Source: Owenia fusiformis (Eukaryota > Annelida > Polychaeta > Sabellida > Oweniidae). From it: a DNA stretch of 64,000 nt. The notes under the pieces were generated by a model. The model saw nothing but the letters and a program-made list of their open reading frames with translations, was not told the DNA's origin and did no database searches. Positions 1-64,000 of the stretch are shown here, in pieces. The stretch is taken from the NCBI GenBank assembly GCA_903813345.2, contig CAIIXF020000010.1:5073169-5137168 (forward strand), in the 5' to 3' direction. A program made the position numbers and the translations under genes. Positions within the stretch are counted from its first letter, which is position 1, and every line of letters starts with the position of its first letter.

Positions 1-497
1 AAGTGACATTTTTAAAGCTAGAATCAGAGATAAGGGAAACAAGCTCGATCGTGAGCCAATGAACGCATTCGACAACCAACGTGCCCTTTAAATTCCCATC
101 TACAGTATGATAGTTTTAAGATGCATGGTATCTCATCAAATAGTAAGATGTTTCAGGTTAACAATTTGCAAAAACAATATGTATAGTGGACGTGATTTAC
201 CAAGAAATTAATGACATGTACACTATACAGGGTGACCCACCTTTTTGGTGACAACCATTTTTGGCCGTCCTGTTTAAAGAAGGTAGTCAAGTAATTATTG
301 ATACAACGTATTTAAACTGTTCAGATAATATTTTAAGACGGGGAGCTGGGAGATATTTTTCTAAAACAGCCTGAAATATCAAATAAAACAATGATCGGAA
401 AGGGTATACACGCTATCTCTGATTCTCCCTTTAACTGTTGCTCGACATTTTTTAACACAGAACATTAAAAAATTGATACACTCAAAAACGTTCTTAC
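1..497. other. no gene seen (edge of window)
   Basis: AT-rich sequence downstream of the sushi exon in its reading direction. I see no exon, RNA gene or clear repeat. It is probably intron of the same minus-strand gene, continuing out of the window. Confidence 0.4.
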
Positions 498-734
498 ATA
501 TGCAAGCGTAGTCCACCTCAGTCCAATAGCCTTGTTTGTGGCATTTACGAACTCCTTTCCCATTTTTTGGCTTAGGGTAGAGTTCATAGCCATCAATACA
601 GGTGTACGTGACCTTAACGTCAGTATCATACTCTGCTTTCTTGGCCTTCCCACTTGCTGGGGGTTTTGAGTAGCTAATTTCTCCGTTGTTACTTTTCTTC
701 GTCCATTTTCCTAGCGAAGGGCATCTTCCTGACA
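498..734 (-). CDS. sushi/CCP domain exon of a secreted protein gene
   Basis: This 79-codon exon encodes one complete sushi (CCP, complement control) domain, an extracellular disulfide-bonded module used for protein binding. All four cysteines are in order: RCPSL, then VTYTC followed by GYEL, then VRKC, then a Trp and the closing YAC. The acceptor reads TTTTATAG (AG at 736-735) and the donor reads TATGTAAGA (GT at 497-496). The exon is symmetrical phase 1-1, as is usual for shuffled extracellular modules. The reading frame stays open past the donor by chance. The signal-peptide exon at 10830-10887 also ends in phase 1, so the two could be spliced, but no intermediate exon was found and the link is inferred. 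The rest of the gene lies left of the window. Confidence 0.75.
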
Positions 735-1850
735 CTATAAAATATTACAAAACATGAAACATATTACTTTCGACAAAATTTATTCTGACTATAATAATCG
801 GTAGTTACAGGTGTATACTTGATTTTGAAAAGAATCGTGTCTGCACTTAACTGTCTTGGATTAGAAATCCTAAAATGTAAATAATAACGTCTAAAACTAC
901 CCTATATAAGGAACGCAATATGGCTTACTCATTTGAATATCACACGTATGTGATACGTATGTTTTCCATGGCCACGCTGGCCATGCAATGGCTGAGTCTG
1001 AATCAGTGGAGATGATTATATAAGAGTAAACAGAAATGATTTACAAAAAATACAAATATTTAAAGTAAAAAGTCCTCCTCAGTCGATTGCTATACTTTAG
1101 TAATGTCGATGATAATATTTTATTATGTCTGTGGGATTATTTACCATTCATTATGAGATTGGGTACGGGGTCTTACCTGTACCCCTCTTTCTCTTGCAAT
1201 TGAATGAGACAGTGGGTATATATATACGGAGCCGGGGTACGGAGACTTGTGAAAAACTAGCCCGCCAGTCCTTTTAAACCAATGGGTCACACATGAGCTA
1301 GGAAACCATTTTTCATAATTAGTCTTGGTCCACTTACTTAAACATCATAAGGACAGAACTAAATAGAATACAAAACATGTAAATCAATTGTGTACTTTTT
1401 TTACACATTAATATACAAATGTCGTATTGGTGTTATTTGCTGAAATCTACTCTCTTCTATGGTATTATTGATAAGTTAGGTGAAAAAATGAATGAATCAA
1501 TCAATAAGAATACAAAATGAAACCAACATCTTTAGATAATAAAATTCCCCATCGTCAATGAAAAATATTACATCGGTCACTTTTCTAGCTATTTAACGAA
1601 CTGGAATTCAACTGGCACATTGATACGAACGAATACATATACAGTTCTATTTAATTAATTACATTAGCAATGATATTATTTATTTTTAATGACAATTGGT
1701 TAATTAAAAATATGAACGAGTTTACCTTAATATTGCGTGATATGTGTATTTTGAAATATGATAAGGCTCCTATTTTAAAATGCACGAGGGGAAGCTAAAA
1801 GGTTGTTAAGTTGTACTGAACATTGTTGAAATAAAGCAGAGATATTTAAG
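735..1850. other. no gene seen (probable intron)
   Basis: AT-rich stretch between the sushi exon and the first foldback element. No coding potential beyond short random frames and no clear repeat. Confidence 0.4.
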
Positions 1851-2808
1851 AAATATAGACCGGAGAGCAGGGGTAATATCGTCGAATACACCCCGCAGGG
1901 CTAGGCATAAAGTCTGTATTACGATTCGAAATGAAAACTCACCAGAATGTTTCGACTATTCATTATGGTCCGTCATTACTACCCGCTGTTATGACGTCAC
2001 ACATTACTCGTATAAACAGGGGTATCGTTCGCGAATATACCCCGGGTAAAATTTTGAATTCGTTTTCAGCTTATATCAATGCAAACATGACTGTATTCAC
2101 GCCTTCTATAAACTGTGAACAAAGTCAACATTTCACCCGGTGTATACTCGTCAATACTCCCCAGGTCAGGGGGGGGGGGTACCAGGGTTCAAAGATGACA
2201 TAGGCCTTACGTTTATAATGTAAATCTGTATTGAGATGACATCGTCGCTGATTGGTCAAAATTCGACAAACAAATGACGTCATCAATGGCGGTTTCAAAA
2301 TTTTCGAAATACGCTTCGAATAATATTATGTTTATTTCTGGCGTGTTAACCAATATCATAGCTTCTCATTTCACATCAAGATAAAGAAAGGTGTACGGAA
2401 TATGCCTATATCAATTAAAACATCCCATCGAAGTGTAGTATTTGATAACTAGCCGATGAAAATTCGAACGAACGAAGATGGTAAGCAAGAGAGGTAATTA
2501 TGTCTGTCATCTTTAAACTCTGGGGCTTTCCCTCCTCTTTCCCCAGGTAATACAAGTAATGTGTGACGTCATAACAGTATGGTTAAGTAATTGCCGACCA
2601 TTAAATGATATTCGAAAAAGTTTGGTTAGTTGTTCGAATCGTAATAAAGACCTCAGGGCAGGTGTAATATCGACGAATATACCCCTAGGGCTAGGCACAA
2701 ACGCTTTCGAACCCCTCACTCCCATCGATTGTTCGGGGTACAGAAAACGTTTGTGCCTAGCCTGCGGGGTGATTTCGTCGATATAACTCCTGCTCTTCGG
2801 TCTATATT
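1851..2808. mobile_element. foldback/MITE-like inverted-repeat element, 958 bp
   Basis: Imperfect terminal inverted repeats: the left end starts AAATATAGACCGGAGAGCAG, and the right end carries its complement (CTGCTCTTCGGTCTATATT, ending 2808). A motif of the type GGGTATATTCGTCGATA and the word GGCTAGGCACAAA recur several times inside in both orientations, for example 2650-2704 against 2749-2804. A second inner pair shares TGTGACGTCATAACAG (about 1990-2008 and 2556-2577). There is no transposase frame, so it is non-autonomous. It directly abuts the next element. Confidence 0.7.
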
Positions 2809-3424
2809 AGGGTATCATTAGTAAGTTGTAAAAATATGAAAGAGATCAGTTACAATCATATTATGTGAGAATTGACAAATTGCATGTCAAAAAATCAAAT
2901 ATCAATGGAAAAGCCACTTATTTCAGTCCAAAAAAGCTGTTCTTTCCAAACAGAAATGCCTTTGTGTATTTTTCCATTGATGTCGCCTTCAATGACATAC
3001 TTATCCCATCCTTTATGCATGTTGGATGCATTTTCCATAAGTTTATTGACTGTAACATGACTCTAACTCTTGCCCTTAATTCCTAAAATGATTTGATTTT
3101 CAACCGAAACATTTCACCTTGAAACAGCCTTATCGCTTATCATTGTTTATTCCTCAAAACTAAAATTTTGGGACAGAATATATTTTAGAAACAGAGAACA
3201 ATGAAACAAATCATAATCATGACAAACCTGACACACAGACAAAGTGTTTTTGAGACTAAAACTAGTTGAAATTTTCAATCACCTGAATGCAGGCACTAAT
3301 GCTTATGAAGTCTCTTTTTCACAGCAATGGATTTTTTGACATGCATTTTTGAATTTGTCAATTCTCACAAAATATGGAACCGATCTCTTTCATATTTGTA
3401 CAACTTGCTAATGATATCTACCCT
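2809..3424. mobile_element. foldback/MITE-like inverted-repeat element, 616 bp
   Basis: Left arm begins AGGGTATCATTAGTAAGTTG and the right arm ends with the complementary CAACTTGCTAATGATATC then TACCCT. The arms stay similar for roughly 90 bp, including the shared words ATATGAAAGAGATC and GAGAATTGACAAATT. No coding capacity. The left edge coincides with the right edge of the preceding element. Confidence 0.7.
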
Positions 3425-3504
3425 GAGGCTACTTTATAGAAATTTTCAATCAATTTGAATAATCAATTGCTGAGAAAACACTTAAAATAGCGATTCATTG
3501 TTTT

Positions 3505-4383
3505 CACTGGTCAGTATCAAAATGCGGTAACGGCCGTTACCTACTCATCTAAGATGGCGGACGGAAAGTGTTGACTTCGATATTTTGGGTTTTCGTGGAA
3601 TTAAACTGCTTTATGATTGACGTAATGCTTAGATATTTGAACTTGATAATCCTTACATATTATGGAAACTTTGGAGCATGACCATTTGTTCGTAAATCAT
3701 ACGTGAATGCCATAATTCAACGATATGTTACACCGCTTAAGGGAAGGTAACTGGAAGCGCCTGCTACGATAACTGACACGTCTGTTTCCAAGATGATGCG
3801 GTTACTGTATGAAGTTAATAATATAGATCTTTTTTCTTTCAGACCAAAATGATGCACTTCGCTATAATTTGCAGTTTTTGTACATTACGGTTGGGAAGTG
3901 CAGCATTTATCCTGCACCATACGATACGATGCCATGCAATAGACATCGCACATTGCAGCTTTTCTTATCAAAAAAGGAAGCTAAATGTCGGGACAGGTGT
4001 CGATGTCGATTAATTAATTGAAATTGGGAATAGAGATAATGTGAGCCCCCACTTGTTATATATCAGGTTTTGCTTTGTGAACTGGTCCTCCATTATAAAC
4101 TCTCATAACGTTACCGCATCACCACAGATCAGTTATCGTATCATTTGCAAAATCAGAATCTGTTACCTTCCTTTAAGCGGTGTAACATATAATTGAATCA
4201 TGGCGCCCCCGTATGATTTAAGAACAAATTGTCATACTCCAAAGTTTCCATACTATATAGAGCTTATCAAGTTCAAATATCAAAGCATTACGTCAATTAC
4301 AAAGTAGTTTAATTTGACGAAAACCAAAAATGTCTAAATCGACACTCTCCGTCCACCATCTTAGACGAGATACTGACCAGTGA
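3505..4383. mobile_element. long-armed foldback element, 879 bp
   Basis: Arms of about 300 bp (3505-3830 and 4095-4383) are reverse complements of each other with point differences. Shared landmarks are CACTGGTCAGTA at the ends, CTAAGATGG, ATTGACGTAATGCTT, TATGGAAACTTTGGAG and TGTTACACCGCTTAA. The loop is about 265 bp. The left arm carries an extra 16-bp perfect palindrome, GGTAACGGCCGTTACC, which the right arm lacks. No open frame. Confidence 0.75.
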
Positions 4384-5690
4384 TTTTGGGACACCCGATA
4401 TAATCCTGGACTTTGATTTAGCCATATATTCAATCGTGACACTGAGACTATGTTGACAAAGCTCAGTGACTCCAATCAGAATTGTGTTTAAAATCATATC
4501 GAAAGCCATCGATAAAGGCGATATATCAATCATATCTAACGTAGAGTGTCGAATCTATCCTCCTAAAGAATTGAAAAGGGTATATTTTCATCTTTCATTT
4601 TTATTAAACTCTGCACAAAGATCTCAAATCACGTGATTCAATTAGCATATAAATAGGAAGTTAAACAATATTTTCAGTTAAAATGTGAAAATAGTATCTG
4701 TCCAAATATTTTGTTGTCATTGAAAGGTCGGCATTTAAACAAGTTGCACTAGGTTGTTGCAGAGCACGCCCAATGAATTCATGAAATTTATCGTATGTTT
4801 TCAAAAAATATTTGTTGCCTCACTTTTTAATTTCTAGATCCGCCTTATAACTACATAATGCTATTGTATGAAACTATATGTTATATATATATTGCACTTA
4901 TAAAAACACCCCATTAGTATTTTTATTGACATGGTTCATAATTTATTGCATATAATTAGAACTGAAAGATACGCTACGATAACAATTTGTCATTGTACTT
5001 TTAATCTGAGGATTTCAAGTCGTAAGTATATAGAGTTCAGAGTTAAAAGTACAAGGGGTTATCAATAAATTTTGCAAGCAATTCCATACCTCAGAAAAAA
5101 TCAGGAGTAATGTCAGGGGTAGTCAGCAATTGTCAAGGGGATACGATATTTTGGGTTTATATCAGTGCGAGCGAAGCGACCCCCAACATTTAAAAAAATT
5201 TAATTTATATTGTATATGGTGCATTTCAAACTATAATGTGTCAACAAATTAGACAAAATTGCTCTTTTTCTTTTTTGTGGGGGTGGGGGAGGGGGGGGGG
5301 TGCAATCACACTTATCGCAACCCCTGGCTATGCCCATGAATGTTATCACTTTCCAACATTTAAACAAAGTACAATGTGTGACCAATACATTCGCGAGTGA
5401 TTCTCTATCTCAGGAAATATTTTGAGGTATTTACCTTGCTAGGAAGATTATACACTCCAAATTGTAGTTATGGAATAAGTCTCGGAAAGCACTCTTGATA
5501 GAAAATTGGTATTTTACTTAAAACCGAACAAGTATAATTTACGCTTTTCAAATCTCGCAAAAATATATTTTTGTTCGAGATTTTGTTCGAGATCTTCAAG
5601 ATTCATTGAACAATTTTGTCGCATGCAATTGCTTCAAGAAAGGTGAAGATTGACAAGAATCAAAAGCTGACTAGCAACGAATCGAATTTG
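4384..5690. other. no gene seen; G-tract near 5278-5300
   Basis: AT-rich non-coding DNA. A run of G tracts (about 5278-5301) followed by TGCAATCACACTTATCGCAA resembles the GC-rich end of the hAT-like element at 61.5 kb and may be a fragment of a related transposon. Nothing else is recognised. Confidence 0.4.
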
Positions 5691-6790
5691 ACCATTCTGA
5701 GGGCCTCTTTGGTCATTACTGGGCCTGATATGGGCATGTCGTGATACAAAATTCATATTCAAATAGCAGCCATTTTGTTCACTTCAACATTTGAATCGTG
5801 AATTTTGCTCTTATTTCCTTACAAAAAGTTCCAAAACTCACAAGAAATGAAATAGTCAATAATAATTTCAGAAAATAACTAAATTTCGACGTTTTCATTG
5901 TTGGAATGTATCGAGTTCCGATCCTGGGAGCCAATCCTCCTTATCGCACGCCTTACGTGGATGAACTTCCATTGGAGAATATTCGTAAGATTTTTTGTCA
6001 TCATTTCCACCAAGGAGTATTGGCTCCCAGAATGTAATCTCGATGAATATAGTCCGGAGTAGGGATACTAGCGGTTATTTGGTTTTCTGTATAAAAAGCT
6101 TTTCTCCTTTTCTGTCCCGTCGCAGCGCCATCTAGTGTTTGATAAATGAATCAAGGTTTATTTTCGATAGGGTAAGTACTAATCTATCAGGAAACATTTA
6201 CAAGTTTTGGTTAGAAACAGACTTTTTATAGATGGCGCCAGGCGGAGTGATTTTTGAGACTATGTAGAGCAGAATAATTTTCTGAAACAGGTAGCTTTAC
6301 GGTGGTAGCTCTCTCCAGATTCAGTTATCTCAAAAACGGTGTGGTCACCGTATGCTTATTTTGTAACGGCAAGCTAGACAAGACTCCAATGAACACTGGG
6401 CACTGTTTCGCTGAGCTAGATCTGTGCCCATGAATATATTATGAAATGAAACGTTATAATGGTCGTCAATGGGATTTTTTACTGCAATCTTGACCCGATA
6501 TTTTCCAACAATGAATCCGATCTTGAAGGATGTCGTGATTACAAATTTCGAAATCAAACAGCCACCATTTAAGAGCCTGGATTACGTGTTTCAGTCTTAT
6601 TTCCCAACAAAAAAGTTCAAAACATTCAAGAAGTGAACAACATATACGTTCAATCTTTTGGATCGCTGAAAAGGAATTTATAGTCAACGTTAAAATGTCA
6701 GAAAATAACGATATTGTTGATATCGACCAAGGTCAAGGTTGAATATCGAGTTGCGCTCCTGAGAGCCAATCCTCATTGATTTTCACCAAC
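5690..6790. repeat. two diverged direct copies of a ~250-bp repeat
   Basis: About 5720-5945 and 6540-6775 share a common order of words: AGC(A)GCCA(C)CATTT, CTTATTTCC, AAAAGTTC(C)AAAAC, TCAGAAAATAAC, and a closing GAGAGCCAATCCTC or GGGAGCCAATCCTC. The first copy is followed by an inverted AGTATTGGCTCCCAGAA (6015-6035), giving a local hairpin. Between them, CGCCATCTA at about 6127 and TAGATGGCG at about 6230 form another inverted pair. This looks like old transposon debris. Confidence 0.45.
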
Positions 6791-6835
6791 AAAGAGGTTG
6801 ATTTTTTTCCAAATACTCTACCCGTATGTTAATAG

Positions 6836-6974
6836 TAGTGTAACGACCCTTGATAGCAAGGCTTAAGCCTTTATAGCTCAGTCGGTAGAGCATCAGACTT
6901 TGGGTCCAAGGGTCCACGCGGAGCATTGAATTTAGCACACTTTTTTCAATTTCTTTATCTGGCTTGTTACACTA
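6836..6974 (+). repeat. tRNA-derived (SINE-like) sequence flanked by a 9-bp inverted repeat
   Basis: From 6867 the sequence reads like the 5' half of a tRNA-Lys: acceptor GCCTTTA, then an intact box A (TAGCTCAGTCGGTAGAGC) and the start of an anticodon arm, ATCAGACTTT. The 3' side of the anticodon stem is missing and the T-arm is degenerate (GGGTCCACGCGG), so it cannot fold as a tRNA. The piece is bracketed by perfect inverted 9-mers TAGTGTAAC (6836-6844) and GTTACACTA (6966-6974). It is best read as a SINE head or tRNA pseudogene with a surviving RNA polymerase III A box. Confidence 0.5.
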
Positions 6975-8454
6975 TGCTCGTTAGTCATTCCCATGGGGCG
7001 CCCTCGGGTTATTACAGTCATCCGATGTGTGTGTTTTTGGACTTGGTTCACGTCGAGAATTTCACCAAATCAAGCTTTGCATGCTAATTGATATATGGTT
7101 GAATAATAAGAGCAGAGATTAGTGATGGATACACTCATGAAACTTGATGGAAATTGTATATTTTGATGGACTTACTCCAAGACAAAGGGTTTCTCAATGT
7201 CCATTTTTAAGAGTAAAAACCATAATATAAATTAATAAATGATCGTCATTTATTGAGTAAAACTGTATTCAAGACGTACAAAATCAAAAATATTTTATCA
7301 CGTTATCATACTTTTAAATCTTCTCACCGTTTTCTGTACATCTTAAGACATTGTAATTTCAAACCTTATTATTATGAGATTGGCTTTTGAAAAGGATGCA
7401 AAACATAACATCATAACTTGAATAAGATATTGCGTGATACTAGTAAGTACAAAATAGTAGATGAATGGTACTGTCAAGTTATTCCTAGGATGACGTCACT
7501 TGCGTTCAGTTCAATTCAAAATGCACTTTACTTAGAAGTTCATCCATTCAGAGGTGAAAATGACATATGATTAGTATTGTAATTAATGAAATATAAGTTG
7601 ACACATCAAGAGGACCAAAATGAAATAACAAAATATTCGTTTTAAAATGTCAAAGCTTTTTTTACCAAAATATGAAGTAAAATATAGTCAATTTGTTCCC
7701 TGTGTTGAAAATAGTAGAACTAAACCTTGGGAGCTAGTTGAGTTTCTGTATTACTTTAAAATAATGTAAAGACTGGGATATGGTTTCATCATAGACTAGA
7801 TGCAAGTAGAAATACGTCATTGAAAATTCAAAAGGAGTAGTATCGATATGATGGACTTTCTATCTATTTTGGGGGTTTTGTTTTAAGTTTTGTTAACTCA
7901 ACCAAAATTTCCTTTGTACCACTATAATATATAGTATAACTATAATATTGAGAGGTCTAAGGAAATGTTCTATCTGCTATTTTGTTCCAACAAGGTTCGG
8001 AAATACATTTTATTTCATTCTCAAGAGTTGGTAAAAAGGAACAAAAAACAATTGCACTAAAAAACAAAAAATGTTTACAAAAACGATTTCGTTCCGTTTA
8101 CGTTTGAGGTATTAAAGCGACGATTCGACATGAACATTTTCTTAACATACGATACTGTCAAATGATTGTGATAAAAATGTCTAGGTAATTCTGCCTACAA
8201 CGAGGGAAATAAGGAAAAAATTAAAATCGGTCCGACACTTTGTTACCGAAACGTAATTGAGTTGATCACTAGTGATGCTGGTACTCATCACATCTTGCCA
8301 AATCAACTATAGAACGCTGTGATTTATCAAGATGATCATGATGAGCAAATATGTTACCCGAACCGTGGTATTCCGAGACCAACCCCACCAGGTGGACTAT
8401 GCCAATGATACATTGATACATATATTATCATCTAAATGTAAAATGCTGATCTGG
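6975..8454. other. no gene seen
   Basis: AT-rich non-coding sequence, probably intron of the sushi gene or intergenic. No exon with good flanking splice sites was found on either strand. Confidence 0.4.
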
Positions 8455-8710
8455 AAACCAACAAGGGGGGGGGGGGGCATTTCCGAATAAAATTGGCCTA
8501 AATTTGGAAAAAGGTCCATTTTCTTAATAATTGGGTCTAAAATAAAAAAAAAAGGCTTTAAAGGCCCATTAATGCCCAAAAGGCCCACTAATTGGGACCT
8601 TAAAAAATTTTCACCAATAAATATACTTTTGGGACATTTTTTCTGGGCCCACCCAAAGGGGAGGGGCGGGTCCCTGCCCCCCCCCCCCCCCGCCAGATCC
8701 GCCAGTGAAT
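8455..8710. repeat. poly-G/poly-C bracketed repeat
   Basis: A G run at about 8464-8476 and a C run at about 8678-8692 bracket roughly 200 bp rich in GGCCCA and GGGCC words. The ends can pair as a G-tract/C-tract stem. The tail CGCCAGATCCGCCAGTG looks like a repeat terminus. Family unknown. Confidence 0.4.
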
Positions 8711-9134
8711 GCTAACAACATGTACTAGGATGGTAAGCGTCATTTTTCATTGCGACCGGACGCTTTGATATCGCTGGCTATAGTTTATATAGCGAGGAGT
8801 CCAGATATAATTCAATTTACACGTCATTATAACCCAAGGTTCATTGCAATCGTTCACGCTTTCATTCATTATTTTCATTAAAATATTAATTTTTGATTGA
8901 TGGAAGTATCCGGACATTTTGACATAATTTGACGTGAAAACGAGGTCATAATAAGGCCTTTCTTATTTAGTCTGTACAGTTTTTAAAGTTATTCATTTAT
9001 CATAATTAAAACTGTTTTCAAACAAACGTTTTAAAAATCAATTGAGGTGGTTACTGTAAATTTGTTTGTTATAATTCCAGATGAGACTTGTCTTCGATTT
9101 GAAAACCATTATATTGTATCCGGTATTGTTAAGT

Positions 9135-9256
9135 GCTAGGGTTGCACTATAAGCCCTTGAGATAGTTTTACGTCCGGGTAACCTTTTAGTGCTAAGATTG
9201 CACTATCAAATTTATTGTTATAAGCTCTAAAGGTAGTTTCACATCCGGGCAACCCA
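9135..9256. repeat. tandem duplication, two diverged ~60-bp copies
   Basis: GTGCTAGGGTTGCACTATAA followed by a CCGGGTAACC end (about 9133-9182) recurs as GTGCTAAGATTGCACTAT with a CCGGGCAACC end (about 9189-9252). The second copy carries a short insertion. No function is apparent. Confidence 0.5.
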
Positions 9257-10829
9257 CAGCTTCGTCTGTATCGTCCACTCGCCACATCCTTCAAGTTTTT
9301 CGTTGTCTTATTTTTTCATAAAAAATTGTTTTGGCCCGCGAGTGTGCCGCATGCATTTTTATTTCCATCAAATTTGGCAGTAGCGAAGGGGTCGCCATGA
9401 CCTTGAAACTAGTAATTTTGCCATTAATCCGATGTGTGTGAAGGCAGTGCAGATACAGACGATGTGAAGATCAAGAGACAAATACACTCAGTGATGTCAA
9501 TGCTGGATGTTATAAGCTCATGAGACAAATTTAACATATATACGTCAACTGGCATCTTGTTAGAAAAATAATACTTATAAACCAAGAACGAAACGACTGC
9601 ATACAAAAAAATTATGCGAAAACATTTGGCTCACAAACTTACCCAAAATGTGCATGCAAAACGAGTAGACGCGGAATACAGGGTTGGTCTAAAGCCATGA
9701 AATATGAATAAGGATTATGTTTATCTTAACATATAAATACCCATGGTTGTTTGATAATGGAATGATGCACCAGAAGTAAAGATCAAGAGGTCGTTCAATA
9801 AGAAAAGTTTGTGTAGTATCCATCATTTATTGATCATCCCCTGTAGGCTGGTGGTTAATATAAATATATATTAAAAATAGAATCAATTTTAAAGACATTG
9901 TCTGTTCAAATGCACAACTTTGGCGCCCTTGATGTTTCTACATTGTGAAGTGCAACTCACATTTTATCAATCTAAACTGCAAGATTCCGACCCTTATGTT
10001 GATTTGTTGGTTGTTTTAGGTGTTTTGTTAATTGTATTACAAAATAAATATCAATTATTAATCAAGTGTTGATTCCCGGATGGAAAATCGCAACATTTTA
10101 CACACTAAGTAGGCGATAAATGTTTCTATTGCTTCTGATTCTCATCTAATTTTATCTTTCATACCTTCAATATCTAGTATTTAGTTTTAGATCGACTCTG
10201 AAAATCCAGGTGTCAGTGGCGCAGACTAAAGAGAAAGCTACAGTATATTATGAATTATTTGACGGATTGTTCATAGTCCTCTTAGAGGGGATATTGTTCC
10301 TAAGAATGTTCCTGTTAGGTACAGAAGTGGGTAGAACCCTGGTCAATTGGCGAAGTAACAGGATCCCTGGTAGGGCCATGTCCCCCTAAAGAGTCCCCCG
10401 TCCCCCAAAAGTAAATATCCTAAAATTACATATACCGTATAAAAATATTACACACTTATCTTGGAAAAATTGTGTTTCCAAACCATAGATTCCGATTCCG
10501 ATTTTTCATCGATTCCCCCTACCGATCACTACTCCCGTCCAACTACTCCCTACTCTACTTATGGGTAATCATAGAAACAAAAGGGCTCAAATACCCCAAA
10601 AGTTACTTTCTGATTTAGTTATTGTCATCTTTCTTTGGTACTGGGTGAAATCTTGCAATTTATTCATATGGTTTTAGTACTCTTTTTATTCCTAAAATCA
10701 TAAAAAATATTGACGATCAAGTAGCAAAACTTGTTATTTCCCTGATGAAGCTATTGCAATTTTCCTTGCATTGATAATTAAAATAATTAATCATATCACA
10801 TCATATATAAATAATTAATTTTAAAATAC
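9257..10829. other. no gene seen (probable intron 1 of the sushi gene)
   Basis: AT-rich DNA between the repeats and the signal-peptide exon. No further sushi-like exon was found on the minus strand. Confidence 0.35.
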
Positions 10830-10887
10830 CTGTTTGAATCACTATCGCTAATGTACCAACGATCAGTGCATAACTTGGAATCCTCAT
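10830..10887 (-). CDS. signal-peptide first exon (putative start of the sushi gene)
   Basis: Minus-strand ATG at 10887-10885 begins a short exon encoding MRIPSYALIVGTLAIVIQT: a basic residue followed by a hydrophobic stretch, as in an ER signal peptide. It ends at a donor reading CAGGTATTT (exon end 10830) in phase 1, which matches the phase of the sushi exon at 498-734. A TATA box lies 55 bp upstream of the ATG at a sensible distance for a short 5' UTR. Everything else about the gene is inference: the intron would be about 10 kb, and exons in between could have been missed. Confidence 0.5.
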
Positions 10888-10941
10888 GTTCGCCCGTCTA
10901 GACCTAGCCTTCCAGTGATGGCAATCCACCGGGATTCCAAC

Positions 10942-10947
10942 TTTATA
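10942..10947 (-). promoter_or_regulatory. TATA box of the signal-peptide exon
   Basis: Minus strand reads CCGTATAAAGTTGG, with TATAAA at 10947-10942. Transcription starting about 30 bp downstream would leave a 5' UTR of roughly 25-30 nt before the ATG at 10887. Confidence 0.45.
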
Positions 10948-11573
10948 CGGGGAGTTCCAGCGATGGGATTTACTTAGCCTTACACTGTAATCCTAATTTA
11001 GCAGAGCGTGTAGCTACTAATTAGTTAGAAAACTTATTCATAATCCGTTTCGCCTCCTTGTGTTCATAGCTTGTCGCTTTATAGTCCAATTGTAGTGTGA
11101 ATAACACAATAAAATCGTGTTATACTAATTGAAACGCTATATATGTACAAATGTACATTCATAACACATCGGGTTCAAGATCAGTAAAGCCAGCGTTAAT
11201 CGCATTAAATCATGATCAGCATGCTTATCATAACTGATTTAATAATTTCACGATATAATTTTAAGTCATGATTTTCAGTCAAAATCATATGGAAAGTCTT
11301 CCTGGCCTTCTTTCTATTACATTAAACATATCGTAATCCAGGAATAGGGGTAGTCTGTTTACCAAAATTAGAATGGAAAAGATTCCCCTACTATATTGGG
11401 TGCGCGCTTTCATCCTAGAGGGGCCTAAAAAAGAATATCTCTAAATAAATGATTTCCAGCCACGCCGTTTTTCAGTCATATCAAGCGAAGCGGCTATACA
11501 TCATTTCATCGACCGCATGTACTGTAGTGTATCGATGACGTCACTGATATTCACTCTGTGTTGATACTCGTCA

Positions 11574-12198
11574 ACTTCACGGCCCACATCCCGCTCCGTA
11601 TGTTGTGGTCCGTTCGTGTGCTAGAATACGATCCCTTCGTGAGACAAAGAGGCAAAATTTTTCAAAATGTCAAGAAAAGGTAGGAAACAGAGCAAAAATT
11701 TTGATATTTTGTGAATGGTTACCTTGGCAATATAATTACCTATGAATTCATGAAGAAACCAAGAAAAAATAGCAAGGTTTCATAGGTGAAAGTAGGTCGA
11801 ACATCGACTTTTCACGACAGAATACACTTCAATTGCAATAATTCATTTATATTACCGTATACATATCTAATTTCGTACAATTTATAAAGTACATGCATTA
11901 ATGCGTGCGACTGATAAACAAATATAACGTAATGCATCACAAAAGTACATGTTAAGTAGTTCCATCTTTTTTTGTGTAAAAAATTCGAAGTTTTTGAGAT
12001 TTCAAATACAACTACAACTTTTTTCAGTTTAATAGTCATATATTTATCAATTTAAATCGCGCAGTATAAATGTAAAATCAAAGAATACACTAATAATGCA
12101 ACTCATCTCCGGATTTCCTCCCTATAGAGGCGATATGGTCGGATCTTGTGAACACGAACGGACCATATCATACTGAGCGGGATGTGGACCGTGAACTT
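11574..12198. mobile_element. inverted-repeat element, 625 bp
   Basis: Left end TTCACGGCCCACATCCCGCT and right end AGCGGGATGTGGACCGTGAA are near-perfect reverse complements. The similarity extends over about 65-80 bp per arm and includes TGGTCCGTTCGTGT. The interior is AT-rich and non-coding, so this is a MITE or foldback element. Confidence 0.65.
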
Positions 12199-14535
12199 AT
12201 TTCCAGTTTTTACAGAATCTGCCTTCAGAAACACAAGAGGATACTATACTATATAGCTCTTTAAAAAGTGCGATAAAAGATGAAAGTGCACATATTTTGG
12301 CTAGCTCTGTAGAAATTAAATATAAGACGAAATTCGAGTGACAGCAAACATAAATACATAGTGTAAATTAATGTCAATCAATGTTATCGATGTCGTTATA
12401 TATGTTGCACACAAATCATACATTTTTAGTTACTTCCCATTATAAATTATATATCTTTGTCACAACATATTGACCAGATGATAGTGATGATATTAACTCG
12501 ATGATTTACACTACAAATGCTTTATTGGTATTTTAAATGTTTAGTTTACATATTTCTTTTGATGTTTGTCTATCGGAGAAATGATTAATAATGAAGTGTG
12601 ATTCTTTGCTAAATACATCACTTATTAAACACTATTTTTCAAGATCAAATTAGACATTTACAACTTCTTGACATAAGTTTAAAATGCCAATTAAACAAAG
12701 GCTACTACTAACCATATTTGCATAGAACATTTGTGTAAAGTCTCACATTCTTAATATGGGTCGAAAAACTTGTGATCACTCACGTGAAACTGATGATGAT
12801 GTTCACGTCTGTCATCCATACTTTTGTCGCCGCTTAATCACAAAAAATCCAGGACCTTAAACATCAAAATAAAATGTTTGGGAAATAGAAAAGCAATTTG
12901 ATATCCTTTATGTATTACTATATATTTAGCCAATGCTTGAGAAATCAAATAACGTATCCAGGAGTTAAAAAAACTGTTATTTTATTTAAGAGAAAGAAGC
13001 AAATGCAAGCAATATTTAGATGATGAGGTTGAAGATGAATACTACGTAAACAAGGTGTGGTTTCGACCCAGGGTTTCCTCTTGTGAATCGGAGAACATAT
13101 ATTGAAATATTCCCGATGTTACTCTATCTAAATTTGAATTAATTCTATGAACATTTGTGCTTTTTCTTTGTTTGATTTAAAAACGGTTGCCATGACCTGA
13201 GACTAAAAAAAGTTAGTCTCAGCCATGACAAACACTGACTTTTCTTTAGTACTGTAAATCAAGCGATTTTATCATTATGATCAATAAGGTTTTCTTTGTT
13301 ATAATATTCAAATCTACAATATACTGTAATTAATTTTCGGTTAGATTGAAATTATACGGACATATTTCAAAATTACGGGTTGGTGCCGTATGTTCGGCAA
13401 ATGATGGTGCGAATTCGAGACAAGGCTGTGACAGATCGTCTATAGCTTGTATTTTGCAAATCTGATGTTAATACCCTAAAACCCTAAAAAATTGGGATTC
13501 TCGACAAAAAGCGGTTCACCTTTTGGGATAACTGATATGCAGATGACAAATACGAATTTCAATCAAAATACACGTGGTGGTCAAGGACAAGCATAATTGC
13601 ATTTTGATAATTGAACTATATTGGGTTGGGCACTTATAATGTAGAACAAAGGAGCAACTAATTTAATATTCATCTATATCAATCCATCCTACCAAATACT
13701 TTAAACAACTTGACCGTAAAATAATTCAAATTAGAAAAGTGACCATCTTTTTTAGAAATGATATCGATGAAGTTAGAGCCGAACGCCAGAATACCATAAA
13801 TCATGATCATATGTTTACTCATGCGCGGCAGTGGAAAAAGAAGCATGTAATCGGCAACGAATAAACAGATGTAACTGTCTTACATGCAACTAAAATAACG
13901 ATTGTAATAATAATCACTATTGTATGACACTAATTGTAATTATTATGTTTCTTAACTATCCGGATCTAATTATTAAGTAGACGAATCGTATAACGACGTC
14001 AATGATATTTATGCCCAGTGCGCCATGCCTATAAATGTTATTATCAAAGTGATGCCCTAATAAAAACCTCAGCGCTATATAGATTTATGAACATGTTGTA
14101 AACAAATTAATAAATATGTCAAAGTTCATTATCATTATTTTCTCAAACGAGGTCGTTTGGTGTGAAAGCTTCCCGAAGAAGGAATATCCTTCACAGATCC
14201 AAAGATCTGTATCATCTTTACTTACATACATACCATTGCCAAGTCCAGGGTTCAGTATATTGTTTATTGTTTCTTTTATTCCCGAAAATTAATCGGAGCA
14301 TCAAACATAATAATTACAATACAGTTACTTTACGAGTATACAATAGAGAATAATCATGAAATGTAAGAATAGTATTTACACGAAATAGTGCTGCACAAAT
14401 TGCAGCTTATTTGCAATTGTTAGTAAAAAATTACAAAATGTGTTATCATCCAATTGTTGGAGACATTCTGCTTGACTTCCTAGTATGGCATCAATAAAAA
14501 AACATGTGTGTCAGCAGAAAACAGCCTGACACCAG
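12199..14535. other. no gene seen
   Basis: AT-rich intergenic DNA. The only structure noticed is a short hairpin at about 13198-13234 (TGAGACTAA paired with TTAGTCTCA). Confidence 0.4.
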
Positions 14536-14539
14536 TATC

Positions 14540-15790
14540 TATGTCTAAAATTGAGACTAGTAAATTAAAAAGTTCGTCTCTCTCATAGATAATTCTGCTA
14601 TTTTTGCAATAATGATGTCACACATTTTACACTTCTTTTCATATACATTAGGTAATGATAAATGAATGAGATTGCCTAAGTTCCAAGTGCATTTTGGGAA
14701 TTGTCTACCCAATTCCCACATTATGCTTGGGCTTAGGTTTTGTATGGACGTTACGAAAATATTACAAAGAGACATTCTGCTGGCAGCTTTCTTGCCATTT
14801 TTTCTCCTCATTAATATGAATTTGTGATTTAGTAAGCAGTCTCCACTTCTCCTTAATCACATATTTGCCATTACAGATGAATTGTTGAATTTGATCTGGT
14901 ATATATTCATATTTTTCAGCCAGATTGTATAGATCATTGATGAACCCTTTCTGTTTAAATGTTTCTCTGTTCGACAAATAACTTGCCAATCTTAAAATGA
15001 AGACTTTTTTCGTAATAAAATGTTTGCATCCACATATTCTGTTGAAAACCCCCAATTTAGCCTTATCGATCCTAGCAGATATTGTCCATAATCCAAGGGT
15101 CGATGAAGCTACATCAGACGGAAATATCATGGCAAAACGTTGAATTGCTTTTGTTACTTGACATTGTGTAAGTTCTAGCAAATAAATGTCTTTTTTGGTG
15201 AGGTTTGACCAAAGCTCACATCCAAATATTATGGCAGGACGAGGTAATATTATGTTGATCCAGATTTTTAATGAAGTAAGAGGATTTGTATCCTCTACAA
15301 TGCGGACATTAGCAATCGAGTAATACGAATTTTTGGCTTTTTTGCATGCATTAACTACCGGTATGTCTTTGCATTTAAAATCTCTTCTCAAAGCGTTACC
15401 AACGTATTGTTGAGTATTTGCGTTAGGAATAGTATCACTGCCTAAGAAGTAACACACTTGATTTCTTGCTTTTGATGTCTCATTGAATGTCGGACCACTG
15501 CGCTTTTGCCGTCTTCCCCAGCATGGTACAGTAATCTCCACTTACTGCTATATTCATATACAATGTTTAGTAGGATCTGTAGGTCAGCAGGGGAAGACGC
15601 CAAAAGAGTCGTATCATCCGCCACTAAAATGCATGGGGTTAGAGTATCACCGAATCGATAGTTACGCCGACACCTGAGTTACATAGGTCTTCAATAAGAC
15701 CGTTGATAAAAACATTAAAATAGATGGCGCTGCAGACCCGGCCCTGACTCGAGCATTCTTTTATTTCAAAAATTCTCGACATTTTTCCCA
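14540..15790 (-). pseudogene. degenerate LINE ORF2 (reverse transcriptase, C-terminal half)
   Basis: Read on the minus strand, about 15750-15640 gives FNVFINGLIEDL-like and GVGVTID-like RT blocks. About 15620 gives ADDTTLLASSPADLQ, the catalytic -ADD- motif of non-LTR reverse transcriptases, followed by SSKWRLLYHAG. After a frame change, a long frame (15541-14762) continues with ILPRPAIIFGCELW and TLGLWTISARIDKAKLG, typical of the thumb and C-terminal region. After another frame change (14811-14557) there is WELGRQFP and a closing Cys-x-x-Cys (KKCKMCD). A stop before the -ADD- block and at least two frame breaks show that it is dead. The endonuclease half is missing, so this is a 5'-truncated LINE copy. 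Confidence 0.75.
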
Positions 15791-18346
15791 TATATCATAT
15801 ACGCTCGCCATTGTGTCGGTATAGCTATCTTTAACTGTCATTCCACTTTTCATTTTCAATCGTTTCCCGTACTTTTTATCATGGTTAATTGGCTTGTTAG
15901 TTTTTTATAAACATTTTTATTAGCGCAACCAATTGCGCAGTCTCACCATTTCCCCGACCTGTACAATGCCATCTTATCACCTAGCTCGTGGACGCTTACT
16001 GTGTACTAAAAATGCACACAAATCTATTATTCAATGCAATTTACGGGAAAGATAAAAATTGTATAATATACTAAAATATATAATCCACTCGGAAATATTC
16101 ATCGTTTGGCTATCTAGTTGAACATGTTTTATTTGTAATTTTATTACAGAACTATTAAACGGAACTGAATGGAAAGTAGGTCAACGAGACAATTTTTATT
16201 CATTAGCCATTTTAAATATCACATGGCTAAATGTTGCATCAGAACGAATCAAAACATTCGCAAGTTATGTGCAGGTATAGCAGCATAAAATACCTTAGCA
16301 CATTTTTCCTTTAAGGCATTTTTCTGAAGTTGTGGAGAAATATAATACAATGCAATTTACGAGGCAATACAATGCATATACAATACATACAATGCAATTT
16401 ACAGTACAATACGATAAGAAATATTAGACCCGTATACAATAAAATGATATACAATTTAATACAATACCTTATACGTATTATACAATACAATATTTACAAT
16501 TGTGATTGACATTACATGATTACGTTATGCATGCAATCATTTTCACAGATAAATCAATTAAAATTCAAAGGGGAATGAATGGCCAGTTTGAAGCTCTTGC
16601 ACGCAAGGAAAGATTCAAGATTTATCACGCATATTAAAATCAACATGTTCAACGCCTATCCAAAACCAATTCATGTGATATGACATTGTATTTATGAATT
16701 AAAAAATATAACATGATGATACAACAACGCCTGGACACCCGAATTTTGAATTGACTAAATTAATTCTGTGAAACAATGCAGTTACCTCATATGCTTTTAC
16801 TTCAACATATATTCCGGATGACACTATTATATTGACTGGCGGACATATATTGACTGAGGAATGAATCCCGAATGTCAATGTGATATTTTCTGAGGGCAAT
16901 GTCACGTTGTGACAAGAAATGAAATCAATATTCTTTTCCACTTACAAATGCAATTACATATTTAATATTTCATTAAAATCTGTCTCTTGTTCACTTTAAT
17001 GCAGTAAAACTTCCTCCATATACGCAAGATGACATGCGATTACAATTAAAGATTATTTTGTTATTTATAGCTAGCCATTTATTCTGATAACATGAACGGA
17101 GGTCATGTGGTTACATCTTTGGTATTTCTATTTCTTATTCATTTTATTCTAGAATTCAGCCTTTTCTGGACCAGCATCAGTAATTGAATCAGTAACTCAA
17201 TTTTATGGAGAAAAAGGTCCACAGACGTCGTATTTTCAGAAAATGTCAATGTCATTATCCCTATCCATCGGTTATCATCGGAAAGCCATTTTAACTATCT
17301 CTTAAGTGATACCACGGCGTTAGAGTGCATGTTATGATGTCATAATGGTAGAAATAAACGAAGGTATGTTCAAAACCGCTACAAGAACAATTGAATGACA
17401 AGGGAGAACGGAACTTATCTGTCCGTTCCCATGGTAATAGGACCATTTTCAGATTTTAGCATGATGTGGAATATGTAGTAGAGATGCTTAGCTTTCTAAA
17501 GATACCAAGAGACTCAGTAGGGTCTGGGGGCTACCTGCTAATAATGAACTTAAGAACCTCAAAAAGGGATAAAACCTACAAAAAACCAAATATGAAGCAT
17601 TATATGAACTTCATGTATCGATAACACAAAAATTGGGAAGATAAAGTTTTCATTTCAAGTAATTGATACAATACAATGACTGTGTTCAAAAAAAATAATT
17701 TTATTTCACATTTCTGTTTAGTTTACAGTAATCTTATAAACAACAATTGCATTTAGTTAAACAATATCAAATAAATTTCTGAAATATGTGGATTAACTAT
17801 CAAAACATATGTCTCGTCAAAATGAAATACAAACAATTTTTTCAAGTTATGGACATTAACTGGTGTAGTTATTGTTATTTATATTTCATTGTTATTCATA
17901 TCATTTAATCACGGACTTACATACCTGGTGGCCTAAGTTATAATTATTTTAATGACGTGGTTTAGAAAAAGTGGTCGCAACAGTACATTTGTTTGCATAT
18001 GGTCCCCTAAAATAATTTTCTGCAAAATTTAAAAGTATCTTTAAACAAGCAAGTCTAATGATAATATAAAGTGGTCTAAATAGTATCGACAAGACACAGA
18101 TATTTCAACAGCAAGATTATATTTTAGCGTGTTTCATATAATGAATGAAATATATATGAAATGCACCATTTTCATTTTCGGAGATTGGTAACAACAGAAG
18201 TGGGGTTGGCTTTATGAAAGTATCAAATTAGACCTTTAAACTCATTTTCTATCATTTTGAAGTTAAGCGAATTAATACTGAAATGCAAATTAAATGAAAA
18301 CAGACCTGTATTTAAGACAGAACTTACAGCTTTAAAAGGTGAATCT
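15791..18346. other. no gene seen; ATACAAT-rich simple sequence at 16340-16500
   Basis: AT-rich non-coding DNA. Between about 16340 and 16500 the words ATACAAT and TACAATGCA recur many times, forming degenerate simple sequence. No exon recognised. Confidence 0.4.
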
Positions 18347-19183
18347 ATTCACGGTAGGGATTGTCATCACGTGACCTTCGCAACTGATGGTGTCTGAACA
18401 AGGCGTAAGATTTTCTCGATTAAGCAAGAAAAACGAATAATTTTCATATTTATACTTTGTTAAATGCTTCAAATCCCGCCCCACTTGTGCATACTATCTC
18501 AGTCTTTCAAAGGAACCCAAATTCACAAGCAGAGGACGCATATTTTTTGAGATATCACTGTTTTTTATTTCGAAATATGATGGTGTCTGAACAACTCTTA
18601 AATTCTGCATGATGGTGTCTGTACAAATTTTAAAATACACTACTTGGAAAGTAGTCCTCGTGTTTTCGTGTGTTTTTTAAATACATCTGCTTCTTTCCAA
18701 TGTGTTAAACCGAAATCAACCTAGAATTGTGATGTTTGCCTGTTATCACTGCCATCCATTGGTTGAATTCCCAACATTCAGTGAACGATTTGCAAATCAT
18801 GTGTTGGACAATCATCCATCAGAGGAATTTAGATACATCGTGTATTGTCACCAGAAACTGGGCGATTAAGTTATTTGATCAGACGTTATTTATCCAATAT
18901 TACAAAAGATTACTTGATGTACTTGAATAAAACAATATAAAATGAATCCATCAATTTAGACTGCCCAGGGATGGTATTATTCAGCATCTTCGCACGCTCG
19001 GTCTTCACTGCGTTCCGACGGGAGCCGAGTGAACAAAGATGATTATTCAGTAAAGCCAGTCACCTTTTGAGAGGCCAGAGAAATCTGACCAATCAAAATA
19101 CAGGATTTCTTCGTGATGTCATTGTCCTGATTAAAGTCAATTGCTCTGCAAAATTATGTAACATTAATAGGGTCTAGCTTCTC

Positions 19184-20535
19184 ACGGGGGATAAGCAAAA
19201 CGAGGGCGAAGCCACGGACTGCGACTCGCGTAGCTTTACACCGCAGCCCAGCGCCAAAATTGAGGGACATCCGGCAGTGCCTTCTGCTTCTTCCGACAAA
19301 ATAGAGAAATCCAGGTATTTTAAATGCTATCGTAGTGTCTAATCGGTGACCAAAATATTACTCTGTATCTACTGTTGGTCTGTAGATAAGAAAATAAGCA
19401 GTTGTCCAGATCAAGCTAAAACAGTAGCAAAGTTCTGATTTTACCTGTAAAATATGTGCATATTATTTAATTTACTATACATTTGAAAGGAGTTTTAACA
19501 CGTTTCTGATATCTAAAGGTTAGTTGAGGCTCCGAGTATAATTCGTGAAAATGATTTGATAATAGAATGTGTCCATAAGGAGAAAATTAGATTCAAACTG
19601 CTCATTCATAGTGGACGCAGTCCAGTAAACAAAGCTATTTCAACAACGCAACACAGCCTCCATTGATATTCTAAGCAACGCAGTCCAGCCGCGAACACGA
19701 AATAAATAAGATAGTGTAAACTATATTCCTACGCTATTATTGTTTCAGGAAGATATCAGGAAAATATCAAATAATTGGAGAGTTGGTGAGTTAATGTAAT
19801 TTTGGATGATCTTTCCAACAGTCCATCAATATTGCTAGCTACCGTAAATTCATGATTTCAGCTGTATTTGACAGCTTGTATATATTTGCAGAATGGATTG
19901 AGACACGATGTAGGTCTATTAAAATAGCCCTTTATATTCAATTTTGTCCAAAGTTGCTCCATTTCGGCCACACCTGTACACACATTGTGCTATCTACCTT
20001 TGGCTGTGATTGCGTTCAGCTTCAGATATAAAGCAACACTTGAGTCGCGGACTGCGTTGGGCAGATGGATGGACTGCGACTATTATAAATTCCAATTTTC
20101 TATGTAATTGTACGTTTTCCGCTTACCAAATATCACACGAAGATGTAATTTTAACAACAGAACATGAATAATTATATTAATTCGATGTCATTTCTAATTC
20201 CTTTGTTTAAATCGGTATATTAGGGACAAATATTGACAAAATTACATTTTTTGTGGCAGATGTCGAATTCATTTGTGTTCATGCTAAACTATTGGACAGC
20301 CGAGCACCAAGAATGCCATTGCAGGTGGAGTATGAATATGTTGATCACCGACTGGAACATACTAGCTATTCTGTAGAATATCCAAACCAATAATCTACCC
20401 CAAATCCTAACATGCCTTCCAAATTAAGTTTGGACTTACCGCCATTGTTCAGCTATAATGCGTTGTAACCTCGTTTTGAATTACGCGAGTCGCAGTCAGT
20501 GGCTTCGCCCTCGTTTTGCTTATCCCCCGTACTTC
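19184..20535. mobile_element. inner inverted-repeat element, 1.35 kb
   Basis: Terminal arms 19184-19236 and 20482-20535 match over about 53 bp with few differences. They contain ACGGGGGATAAGCAAAACG, AGGGCGAAGCCAC and GACTGCGACTCGCG. Related words such as GCAGTCC recur in the interior. No coding capacity. Its right end lies within a few bases of the next inverted-repeat pair. Confidence 0.65.
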
Positions 20536-20539
20536 TACA

Positions 20540-22150
20540 CTGTATAATAACTTATTAAATATAGGCTTTGTATAAAAAAAACTTGTACCTTATGCCCACG
20601 TACCCACGTACGTGAGTCGTGATACAGTCTTTGGAGGGTTCAATTTTTAAAGCTTTTTTTTAAAATAGCGCCAAAGGCTCAAAGGCTCGTCCAAAAGGGA
20701 AAATCTACGCTAAATTAGGTTTTAATATGTCGGGGATTTGCTAAATGGAATTCTGTACTTCATTTTGTTTAATCACAAAAAGGGAACAATGATTTTAGTC
20801 TCGGGGATCGTAAATTCATCCCAACACACGAAAGTGTAATTGTTTGCTCAATTGTGGATGGTGATTCCGAATTGGAGGACGGGAAGAGTAGTACACCCAT
20901 AAAGACAAGGTTGTAATGCAACCTAAATATGGCAATATAGTCACACCTTAAAGACAACTTCCTGGAAGTCCCCAGCAAATGAAAAACGTGACAATTTTAG
21001 TGAATATTGTTTCTAGTGAACGAGCATTAATAGATAAAGGATCCGTCATACTAAGTATAGTACTAGTATATAAAACTGCCCCCAGGTCATTCATGACCAT
21101 TATGACATACGGTATTTAGTAAGGCGTTAATTATGGCATAGTGTTCAGGTGCATCCTAAGTGTTATTGAGGCCATAGTGACCTTGTAAAGGTCAAGTCAG
21201 TGCATATCTGATAATAAAAGATTGTGTGTGTAACCCATGTTTTAATAACATGACCCTTTAATGGTTTAAAACATTAGCCTTTAAATGCTTTGGAAGCAAG
21301 CCAGTCAATTTTATTGTACAGTTCAATAGCCAGGTGAATTCAAGGCAATCAAGCCAATTATCTTTTCTTTGCCTTAGCTGTACATATTTGGCCTGACTCT
21401 GGATAAGGCTGGCAATGTGGTAACTTCTTAGACTTCAATCTTGTACATTTGGTTTTGCTGATTTTATACGCAGGTACAATTTTATATTTTCCTATTGGCT
21501 TTACATGGGTCACATGTGCAAAATCATCGTTTACAAAATTTAAAATGTGAAATTATGATAAAGAATGTTGCAAAGGACAATTTTGACCTTAACCTTTGAT
21601 TTTCATTTCATTTTTTTGTTTTATTATTTTATTTGGTTCCATTGACTTAGCATATGGATATCAGCATGTATCGACTTGATAATATCCCGATGTTAAGTTA
21701 ATTATTCTTTCAAATGAGCTGGGTATAATGCTCATTCTTAACCTTGGGACAGCCTTATCTTGACATTCTAGGCAGGTTACCAATTTCCCTTGAGTTATTA
21801 TTCAGTTGTATAGTTATATTCTTAATCCACTTTGTACATTTGTAGCACGAGTATAGTCAACATCCAAAATAAAATATTTCGAAGAAAATGCTCGACATAT
21901 ACACATTTCAAAGCAAATGCGTGACATACGGAACTCCGAACGGAATGCGTTCGTCTTTTTTCGACGTGCACTAATGCATTTACAATTCAGCATAGACGAA
22001 GATTGAATGATCTTATATTTTAAAAATTGAACCCTTCAAAGACTGCATGATCATGCCCCACGTAGCCTACGTGGGTCGGGACGTGAGTACGAGGTACTAG
22101 GTTTTTATACAAAGCCTTAAATATACGAGAGTACAGGAATGCATAGTATA
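20540..22150. mobile_element. inner inverted-repeat pair, 1.6 kb
   Basis: Arms at about 20545-20660 and 22018-22150 are imperfect reverse complements. TATAGGCTTTGTATAAAAA answers TTTTTATACAAAGCCT, and GGAGGGTTCAATTTTTAAA answers TTTAAAAATTGAACCCTTC. Both arms carry a palindromic CCCACGTA/TACGTGGG core. The interior is AT-rich without genes. Confidence 0.6.
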
Positions 22151-22639
22151 TAATAAACAATTACACATGAAAACATGGAGCCTGGTATCCATGTCGTGTA
22201 TTTAAAAAAATTGTACAGACACCATCATACAGAATTTTAGAGATGTTCAGACACCATCATTTTTCGAGACGAAAAACAGTCATATCTCAAATAATATGCG
22301 TCCTCTGCTTGTCAATTTAGGTTCATTTGAAAGACTGAGATAGTATTCATAAGTGGGGAGAAATTTGACGCTTTTGACAAAGTATAAATATGAAAAATAT
22401 TCATTTTTCTGGCTTAATCGAGAAAATCGTACGACTTGGTCAGACACCATCAATTACGAAGGTCACGTGATGACAATCCCCACCGTGCTATTTTGAAAGT
22501 TAATTTTTCACATTTTTTGATGAAACAATTCTAAAATCACACGAGAAAAATAATCGTGTGAATGCAGTGAAATGATTGATCATATGTGATGAACAAATAA
22601 CATACATTATTACCACCTTGCCGGGCCAGTTCTAGGGGT

Positions 22640-22890
22640 TTTAGTGCTAGTTTAGAAGGCGTTTATTTTACTATATCGACCTGAGAAATGTGTGACGTCA
22701 TAGTGGTGGTCCATATGGACCGGTCTAGAATATATTCTGGACCGGCAATTTTCCCCGGGAAATTAGATATCGTTCAATGCGTAAGATTTTCTTGCTGTTT
22801 CAGTCCTGGTCGTTAACGGTGGTAAAATATTTCACTATATCGCCCTGAGAAATGACGTTATTGTACTATTCATTGTTTTTATATGAGGAC
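22640..22890. repeat. hairpin-rich repeat with duplicated ACTATATCGxCCTGAGAAATG
   Basis: ACTATATCGACCTGAGAAAT (about 22670) recurs as ACTATATCGCCCTGAGAAAT (about 22833). Between them GGTCCATATGGACC and a second GGACCGG form a hairpin. Probably an old MITE fragment; no gene. Confidence 0.4.
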
Positions 22891-23234
22891 GTAATCCCCT
22901 AATATGTTCCAAAAAGGTTTGATACAATCATCATACCACCTCGCCCCATGTATACAGCGTAGTAGATGTCAGAAATCTGTGGACTTAATTCAACTTTTAT
23001 TAAAACTAGTGGCTAGTTAAAACAAAACACGTACAACAAGTTGCACATTATATGGTACGTATTGTTAAAACTCGCTTAATTAATTAAATATGTTGCAACA
23101 GCATATTTTACATTGTCTAAAAATATATTTTGTAAAATGATAATCTTTGCCTTCTGTTTCTCCTGCCCAATCCAGTAGTTTAAAGAGGAAAGGCAACGTT
23201 TTCATAAATCATCTTTCATTTCGTGCAACACAGT

Positions 23235-23625
23235 CAGGGAGATATGCCGAGCACCAAATTAGTACAAAATTAGTACTAAATTACACTTGGCACGAGTGCT
23301 ACGTGTTCCAATTTTGTACTTATTCATGATATGAGTACTAATTTAGTACTAAATCATGCACTTAATCAATGCTCATAGTATGAGTGCTCATATTATGAGT
23401 GCATAGTATGAGTGCTCATAGTATGAGTGCTCATTGAGTAATAAAATCAATGAAATCGGTGTTATTTTATCACTCATCATAGGAGTACTCATTTAGTACT
23501 GAAAATGCAATAAATCAGCACTCATGTTATAAGTGCTCATTTAGTACTAATATTTGATGAAATTATTACTCAATTCAGCTCTAAAATGCCATGAGTACCA
23601 TTTTAGTACTCAGGATATCTCCCTG
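23235..23625. mobile_element. MITE with CAGGGAGATAT terminal inverted repeats, 391 bp
   Basis: The element begins CAGGGAGATATGCC and ends GGATATCTCCCTG, an 11-bp perfect terminal inverted repeat. The interior is a dense set of GAGTACTA, TTAGTACT, AGTGCTCAT and ATGAGTGC words, so most of it can fold on itself. No clear target duplication is visible. The ends resemble hAT-type termini (CAGGG), but the family is uncertain. Confidence 0.7.
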
Positions 23626-23782
23626 TGTACATCATTGCCTCCATTGTTAAAAAATACAAATCGGCATTAAAATAATTTAAAATGAAAAGTTCCTTTCAGA
23701 CATGAGTAAATATTTTAGTCAGGTTTAGCTAGCTAGGCAGGTAAGAAAGTGATTATGACACGATGAATGGTGATCGAACAGA

Positions 23783-26700
23783 TCAACGTGAAATCCCAGG
23801 AAGTGACGTCCTTGGCTTTGGAGTTCGTTTAGGACTTGCTAGAATTGTTTCCGTCTTAACCCGAGCATGGTTGTCAAAACAAAGAGACGCTGTCTTCCTC
23901 TGGTCTTGTATTGCGAGACGAATCTGAAATATGAAAGTGTAAAAATTCTATTATTTATCATTCACGAAAAACACGTACATGTGAATATACTGATGAGGGG
24001 CGCGGCTCATCTTTCAAATTTGACGTAGTAATTGATAGTTCACACATAGCATGTATAGGTAAGGTATACAGCTAATCCAAATACAGCTAATCCGAACACA
24101 ATATTTTACAAAACTGCAGCGCATTACATCAACAATCACTAAATTTCTCACTACGTTCTCGAAAACGGGCTTCAACTGTGTACGAACGGACTGGACGTAC
24201 TTAGAACCCTTTTGGGTCTATGTACAAACTTCATCGTCGAACGAACTCGAACGGGAAGGTCCTCTAGAACTTAAAAAATGTGTTCTCTTTGTCGTCACGT
24301 TCTACAATTAGAACGAGTGACAACCTACTAACGACAGGCTAACGACGGGCTGAACGTACCGTCGTACTTCATTCCTACTAGGGACGTTTTAACAACGAGT
24401 TAAACTGTCTGGGGATGTATTGAGGACGACGTAGAACTAATTGCAAACGGATTAAAACTGATTAAGAACGTATTTATCAACGAGTTAGCAAAAATATAGC
24501 TATCACCCCAAGCAAGTTGCCACTGCGTTCTTCAAAACAGGTTTTTAACTGTGTGCGAACGGAATGAATGTAGCTACAACATTCTACGGTCTGTTTACGA
24601 ACTCCATGGACTTTCCCGGACGGGGAATGTAATTTAGAATTTTGAATCGATTCAAAGTTCGATGGCGACCGTACCGTTCTGTAATCAGGTCATGATGACC
24701 TTCTAGACTAAGGGACGCGTTACACGACGTTGCACACCGTCGTGGTACGACCTGAACGAACTGCGAATGAGATGGACGTATTGAAGACTGTTAATGAACG
24801 AAGTAGCTAATTATTGTAGACATATTTCCCGACCACAGCCAGATTGAGCCCGTTTTACGACGTTTTCGTAGGACTGGCAAGAACGGGTAAGAACTAGTTT
24901 GGTGTGTTAGGGGGGTTAGGTCACTCCTTATGTGGTTTTCAAGGTGACACCTTGACTCTATAGATTGGAATTAATGCTTACCAACTTGACCCTTGCAAAA
25001 AGTTTCATTGAAAGTATGTTCTTTAAGTGACTTCATATATTTTAAGTGACAAGGTAGAGAATATTCTGCAATATGTGAAAAGAATTTAAGCCCAAGACTC
25101 AATGCATTGTGTAATGACGATTCCCTTCATGCGTTGTTTCCTAAAATTAACACACGATAAAAATGGCCAGTTTTGGAACAAAGCATTCGTGTATTTATTT
25201 ATACATTTGCATACCTTATGTTTCTTATCAAGCCTAACCATCTTCTGTCTTTTGTAAAGCGTCTGAAAAATATAAACTTCCTCAACAGTTCTGTGAGAAA
25301 GAAGTGGATATTGCTGGGCTCAGTACAGTTTCTCAACACTGTAAAAAGGTACATGTAGATTGGTGGTGTACGTGTAGATTGGTGATGTACATGTAGATTG
25401 GTGATGTACATGTAGATTGGTGATGTACACGTAGATTGGCGATGTACATGCAGATTTGTGATGTACACGTAGATTGGTGATGTACATGTACAGTAGATTG
25501 ATGATGTACACGCTGATTGGTAATGTGCATGGAAATTTATGATGTACACGTAGATTGATTACATGTATGTACACGTAGATTGGTGATGTACATGTAAATT
25601 CGCGATGTACATGCAGATTGGTGGTGTACATGTAGATTGATGATGCACACATAGATTGGTGATGCACGTGTAGATAGGGGATGTGCATTTAGATTGGTGA
25701 TGTGTACGTAGTGCATTGGTGATGTACATGTAATCTGGGAATGTACATGACGATTGATGATGTACATATAATTGATGATGTACATTTCAATTGATGATGT
25801 TCACGTAGATGATGTTCATGTAGATTGGTGATGTAATGTACATGAATATTGGTGAGGTGCATTTAGATTGATGATGTACATGTGATTGGTGATGTACATT
25901 TCAATCGGTGATGTACACGTAGATTGGTGATATGCATGTAGATTGGTGATGTATATGAAGATTGATGATGTACATGTAGATTGATTATGAACACGTAGAT
26001 TTGTGATGTACAAGTAGATTGGTGATGTACACGTAGATTGGTGATATACTGAATCAGCAGGTAAAATGATTATGAGCATAACTTAAAATGATAAATGATG
26101 AATTTATTTCCAAATAGAAATCGATTTGAAAGACATCTTATTTACTTCAAATTAATTAATATAATTTCATTTGAATGTACTTACTGCTACATACACAAAC
26201 AGGTAGTAAAGTATTTGGAATAATGTGTATAATATTCCAAATGCAAGTAACCCGTACCCATCTACGGTTTGAACCACGTTGTCGTCGCTGTGTAAGAACG
26301 CCAAAACAGAGTGCCATATAGATATGATACATAGAAACCCCATACTCGTTAACACATACCGGTCCTGAAAAATATGATTGAATAAAGTCAGAGAAATTGC
26401 TTTCTTGCATTCCATGCCCAAAAGAATCACTAATCTGACCAAATTCAAACTTATCGAGTTCACTTACCAAGTAAGTGAGGTACGGGATCTTGGGAAGGCT
26501 TTGGTTGACGACAAACTTGAACGTCACGGCAGTTAACACAAGGGTGAAGGCCAACTTAAGGCGAACGGCGATCTGACTGGTTGGAATGGCGAATGTAGAA
26601 AATATAAGGCCAGATATAAAAAGCTAAAAAAGAAAAAAGTTCACAAATAAATTGTCTAATCATATTCATTTGATAAAATAATTCTAAACCAGAAATTTTG

Positions 26701-29700
26701 TGATCGTGCTATTTACTACGATGGATGTAGACGCTCCCCCTGGTAAAAATCCTGGGTACGCTCCTGTATTGTAAACATTCACCAATCACCCTAGATATTT
26801 TATTACGTATACGTGACTTTAAACCACAAAGAACACAGAAAATATGATGACATGCAATTCGATTCACATCAATATTAATGATCTATCGTAATTCTGAAAC
26901 TTTGAATTACCTTTGAGTGAAATACATTTTTTATCACAGCTGGCATAACAATGTGATGTACTGACTACTTCTAAAAAATTTCGCTATTTTGAACTGATTG
27001 CATTGGACATATATATACTACCCAATTACATTGAATTAAAATAATAATTACATTAGGTATATCAATTATATCCATCGTCCACTTCCAAGAATTGATAACC
27101 TTGATTGTACTTTAATAGAATGCATTATCAATTATAGCAAAAATTCTTTTAAATTTCACGGATGGATGAAAATATATACTTAGAAAAAATGGGTTATTTG
27201 CAAACTTATCGTAATAATATATTCCACACATAGAGTGATAAACAGCTTACCATCATGACAAGAATATTCCACACATAGAACGCAGGTCTTCTTGAGGCCC
27301 TTGCGGTGATTGAGAGAGAGCAGTGTTTGTGTTTTGCACTCGAGTACTCTGAAGTAGTTATCTTGGTTCTTGTTTCTACGTGGTCGTGCAAATGCCATTC
27401 CTGCTCATCAACGAATGACTTGACGTTGATACTTGACAACTCATTGGGGTCAGGGAGTATCTCAAGGTCAGATTCCGGTAGTTCAGAGGTCAAAGTCAAG
27501 GTCAAATCCTAGAATTGTCGATAACATTGAATAAACAAGAAGTAACATAAAAATCCAATCCTCTACAGTATATTCGGAATTACTCTCTGAATCAGCATGG
27601 ATTCATCGTGAATATTCATGTGCATGAAGAGTGTAAAAGTCGGCCAAACGTTTTGGAATATTAACTTCCCCCCAACTTTAAAAATATAGTAAGTTATCTT
27701 ACATTGATTTACTACAGCGGTCCCTGAGTAGGCAATACCAAAATTACGATGCCAAGAATTTCAAATGATTTCAAAGAATAAGAAATAACCTGTAGGTAAA
27801 GCCTAGCCTTGCCCAAGTCGGTCTCTTTTACTTATCTTGATTTCTATTATGACCGCCGTAATAATTCAAGATCAGATTCGTAAAAATACCGACTTGGGCA
27901 AGGCTAGGTAAAGCCCAACATACTCGAATGTGGCACGTTGTTAACATTACGTGGGACCTCGGGGGACTTCATGGGACTTAATGGAGCGTCATGGGGTTAG
28001 AGTCCTACCAAGCCAAACTGAGAATGAACATGTTCATTCTTTTCATGGGGTATCGTGGGACCTTTGATCATGTTACATGGCAAGTGACCTGTGGATCAGC
28101 AATGTGGAAATCCATGTGACATGATGGGCATGGTTTCCATGGGGCAAAATCAACAAGGCTTGTGAGATTCGATGGGACACGGTAGGACTCTATGGGACTT
28201 CATAGGGCAAATTGGACTATGCCCATTCTTTTCATTTTGGGCATAAAGCAATTTTAACCTGAGTATCGAATGGGAAATCCTTCAGTTCAAGATTCTCCAA
28301 CAGCAGCCCCTTGACGCGTCGTTTCTCCAACAGAAAGGCCTGTTTTTTCTCATCAAACTCTATAAGATGCCACACATCCTCCTTGAGATCTCCAATAGCA
28401 TTGTCGACAAATATACCGGGATTAAAGTATTGTTCCAAATCGATTTTGTCAATCTCCTATATTATCAGGTATTAAAAAACTTCAATCAATAACAATAAAA
28501 TGACATTGGTAATGGGTAGTGAATACATATTCCTCATCTAATAAATAGCCCGTCTTGGTTAATACAGTGGTTCAAAACCAACGAGTTAGACAACTTTTTT
28601 AGATTGAACTCACAATGGCAAATTATTGTTGGAAGGAAACAGAAATCTAAAGCGGAAAATATTTCCTGTTATGCTGATAGGGTATATTAGTTGACGATGT
28701 TTGGGCCTTATCGCGGGAAAATATAAATAGTGTGTCTCAGAAGCATAAAAAGTTTAAGAAATCTGATTCGAGCCCTTGAATAGCCCAAGATATTCATATG
28801 AGAAAGAAAGGGGTGGTTTGGTTCAGTTAAATCATCAATATCTGTAATTGTTTACCTTCGGACAGATGTCGTCTAAAGCGGGTTCTCTCCATCTTGCCTG
28901 GATGAATGCGTCTGTGTTGAATTGTTCTTTGATGGTGTCGATCTCCCCGATCTTTAGGAAGACCACCTTCACGTGTACTATAACCTGCAATAAACACCAT
29001 AATCATATATGCTAACACCTATAAACAATAGCAATAAACACAACCTTCACACATACTATCACTTGCAATAAACAAAACCTTCACATATACAGGTACTATC
29101 ACCTGCAATTAACACAACCTTCACGTATACTATCACCTGCAATAAACACAACCTTCACGTATACTGTCACTTGCAATAAACACAACCTTCACATATACTA
29201 TCACTTGCAATAAACACAACCTTCACATATACTATCACTTGCAATAAACACAACCTTCACGTATACTGTCACTTGCAATTAACACAACCTTCACATATAC
29301 TATCACCTGCAATTAACACAACCTTCACGTATACTATCACCTGCAATAAACACAACCTTCACGTATACTATCACCTGCAATAAACACAACCTTCACGTAT
29401 ACTATCACTTGCAATAAACACAACCTTCACGTATACTATCACCTGCAATTAACACAACCTTCACATATACTATCACTTGCAATAAACACAACCTTCACGT
29501 ATACTATCACCTGCAATAAACACAACCTTCACATATACTATCACTTGCAATAAACACAACCTTCACATATACTATCACCTGCAATAAACACAACCTTCAC
29601 ATATACTATCACTTGCAATAAACACAACCTTCACGTATACTGTCACTTGCAATAAACACAACCTTCACATATACTATCACCTGCAATTAACACAACCTTC

Positions 29701-32700
29701 ACGTATACTATCACCTGCAATAAACACAACCTTCACGTATACTATCACCTGCAATAAACACAACCTTCACGTATACTATCACTTGCAATAAACACAACCT
29801 TCACATATACTATCACTTGCAATAAACACAACCTTCACGTATACTATCACCTGCAATTAAAGAACCTTCACATATACATGTACCATCACTTGCAATGAAC
29901 AAAACCTTCACGTATACTATCACTTGCAATAAACACAACCTTCACATGTACTATCACCTGCAATAAACACAACCTTCACATATACTATCACTTGCAATAA
30001 ACACAACCTTCACATATACTATCACCTGCAATTAACACAACCTTCACATATACTATCACCTGTAATTAACACCTTCACATATACTATCACTTGCAATAAA
30101 CACAACCTTCACGTATACTATCACCTGCAATTAACACAACCTTCACATATACTATCACTTGCAATAAACATAACCTTCACATATACTATCACTTGCAATA
30201 AACATAACCTTCACATATACTATCACTTGCAATAAACATAACCTTCACATATACTATCACTTGCAATAAACATAACCTTCACATATACTATCACTTGCAA
30301 TAAACATAACCTTCACATATACTATCACCTGTAATTAACACCTTCACATATACTATCACTTGCAATAAACATAACCTTCACATATACTATCACTTGCAAT
30401 AAACATAACCTTCACATATACTATCACTTGCAATAAACATAACCTTCACATATACTATCACTTGCAATGAAAAAACCTTCACATACACTATCACTTGCAA
30501 TAAACATAACCTTCCCATATACTCTCACTTGCAATAAACACAACCTTCCCGTATAATGTCACCTGCAATAAACACAACCTTCACACATACTATCAACTGC
30601 AATAAACACAACCTTCACATATACTATCACTTTCAATAAACATAACCTTCACATATACTCTCACTTGCAATAAACACAACCTTCACGTATAATGTCACCT
30701 GCAATAAACACAACCTTCACACATACTATCACCTGCAATAAACACAACCTTCACATATACTCTCACTTGCAATAAACACAACCTTCACGTATAATGTCAC
30801 CTGCAATAAACACAACCTTCACACATACTATCACTTGCAATAAACACAACCTTCACGTATACTATCACCTGCAATAAACACAACCTTTACATATACTCTC
30901 ACTTGCAATAAACACAACCTTCACGTATAATGTCACCTGCAATAAACACAACCTTCACACATACTATCACCTGCAATAAACACAACCTTCACACATACTA
31001 TCACTTGCAATAAACACAACCTTCACGTATACTATCACCTGCAATAAACACAACCTTCACACATACTATCACCTGCAATAAACACAACCTTCACATATAC
31101 TATTACTTGCAATAAACACAACCTTCACGTATACTATCACTTGCAATAAACACAACCTTCACATATACTATCACTTGCAATAAACACAACCTTCACGTAT
31201 ACTATCACCTGCAATTAACACAACCTTCACATATACTATCACTTGCAATAAACACAACCTTCACGTATACTATCACCTGCAATAAACACAACCTTCACAT
31301 ATACTTTCACTTGCAATAAACACAACCTTCACATATACTATCACCTGCAATAAACACAACCTTCACACATACTATCACCTGCAATAAACACAACCTTCAC
31401 ATATACTATTACTTGCAATAAACACAACCTTCACGTATACTATCACTTGCAATAAACACAACCTTCACATATACTATCACTTGCAATAAACACAACCTTC
31501 ACGTATACTATCACCTGCAATAAACACAACCTTCACATATACTATCACCTGCAATAAACACAACCTTCACACATACTATCACTTGCAATAAACACAACCT
31601 TCACATATACTATCACTTGCTATAAACACAACCTTCACGTATACTATCACTTGCAATAAACACAACCTTCACGTATACTATCACTTGCAATAAACACAAC
31701 CTTCACGTATACTATCACTTGCAATAAACACAACCTTCACACATACTATCACTTGCAATAAACACAACCTTCACATATACTATCACCTGCAATTAACACA
31801 ACCTTAACATATACTATCACCTGCAATAAACACAACCTTCACACATACTATCACTTGCAATAAACACAACCTTCACATATACTATCACTTGCAATAAACA
31901 CAACCTTCACACATACTATCACTTGCAATAAACACAACCTTCACATATACTATCACCTGCAATTAACACAACCTTAACATATACTATCACTTGCAATAAA
32001 CACAACCTTCACGTATACTATCACCTGCAATAAATCAGTTCAACCTTCACATAAACTATCTCCTGCAATAAACGTTACCTTCACGTATACAACCTGCAAT
32101 AAAACTGCATTCACATTAACCACCTGCAATTCAATTAACACCATTATCACATATACTAGCGACTGCAATAAACACAAACTTTATGTATACTTTCCTGCAA
32201 TAATCTCTTTGAAAGGATCAGAAGAATACAGTTGAAATTATGATTTTGAATAAGAAAAAACTGTTGGGCCTGATCTTCAATATTCGTTTCAAATATTTTC
32301 TACTCAACCAACCTAAGTTTTAATTGCTATGAAATATTTTCTACTCAACCAAACTAAGTTTTAATTGCTATGAAATTACGATCTATAAATATTCGATTTG
32401 TAATTGTTTTATTCATAATTTTGAATCTCCACGGCCATTCATCATAATATGTGAGGACTTGTTCGTGATCGATGGCCAGTATATTTCGTTAATTACAATT
32501 ACAACCCATTAGTTGCCAGGCTAAGTTACTTTCTTCAAATACTTAGTATTTAGAAAGCATGCATATTTCATTATCCCATCGAACGAATTCGGTAAGGTTA
32601 TAATGGAGTCGTCAGTCCGCTCTTCCGTCCGATCGATCGTCTGTCTGACTCGAATACAGATGATTTCGTTCAAATTGTATACACCTCTTTGTAGGCTGAT

Positions 32701-33657
32701 ACCCAATCATTCTGATACTATACTCAGACCATCTCTGCCATGTAGAAGAATGCTAGAAGGAAGCTGAGAGAAGGCTGTGATATTTCACGATCATACTTAA
32801 TGGGCAAAGGACCTCTCCCCTAAAGGGCCGATTTGAAAATGGTCGCCATATTTCGTAAAAATGGCATATTTGATAACTCAAATATCAATATTTCAATTGG
32901 TAACTGATGTATTAGGGACATAGGGCCTCCTCGTAGGAGACCATTTCCAAAATGGCTACTGAGTTTAAATCTAAAGCACAATTTTTATTGAAAAAATAAA
33001 TTTAAATAACGATTGCCGAATTCGGCTCTAATTTCCACAGGCTACTCTGGACAATTGTAAATTGTAGGCTGATGTCTTATGGGAGTTGGAATCAGGGTCT
33101 TTACTTAAGAAGGAATATCTCATAGGCATTATAGCTCCTCAATTTTTAGTTCAACAAGTTAAATCCGAATTCGGCCTAATTTATTAATCCGATTCCGACT
33201 TGTCAAAAGGTCTAGACTAGATCTTGTTGGAATATTCAATCTTACATGGTATTATAATTTTTGATAACTCAAATATCAGTATCAGTTTTCAGGTTTGGTT
33301 CATATTTTATATACTTTGACGCACATTTAATCTTGTCTCGGAATGACATGTTATTCACAAACGAGCGTCCCGAACTGCAAAAAAGAATCAAAACTGCTAA
33401 TGACATTTTGAGATTCCATTTACCTTTTTGTCAAGCTTTTGAAACGTCGACTGCTTCAAGGGATCTTTATTATGTATTTCCTTCCCCGAATGTACATGTT
33501 TCCGCTTGATTAGCTGCCCCGTTAGGATCGTCTGCTCTTGAATTGTCTGTTCCAGAGAGGTTAACGTTTTTGTGAGCGTGGCAAGTGTCGCGATTAATTC
33601 AGTTGAATTCAATTCGTTTGGTAAAACCCCTGGGCTTGATTTTGTTGTTGTCGACAT
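23783..33657 (-). CDS. pentameric ligand-gated ion channel subunit lacking the Cys-loop, 7 exons, 431 aa
   Basis: Exons (minus strand): 33657-33424, 28984-28856, 28456-28259, 27508-27251, 26623-26468, 26364-26185, 23923-23783. All junctions are phase 0 with AG/GT signals, and the stop is TGA at 23785-23783. Residues 1-78 are hydrophilic and leucine/glutamine-rich (possible coiled coil) with no visible signal peptide. Residues 79-260 form the ligand-binding domain, with KIGEID, WREP (110-113) and FPFDTQDLTLTL (from 182). The cysteine pair of a Cys-loop is absent, as in ELIC/GLIC and the annelid Alpo channels. M1 is about 262-287, M2 about 290-315 (IPTSQIAVRLKLAFTLVLTA), M3 about 326-349 and M4 about 361-387, with a very short M3-M4 loop. 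Such proteins form homo- or heteropentameric plasma-membrane channels; ligand and ion selectivity cannot be told here. Intron 1 contains a 3.2-kb splice-acceptor array, and the last intron a 19-bp minisatellite. Confidence 0.85.
24152..24867. repeat. ACG/GAACG-rich degenerate repeat, probable MITE (in last pLGIC intron)
   Basis: The region is packed with ACG, CGTT and GAACG words, unlike its AT-rich surroundings. Two diverged direct copies start at about 24150 (CTCGAAAACGGGCTTCAACT) and 24528 (TTCAAAACAGGTTTTTAACT), each followed by GTGTGCGAACGGA or GTGTACGAACGGA. The far end, GCCCGTTTTACGACGTTTTC (24847-), is roughly inverted relative to the start, suggesting a terminal inverted repeat. No coding frame. 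Confidence 0.45.
25345..26050. repeat. 19-bp minisatellite (TGTAGATTGGTGATGTACA), ~35 copies
   Basis: Degenerate head-to-tail copies of a 19-bp unit in the intron between the M3-M4 exon and the last exon of the channel gene. Because 19 is not a multiple of 3 and stops are rare, all frames of the minus strand show spurious open frames of the type HVHHQSTCTSPIYMYITNL. I see no link to a splice site here, unlike the other arrays. Confidence 0.85.
27804..27905. mobile_element. short palindromic MITE, 102 bp, with ~10-bp target duplication
   Basis: Ends TAGCCTTGCCCAAGTCGGT and ACCGACTTGGGCAAGGCT are perfect reverse complements. AGGTAAAGCC flanks both sides (27794-27803 and 27906-27915) as an apparent target-site duplication. 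A half copy, TAGCCTTGCCTAAGTCGATG, lies at about 34470. It sits in an intron of the channel gene. Confidence 0.7.
29020..32205 (-). repeat. 34-bp tandem array of a 3' splice site plus exon start, ~90 copies
   Basis: In the sense of the channel gene (minus strand) each unit is GTTTATTGCAG followed by 23 nt GTGATAGTATACGTGAAGG-TTGT. The authentic junction of exon 2 (at 28984) is GTTTATTGCAG followed by GTTATAGTACACGTGAAGG-TGGT, so the unit is a copy of 11 nt of acceptor plus the first 23 nt of the exon. The array lies in intron 1, just upstream of that exon. Variants include GCAAG for GCAG, GTTAATTG for GTTTATTG, and ACATA or ACACA for ACGTA. Sub-blocks of homogeneous variants occur at about 30170-30470 (AAACATAACC type), and a three-unit higher-order pattern at about 30500-31000. 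The final copies near 32040-32205 are degenerate. Confidence 0.9.
32285..32372. repeat. tandem duplication of ~43 bp in intron 1 of the channel gene
   Basis: TATTTTCTACTCAACCAA followed by CTAAGTTTTAATTGCTATGA occurs twice in direct succession (about 32293 and 32336) with a single base difference. Recent simple duplication. Confidence 0.7.
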
Positions 33658-36152
33658 AGCACTTTGTATTTGTTTTTTCTTTTTTGTTTGGATCTCTATT
33701 CTCACACACATACATTAGTACAGTAGTATGTCATGTATGTGTTAAGAGTGTGTTAAAAGTGATCGATGCTTTTAGAGCTTGAAATATTTGATTTTTTATA
33801 TTCTTATATATAATATGACCTCAAAGAACACTGTCTCGATGCATCTTTCGTTAGTTATTAAAGGTTATTCCATCATTTATCCATTGTCAAACCACTGCCA
33901 GTTCCTCTTCTTAAGTTCATGACGTCTGATACAAATGTGATAATCGACAGGCACAAAACTACAAATCAAGTGTTTGATTTGCTAGCGTAGCTAAGTTCTA
34001 CAATCAATTGTAATTAGAACTTAAGTAGGCCTAATTGTTTACTTACAGTTTAGCTAATGCAAATGGTTCCATAGATTCTTATGTTATTTTGAAGAGACTC
34101 GTGGTAAAGTTCTTTGGCTTTAAGCTTCGTTATTTAATATTTCCAAGTTTCCATACATTATTTAATTTACCTCTCAGACAAGGTCACAGCTTTACAGCAT
34201 TAAACTGAAACATATAACCTGCCAAAATTCTTTCATTTGTCCAACTGACTTTAGATCGGGTCACAGATTTATTCATAATACGACAATACCTTTACCATTG
34301 AAAAGGTAAACAGATTATAAGTGGGATTTCCATGGCTCTATTGTCAATAGCTTAAACCAGAGACTAATGCTTTTACCTTCTCCAATAGTTCCAATATTTC
34401 AAAAACAGTTTAGCCCTCATACTTAGGTGGTTCATTGAAACTTTGAAACTTGAATGTTTTGGAAGCAAATAGCCTTGCCTAAGTCGATGTCTTTTTTAAA
34501 AATGTTATTTTCAACTTTAAATTTTATTTAATTGAAAATCAAGATACACAAAAGAAGCAAATTAACCAACCCTTCACACTTTATTTATTATACTGAAGAA
34601 AATGAATTTCAAAGTGTAGTAATGTTATATTTTCATTTAATACCATAACATTATTTGTTTTTTCCTATTAAGCATTATATAATCCATGTTAACACTCCAA
34701 AAGCAACAAGCCGTCAATTAGAAACAAATATAATAAAATTCAGTTCCAACTTTTATTTAAAAGGGCTCTGTCAAAAAATTCCATTTTTAAAAATCTTGCC
34801 AGTATGCCATTTACCCCTTTAAAAAGCTTCTTTATTGAAAATACAAGAACGTGAAAGAAATTGTTTATACCGTTCGCAGTATAGTATGGGCAAATTATAA
34901 GGGGTGCATAAATCTCTTTATAAGGCAATTAACTAACTAGAGCTACAAGTTAATTTTTAAATAAAATTTTCCAATAAAGTTTGTAACAATAGATAGTACA
35001 ATTCTTCAACTGGTATATTTCAAGACCAGTTATAGACAACGAGCCCTTTAACACTTAATCAAAATGATCCATTTGAAATTGACATCTAGTCTACACAACT
35101 AAAAGTTGGGTTACGCTTTATCAACAACAAAATGTTGAATGACTTGGATAAATGTTCTATAATTCATTTTCTGGTTAATATTAAGAGAACTTGAAGCATC
35201 CACTGACATTTCACATCTTCTGTGAATTACAAACAATAAAGATTATAATATAATGACTGGCATAATAAAGAAACGTGCAGGTGTTCAATGGTGGTAACAT
35301 ATGATGTTCAATGGTAACATCTGGTGTTCAATGGTAACATCCTGTGTTCAACAATGGTAACATCCCTGTGTTCAATGGCAACACCTGGTGTTTAATGGCA
35401 ACCTCTGAAGTTCAATGGTTATATCCTGTGTTCAACAATGGTAACAATGGTAACATCTGTTGTTCAATGGTGGTAACATCTCACTAGCTGGTCTTTTATC
35501 TCACTAGTTAGTTTCACATCCCACTTGCTATGCTTGACTTAGATTTGACAATGACAAATTATGACATGTTATCTGGAAGAGTTCTGTTTTTGCACAAATT
35601 GTACCAATTGTTTGTATGGAAATCATAGCCTTCATTTGAGGCTATAATAATTTGCAAAATCCTAGTTACTTAAAACTTATTAAAATCTGAAAAATCCTAG
35701 CAAATTCAAACCTCAACCTGAGAAAAGCCAAGATGTTAGTTAAAAGATGGCGTGTGATTACAAACTTATATTCATGAGCCATTTTCTAAAAGCAGACTCA
35801 GATAAGATATGCTATGCCACTCTACTATACCTTGCATTTGGTGTTCATGGGCAACCCATTTGGCTTATCAGTAATGATTACCTTATCTGTTTTTATGTGT
35901 CTGTTCCTTATAATTGGTTTATCGGATGACTGTTAGACATGTTAGATGTTAATAAGGTACTTACAAAAATATAATAAACAATACAATTAGACAAATAGAA
36001 TTTCTTATGCATTTCTAGGGGTGAGGTATAGTAGAGTGATGTGCTCTTAGCCAATTGTCGAGTAAAATAATAGATGAATGGTGAGCTTTGTGGTTTTGTC
36101 TGAACATGGGATTTAACCAACCCTACACCAGACATGCTGCACGAGTGTGATG
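33658..36152. other. intergenic; 22-26-bp minisatellite at 35275-35490
   Basis: Non-coding DNA between the channel gene's first exon and the fem-1 stop codon; part of it should be fem-1 3' UTR. At 35275-35490 about nine degenerate copies of GTTCAATGGTAACATCTGGT occur head to tail. A half copy of the 27.8-kb palindromic MITE lies at about 34470. No exon was recognised. Confidence 0.5.
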
Positions 36153-38973
36153 CTAGTGCATTTTCAAGAAATCTTCCATCTTTTTAGGTACACTTCCCAC
36201 ATAGTTTATCTTAGATTGCATGATAGTTTGGGCAGCCAAGCATTGAAGGCTGATGTAGTTTACAATGCTTATAGGTAGGGGGGCCTGGGAGGCACTGCGT
36301 AAAATCTGCATAGGATTTTGCCGTTCATTATTGCATGTGTCTACATGAGCGCCATTATTGAGCAATAACTTGACAACTTCCACCTTGCTTGGCTTATTCA
36401 TGGCGGCTATATGAAGCGGAGTGTTATTATCTATATCTGTAGCATGTATATTGGCTCCAACTTCAAGAAGAATGTTGACTACTTCAATGGAGGGGAAGGC
36501 ACAAACTGGATAGCGTCCAACAGATGTAGTTTCTTTAGCACATGCCATATGAAGGAGTGAATATCCCTTTGTGCCCAATGGATTCATTTTCACAAGTTTG
36601 TACGCAAGTTTCTTGAATGAAAAATCTTGCTCCGATCGCATACTCCGTTTTGTTTTACAGATGAGGCACATTAAGTGTAAAACGACTAGAATTAGCCGGT
36701 TATAGTTTGTATGGTCACGTTCTGTGATATTGACAGACTGAATATGTTTACTGCCTCTATCAATCTCATTGATGCACTCCTCATACACAGCCATGATGTC
36801 ATTGAATGGAACATTCTGCGCTGGACGTGACCGATTATCTGACATCATGAATGAGAATAACTCAGCAAAAGAGAGAAAGCTGCTTTGTGTCATTGGATTC
36901 AAAGGTTCCAAAAGCTTTTGCTGCATGTCCAGAGCATACATCCAAAGTGTTATACACCTGTCAAAGTTGCCAAGATCAGCATAAACAGCCCCACGGTAGC
37001 GTATATAATAGGACGTGTCAGGGTGAGCCGGCCCTAGTATACGCTCTCTCACCAACAGAGCTTGCATTCGCATGTCATCAGGGTCTGATATGAGCTCATC
37101 AAGCTGCAGCCTATTTGTCACTTCAGTTGCATTTTCATACGCAGCAATCTTTGATAATGTTTCGGGTTTTGGCATTAAATGTATGGGGTCACTAAAGCGT
37201 TCTTCCATAGCTTGACGCCAGTAGTGCAATCCTCCTAGCATATCGCGCTTTTTATCAACGTAGGTAGCCCCAAGGAGTTCAAGGGCATCTATGCGCTCAG
37301 CTTTATCACAATGGACAGAGTCAGTCAGGTACTCAACAATGTTAGTATGGCCAGTCACAGCAGCCGCAAGGAGTGGAGTCATCCCATAAGAATCTTTCTC
37401 CATCTTTGTTGAGCGCTCAAGCAGTAGTTTCATTATATCTAAACTCCCAGACTCAGCACAATCATGCAGAGCTGTATTACCTGCAAAGACAACAAGAAAA
37501 TTAATTTTTGAATTATAACTATTACTTGTGCTTATAAAGGCAACTCACTGACATGAAAAAATTATCTCAAATAATACATAGAGGATATCCTATGATTTAT
37601 GAGTGATATGATTTTTAACCACGAATGGATATGATATCTGCACGAGCGAGCGTAGCGAGAGAGTGCAGATATCAATATCCATGAGTGGATTAAAATCATA
37701 TCACGAGTAAATCATAGGATGTTCTTTTTATTCCATGGTTAAAGTCATCGTCAGAATCGTCGGAAATTAAGTGATTTAATTAGAATTTTCCAAACGATCC
37801 GGCGATGTTGACACTAGCCTCGTTTTGAGTCTGAAGTAGCAAAAATCCATAAACCATCGCATACGACGTCGTATGTCATGGCTAAAAAACCGTATGCTAT
37901 GGTTAAGTGAAAATTTGTCAAAAATATCATATTTTACCACTGATTACAAAAATACCGTTTTTATTTTCACATGTTATCCTATGAATATCATGCTAACTAT
38001 GGAATAAAAGTACATATGGGTCACTGTTTCATATAGTAGAGTAGATATGGATAATTTTTGGTCAACTTTGAGTTTTTATTATTTTTAAATGTGTTCAGTA
38101 AGAAGAAACATTCTGTTCTACAAGATATTTCACTTTTCACAACATTAGCACAAGACCACCATAGGCACAAGATTATCAAAGTATAACACTTTGAAAAAGT
38201 ACAATAAAAATCAGTAAAATTGCCAAAAATCTATAAAATTGCACAAAAACTGGCTAAATTGTAAAATCATTAATTGCACAAATAATTTTTAGTTTCTGAT
38301 ACATTACCCCCATAAATATGGAGTGGACTTTCCAAATCACAACTACTTGTGCATTGAAAATGTGGGGTTGTTATACATTGTCAGTAATGACACAAAGCTG
38401 AATTTTACATGCACAACAAAATTACATGCCTTTCACACTTTTCCTATTGGCATCAGCTTTGCGCTCCAACAAATACTTGACGATATCAATGTGTCCTTTA
38501 TAGCAAGATATCATGAGACATGTATGACCGTGCCTATTCGCAACCTCTATGTCAGCATTATGCTCACAGAGATACTTGACGATTTCTATATGGCCATCGA
38601 AGCATGCTGCTCTTAGGGGTGTTGAGTTGGTAAATGTTGTATTGTTCACACCAGCTCCTTTTGATATCAAAAACTCAACAATATGCTTATGGCCCGCAGC
38701 AGCTGCGCTCCAAAGGGGCGGAGCTCCTTCTATCGTTTCTCCATCAAATGTCACTGAACCTGTCTGTTCAATATCCACATTACAAGAGTCAATGAGGTAT
38801 TCAACAACGTCTATATGACCATGTCGACATCCCATAATGAGAGGAGTACCACCGTTGGTTTTAGCATGACATAACATCTTCACTTCCTCCTCATTTTTGT
38901 GATCGAGGAACATTTTTAGACGACATACTTTTCCCTCTCTGGCTGCGTTATACACGGCACTTTTGAACTCCAT
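36153..38973 (-). CDS. FEM1C: fem-1 homologue (FEM1A/C type), 2 coding exons, 623 aa
   Basis: Coding exons 38973-38430 and 37480-36153 (stop TAG 36155-36153). FEM1 proteins are substrate receptors of CUL2-RING E3 ubiquitin ligases that recognise C-terminal degrons. Residues 1 to about 240 are ankyrin repeats with the family hallmarks GGTPLIMGCRHGH, FDGETIEGAPPLW, NSTPLRAACFDGH and HGHTCLMISCYKGH. A middle TPR-like region contains MRMQALLVRERILGP and TSYYIRYRGAVYAD. C-terminal ankyrins include NTPLHIAAMN, and the protein ends LKMH. Length fits the usual 617-627 aa, and the FEM1A/C type is preferred over FEM1B because of FDGETIEGAPPLW and RYRGAVYAD. The intron starts GCATGT rather than GT: only AAAG|GC keeps the conserved VKGNTALHDCAESG, so it is a probable GC-AG intron. 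It is divergent from the kinase gene. Confidence 0.95.
37575..38010. repeat. hairpin/MITE inside the fem-1 intron
   Basis: ATCCTATGATTTATGAGTGA at about 37585 is answered by TCACGAGTAAATCATAGGAT at about 37700, and the arms continue through ATATGATTTTTAACCAC and GATATCTGCA. The hairpin is about 140 bp. A second outer pair, TTTTATTCCATGGTTA (37727) and TAACTATGGAATAAAA (about 37995), suggests the element extends to about 38010. Confidence 0.6.
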
Positions 38974-39416
38974 TATGTGTCAAGATGGTGCTCTACACAC
39001 AGGAAAAAATTGAGAACAGATTAATTAGTCGATAGGCCCTCGATTGGAAGCGTTTACAGTCAATTTCCGTAACATTTTTTTTGATGTTTACTCCCAAATT
39101 TTCATCATGGAGATCTTCAATGTCAAACTTATCTGAAACGAAAATAAAATACTATAATGTCTATTACCATGTTAACAACTGTAAAAAATTATAATTCAAA
39201 TTTCTTTGAATTTTAGAACTGATAAAAATGTAAACTGACTTTTCAATTATGTTTAAATTTTCTTTTACTATACTTCAATCATAAAATTTTTCGGTTCGCT
39301 TTATACCATAGTTTTACATGACCGGAAATACAAACCCGGAAGTGTAAGCTTACGAATGGTGTAGTTTAAAACTTGTTCTTGTTTCTCTACTTCATTTTAG
39401 GTATAGCAGTCAAAAT
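38974..39416. promoter_or_regulatory. shared head-to-head promoter region (fem-1 / nucleotidyltransferase-kinase)
   Basis: Only 443 bp separate the two divergent start codons. ACCGGAAAT (39321-39329) and CCCGGAAGTG (39335-39344) match ETS-family sites, which are common in TATA-less bidirectional promoters. I see no TATA box in a fitting position. The left part must hold the fem-1 5' UTR, and the 20-30 bp before 39417 the kinase 5' UTR. Confidence 0.5.
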
Positions 39417-42400
39417 ATGATATGTATTATATTGGTAGCAGGACATGGTACACTCCTGGAAAGTGAAATAAGGGTGAGATTTACATTGATATGTTCATGA
39501 TTGATTGCATTGCATAAAATATTGAGATGATCAAGAAACTCAAGAATTCTTAGGCTTGTCTCATCATACATTGTATGCCTGTATGCATAGAGGATCATGA
39601 TAGTATTGACACTCCCATAAATGTGAGGTTGGTCAACCCCATGAAATGGGGGTAGATCATGAAGGCCCTGGTGCAGTCTTGGCAAGGTAGTTTATTTTAT
39701 TCCACAGGAATTCATCATGACTAAAAGAGAAGTCAATAAAGCAAGCCACATACATGTAGGTCAAGACTTGGAATGTAGTAATATAGTGGTATTAAAAAAT
39801 ATATAGAACTATGGGACTAGTATGAGTGTTGAGGACTACAAATATTTCTATTCTGAGCTGATCAAACTAGATATGTCATATTATTATATGTGATATATAT
39901 ATTGACAATTTGTGTATTCTTTTGAAAATCATCTTTTAATTATGGTGCTGATTTCGAAAATCTAAAGTGCTGATATCCGGAAAGAAATGACTGCAAGCAG
40001 AAACCCTTGAATACAGTAGAATCTGTCTAAGTGGAACACCTTTGGTACATCTCAAAAGTGTTCTATTTTGGGATGTATTCCACTTATGTTTATTTAACAT
40101 GAAGTCAGTTTGTCTTGGGGCTCTGAAGTGTTCCACTTTTAGAGGTGTTCCACTTTACAGGTTTCACTGCATATAAATGCGCTATTGAGATCAAGTTACT
40201 GAAAGTACTAAGAAAATCTCATCTTTGAACTAGAAATGGTTGCCATGGTAACTACATATCAAGGAATCCAGGGTAATCAAATAATTGTGAGATTGTATTA
40301 AACACACAAAATTATCAAACCCATAAAAATATTAACTTGTATGTGTCGTTAACGATTAACAATTCTTTTCTTACTATAGTAACATGTATAATATAAATTG
40401 GATTATAATATTTTTAGCAGTCTTGTTAGAATATTCTTGCAGCTGTTAGAATAGTAACATCAAGAGTTCATTGACAAGTTAGGGAAAATCTTTGGTTGAG
40501 TGCAAACAAGCTTTTTGGTTGAGTGTAATCAAAGTCATACAAAACAAAACATTAATTATTAATTTCAGACTGACAAAGACTATGTTCACTTGGCTGGTAT
40601 TCCTAAAGCACTACTCCCAGGGGTTGGAGGGAAACGCATCTTGGATTATTTGGTTGAGTGTAATCAAAGTCATACAAGGCAAAACATTATTAATTTCAGA
40701 CTGACAAAGACTATGTTCACTTGGCTGGTATTCCAAAAGCACTACTCCCAGGGGTTGGAGGGAAACGCATCTTGGATTATTTGGTTGAGTGTAATCAAAG
40801 TCATACAAAACAAAACATTAATTATTAATTTCAGACTGACAAAGACTATGTTCACTTGGCTGGTATTCCTAAAGCACTACTCCCAGGGGTTGGAGGGAAA
40901 CGCATCTTGGATTATTTGGTTGAGTGTAATCAAAGTCATACAAGGCAAAACATTATTAATTTCAGACTGACAAAGACTATGTTCACTTGGCTGGTATTCC
41001 AAAAGCACTACTCCCAGGGGTTGGAGGGAAACGCATCTTGGATTATTTGGTTGAGTGTAATCAAAGTCATACAAGGCAAAACATTATTAATTTCAGACTG
41101 ACAAAGACTATGTTCACTTGGCTGGTATTCCTAAAGCACTACTCCCAGGAGTTGGAGGGAAACGCATCTTGGATTACTGGTGGGAAACAATTAAGACGTA
41201 AGACATTACATCATGAATAAACTTGTATCTGTTATAAACAAATAGCGTATAGCAACAATAAAAAAAATTTAAGACAAAAAAACATAAGGCAGCAATTCTG
41301 AGATTTCACGGGATGGCCTTATAGTAGAAGCGGGTGAGGCAGTTGACTTGCCCTCACCATTATTTTACCACTTGAGGTATTGTAAATTTGGCCTCACCCT
41401 TGCCTCACCTTTGCCTCATTTACTTTTGGATCCAATCTATAGGCATGTTTTAGACTTGTACTCCTGAATCACAATCAATTGTAGTATGTCCGATATACAA
41501 TAAGCCCCCCCCCCCCTTTCCCGGGAAGCCCCCCTCCCACACTTAAAGTCATTCATACAACCATATTGTGCATCATTGTAAAGGCCATCCAAAGTTACAT
41601 CAATTTGCAAAATCTCATAAACAAGTCCTGATCTGGTTCATAAATATTTTCATCATTTATTGTTATTTTGTTTATTTCATGTATTTCCAGGAGGCAAATA
41701 TTTAGTGAGGTTTATCTTGTGACTAATGCAGACAAGTAAGTTGATTTCCAGGTTAAGGCCAGTATAAAGATGTCAGCACAGTAAAACCTGTTTAAGTGGA
41801 ACACCCTCGGTGCATCGAAATAGGTTTCTGCTTGGGAGGTGTTCTACTTACATGGTTCATTTTAAAGTAAAGTTAATGGGTGTTCAAAGTACAGAGGTTT
41901 TACTGTCATAAAGTTATTAGACTGCTGTCTTAAAATGGAAATAAATAATGAGTTAAAATAACTTTATTATAACTTAATTGAACAAAATGGAAATTTATGG
42001 GCCAAACCAATATCTCGTAATATAAGGTCTTTACTGCATCATAGAGGTCACAAAACATACAGTCATGGTCACCATAACTATTTCATAAAATTGGTTTGTT
42101 TAAACATTATTACAGTAAAACCTGTATATACTCTAAAGGTGTGTTTAGTGAGCAATGACTGAAATCTAATAAAATAATAAAAAGGATGGGAAGAAGAAAG
42201 AAGGAGCAGGATCTGTCTGATGTGTTAAACAAAAATAAATATATGTAATCATTTTTTTAATTAATACTATTGATGTTGCATTAGAGTCCAGACATGTTTT
42301 TATTTCAGACATCAAAGACTTGTAGATTAACAAGAAAATTACCTGCGTTCAATTTAAACACTTAACAATGAATCTCACGTCTAATGTAATCACAAACTAA

Positions 42401-45400
42401 TTAAAGAATAAGTTTGTTCAACTATGAATGTCATCATAACCAGACATGTTTTTATTTTTGGACAACAAAGTATGTCAATGGATTTCCAGTTTAAGCCTAG
42501 TTAAAATTATTAATTGTCAATACTGTATAATCAGAGACATATGATATGTCTCTGATATAATAGACACTAAATGGTACTTACATGATGTTTATTAGCATAT
42601 AATAAATCTTTAATTTGATTCTTAAAGTTCAACTGAGAAACCACAGTGTGATAAAGCATATCTGAAAATGCAACAGTTTTGCAAAGACAAGTATTAAACC
42701 ATAATATATTTTGAACATAGTGTACATGTATATGTACATGGTCAAAAAACGTTGGTAACTTTACAATCTTGTTCAAATTAGCTACCGTAATTCATTTAAA
42801 ATCAAATTTTTATCATACATGTCCACTGTAGGGCAATGTAGACTTTTAAATGATACAATATATGAAATTAAACATATACAATAATGAACTATATTTTATA
42901 AAAAATCTGTTTCAGATACAAGCACTATGAGAGATGGGCAACTGCCAGTGATTTCCCTGTTGCGAATATAGTAAATGATGGTACAACAACTCTTGCTAAT
43001 AGGTATGGATTATATATGATTCATAATATATAATAGAGAGGTTTCGATCTAAGTTTTTTGGAATAAGTATACTCAAACTTGTACTTGTAAAGGTCAGGTA
43101 TAGCACTGGGGAGGAAGTCAAATCTCAACAAAATATTCGGCAAGTATGTAGTTTGTGAGTTCGGTTTCAAGCTATGATTACAACTTAATTAATTAATTAA
43201 TTCTGCCATTGCTGGGATATTCACAAATCAATTCTTGATTAGGAAACGAGGACAATTTTTCTTATGAAATGTACTTTCTTGGTTTCTTTGAGAAACCTTC
43301 CTCCCAGTGATGTTTCCGTCACTTAAAAGTTATAGTTGCAAGTTCGACTGAAAACTTAAACCGAAAACTCCCTATTGTTCCCATGCACCTTGTGCTTTTG
43401 TGTTAGTGTTAATTAATTGAAAGATGGCAGCAGAGTCAAACTCTCTGTTTTATAAATAAAATCTGTGGGCGGGATTGATCCACCTAGATCCAGTACTGGC
43501 CACCTCCATATACATGTTTTGAGAAGTAATTCATAGTAGTGGAACAATGAAAATGTTGATGTGTATTCGCAGTATTGGTGCAGTGGCTGATGTTGATCTT
43601 GTCATTAGGAATAAAAAAGTCAATGATGACATCATGGTGGTAAGTGAACATTGTTAATCAAAAAGTGAAGTCATATTAATAAAAGAACCCCATGTCTTGC
43701 ATCAAACGTCTACATGTATAATATCCCTCACTCCCATTCTCCACTTACTGACACTGGTTGGTGAAATATATCAGGGACAGAAAGGCAATGAAAGACTAAG
43801 ATTACACACACCTTGCCCTAACAAACACAATATATCATGTAATGAACACTTGTATTGCTGAACCAACACTTAATGAACACCTCAATATTGGCATACTTGC
43901 ATTGCTGTATTACAATTGTTTAGAAGATATTGTTTACAATTCTAACATTCAAGGTGGCGGGTGATATGCTATTCCAAGACCAAAGATTTGACGTTGCCCA
44001 AGTTGTGAAGTACTTTAAACTGAAGGGGGATGGGGATCTAGCAATGCTTTATGAAATGGAGCAATCAGAATGTACCTCTACAAGAGGAATTGTACATCTT
44101 GCAGAGGATAATTTAAGGTACAGTTTACATTCAGTGTATTATGCATTATGTCCACAGAAAGATGGCGGTAGCGTTCTGTCTATTTATGTCTTGACTTTCA
44201 GGCCTGGATTTCCGGTGTCCACTACTGGCATTTGTCTTCAACCTAGTCCCTAAAGCATGTTATTATATTACACCTAAAGACATATTAGTTATACTGAATT
44301 ATCTAATGCAACAAGGAACGGAACATTGTTTCCCAAAATGAAAAAGTTACATTTCAGACTGACCTGCTTTCATTGATTTTTTTGACAGTAAAACTTGCTT
44401 CTTTAAAAAATTAGTGTATGCTTATATGAACCATATTTGACTTTAACTACCCCTAAAAATTAAGTCATTTTTGTCATTATGTTTCATTGACTTATTACAT
44501 TATAACACTGTATGCCAATGTTCATCAGGTACAATGCAAGTTTGTCTCATGATGATATAACATGTATTCATGTACATGTATGTTCATGTAGTTTTTTGCA
44601 TCTTTCAACCTGTTTTTATACTTCCTCAAGGGATATATTTAGCCAGAGGTAATTAAATACATTTTATCATATTCTCAAAGTATTTTAATGTATCTTGTTT
44701 TTTCTAAATCCCCTCTTGCATTTGCATGTTACTGTTTTTACATTAATAGAACTTATTTTAAAATGCATTTTGTTTTTCCTATTGATATCAATTATGATAA
44801 CTATCTATTTTTAATTCATAAACCACATGTCAGGTAATGGTAGTAGTTCAGTTATTTATTAAGAAATTATTTATCTTGAACAGGGAATGGTACTGTAGTT
44901 TAGGACTGGAAAGGGACTAGTCTAGAGTTCTTAATCCCCTCTTGCATGTTGCTTTTAGTGGAAGATCAGTTATGATATATCGAGAACAGGAAATAGTACA
45001 TACATTGTACATAGTTTTGGACTTAAAAAGGTAGTTTAGGATCAAAAATGTAGTCTAGGACTAGAAAGGGTAGTCTAGGATTTGAAAGTGTAGTCTATGA
45101 CTGGAAAAGATAAGCAAGGACTGGAAAGGGTAGTCTAGGATCAAAGAAGGTAGTCTAGGATTTGAAAGTGTAGTCTATGACTGGAAAAGATAAGCAAGGA
45201 CTGGAAAGGGTAGTCTGGGATCAAAGAAGGTAGCCTAGGGCTCAAAAGGAGTAATAGAAAGGATAATCTAGGACCAGAAGGGGTAGTGTAGGACTGAAAT
45301 GAGTAGTCTAGGACCAGAGAGTGAAGTTCTGGACTGGAAAGGGCAGATTAGAACAGGAAGAGGTGTTAGGTCTTGAAGAAAGGAAATGTTGATATACAAT

Positions 45401-48400
45401 AAAACATGTACAGTTCTATTCATGTTCTTATATATTAGAATAGGAAAGTTCTTAGAGAAGCCTTCAAGTGACCAGACTTCATCCAGGTTGGCCAGTGTGG
45501 TGTTCTACTGCTTCAGGTAGGAATTGGTATGAGAGGGGAGGTGATTGTAAGTCGGAACGAAACCCCTCCCTATAATATAAGTACTTTACACATACATTTG
45601 CTATTTAATTTATGTTGTTCAAAACCTGTCCACATTCGGTTTGTTACTAAAGTCAGATTGTACATTATTTTTAAGCACTGAGCATTATTTCCATTCTGTT
45701 ATTGTGTTTAATTCTGATATTTTTCACCCACACATTTATAAAATGTTTAAGAATCTACTATGTCCTGTTTAAAGGTTAACATGTTTTTTTACAGAAAGCA
45801 ATCGCTGGCTTATTTTGGAGATTATCTAACACAGTGCAATACACCAAATGAAAGGAGATTTGGTAAATTCATGGTATGTACTACATTTATCAATCCTTAC
45901 ATTAGAGTTCTTATTATTAGCTATGCTTATTTTATGAATTAAATAATACCAAGGGTTTTGAGTCTGCACAATTTATTATTAAGATGTTCTAATAACCAGC
46001 AAAACAATCCAAATTTTCAACTGCCAGAACTGTTTAGGTAATATTTAAAGCAAGTTTAACAAACAAAAGATATTAAATTTGTAAGACTGGTATGTTTATT
46101 TTGTATGATTGATGTTAATGTACAGTTGTAAGTTAATTGAAAAAGGAAAATAAATGTTATCAAAAAAATAGAAAAAAAAAGATGTTTGTCTGATGTTCTA
46201 GGAATGGCTAATAAATGATAAAGGAAAGACAGTCTATGGAATGAAATTACCAACTGGTTTTCAACTTATAGGACAAGTGGTAATTGTTTTGAACTAATTA
46301 AATGTTCTTATATTAACCTCTTGACAACCAAGAGTGACGAGAGACCTCAGAAATGACCTTGAAACCCAGAGTGACGAGATAATCCGTCACAAAATTGTTC
46401 ACTAAAATTCCTCTTATTTGAACAATTTTTATTCAATTTACACAAAAACTGTTTCAAAATGTCTAGGAATGATCTCCGCCGTCTAATTTTACTAAATTGA
46501 TCATAATCTGTTGTGTATGTATGTAGTAAAATGTCAAAAGCTATCAAAAATAATCTGGTTTCAACCTATTTTAGAACCTGGGATTCAAGAGGTTAATATT
46601 CATACAAGTTCAAGTATGGTTAATCTACAATTTGCATTTAAAGATAAACTTTTTATTAACTCAAAGTATCATTGAAATAATTTTATTTTCTTGATCATAT
46701 ATGAATCCTTTTCAGTATGATTAATTTGAAATTATGATTAATGATTCTTTTCTAATGATATAGGGTTTATTAGACTACAAACGTTGGCTTGAGTATTTCT
46801 CAAGTAAGCAATATGAATTCAACCATCAGCCTATTACCAAGAGGTCTCATGCGAGGTAAGTGTGATAGCATTTTGTCCAGACAGCATTTGATTCAATGGT
46901 ATGAGAGCATTTGGCTTTTGCAAGGGTGTGATAGCATTTCTTGTGACAGCATTTGATTCAATGGTACGAGAGCATTTGGCTTTTGCAAGGGTGTGACAGG
47001 ATTTGTTGTGACAGCATTTGATCCAGTGGTATGAGAGTATTTGGCTTTTGCAAGGGTGTGATAGCATTTGTTGTGACAGCATTTGATTCAATGGCATGAG
47101 AGCATTTGGGTCTTGTGAGGGTGTATTGGCAATTTTTCTTGACAGCATTTGATCCAATGGCATGAGAGCATTTGGCTTTTGCAAGGGTGTGATAGCATTT
47201 GTTGTGACAGCATTTGATCCAGTGGTATGAGAGCATTTGGCTTTTGCAAGGGTGTGCTAGCATTTGTTGTGACAGCATTTGATTCAATGGTATGAGAGCA
47301 TTTGGCTTTTGCAAGGGTGTGATAGCATTTCTTGTGACAGCATTTGATCCAATGGTATGAGGGCATTTGGCTTTTGCAAGGGTGTGATAGCATTTGTTGT
47401 GACAGCATTCGATCCAGTGGTATGAGAGCATTTGGCTTTTGCAAGGTTGTGATAGCATTTGTTGTGACAGCATTTGATTCAATGGTATGAGAGCATTTGG
47501 CTTTTGCAAGGGTGTGATAGCATTTTTGTGACAGCTTTTGATCCAATGGTATGAGAGCATTTGGCTTTTGCAAGGGTGTGATAGCATTTGTTGTGACAGC
47601 ATTTGATTCAATGGTATGAGAGCATTTGGCTTTTGCAAGGGTGTGATAGCATTTGTTGTGACAGCATTTGATTCAATGGTATGAGAGCATTTGGCTTTTG
47701 CAAGGGTGTGATAGCATTTGACCCCATGTATGTCGTGACATTATTTGATGAATTAGATGTACGAAATATAGTATAGAATTAGCATATAGTGTGACATCTT
47801 TCAATCACAAGTGAGGTTTGTTTAAATTCTGCTCTGCAATTTTTCATTTGGAATGTGTCATTTGATTTCATATAAGGTTGTTGTTTGAATATATCATTTC
47901 ATATGGATGTTGTAATATTTGTTTGTCCTTCTATTGTATTATTGCATCATTTATGTCCCAAGAAACATGTTGGTTTAGTATGATAAATTTCACTTGATGT
48001 GCACATTTCTTCTTTTACAATGCTTAAATGATATACAAAATGTAAAAATACAGTAAATTATAGGGTGGGCCTCATGGGTAACCCCTCTGATGGCTTCAAT
48101 GGAAAGACAATCTCTATGTCTATAGCAAACTTCTGGGCTGAAGTGACAATAGTTGAGAGTGAACGTCTAGTGCTGATGCCCCACCCTCTCAATGACCCCA
48201 CAGAGTTTGGCAGTTTATGGGACCTCTATGGTATAAGCCGGAAAGAAGGGTAAGCTTACTCAGAATGATTTCACATACATGTATTACCATATGAGGTCTT
48301 TACATTGAAATTTTCAACTGATAAAATACTTTCTGGGAAAATCTAATTAAACAAAGATATTTAATTTAATAAAAAGATAGGACAAGAGCTTCACAATAAC

Positions 48401-51400
48401 ATACATTTACTCATAAATAATTACTTCAAATAACCTTTAGTCATATACTTTAATTGACCAGTACTGCTTTTATTAAAACCTTACCAACTTAAATCTCTAC
48501 CATAGTAACCAGGCTGACATCTCGCCAATAATAATGTTACCATGACAACTCAACAAGGATGGAAGTACAGATCGAAGTCATTATATATATGAATCTATCT
48601 TATAATATATTATACTATTTAATAGGATAGTGCAGTGTGTACACATATAATATATAATAGTAATAGTATATAACACTTGAATTTATCGGAATATTTTTAT
48701 TGCAGATATCTTGGTGGCCTCCGACTATTACAAGCAACCTGTAAAAAGTTTTATGAATACTGTTCTCAGAAAGGGTAAACCATATTTTACAGATACTACA
48801 TTTTTAAAATGGTGTACTGTAATTAGAAGAGTTGATAAAAAGCAATTTATTTTCATTTCATTTATTATTCTTTTGAACATGATTCCAATGAAAGGATATT
48901 CAGAGAGACAAAAATGCACCATCTAATTTTGGAATTACTTTTTCAATTAAAGTGGAATATTCTTCATTTTTTGTGTATATTATTCAATGCAAGACACAGC
49001 GGTAGACATACTTTTATATGCTGTATCAATGACTGCAATTCAGAGAGATAAGATTTCTGTCTATTTATACTCTTGACTAAAATGAGCCAAAAATGAACAA
49101 TTATTGATAATAATCATATTTGACAAAATTATATAGCTTCAGATTATTTTTGATTCCAGGATAGCCCTTGGGAAGAGAAACTTTACATTAAAGTATGATA
49201 CAAACATTCCAAGACAAGTGGTAAGCAACTTCACTTTAAAGTATGATACAAACATTCCAAGACAAGTGGTAAGAAACTTCACATTAAAGTATGATAAAAA
49301 CATTCCAAGACAAGTGGTAAGAAACTTCACATTAAAGTATGATACAAACATTCCAAGACAAGTTGTAAGAAACTTCACTTTAAAGTATGATACAAACATT
49401 CCAAGACAAGTGGTAAGAAACTTCACATTAAAGTATGATACAAACATTCCAAGACAAGTGGTAAGCAACTTCACATTAAAGTATGATACAAACATTCCAA
49501 GACAAGTGGTAAGAAACTTCACATTAAAGTATGATACAAACATTCCAAGACAAGTGGTAAGAAACTTCACATTAAAGTATGATACAAACATTCCAAGACA
49601 AGTGGTAAGAAACTTCACATTAAAGTATGATACAAACATTCCAAGACAAGTGGTAAGAAACTTCACATTAAAGTATGATACAAACATTCCAAGACAAGTG
49701 GTAAGAAACTTCACATTAAAGTATGATACAAACATTCCAAGACAAGTGGTAAGAAACTTCACATTAAAGTATGATACACACATTCCAAGACAAGTGGTAA
49801 GAAACTTCCCATTAAAGTATGATACAAACATTCCAAGACAAGTGGTAAGAAACTTCACATTAAAGTATGATACAAACATTCCAAGACAAGTGGTAAGAAA
49901 CTTCCCATTAAAGTATGATACAAACATTCCAAGACAAGTGGTAAGAAACTTCACATTAAAGTATGATACAAACATTCCAAGACAAGTGGTAAGAAACTTC
50001 CAATTAAAGTATGATACAAACATTCCAAGACAAGTGGTAAGAAACTTCACATTAAAGTATGATACAAACATTCCAAGACAAGTGGTAAGAAACTTCACAT
50101 TAAAGTATGATACAAACATTCCAAGACAAGTGGTAAGAAACTTCTCATTAAAGTATGATACAAACATTCCAAGACAAGTGGTAAGAAACTTCACATTAAA
50201 GTATGATACAAACATTCCAAGACAAGTGGTAAGAAACTTCTCATTAAAGTATGATACAAACATTCCAAGACAAGTGGTAAGAAACTTCTCATTAAAGTAT
50301 GATACAAACATTCCAAGACAAGTGGTAAGAAACTTCACATTAAAGTATGATACCAACATTCCAAGACAAGTGGTAAGAAACTTCACTTTAAAGTATGATA
50401 CAAACATTCCAAGACAAGTGGTAAGAAACTTCACATTAAAGTATGATACAAACATTCCAAGACAAGTGGTAAGAAACTTCACATTAAAGTATGATACAAA
50501 CATTCCAAGACAAGTGGTAAGAAACTTCACATTAAAGTATGATACAAACATTCCAAGACAAGTGGTAAGAAACTTCACATTAAAGTATGATACAAACATT
50601 CCAAGACAAGTGGTAAGAAACTTCACATTAAAGTATGATACAAACATTCCAAGACAAGTGGTAAGAAACTTCACATAAAAGTATGATACAAACATTCCAA
50701 GACAAGTGGTAAGCAACTTCCCATTAAAGTATGATACAAACATTCTAAGACAAGTGGTAAGGAACTTCACATTAAAGTATGATACAAACATTCCAAGACA
50801 AGTGGTAAGAAACTTCACATTAAAGTATGATACAAACATTCCAAGACAAGTGGTAAGCAACTTCCCATTAAAGTATGATACAAACATTCCAAGACAAGTG
50901 GTAAGAAACTTCACATTAAAGTATGATACAAACATACCAAGACAAGTGGTAAGAAACTTCACATTAAAGTATGATACAAACATTCCAAGACAAGTGGTAA
51001 GAAACTTCACATTAAAGTATGATACAAACATTCCAAGACAAGTGGTAAGAAACTTCACATTAAAGTATGATACAAACATTCCAAGACAAGTGGTAAGAAA
51101 CTTCACATTAAAGTATGATACAAACATACCAAGACAAGTGGTAAGAAACTTCACATTAAAGTATGATACAAACATTCCAAGACAAGTGGTAAGAAACTTC
51201 ACATTAAAGTATGATACAAACATTCCAAGACAAGTGGTAAGAAACTTCACATTAAAGTATGATACAAACATTCCAAGACAAGTGGTAAGAAACTTTACAT
51301 TAAAGTATGATACAAACATTCCAAGACAAGTGGTAAGAAACTTCACATTAAAGTATGATACAAACATTCCAAGACAAGTGGTAAGAAACTTCACATTAAA

Positions 51401-54400
51401 GTATGATACAAACATTCCAAGACAAGTGGTAAGAAACTTCACATTAAAGTATGATACAAACATTCCAAGACAAGTGGTAAGAAACTTCACATTAAAGTAT
51501 GATACAAACATTCCAAGACAAGTGGTAAGAAACTTCACATTAAAGTATGATACAAACATACCAAGACAAGTGGTAAGAAACTTCACATTAAAGTATGATA
51601 CAAACATTCCAAGACAAGTGGTAAGAAACTTCACATTAAAGTATGATACAAACATTCCAAGACAAGTGGTAAGAAACTTCACATTAAAGTATGATACAAA
51701 CATTCCAAGACAAGTGGTAAGAAACTTTACATTAAAGTATGATACAAACATTCCAAGACAAGTGGTAAGAAACTTCACATTAAAGTATGATACAAACATT
51801 CCAAGACAAGTGGTAAGAAACTTCACATTAAAGTATGAAACAAACATTCCAAGACAAGTGGTAAGAAACCTCACATTAAAGTATGATACAAACATTCCAA
51901 GACAAGTGGTAAGCAACTTCACATTAAAGTATGATACAAACATTCCAAGACAAGTGGTAAGAAACTTCACATTAAAGTATGATACAAACATTCCAAGACA
52001 AGTGGTAAGAAACTTCACATTAAAGTATGATACAAACATTCCAAGACAAGTGGTAAGAAACTTCACATTAAAGTATGATACAAACATACCAAGACAAGTG
52101 GTAAGAAACTTCACATTAAAGTATGATACAAACATTCCAAGACAAGTGGTAAGAAACTTCACATTAAAGTATGATACAAACATTCCAAGACAAGTGGTAA
52201 GAAACTTCACATTAAAGTATGATACAAACATTCCAAGACAAGTGGTAAGAAACTTTACATTAAAGTATGATACAAACATTCCAAGACAAGTGGTAAGAAA
52301 CTTCACATTAAAGTATGATACAAACATTCCAAGACAAGTGGTAAGAAACTTCACATTAAAGTATGAAACAAACATTCCAAGACAAGTGGTAAGAAACCTC
52401 ACATTAAAGTATGATACAAACATTCCAAGACAAGTGGTAAGCAACTTCACATTAAAGTATGATACAAACATTCCAAGACAAGTTGTAAGAAACTTCACAT
52501 TAAAGTATGATACAAACATTCCAAGACAAGTGGTAAGAAACGTCACATTAAAGTATGATACAAACATTCCAAGACAAGTGGTAAGAAACTTCTCATTAAA
52601 GTATGAAACAAACATTCCAAGACAAGTGGTAAGAAACTTCATATTAAAGTATGATACAAACATTCCAAGACAAGTGGTAAGAAACTTCTCATTAAAGTAT
52701 GATACAAACATTCCAAGACAAGTGGTAAGAAACTTCATATTAAAGTATGATACAAACATTCCAAGACAAGTGGTAAGAAACTTCACATTAAAGTATGATA
52801 CAAACATTCCAAGACAAGTGGTAAGCAACTTCCCATTAAAGTATGATACAAACATTCCAAGACAAGTGGTAAGAAACTTCACATTAAAGTATGATACAAA
52901 CATTCCAAGACAAGTTGTAAGAAACTTCACATTAAAGTATGATACAAACATTCCAAGACAAGTGGTTAGAAACTTCACATTAAAGTATGATACAAACATT
53001 CCAAGACAAGTGGTAAGAAACTTCACATTAAAGTATGATACAAACATTCCAAGACAAGTGGTAAGAAACTTCACATTAAAGTATGATACAAACATTCCAA
53101 GACAAGTGGTAAGAAACTTCACATTAAAGTATGATACAAACATTCCAAGACAAGTGGTAAGAAACTTCACATTAAAGTATGATACAAACATTCCAAGACA
53201 AGTGGTTAGAAACTTCACATTAAAGTATGATACAAACATTCCAAGACAAGTGGTAAGAAACTTCACATTAAAGTATGAAACAAACATTCCAAGACAAGTG
53301 GTAAGAAACTTCACATTAAAGTATGATACAAACATTCCAAGACAAGTGGTAAGCAACTTCCCATTAAAGTATGATACAAACATTCCAAGACAAGTGGTAA
53401 GAAACTTCACATTAAAGTATGATACAAACATTCCAAGACAAGCGGTAAGAAACTTCACATTAAAGTATGATACAAACATTCCAAGACAAGTGGTAAGCAA
53501 CTTCCCATTAAAGTATGATACAAACATTCCAAGACAAGTGGTAAGCAACTTCCCATTAAAGTATGATACAAACATTCCAAGACAAGTGGTAAGAAACTTC
53601 ACATTAAAGTATGATACAAACATTCCAAGACAAGTGGTAAGAAACTTCACATTAAAGTATGATACAAACATTCCAAGACAAGTGGTAAGCAACTTACCAT
53701 TAAAGTATGATACAAACATTCCAAGACAAGTGGTAAGAAACTTCTCATTAAAGTATGATACAAACATACCAAGACAAGTGGTAAGAAACTTCACATTAAA
53801 GTATGATACAAACATTCCAAGACAAGTGGTAAGAAACTTCACATTAAAGTATGATACAAACATTCCAAGACAAGTGGTAAGAAACTTCACATTAAAGTAT
53901 GATACAAACATTCCAAGACAAGTGGTAAGAAACTTCATATTAAAGTATGATACAAACATTCCAAGACAAGTGGTAAGAAACTTCACATTAAAGTATGATA
54001 CAAACATTCCAAGACAAGTGGTAAGAAACTTCACATTAAAGTATGATACAAACATTCCAAGACAAGTGGTAAGAAACTTCACATTAAAGTATGATACAAA
54101 CATTCCAAGACAAATGGTAAGAAACTTTACATTAAAGTATGATACAAACATTCCAAGACAAGTGGTAAGAAACTTTACATTAAAGTATGATACAAACATA
54201 CCAAGACAAGTGGTAAGAAACTTCACATTAAAGTATGATACAAACATTCCAAGACAAGTGGTAAGAAACTTCACATTAAAGTATGATACAAACATACCAA
54301 GACAAGTGGTAAGAAACTTCACATTAAAGTATGATACAAACATTCCAAGACAAGTGGTAAGAAACTTCACATAAAAGTATGATACAAACATTCCAAGACA

Positions 54401-57400
54401 AGTGGTAAGAAACTTCACATTAAAGTATGATACAAACATTCCAAGACAAGTGGTAAGAAACTTCACATTAAAGTATGATACAAACATTCCAAGACAAGTG
54501 GTAAGAAACTTCATATTAAAGTATGATACAAACATTCTAAGACAAGTGGTAAGAAACTTTACATTATAGTATGATACAAACATTCCAAGACAAGTGGTAA
54601 GAAACTTTACATTAAAGTATGATACAAATATTCCAAGACAAATGGTAAGAAACGTCCCATTAAAGTATGATACCAACATTCCAAGACAAGTGGTAAGGAA
54701 CTTCACATTAAAGTATGATACAAACATTCCAAGACAAGTGGTAAGAAACTTTACATTAAAGTATGATACAAACATTCCAAGACAAGTGGTAAGAAACTTC
54801 ACATTAAAGTATGATACCAACATTCCAAGACAAGTGGTAAGGAACTTCACATTAAAGTATGATACAAACATTCCAAGACAAGTGGTAAGAAACTTCATAT
54901 TAAAGTATGATACAAACATTCCAAGACAAGTGGTAAGGAACTTCACATTAAAGTATGATACAAACATTCCAAGACAAGTGGTAAGCAACTTCCCATTAAA
55001 GTATGATACAAACATTCCAAGACAAGTGGTAAGGAACTTCACATTAAAGTATGAAACAAACATTCCAAGACAAGTGGTAAGGAACTTCACATTAAAGTAT
55101 GAAACAAACATTCCAAGACAAGTAGTAAGAAACTTCACATTAAAGTATGAAACAAACATTCCAAGACAAGTGGTAAGAAACTTCACATTTAAGTATGATA
55201 CAAACATTCCAAGACAAGTGGTAAGGAACTTCACATTAAAGTATGATACAAACATTCCAAGACAAGTGGTAAGCAACTTCCCATTAAAGTATGATACAAA
55301 CATTCCAAGACAAGTGGTAAGAAACTTCACATTAAAGTATGATACAAACATTCCAAGACAAGTGGTAAGCAACTTCCCATTAAAGTATGATACAAACATT
55401 CCAAGACAAGTGGTAAGAAACTTCACATTAAAGTATGATACCAACATTCCAAGACAAGTGGTAAGAAACTTCACATTAAAGTATGATACAAACATTCCAA
55501 GACAAGTGGTAAGAAACTTCCCATTAAAGTATGATACAAACATTCCAAGACAAGTGGTAAGAAACTTCACATTAAAGTATGATACAAACATTCCAAGACA
55601 AGTGGTAAGAAACTTCACATTAAAGTATGATACAAACATTCCAAGACAAGTGGTAAGAAACTTCACATTAAAGTATGATACAAACATTCCAAGACAAGTG
55701 GTAAGCAACTTCCCATTAAAGTATGATACAAACATTCCAAGACAAGTGGTAAGCAACTTCCCATTAAAGTATGATACAAACATTCCAAGACAAGTGGTAA
55801 GAAACTTCACATTAAAGTATGATACAAACATTCCAAGACAAGTGTTAAGAAACTTCACATTAAAGTATGATACAAACATTCCAAGACAAGTGGTAAGCAA
55901 CTTCCCATTAAAGTATGATACAAACATTCCAAGACAAGTGGTAAGCAACTTCCCATTAAAGTATGATACAAACATTCCAAGACAAGTGGTAAGCAACTTC
56001 CCATTAAAGTATGATACAAACATTCCAAGACAAGTGGTAAGAAACTTCACATTAAAGTATGATACAAACATTCCAAAACAAGTGGTAAGAAACTTCACAT
56101 TAAAGTATGATACAAACATTCCAAGACAAGTGGTAAGAATCTTCACATTAAAGTATGAAACAAACATTCCAAGACAAGTGGTAAGAAACTTCACATTAAA
56201 GTGTGAAACAAACATTCCAAGACAAGTGGTAAGAAACTTCACATTAAAGTATGAAACAAACATTCCAAGACAAGTGGTAAGAAACTTCACATTAAAGTAT
56301 GATACAAACATTCCAAGACAAGTGGTAAGAAACTTCACATTAAAGTATGATACAACGATTCCAAGACAAGTGGTAAGAAACTTCTCATTAAAGTATGATA
56401 TAAACATTCCAAGACAAGTGGTAAGAAACTTCACATTAAAGTATAATACAAACATTCCAAGACAAGTTGTAAGAAACTTCACATTAAAGTATGAAACAAA
56501 CATTCCAAGACAAATGGTAAGAAACTTCACATTAAAGTATGATACAAACATTCCAAGACAAATGGTAAGAAACTTTACATAAAAGTATGATACAAACATT
56601 CCAAGACAAGTGATAAGAAACTTTAGCCCCGCTCTTTAAATTGACCATTACATTTTAGCTGCTATTACATCACAGTTGACTATCACATCACTTAATGGTT
56701 ATAATATTACAATCAATAATTCAATAAAACAACACTGCCATGATATCCTAGATGAAATTTAGAAAGTATCAAAATTTCAACAAACGTCCTGAATTAAGAA
56801 TTAGAATTTTCTATCAACCCATCAAGTCTTCATTTTTCTATATTCCAATTGTAGTGGTAGAGGTCCTCAACAACCCTGGCATCTTTCTGGTGTATCCTGA
56901 TTTATATGATATGAAATCTTTTTTCAACTGCAATTTGTCATCATATGTTACCATGTCTCTCAATAGGGCCTGGCTGGTAGCAGTGCAATAGTGGCAGCAA
57001 CACTGAAGTGTCTTTTACAGTTCTTCAACTTAAACTCATCAGTAAGTACCAAATATCAATTATGCATGCTTGCATAATATTTCTGCATATTTATGAAATA
57101 TATCTACATGTTTAGGATAGTCTGCATGTTTACAGGATGTACATCAGTGTTTATACAAAATATACATACATACATGTATGTCTACACTTTAGATATGTTT
57201 ACCTGATTACAGGATATAGTTACATGTTTAAAGATGTATATACATGTTTACCGAATATGTTTCCATATTTACAAGATATGTCTACATGCTTACAGGATAT
57301 GCCCAAGCAAATTCAGCCTCAGTTTATTCTAGATGTTGAGAAAGAGGAACTCTTCATTCAGGCAGGTCTACAAGACAGAGTCATTCAGGTGTGTAGTTGT

Positions 57401-58980
57401 ATTTACATAGGAGTATTTATGAAGAATTTATGAAGATGTTATATAGGTGAATGAATTAAAATAAGATTCATTAATTGAATAGTCATTTATTTACTGAAAA
57501 GGACTTCAAAAAGAATGCATGCAGTAATTTTCTAAGGAAATATTGGGTCTTCAAAACGAGACTCACTTATCTCCCAATGCACAGTTAGTATCACTGGAAC
57601 AATATCAAAAGGTATTTTATATCATGTGACATGTGTTCAATCAATCACAGAATGAGAAACATAAGAGTGAGATAATAAGAAATGTTCTGGATTGATTAAC
57701 TGAATTCTATAGATTAACAGCATTATCTTGATTGAGTTATTGCAAATATATTTTATACTTTCCTATGTAGGTATATGAAGGTTTGGTCTACATGGACTTC
57801 AGTAAAGAGTTAATGGATTCTAGGGGATGTGGTGAGTTCAAAAACTGTTATCGTTTTAAGAATCTGCATGACCATGTAAATGCAAATCATATTTTTCCTT
57901 ACATGTACCTATAGAATATGTAATGTAAATGGTGGAGCAAAATGTACTTTGTATCCATAATATAACTAAATATTGAGAACTATTTAACTGAGCCGCAAGA
58001 ACTAAATAATTAATGGAACAACTTTTGGCCATCCTATCCCAGGTTCCCCTAACTACAATCAATGAATTGAACTATTACAGATAACTGAGATACAATATAA
58101 TATTGTCGTACTATTTTCTCTTTTTTAAAAAGGGAATTATGAGTACCTGCCATCAGATTCCACTCCAAAGTTCTGGTTGGCTTATGTAGGAGATCCCAGT
58201 GACTCAGGCAAAATACATAGTGACGTCAGCATCAGATGGAGAAATGGTAGGTTAAAGGGGTAAAACAGACTATAATATCCTCATTATTGTAGAAATTTTC
58301 ATGAGTATCGAGTCTGGAATTTGGTAATGAAAATAAATCTCAACGTTTGTTGGAGATAGAGTGAAGAGTTTGCCAGTCCATCAGTCCATCTGAATAATAA
58401 GTGTAAATGTTTTGTTTTAGACAAGTAATAGATTCCACTGTATACAATTAAGTATAAAGTACAGCAAATCCCAGCCAGCCATAATTTCTCAAATGGCTAC
58501 TGTACTCTACTTGATAAACTGTTAAAAATTATAAAATTACTTTTTACAAAAATGTCTGCAATTGCGATAGTCAGACTGAACAAATTCAGATTACATTTTA
58601 AAGGGTTACATTTTACATAAATTCTGCAAGCCAAAGTTTAAGTAGTAGACAAGTAGAATAAAAATCTTGCTAAAATTTGTATTTCCAGGTGACCAAGAAG
58701 TTGTCGACGCTATGAAAACATTTGCTCAGTATACAGACGCAGCAAGGTATGATACTTAACACTGAAAAAATATTACATTTTACTTCACTATTTTTGAATT
58801 ATATGCTAAGGTTTTTGATATCTGAAATAACTTTGCACTCAAAATGTCTGAGATTACTTTTTGTATTGAATCGTAATATGTCAGTGTTTATTGTATGTTC
58901 TGCAATTTCAGGAGTGCAATAGAAAACAAGGACTGGGAACAGCTCGCCAGCCTCATGAATGACAACTTTGAATTAAGAAG
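39417..58980 (+). CDS. bifunctional nucleotidyltransferase-GHMP kinase (glucuronokinase-like), 19 exons visible, 3' end outside window
   Basis: Exons: 39417-39473, 41097-41197, 41691-41735, 42916-43002, 43573-43639, 43954-44117, 45439-45516, 45795-45873, 46202-46279, 46764-46855, 48064-48249, 48706-48774, 49160-49220, 56967-57041, 57296-57388, 57771-57831, 58133-58246, 58689-58746, 58912-58980. Phases agree at every junction (1634 nt, 544 codons). Residues 1-283 are a sugar-nucleotidyltransferase fold: ILVAGHGT, PKALLPGVGGK (31-41), AGDMLF with Asp123, FLEKP (to 182). From residue 283 comes a GHMP kinase: RVGLMGNPSDGFNGKT, the ATP-binding GLAGSSAIVAATL (389-401) and DWEQLASLMNDNFELRR. The layout matches invertebrate proteins annotated as glucuronokinase-like. 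Phosphorylation of glucuronate (or a similar sugar) and activation to a UDP-sugar is inferred. The C-terminal exon with the last GHMP motif lies beyond 64000. Several splice junctions carry tandem arrays. Confidence 0.88.
40013..40172. mobile_element. MITE with CAGTRRAAYCTGT ends, copy 1 (intron 1)
   Basis: Left end ACAGTAGAATCTGTCTAAGT followed by GGAACACC; right end GGTGTTCCACTTTACAGGTTT then CACTGC, the approximate reverse complement. About 155 bp with no coding capacity. A second copy lies at 41777-41908 and a truncated one at about 42113. Confidence 0.6.
40514..41197 (+). repeat. tandem partial duplication of exon 2: four donor-less copies plus the real exon
   Basis: Acceptors of the form TTAATTTCAG are followed by ACTGACAAAGACTATGTTCA at 40569, 40700, 40835, 40966 and 41097 (spacing 131, 135, 131, 131). 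The first four copies contain the first ~81 nt of exon 2, then jump from TTGGATTA back into intron sequence (TTTGGTTGAGTGTAATCAAA), so they lack the last 20 nt and the 5' splice site. Only the fifth is complete (DYWWETIKT, donor GACGTAAGA). Copies 1-2 and 3-4 form a 266-bp higher-order duplication. Reading through a decoy copy shifts the frame because 131 is not a multiple of 3. Confidence 0.9.
41195..41690. other. intron 2 with C-tracts at 41500-41533
   Basis: Intron between exons 2 and 3. CTTGCCTCACC-type words are repeated at 41345-41420, and poly-C tracts at about 41505-41518 and 41527-41533 flank CCCGGGAAG. No other feature. Confidence 0.4.
41777..41908. mobile_element. MITE with CAGTAAAACCTGT ends, copy 2 (intron 3)
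   Basis: Left end CACAGTAAAACCTGTTTAAG followed by TGGAACACC; right end GTACAGAGGTTTTACTGT. Same family as 40013-40172, with some internal decay. The truncated relative at about 42113 shares TACAGTAAAACCTGTATA. Confidence 0.6.
44930..45370. repeat. ~20-bp minisatellite (GGTAGTCTAGGACTGGAAAG) in intron 6
   Basis: About 18-20 degenerate copies of TAGTCTAGGA with AAAGGG or GAAAGTG spacers. A block of about 90 bp (TCTAGGATTTGAAAGTGTAG onward) is duplicated almost exactly (45076 and 45158). It stops before the exon 7 acceptor at 45438, so no splice signal is included. Confidence 0.8.
46856..47722 (+). repeat. ~65-bp tandem array starting at the exon 10 donor, ~13 copies
   Basis: Units contain TGTGATAGCATTTGTTGTGA, CAGCATTTGATTCAATGG, TATGAGAGCATTTGGC and TTTTGCAAGG. 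The first unit starts exactly at the donor of exon 10: GCGAG|GTAAGTGTGATAGC in the authentic site against GCAAGG-GTGTGATAGC at each later junction. The array therefore seems seeded at the 5' splice site, with later copies having lost the AAG of GTAAGT. The unit length varies by 1-3 bp. Antisense open frames through it (KCSHTIESNAV-type) are by-products of the repeat. Confidence 0.8.
49175..56625 (+). repeat. 48-bp tandem array of exon 13 end plus 5' splice site, 154 units, 7.4 kb
   Basis: The unit is the last 42 nt of exon 13 (AACTTCACATTAAAGTATGA, then TACAAACATTCCAAGACAAG, then TG) plus the donor GTAAGA. The authentic donor is at 49221 (GTAAGC). Donor positions then recur every 48 bp to 56613 (154 steps) without one inserted or deleted base; the last is mutated (GATAAG). 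Because 48 is 16 codons and each donor is in the same phase, every unit adds 16 residues (VRNFTLKYDTNIPRQV) in frame. In-frame stops arise at 50676, 54372, 54567 and 56580. Substitutions cluster in shared variants, and a block of 11 units (528 bp) is duplicated: GAAACCTC at about 51865 and 52393. The array forms most of the intron before the ATP-binding exon 14. Confidence 0.97.
57095..57300 (+). repeat. degenerate ~21-bp array ending at the exon 15 acceptor
   Basis: The true acceptor reads CTACATGCTTACAG|GATATG. Upstream, similar words follow one another: ATATTTACAAGATATGT, ACATGTTTACCGAATATG, CTGATTACAGGATATAG, TGCATGTTTACAGGATGT and ACATGTTTAGGATAGT. There are about 8-9 degenerate copies of acceptor plus the first six exon bases. 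The copies are much more diverged than in the 48-bp array, and several keep a usable TTACAG. Confidence 0.6.
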
Positions 58981-59158
58981 GTATTTGTAATTACTAATTA
59001 CTTATACAGGAGGTTTTGGATATTGGGTTCATATAACAATCCATTTTGACACCAAATCTGAGATCATTTTGACAACAAATGTCAGTGACCCAATTATTTC
59101 ATCCTCTGTATCATCAGACATCGGAACAGATATAATTACCCCACACTCTATGTACTAA

Positions 59159-59190
59159 TGCGTGTGTGTGTGTGTGGGGGGGGGTGGTTC
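59159..59190 (+). repeat. (TG)n-(G)n microsatellite
   Basis: GTGTGTGTGTGTGTG followed by a run of G, in the intron after exon 19. Confidence 0.9.
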
Positions 59191-59404
59191 TATCTGTTCC
59201 AATGCCTGTGTTCTGTATGCAGGACACCAATGAAAGAACACAGTTAATTGAGCATTTCTATGGATATACTGCGACAATAGACCAATTTGGACGATCTTTG
59301 TATATACGAATATAAGCTGAACAACTTGGATTGCAAAATCTGTGAACCCGGATCGTCTTATGGTGAGTTTATCGTCATAGACATTTCCCGCCAAAAATCA
59401 GACA

Positions 59405-62384
59405 ATGAAAGGTGTTCTCGATCTTCCAGAATCTGGGAAAAGAACTTTTGATAATGTTTTAACTAGTCCTTCAGCTGACTCTCAAACCCCTAAACAGCAT
59501 AAATAAGACATTGCTCAACTTTTCGATCGACTTGATTCCATCCAAGCTAGCCTAAACAACAACGCTGTGTCCGTCAGTGTCCTTATGAACGATATGAAAG
59601 ATGTTAAATCGTCTATCAAAGGTACTCTGGAGCTGGCGGCAGATGTATCCGATCTGAAAACTCAAAATGAGTATCTAAGTGATCGCGTCGACATACTCGA
59701 GGGTAGGATCGCTTCTCAATCTGACCAAATCAAAGATCTCGCAAATGCTGTAGAGGAAATCACATTTAGGTCTATGAGAGCAGGCCCGTAAGACACTTTT
59801 CTCCAAGGGGGGTGCGGTTTTTAGCTTACTAAAGAGAATATAAATTTGTCAATTTTTTGCCGCGCAAATCAAATCGCGGAAGACAGTGAGGGGGGGGGGT
59901 CAGTTACTCCCTATATTGGTTTGGAATTAACAAATGCAACTTCCAAACGTTCCAATTGTTTTGTGGGGGGTGTGAGGAGTGGTCCACTCCCCCTAGAAAA
60001 TTTTACAGTTTTGAGATGCTATTTGGTGCTTTCTGGGCACTTTCAAAGTGTAAGTTTCTAAGTAGTACGCCACCACCACGGGAATAAGAGTTGAGTGAAT
60101 AAAAACCGAGTATCCAGGGGGGTCTGGGGGTTCTCCCCCAGGAAAATTTTGAAATTTGATTGTATTTTGAGCGAATTTGCAACCATCTGGTACGCCTGTG
60201 CGTTATGAGTCAATAAGAAAAATGTGAATTTTTTTTTCAAATTCTTTCGGGAGTGTCAAAGAGGATGAGAGGGTGAAGTGGGGTGGGGTGCCAGTAGGGG
60301 AGCAAGGGGTTGTCCCCCAGAAACATTGACCATATCAAGGTGCTATTTGATGATGCCTGGGCACTTAAAAAATGTCTGAGACAATACATGAAATTCAGAA
60401 TATTTTCTTTTGTTTTGTGGGGGATGTGAGGGGTGTCTAACTCTACGAGAAAATTTTACAATTTAAAGATGATATTTGGTGCTTCTGGGCACTTTTAAAG
60501 TGTATTAGTCAATAAAAACATTGAAAAACAATCACAATTTTTTTCAAATTTTGGGGGTGTCAAAGGGGGGGGGGGGGGGGGGAGGGGTGCCAGAGGGGGA
60601 GCTGGGGTGCCAGAGGGGGAGCAAGTGTTTGTCCCCCATATCAAAATTTACAATATCAAGGTGCTATTCGATGAAGTTTGGGCACTTTAAAAATGTCTGT
60701 GCCTAAAAGAAGAAAATTTTACAATTTTAAGATGCTATTTGGTGCTTTCTGGGCACTTTCAAAGGGTATGAGTCAATAAAAGATTTGAAAAATCTCATTT
60801 TTTGGGGGGGGGGGGTGTTAAGGGGGGGGGGGGGCTGCCAGAGGGGGAGGTGGAGTGGGGATGCCAGAGGGCGAGTAAGTGTTAGTCTTCCAGAATCATT
60901 AACTTTATCAAGGAGCTATTTGATGATGTCTGGGCAATTTAAAAGTGTCTGAGACAATACATAAAACAAATTCAGAACTTTTCCATTGTTTTGTTTGGGA
61001 CGTGAGGGGTGGCCCACTCCCCCTAGAAAATTTTACAATTTTACGACGCTATTTGGTGCTTTCTGGGCACTTTCAAAGTGTATGAGTCAATTAAAGAATT
61101 TGAGAAAATCACAATTTTTTTTGGAGGGGGGGGGAGGGTCAAGGGGGGGGGGCGCCAGAGAGGGGGGAGGGGGTTATGCAAGTGCAAGATGCAAGAGGGG
61201 GAGCAAGTCCCCCAGAAACACTAACTATATTGAGGAGCTATTTGATGATGTCTGGGCACTTTAAAAGTGTCTGAGACAAAACACTAAAATAAATTTAGAA
61301 CTTTTCCATTGTTTTGTGGGGGGTGTGATGGGTGGCCAATACCCCTAGAAAATTTTACAATTTTAAGATGTTATTTGGTGCTTTCTGGGTGCTTTCAAAG
61401 TGTATGAGTCAATGAAAAAAAATTACAAAAAAAATATTTTTCAAAAAAAAAATTTTTTCTAAATTTTTTTTCAAATTTATTTTGGGGGGTGACAAAGGGG
61501 GGTGCGGTCGCACCCATCGCACCCCCCCCCATCTGACGGCCCTGGAGAGACAATCTAATCATAAACAATCTCCCAGAGCAGGGGCAGGGTACAGAGGACT
61601 GTGACACTTTGGTCTACGATTTCATACGAAATAAGCTACGTGTACCCAACGACCAAATATTCAAATATTCTCTCGCGAAAACCCGCATGCCCCTGAAAAG
61701 ATCGATGTTAGTCATCGTTTCCCCAGAATGGGTGCTCAAACTAAACCGATGGTTGTGAAATTTACCATGAGATCCGGGCGAGATGTCTGTCTTAAATTTG
61801 CCAAGAACCTCAAGGGCACAGGCATATACATTACTGATCAACTCCCAAAGTCTATGTCTCAGCGTAAACAAGCGCAAATGCCCAAATTCAAAGATCTTAA
61901 GGCCGCTGGGAAAAACGCCTACTTTAACAAAGACAAGCTAATGCTTGATAAAAGACCCGTTGATCCACTTTTCACAAAGAACCCCCTCCCATTGTCTTCT
62001 AAAACCATTGACATTGCACCCAAACTTGATAGCTATGTAATAGGCGAATCCGTGGAGGGAAACAACAGTGGGTTTACCGCAATTGCTGTTAAAGTCCCGG
62101 GGATAAAAGAGGCCCAAGCAGCTTTTTCGAAGTGCCATAAATTTGATGATGTTATCAAATTAACGTCTGCGCCCTATGCCTATCGTGTTCCTGAAGGCTT
62201 TGGATATTCCGACAACGGCGAATTTGGAACTGGTAAAGTTATGTCCGATATTCTTGAGAATAGCAAAATGACCGACATTTTTGTCATTGTCCCAAGGACT
62301 CTTGGTCAGCCTAACTTCGGCAAAACTAGCCATGCGAACATTAAGGGGACAATAAAGGACTGTCTTAAAAAGTTAGCGGGTTGA
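59405..62384 (+). pseudogene. LINE ORF1 (coiled coil plus RRM-like), split by a transposon and frame-broken
   Basis: ATG at 59405 opens a frame with a TAA at 59504. It continues as a heptad-rich coiled coil (SDLKTQNEYLSDRVDILEG) up to FRSMR at 59776, where a 1.76-kb element is inserted. After the element (from 61550) the frame resumes as DNLIINNLPEQGQG, the usual core of L1-type ORF1 proteins. It then shifts frame near 61685 (KTRMPLK against APEKIDVSHRF) and carries on as MGAQTKPMVVKFTMRSGRD, LPKSMSQRKQAQ, to a stop at 62384. Such proteins bind LINE RNA as trimers. The copy is inactive: one stop, one insertion, one frameshift. It lies in sense inside an intron of the kinase gene. Confidence 0.8.
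59781..61544. mobile_element. hAT-like non-autonomous element (hAT5 type), 1764 bp, with GAGAG target duplication
   Basis: Ends CAGGCCCGTAAGAC and (complement of the right end) CAGGGCCGTCAGAT match at 11 of 14 positions and look like hAT termini. The 5-bp GAGAG occurs directly before (59776-59780) and after (61545-61549); removing the element and one GAGAG restores the LINE ORF1 frame, which proves the borders. A 5-bp duplication is characteristic of the hAT5 group. The interior has no transposase. It holds about four to five copies of a ~330-400-bp unit with TTCTGGGCACTTTCAAAGTG, GAAAATTTTACAATTTTA, GATGATGTCTGGGCA and long G tracts. Similar G-rich ends are seen near 5.3 kb. Confidence 0.8.
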
Positions 62385-63301
62385 AAAAACCCATTGCTTT
62401 ACCTTTGGACTGTTACTAATACTTGAATGTCTTTTTCATAATATACTTTCAGCAAATCAGGATTAGCTTCAAAGTGCTTACTTATCTCAAGTAAAAATCT
62501 CTTGTCAAGCGTAAACATTATGTGAGTGTGATTTCAACTGAAATAATTGAAATGTATTGAATGTAGTTATATATGTACATGTATGTAGAACATCATGTTT
62601 GTAAATACCGTGTGATGTTGGCTAAATTAGATTGTTGGATAATTCACTAATGTGGCTTCAAAATGCACATTTCTCAATGTACCATTGTCAGAAGTCTCGT
62701 AAGTTGATCATAATTTTTCTCTCTTGTACTTCTTTATTGTTGTTTTAAATCATGTAAAAAAGACTTACTATTTTTACATCTTTGGATTTGGTTTACATTT
62801 CAGAACCTAGCTTTAGCAAGGCCTCTCTATCCCTACATAAATACAGAGGGACTGTTTGAAAATATCTTTGGGATGGCGATATGTTACACCATTACTAGAG
62901 GCCTTGTGTTAAATAATATTCTGATCTAGTTTCTTTACTCTTGCTAATTATCACGGTTAACTTTTTCATGTTTTATTTTGATCAGGTAAATTGGCCTTGT
63001 ATATGTGTTTTTACAGACCTAATGTATCCAGTTTTTATTTTTTAAAAAACCGTTGCAATAAGCAGCGAAATCGTCTATCGCATTTGATGAGTACGATACA
63101 CACTAAACCAGAATTAGCCTGGTTTTTTATTATTTTTCTAGTTTTAAGTATTTTTCTGTTAAAATTGCCAATCTGTCTCCCAAATGATGCAAATGTCTGT
63201 CTTTCAGTACTTTTTTCAGATCTTAACGCGTTGTATTCTAATGTTTATGCCACCGCTGCGACAGGTATCGGTTAAAGGGCATTGATGTAGCAACCTATCG
63301 T
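62385..63301. other. region between LINE ORF1 and ORF2
   Basis: No convincing gene. One frame at 62991-63275 contains a hydrophobic stretch (FFIIFLVLSIFLLKLP), but nothing is recognisable and it may be part of the LINE. If both ORFs belong to the same LINE, this is an unusually long inter-ORF spacer. Confidence 0.35.
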
Positions 63302-64000
63302 ATGAGGGTGGGGCTATTTAATAATTTTCGGCTTTCTAAGAACAAGAACCGTGTAGTGAGAAATCGGTCACCATGTTACTTTACAGCTCACATTTACTTC
63401 GTTTTTCTAATTGTTATTGCTGTTTTTGCTGCTACGTTTTATAAGGGGCTTACGAGTATTATAATTTTACTTCTTGCGGTTGTTATATTCAATTTCTCGA
63501 TGATCGTCTTGCCACTCTTATGTTTCACAAGGTTCCTGTTGAAACATATCAAACATTTTAACCCGCGTTTTTGTATCACATTTCCATGGGCCTTATTATG
63601 CTTCATATTTTTCACACTAGCTTGCCCCGGTTTTGGGATGTGGATATATGCACCAAATTTGAAATATCTCATGTTAATGCACGGAGATATCCAACCGAAC
63701 CCAGGTCCGGTTGGACACGAAAATATCACATTTCTACTGTCAAACATAAATAGTATTACGGCAGACGAATCAACAAGATTCGAATGTTTAATAGATGAGA
63801 TGCGCTTAAACGAAGTCCATGTAGCTGGTATATGTGAGGTTGGACAAATTGCAAATGAAACTATCAAAAAGGATTACGATATTTCTGACTATCACCCGCC
63901 AATATACATTAGTGAGGGGAGGGGATTGATGGTCTACATAAAAAACAATATTTTCTTTAAAAAATGCCCGGATCTTGGCACTAAAAACACAACTGTGCAA
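63302..64000 (+). CDS. LINE ORF2 N-terminus: membrane-like leader, 2A-like motif and AP-endonuclease (runs off window)
   Basis: An uninterrupted frame from ATG 63302 to the window end (233 codons). Residues about 25-115 are strongly hydrophobic, with perhaps three membrane-like segments (IYFVFLIVIAVFAA; IIILLLAVVIFNF; ALLCFIFFTLA). Next comes LMLMHGDIQPNPGP (63671-63712), matching the 2A ribosome-skipping consensus D(V/I)ExNPGP except for Gln at the Glu position. After it starts the apurinic endonuclease domain: NITFLLSNINSI, HVAGICEV and GLMVYIKNN. 2A sequences at this place are known in several invertebrate non-LTR retrotransposons. Reverse transcriptase should follow outside the window. 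No break is seen in the visible part, unlike ORF1. Confidence 0.75.
   Translation, partial: MRVGLFNNFRLSKNKNRVVRNRSPCYFTAHIYFVFLIVIAVFAATFYKGLTSIIILLLAVVIFNFSMIVLPLLCFTRFLLKHIKHFNPRFCITFPWALLCFIFFTLACPGFGMWIYAPNLKYLMLMHGDIQPNPGPVGHENITFLLSNINSITADESTRFECLIDEMRLNEVHVAGICEVGQIANETIKKDYDISDYHPPIYISEGRGLMVYIKNNIFFKKCPDLGTKNTTVQ

Follow-up and report, generated by a model that had tools for sequence, protein, structure and literature searches.

A tandem array of 155 units of 48 bp, each repeating the last 42 nt of a coding exon together with a GTAAGA-type donor, extends from an exon-intron junction of a gene whose sequence places it, at the domain level, among the GHMP-type kinases. Repeats of this type were already known from lancelets; the present one is unusual for its length. 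What it adds to the known picture is scale, namely similar repeats at many exon ends of one genome. The array is probably a neutral “mirage”, grown from a duplicated junction, with the first donor doing nearly all of the work.

The array may have been seeded by a tandem duplication of the exon-intron junction in the kinase gene and may have grown to 155 intronic copies by unequal exchange or slippage. Nearly all mRNA would come from the first donor, the later copies being spliced out as intron. The next donors could be used occasionally, yielding small amounts of forms longer by 16 or 32 residues, comparable to the use of downstream units in human IFI6. On this reading the kinase array is a large representative of the junction minisatellites that many exon ends of this genome carry.

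The array and its host gene

The window is the whole stretch of DNA that was analysed (64,000 nt). The features of the kinase locus are:

48063..48249 (start approximate), + strand, kinase exon RVGLMGNPSDGF...SRKEG
48706..48774, + strand, kinase exon YLGGLRLLQATCKKFYEYCSQKG
49160..49220, + strand, authentic exon of 61 nt (exon 13 of the original prediction), acceptor TTCCAG upstream, donor GTAAGC downstream, encodes 20 residues
49179..56618, + strand, array of 155 tandem 48-bp units, each the exon's last 42 nt plus a GTAAGA-type donor
49221..49226, + strand, GTAAGC, the authentic donor and the first of the series, with a U1 pairing energy calculated at -8.0
50676..50678, + strand, first in-frame stop of the array, in unit 31
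56967..57041, + strand, next exon (exon 14 of the original prediction), GHMP kinase motif at its start
57192..57301, + strand, 21-bp degenerate repeat, continues through the acceptor and 6 nt into the exon at 57296
57296..57388, + strand, kinase exon DMPKQIQPQFILDVEKEELFIQAGLQDRVIQ
57771..57831, + strand, kinase exon VYEGLVYMDFSKELMDSRGCG
58133..58246, + strand, kinase exon GNYEYLPSDSTPKFWLAYVGDPSDSGKIHSDVSIRW

TRF reports the array as a single row (49176-56623, period 48, 155.2 copies, 97% matches, 0% indels). Cut in donor phase, the 155 units have their donors at 49221+48n, the last one at 56613, and their consensus is AACTTCACATTAAAGTATGATACAAACATTCCAAGACAAGTG followed by GTAAGA. GT is retained in 153/155 units, GTAAG in 151/155 and GTAAG preceded by the exonic G in 146/155. 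There are 47 distinct unit sequences, 61 units are identical to the consensus, and the array as a whole carries 130 substitutions and 0 indels. Joining the donor at 49220/49221 to the acceptor before 56967 gives a phase 0 junction, and all array donors are in phase. The copies keep phase since the unit length of 48 is divisible by three, as it would be by chance in about a third of such arrays. In-frame stops are located at 50676, 54372, 54567 and 56580 (units 31, 108, 112 and 154). Since they occur only from unit 31 on, the donors of units 0-30, corresponding to 0 to 30 extra copies, have no stop upstream. The original prediction of a 7.4-kb indel-free array with about 155 in-phase donors, a unit of 42 exonic nt plus GTAAGA, a phase 0 join of the flanking exons and room for up to about 30 extra copies before 50676 was thus accurate. 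The window contains 104 occurrences of the junction 24-mer, and the count over the whole 498-Mb genome is likewise 104.

An assembly artefact or a wrong copy number is a highly improbable explanation of the array. The sequence comes from a single assembly, and long tandem arrays are generally assembled poorly. Against this reading stand the number of distinct unit types, locally shared variants including a repeated block of 11 units, and the many arrays of the same kind elsewhere in the genome.

A Pfam search matched PF00288 (GHMP N-terminal domain) above the cut-off (E=1.2e-8, 35.5 bits vs 22.3), while the NCBIfam matches, obtained with a query lacking one exon, were to other GHMP kinases and all fell below the cut-off. 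The product may be a glucuronokinase, a name suggested by the kinase motif. The first-donor splice product aligns to a Poribacteria protein without gaps across the junction (112/182 identical), and the exons flanking the array on both sides are intact and conserved. No second gene copy, retrocopy or paralogue recording the splicing was seen in a search with an exon-peptide query lacking the 69-nt kinase exon; the 135 matches listed are all in the kinase locus.

Repeats of the same kind in other animals

The original prediction knew of no described minisatellite with this structure. Precedents do exist, however, in amphioxus and in human IFI6 (PMC3087553, PMC3902484, PMC4526556; the available parts of these sources). 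Amphioxus “mirages” are minisatellites across exon-intron boundaries, on the donor or acceptor side, with the splice signals repeated, and examples include Adh3, the globins BflGb6/BflGb9, TnC and PGBD5; in the available parts of the sources they are described as not interfering with splicing (PMC3087553, PMC3902484). The kinase array resembles them in spanning an exon-intron boundary with the authentic junction at one end and in the recurrence of splice signals in its units. Its 48-bp unit is also within the 10-72 bp range given for Adh3 in the accessible part of that report (PMC3087553). The kinase array differs in length, with 155 units as against 6 and 3 in the haplotypes of amphioxus BflGb6 in the part of the account available. 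The mirage cases considered are all from cephalochordates, and the genome with the kinase array may well lie outside the lancelets: its GC content is 36% in the 75.8 kb fetched, and no GFP domain was found in it, in a search that gave no hit in any control genome either. A search for COX1 likewise found none.

The human IFI6 (6-16, G1P3) splice-donor minisatellite, reportedly described by Turri, Cuin and Porter in 1995, has a 12-bp unit in about 26 copies. The kinase array is likewise made of donor-carrying units whose length is a multiple of 3 nt, but differs in unit length (48 bp), copy number (155) and gene. In IFI6 multiple splice donors are present, two downstream units are used and three mRNA species are formed, as the available part of the source states (PMC4526556). 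Variable tandem repeats at exon-intron boundaries were also found to alter splicing in human segmental duplications, with 27 intron modifications; in the accessible part of that report they are short (average 30 bp x 4) and belong to recent primate paralogues (PMC2812944). They share the position at an exon-intron boundary with the kinase array, which is far longer and lies in a gene for which no second copy was found.

Similar arrays at exon ends elsewhere in the genome

In the 498-Mb genome, 32/47 donor-motif arrays were located at the 3' end of a coding exon, compared with 3/20 lone AGGTAAGT sites (Fisher 1.1e-4), junctions being assigned by eye and unblinded. The like-for-like comparison, restricted to AGGTAAGT arrays, gave 17/31 (p=0.007), while the short-gap list alone gave 9/22 (p=0.09), and the Pfam cut-off alone, reached by 14/47 arrays and 2/20 lone sites, gave no significant difference (p=0.12). 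The total is made up of 29/34 among the arrays read first, which included 9 of the 22 short-gap arrays chosen for length, and 3/13 among the remaining short-gap arrays, read later. The position of the donor in the first unit seemed skewed towards mostly exonic units, but boundary assignments are unstable for some loci, so no conclusion is drawn from it.

Raw place counts, which count copies and not arrays, do not uniformly favour donors over the reversed motif. For AGGTAAGT they are 650 vs 314 at a gap of 35-65 and 144 vs 344 at a gap of 4-34; for AGGTGAGT they are 529 vs 138 and for TGGTAAGT 610 vs 518. Lone sites of the motif are fewer than those of its reversed form (19,150 vs 33,930). Hand counting of the C1 and C2 listings gave 8 donor-motif and 7 control-motif arrays. 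Eight control-motif (TGAATGGA) arrays were present in nine regions, one of them lying wholly within its array, and their edges were read in six frames. By eye, one (L042) is just inside the intron after a transporter-like exon and another (L045) is within a serpin-like coding exon. Acceptor-motif arrays were judged by eye to be exon-linked in 7/13 cases (13 fetched of 17 listed); none of the six exon-linked ones submitted reached the Pfam cut-off, and L056 was too short.

Unit lengths of the sister arrays are distributed 7/9/8 modulo 3 (n=24, the 8 arrays of mixed period being set aside), so the in-phase state looks like chance.

Variation within the array, use of its donors and neighbouring repeats

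The array substitutions fit neutrality. Among 35 distinct variants 9 are synonymous, 24 missense and 2 nonsense, the synonymous share being 25.7% vs 21.7% expected (p=0.54). Conservation of the donor core was considered and rejected, as distinct variants do not spare it (3/15 possible changes vs 32/129 elsewhere in the unit). Against neutrality, substituted cells are rarer at GTAAG (4/775 vs 126/6665 elsewhere), although these cells are not independent. The open frame was likewise discarded as evidence of translation, because one reverse frame also has no stops across the array.

The computed U1 pairing energy of the first donor equals that of the array consensus donor (-8.0). As most downstream donors match it too, the first donor is not favoured by strength. 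If the downstream donors were put to useful effect, they would yield a set of kinase isoforms carrying between 1 and 30 inserted copies of 16 residues, with the native junction restored in every case by the final copy. The shared phase and the equal U1 pairing of most donors suit such a series, as do the stop-free frame before unit 31, the lack of indels and the use of two downstream units in IFI6 (PMC4526556, available part); the resulting exons, at 109 or 157 nt, would fall within the normal size range. Nevertheless it seems unlikely to us, given that the substitutions, in-frame stops included, look neutral, multiples of three are not in excess among sister arrays, the bacterial relative has no insert and the insert would adjoin the ATP-binding motif of the GHMP fold. 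The protein-length series of the original prediction thus keeps its correct phase argument, with the lack of indels as one hint, but is opposed by the neutral-looking substitutions, the unit lengths modulo 3 and the reportedly undisturbed splicing of mirages.

In competition between donors, older splicing work often found the intron-proximal one to be favoured. Distal-donor splicing, partial retention of the array or polyadenylation within it could be frequent, with array length lowering or tuning gene output. The 7.7-kb intron and 147 ATTAAA hexamers in the array are compatible with this. We consider it distinctly unlikely, as the exons on either side are intact and conserved and the mirages are reported to splice normally (PMC3087553, PMC3902484, available parts). 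That the array, with 151 GTAAG sites per transcript, acts as a sink for U1 snRNP is implausible on general grounds and has next to no chance of being true: U1 is very abundant, so a single ordinary gene would be unable to compete for it.

In the neutral mirage reading the array is presumed to lack function; the scarcity of indels is one hint of constraint. In the window, indels relative to substitutions number 0/130 in the 48-bp array, 19/164 in a 34-bp array and 3/35 in a 65-bp array. Among junction arrays with at least five substitutions, any indel is present in 2/8 with a multiple-of-three unit (48-bp array included) vs 8/9 of the others (Fisher 0.015, post hoc); left out were L037 (no TRF row) and L016, L024, L025 and L036 (fewer than five substitutions). 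We take this indel scarcity as a post hoc hint of frame constraint. Eight further arrays, collected with a new motif for replication, have mixed or non-multiple-of-three periods (top TRF period a multiple of three in 1/8), so they neither confirm nor refute it.

We tentatively raise a wider reading, which is rather doubtful: in this genome minisatellites may arise preferentially at junctions, through a process linked to transcription, splicing or the junction sequence that repeatedly duplicates short junction segments, and downstream donors of multiple-of-three units may be used often enough that selection removes indels. If true, such arrays would be a reservoir from which new exon ends, protein repeats and introns could be drawn. 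About 150 near-identical in-phase donors facing one acceptor constitute a clean natural test of 5' splice site choice among equals. A genome rich in such arrays, apparently outside lancelets, would allow one to ask where minisatellites start, and would bear on junction duplication as a source of intron or exon gain and on the guarding of frame in multiple-of-three arrays.

Another repeat in the window has acceptors in its units:

40514..41176, + strand, 131-bp repeat in 5 copies (TRF), each with an acceptor (TTAATTTCAG) and an exon-like start

Its last copy is continuous with a likely exon at 41097-41197. Judged by eye, this would be a nucleotidyltransferase exon belonging to the kinase gene; Pfam gave no match for it.

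The host kinase gene and its repeated exon junction

The exons surrounding the array encode a GHMP kinase (Pfam PF00288, E 1.2e-8), possibly a glucuronokinase. Probing the 498-Mb genome (G000) with the exon peptides turned up no duplicate of these exons.

Features of the kinase gene and neighbouring sequence
48063-48249, GHMP kinase exon (start approximate)
48706-48774, GHMP kinase exon
49160-49220, GHMP kinase exon, 61 nt, authentic, adjoining the first donor
49179-56618, array of 155 units of 48 bp, unit boundaries set to the donor phase; donor positions 49221+48n, the last at 56613
56967-57041, GHMP kinase exon
57296-57388, GHMP kinase exon
57771-57831, GHMP kinase exon
58133-58246, GHMP kinase exon
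C10:5140777 (contig coordinate, beyond the window), further kinase exon
36153-38979, ankyrin-repeat gene on the minus strand (matches to Ank families), presumably FEM1-like
61635-62384, open frame of 249 aa with a UPF0029 match (E 9.7e-8)

TRF reports the array as a single row (49176-56623, period 48, 155.2 copies, 97% matches, 0% indels) and, together with the unit count, bears out the original prediction of about 155 donor-bearing units. Of the 155 units, 153 keep GT, 151 GTAAG and 146 G|GTAAG. In-frame stops occur in units 31, 108, 112 and 154, the first of them at 50676, exactly where it had been placed. The 24-mer spanning the junction has 104 occurrences in the window, and the count for the whole genome is likewise 104. 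Because of the repeat, the minus strand also has an open frame across the array, 2498 aa long (49139-56635), which calls for caution with ORF-based gene calls at this locus.

The array carries 130 substitutions and 0 indels, while the 34-bp array of the window (29031-32203, 93 copies) has 19 indels per 164 substitutions and the 65-bp array (46860-47720, 13 copies, upstream of the kinase exon at 48063) has 3 per 35. TRF arrays make up about 23% of the window. Certain variants reappear at fixed lags, e.g., an 11-unit block copied onward, as expected under unequal exchange; that the array is an artefact seems very improbable. The 35 distinct variants divide into 9 synonymous, 24 missense and 2 nonsense, a synonymous share compatible with neutrality (p=0.54), and distinct changes are about equally frequent in GTAAG (3/15) and elsewhere in the unit (32/129). 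Counting against neutrality are the lack of indels and the rarity of substituted cells at GTAAG (4/775 versus 126/6665 elsewhere), these cells not being independent.

Choice of donor

The first-donor product aligns without a gap to a Poribacteria protein (112/182 residues identical), so the ancestral exon junction is read as having had no insert. By computed U1 pairing energy, the first donor and the consensus donor are level at -8.0; the consensus 9-mer is present in 115 of the 155 units. Strength therefore gives the first donor no distinction. Among the gene's other donors, six scored between -5.1 and -8.9, and of 2678 GT sites at positions 1-49000 of the window, 1.1% are equally good by this computation. 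What argues for the first donor is its position beside the authentic 61-nt exon. Most likely, the exon-intron junction was duplicated and the duplicate then expanded, with the first donor dominating, the downstream copies leaving with the intron and longer forms possible but rare. The array could instead act as a sink for U1, but the chance of this is practically negligible.

ATTAAA hexamers number 147 across the 155 units (49179-56618) and lie, in the consensus unit, 28 nt upstream of the donor; they are possible internal poly(A) signals adjoining U1 sites. An effect on gene output, via such polyadenylation or via distal donors, is quite unlikely.

The original prediction knew of no described minisatellite with this structure, but there are precedents. 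Amphioxus genes contain "mirages", in which the boundary of an intron and an exon, on the donor or the acceptor side, is duplicated in the manner of a minisatellite. Mirages reportedly do not disturb splicing, and in Adh3 they show length instability, even somatic (PMC3087553; PMC3902484). They share with the Owenia fusiformis array the tandem repetition of an exon-intron boundary. The human IFI6 minisatellite likewise has repeated donors, and its downstream units reportedly act as such (PMC4526556); 27 boundary changes through tandem repeats are described for human segmental duplications (PMC2812944). No report of mirages outside lancelets was found in the literature searched, which misses most subscription papers.

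Donor-motif arrays elsewhere in the genome

Four genome searches with patterns of three consecutive donor motifs gave, by hand count among the first 100 matches listed for each, 22, 9, 8 and 8 arrays: the first set from a short-gap (4-34) AGGTAAGT search, the second from AGGTAAGT with gaps of 35-65, the others from different motifs. All 47 were fetched. Judged by eye and unblinded from the sequence preceding the first donor, 32 of the 47 lie at the 3' end of a coding exon (9/22, 8/9, 7/8 and 8/8 per search); within this group, L094 is apparently a duplicate of L024. With 32 submitted, Pfam above the curated cut-off supports 14 of the 47: Muted, NIF, Neur_chan_LBD, UDPG_MGDP_dh_N, MRPL52, TPR, B56, Il2rg, Rieske_4, TUDOR, MBT, Ssl1, UPRTase and Cript.

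For comparison, 20 lone AGGTAAGT sites (one motif of the three) were taken from the start of contig C1. Three look like real donors by eye and two have Pfam support (THOC1 and fucosidase), 10 of 17 tails of at least 20 residues having been submitted and 6 of the 20 sites lacking such a tail. Fisher tests against these sites gave p=1.1e-4 for all 47 arrays by eye, p=0.007 for AGGTAAGT arrays only (17/31), p=0.09 for the short-gap AGGTAAGT search alone (9/22) and p=0.12 for Pfam support only. Arrays are thus likely to be in excess at exon junctions, most so with units above about 25 bp, although the objective (Pfam) test does not prove this on its own. On the acceptor side, 7 of 13 fetched acceptor-motif arrays look exon-linked by eye, without Pfam support; the window itself has one:
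40514-41176, acceptor-side array, 5 copies

Unit lengths modulo 3 are evenly spread among 24 junction arrays (7, 9 and 8), the 8 arrays of the last motif search being left out for mixed periods, so the in-phase unit of the present array is about a one-in-three expectation. A series of isoforms made from downstream donors, as the IFI6 case might suggest, is unlikely: heavy use of such donors would make frame-breaking units rare, and they are not rare. A counter-hint, post hoc and not replicated, is that among junction arrays with at least 5 substitutions indels occur in 2/8 multiple-of-three arrays (the present one included) versus 8/9 others (p=0.015).

Several loci have features of their own. 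A single UPRTase-like exon (L087, C1:58371900-58372900) and a single UDP-glucose dehydrogenase-like exon (L020, C2:33703200-33704900) have tandem repeats on both acceptor and donor sides. At L099-L101 (C8:35928900-35936300), the junction of a CRIPT-like exon is repeated in 31-bp units, which form several blocks over about 7 kb downstream. The distant loci L089 and L097, whose flanks are almost the same and which each have a short AGGTAAGT array, are a dispersed repeat bearing its own donor-like array. The junction unit of the L013 array, of tetraspanin type, has a single outlying copy about 0.9 kb past that array (L066, C1:444321-444626), and a 24-bp array within a serpin-like exon, named by eye (L045, C2:29631200-29633400), has its frame EWLNPFNP open for 417 codons.
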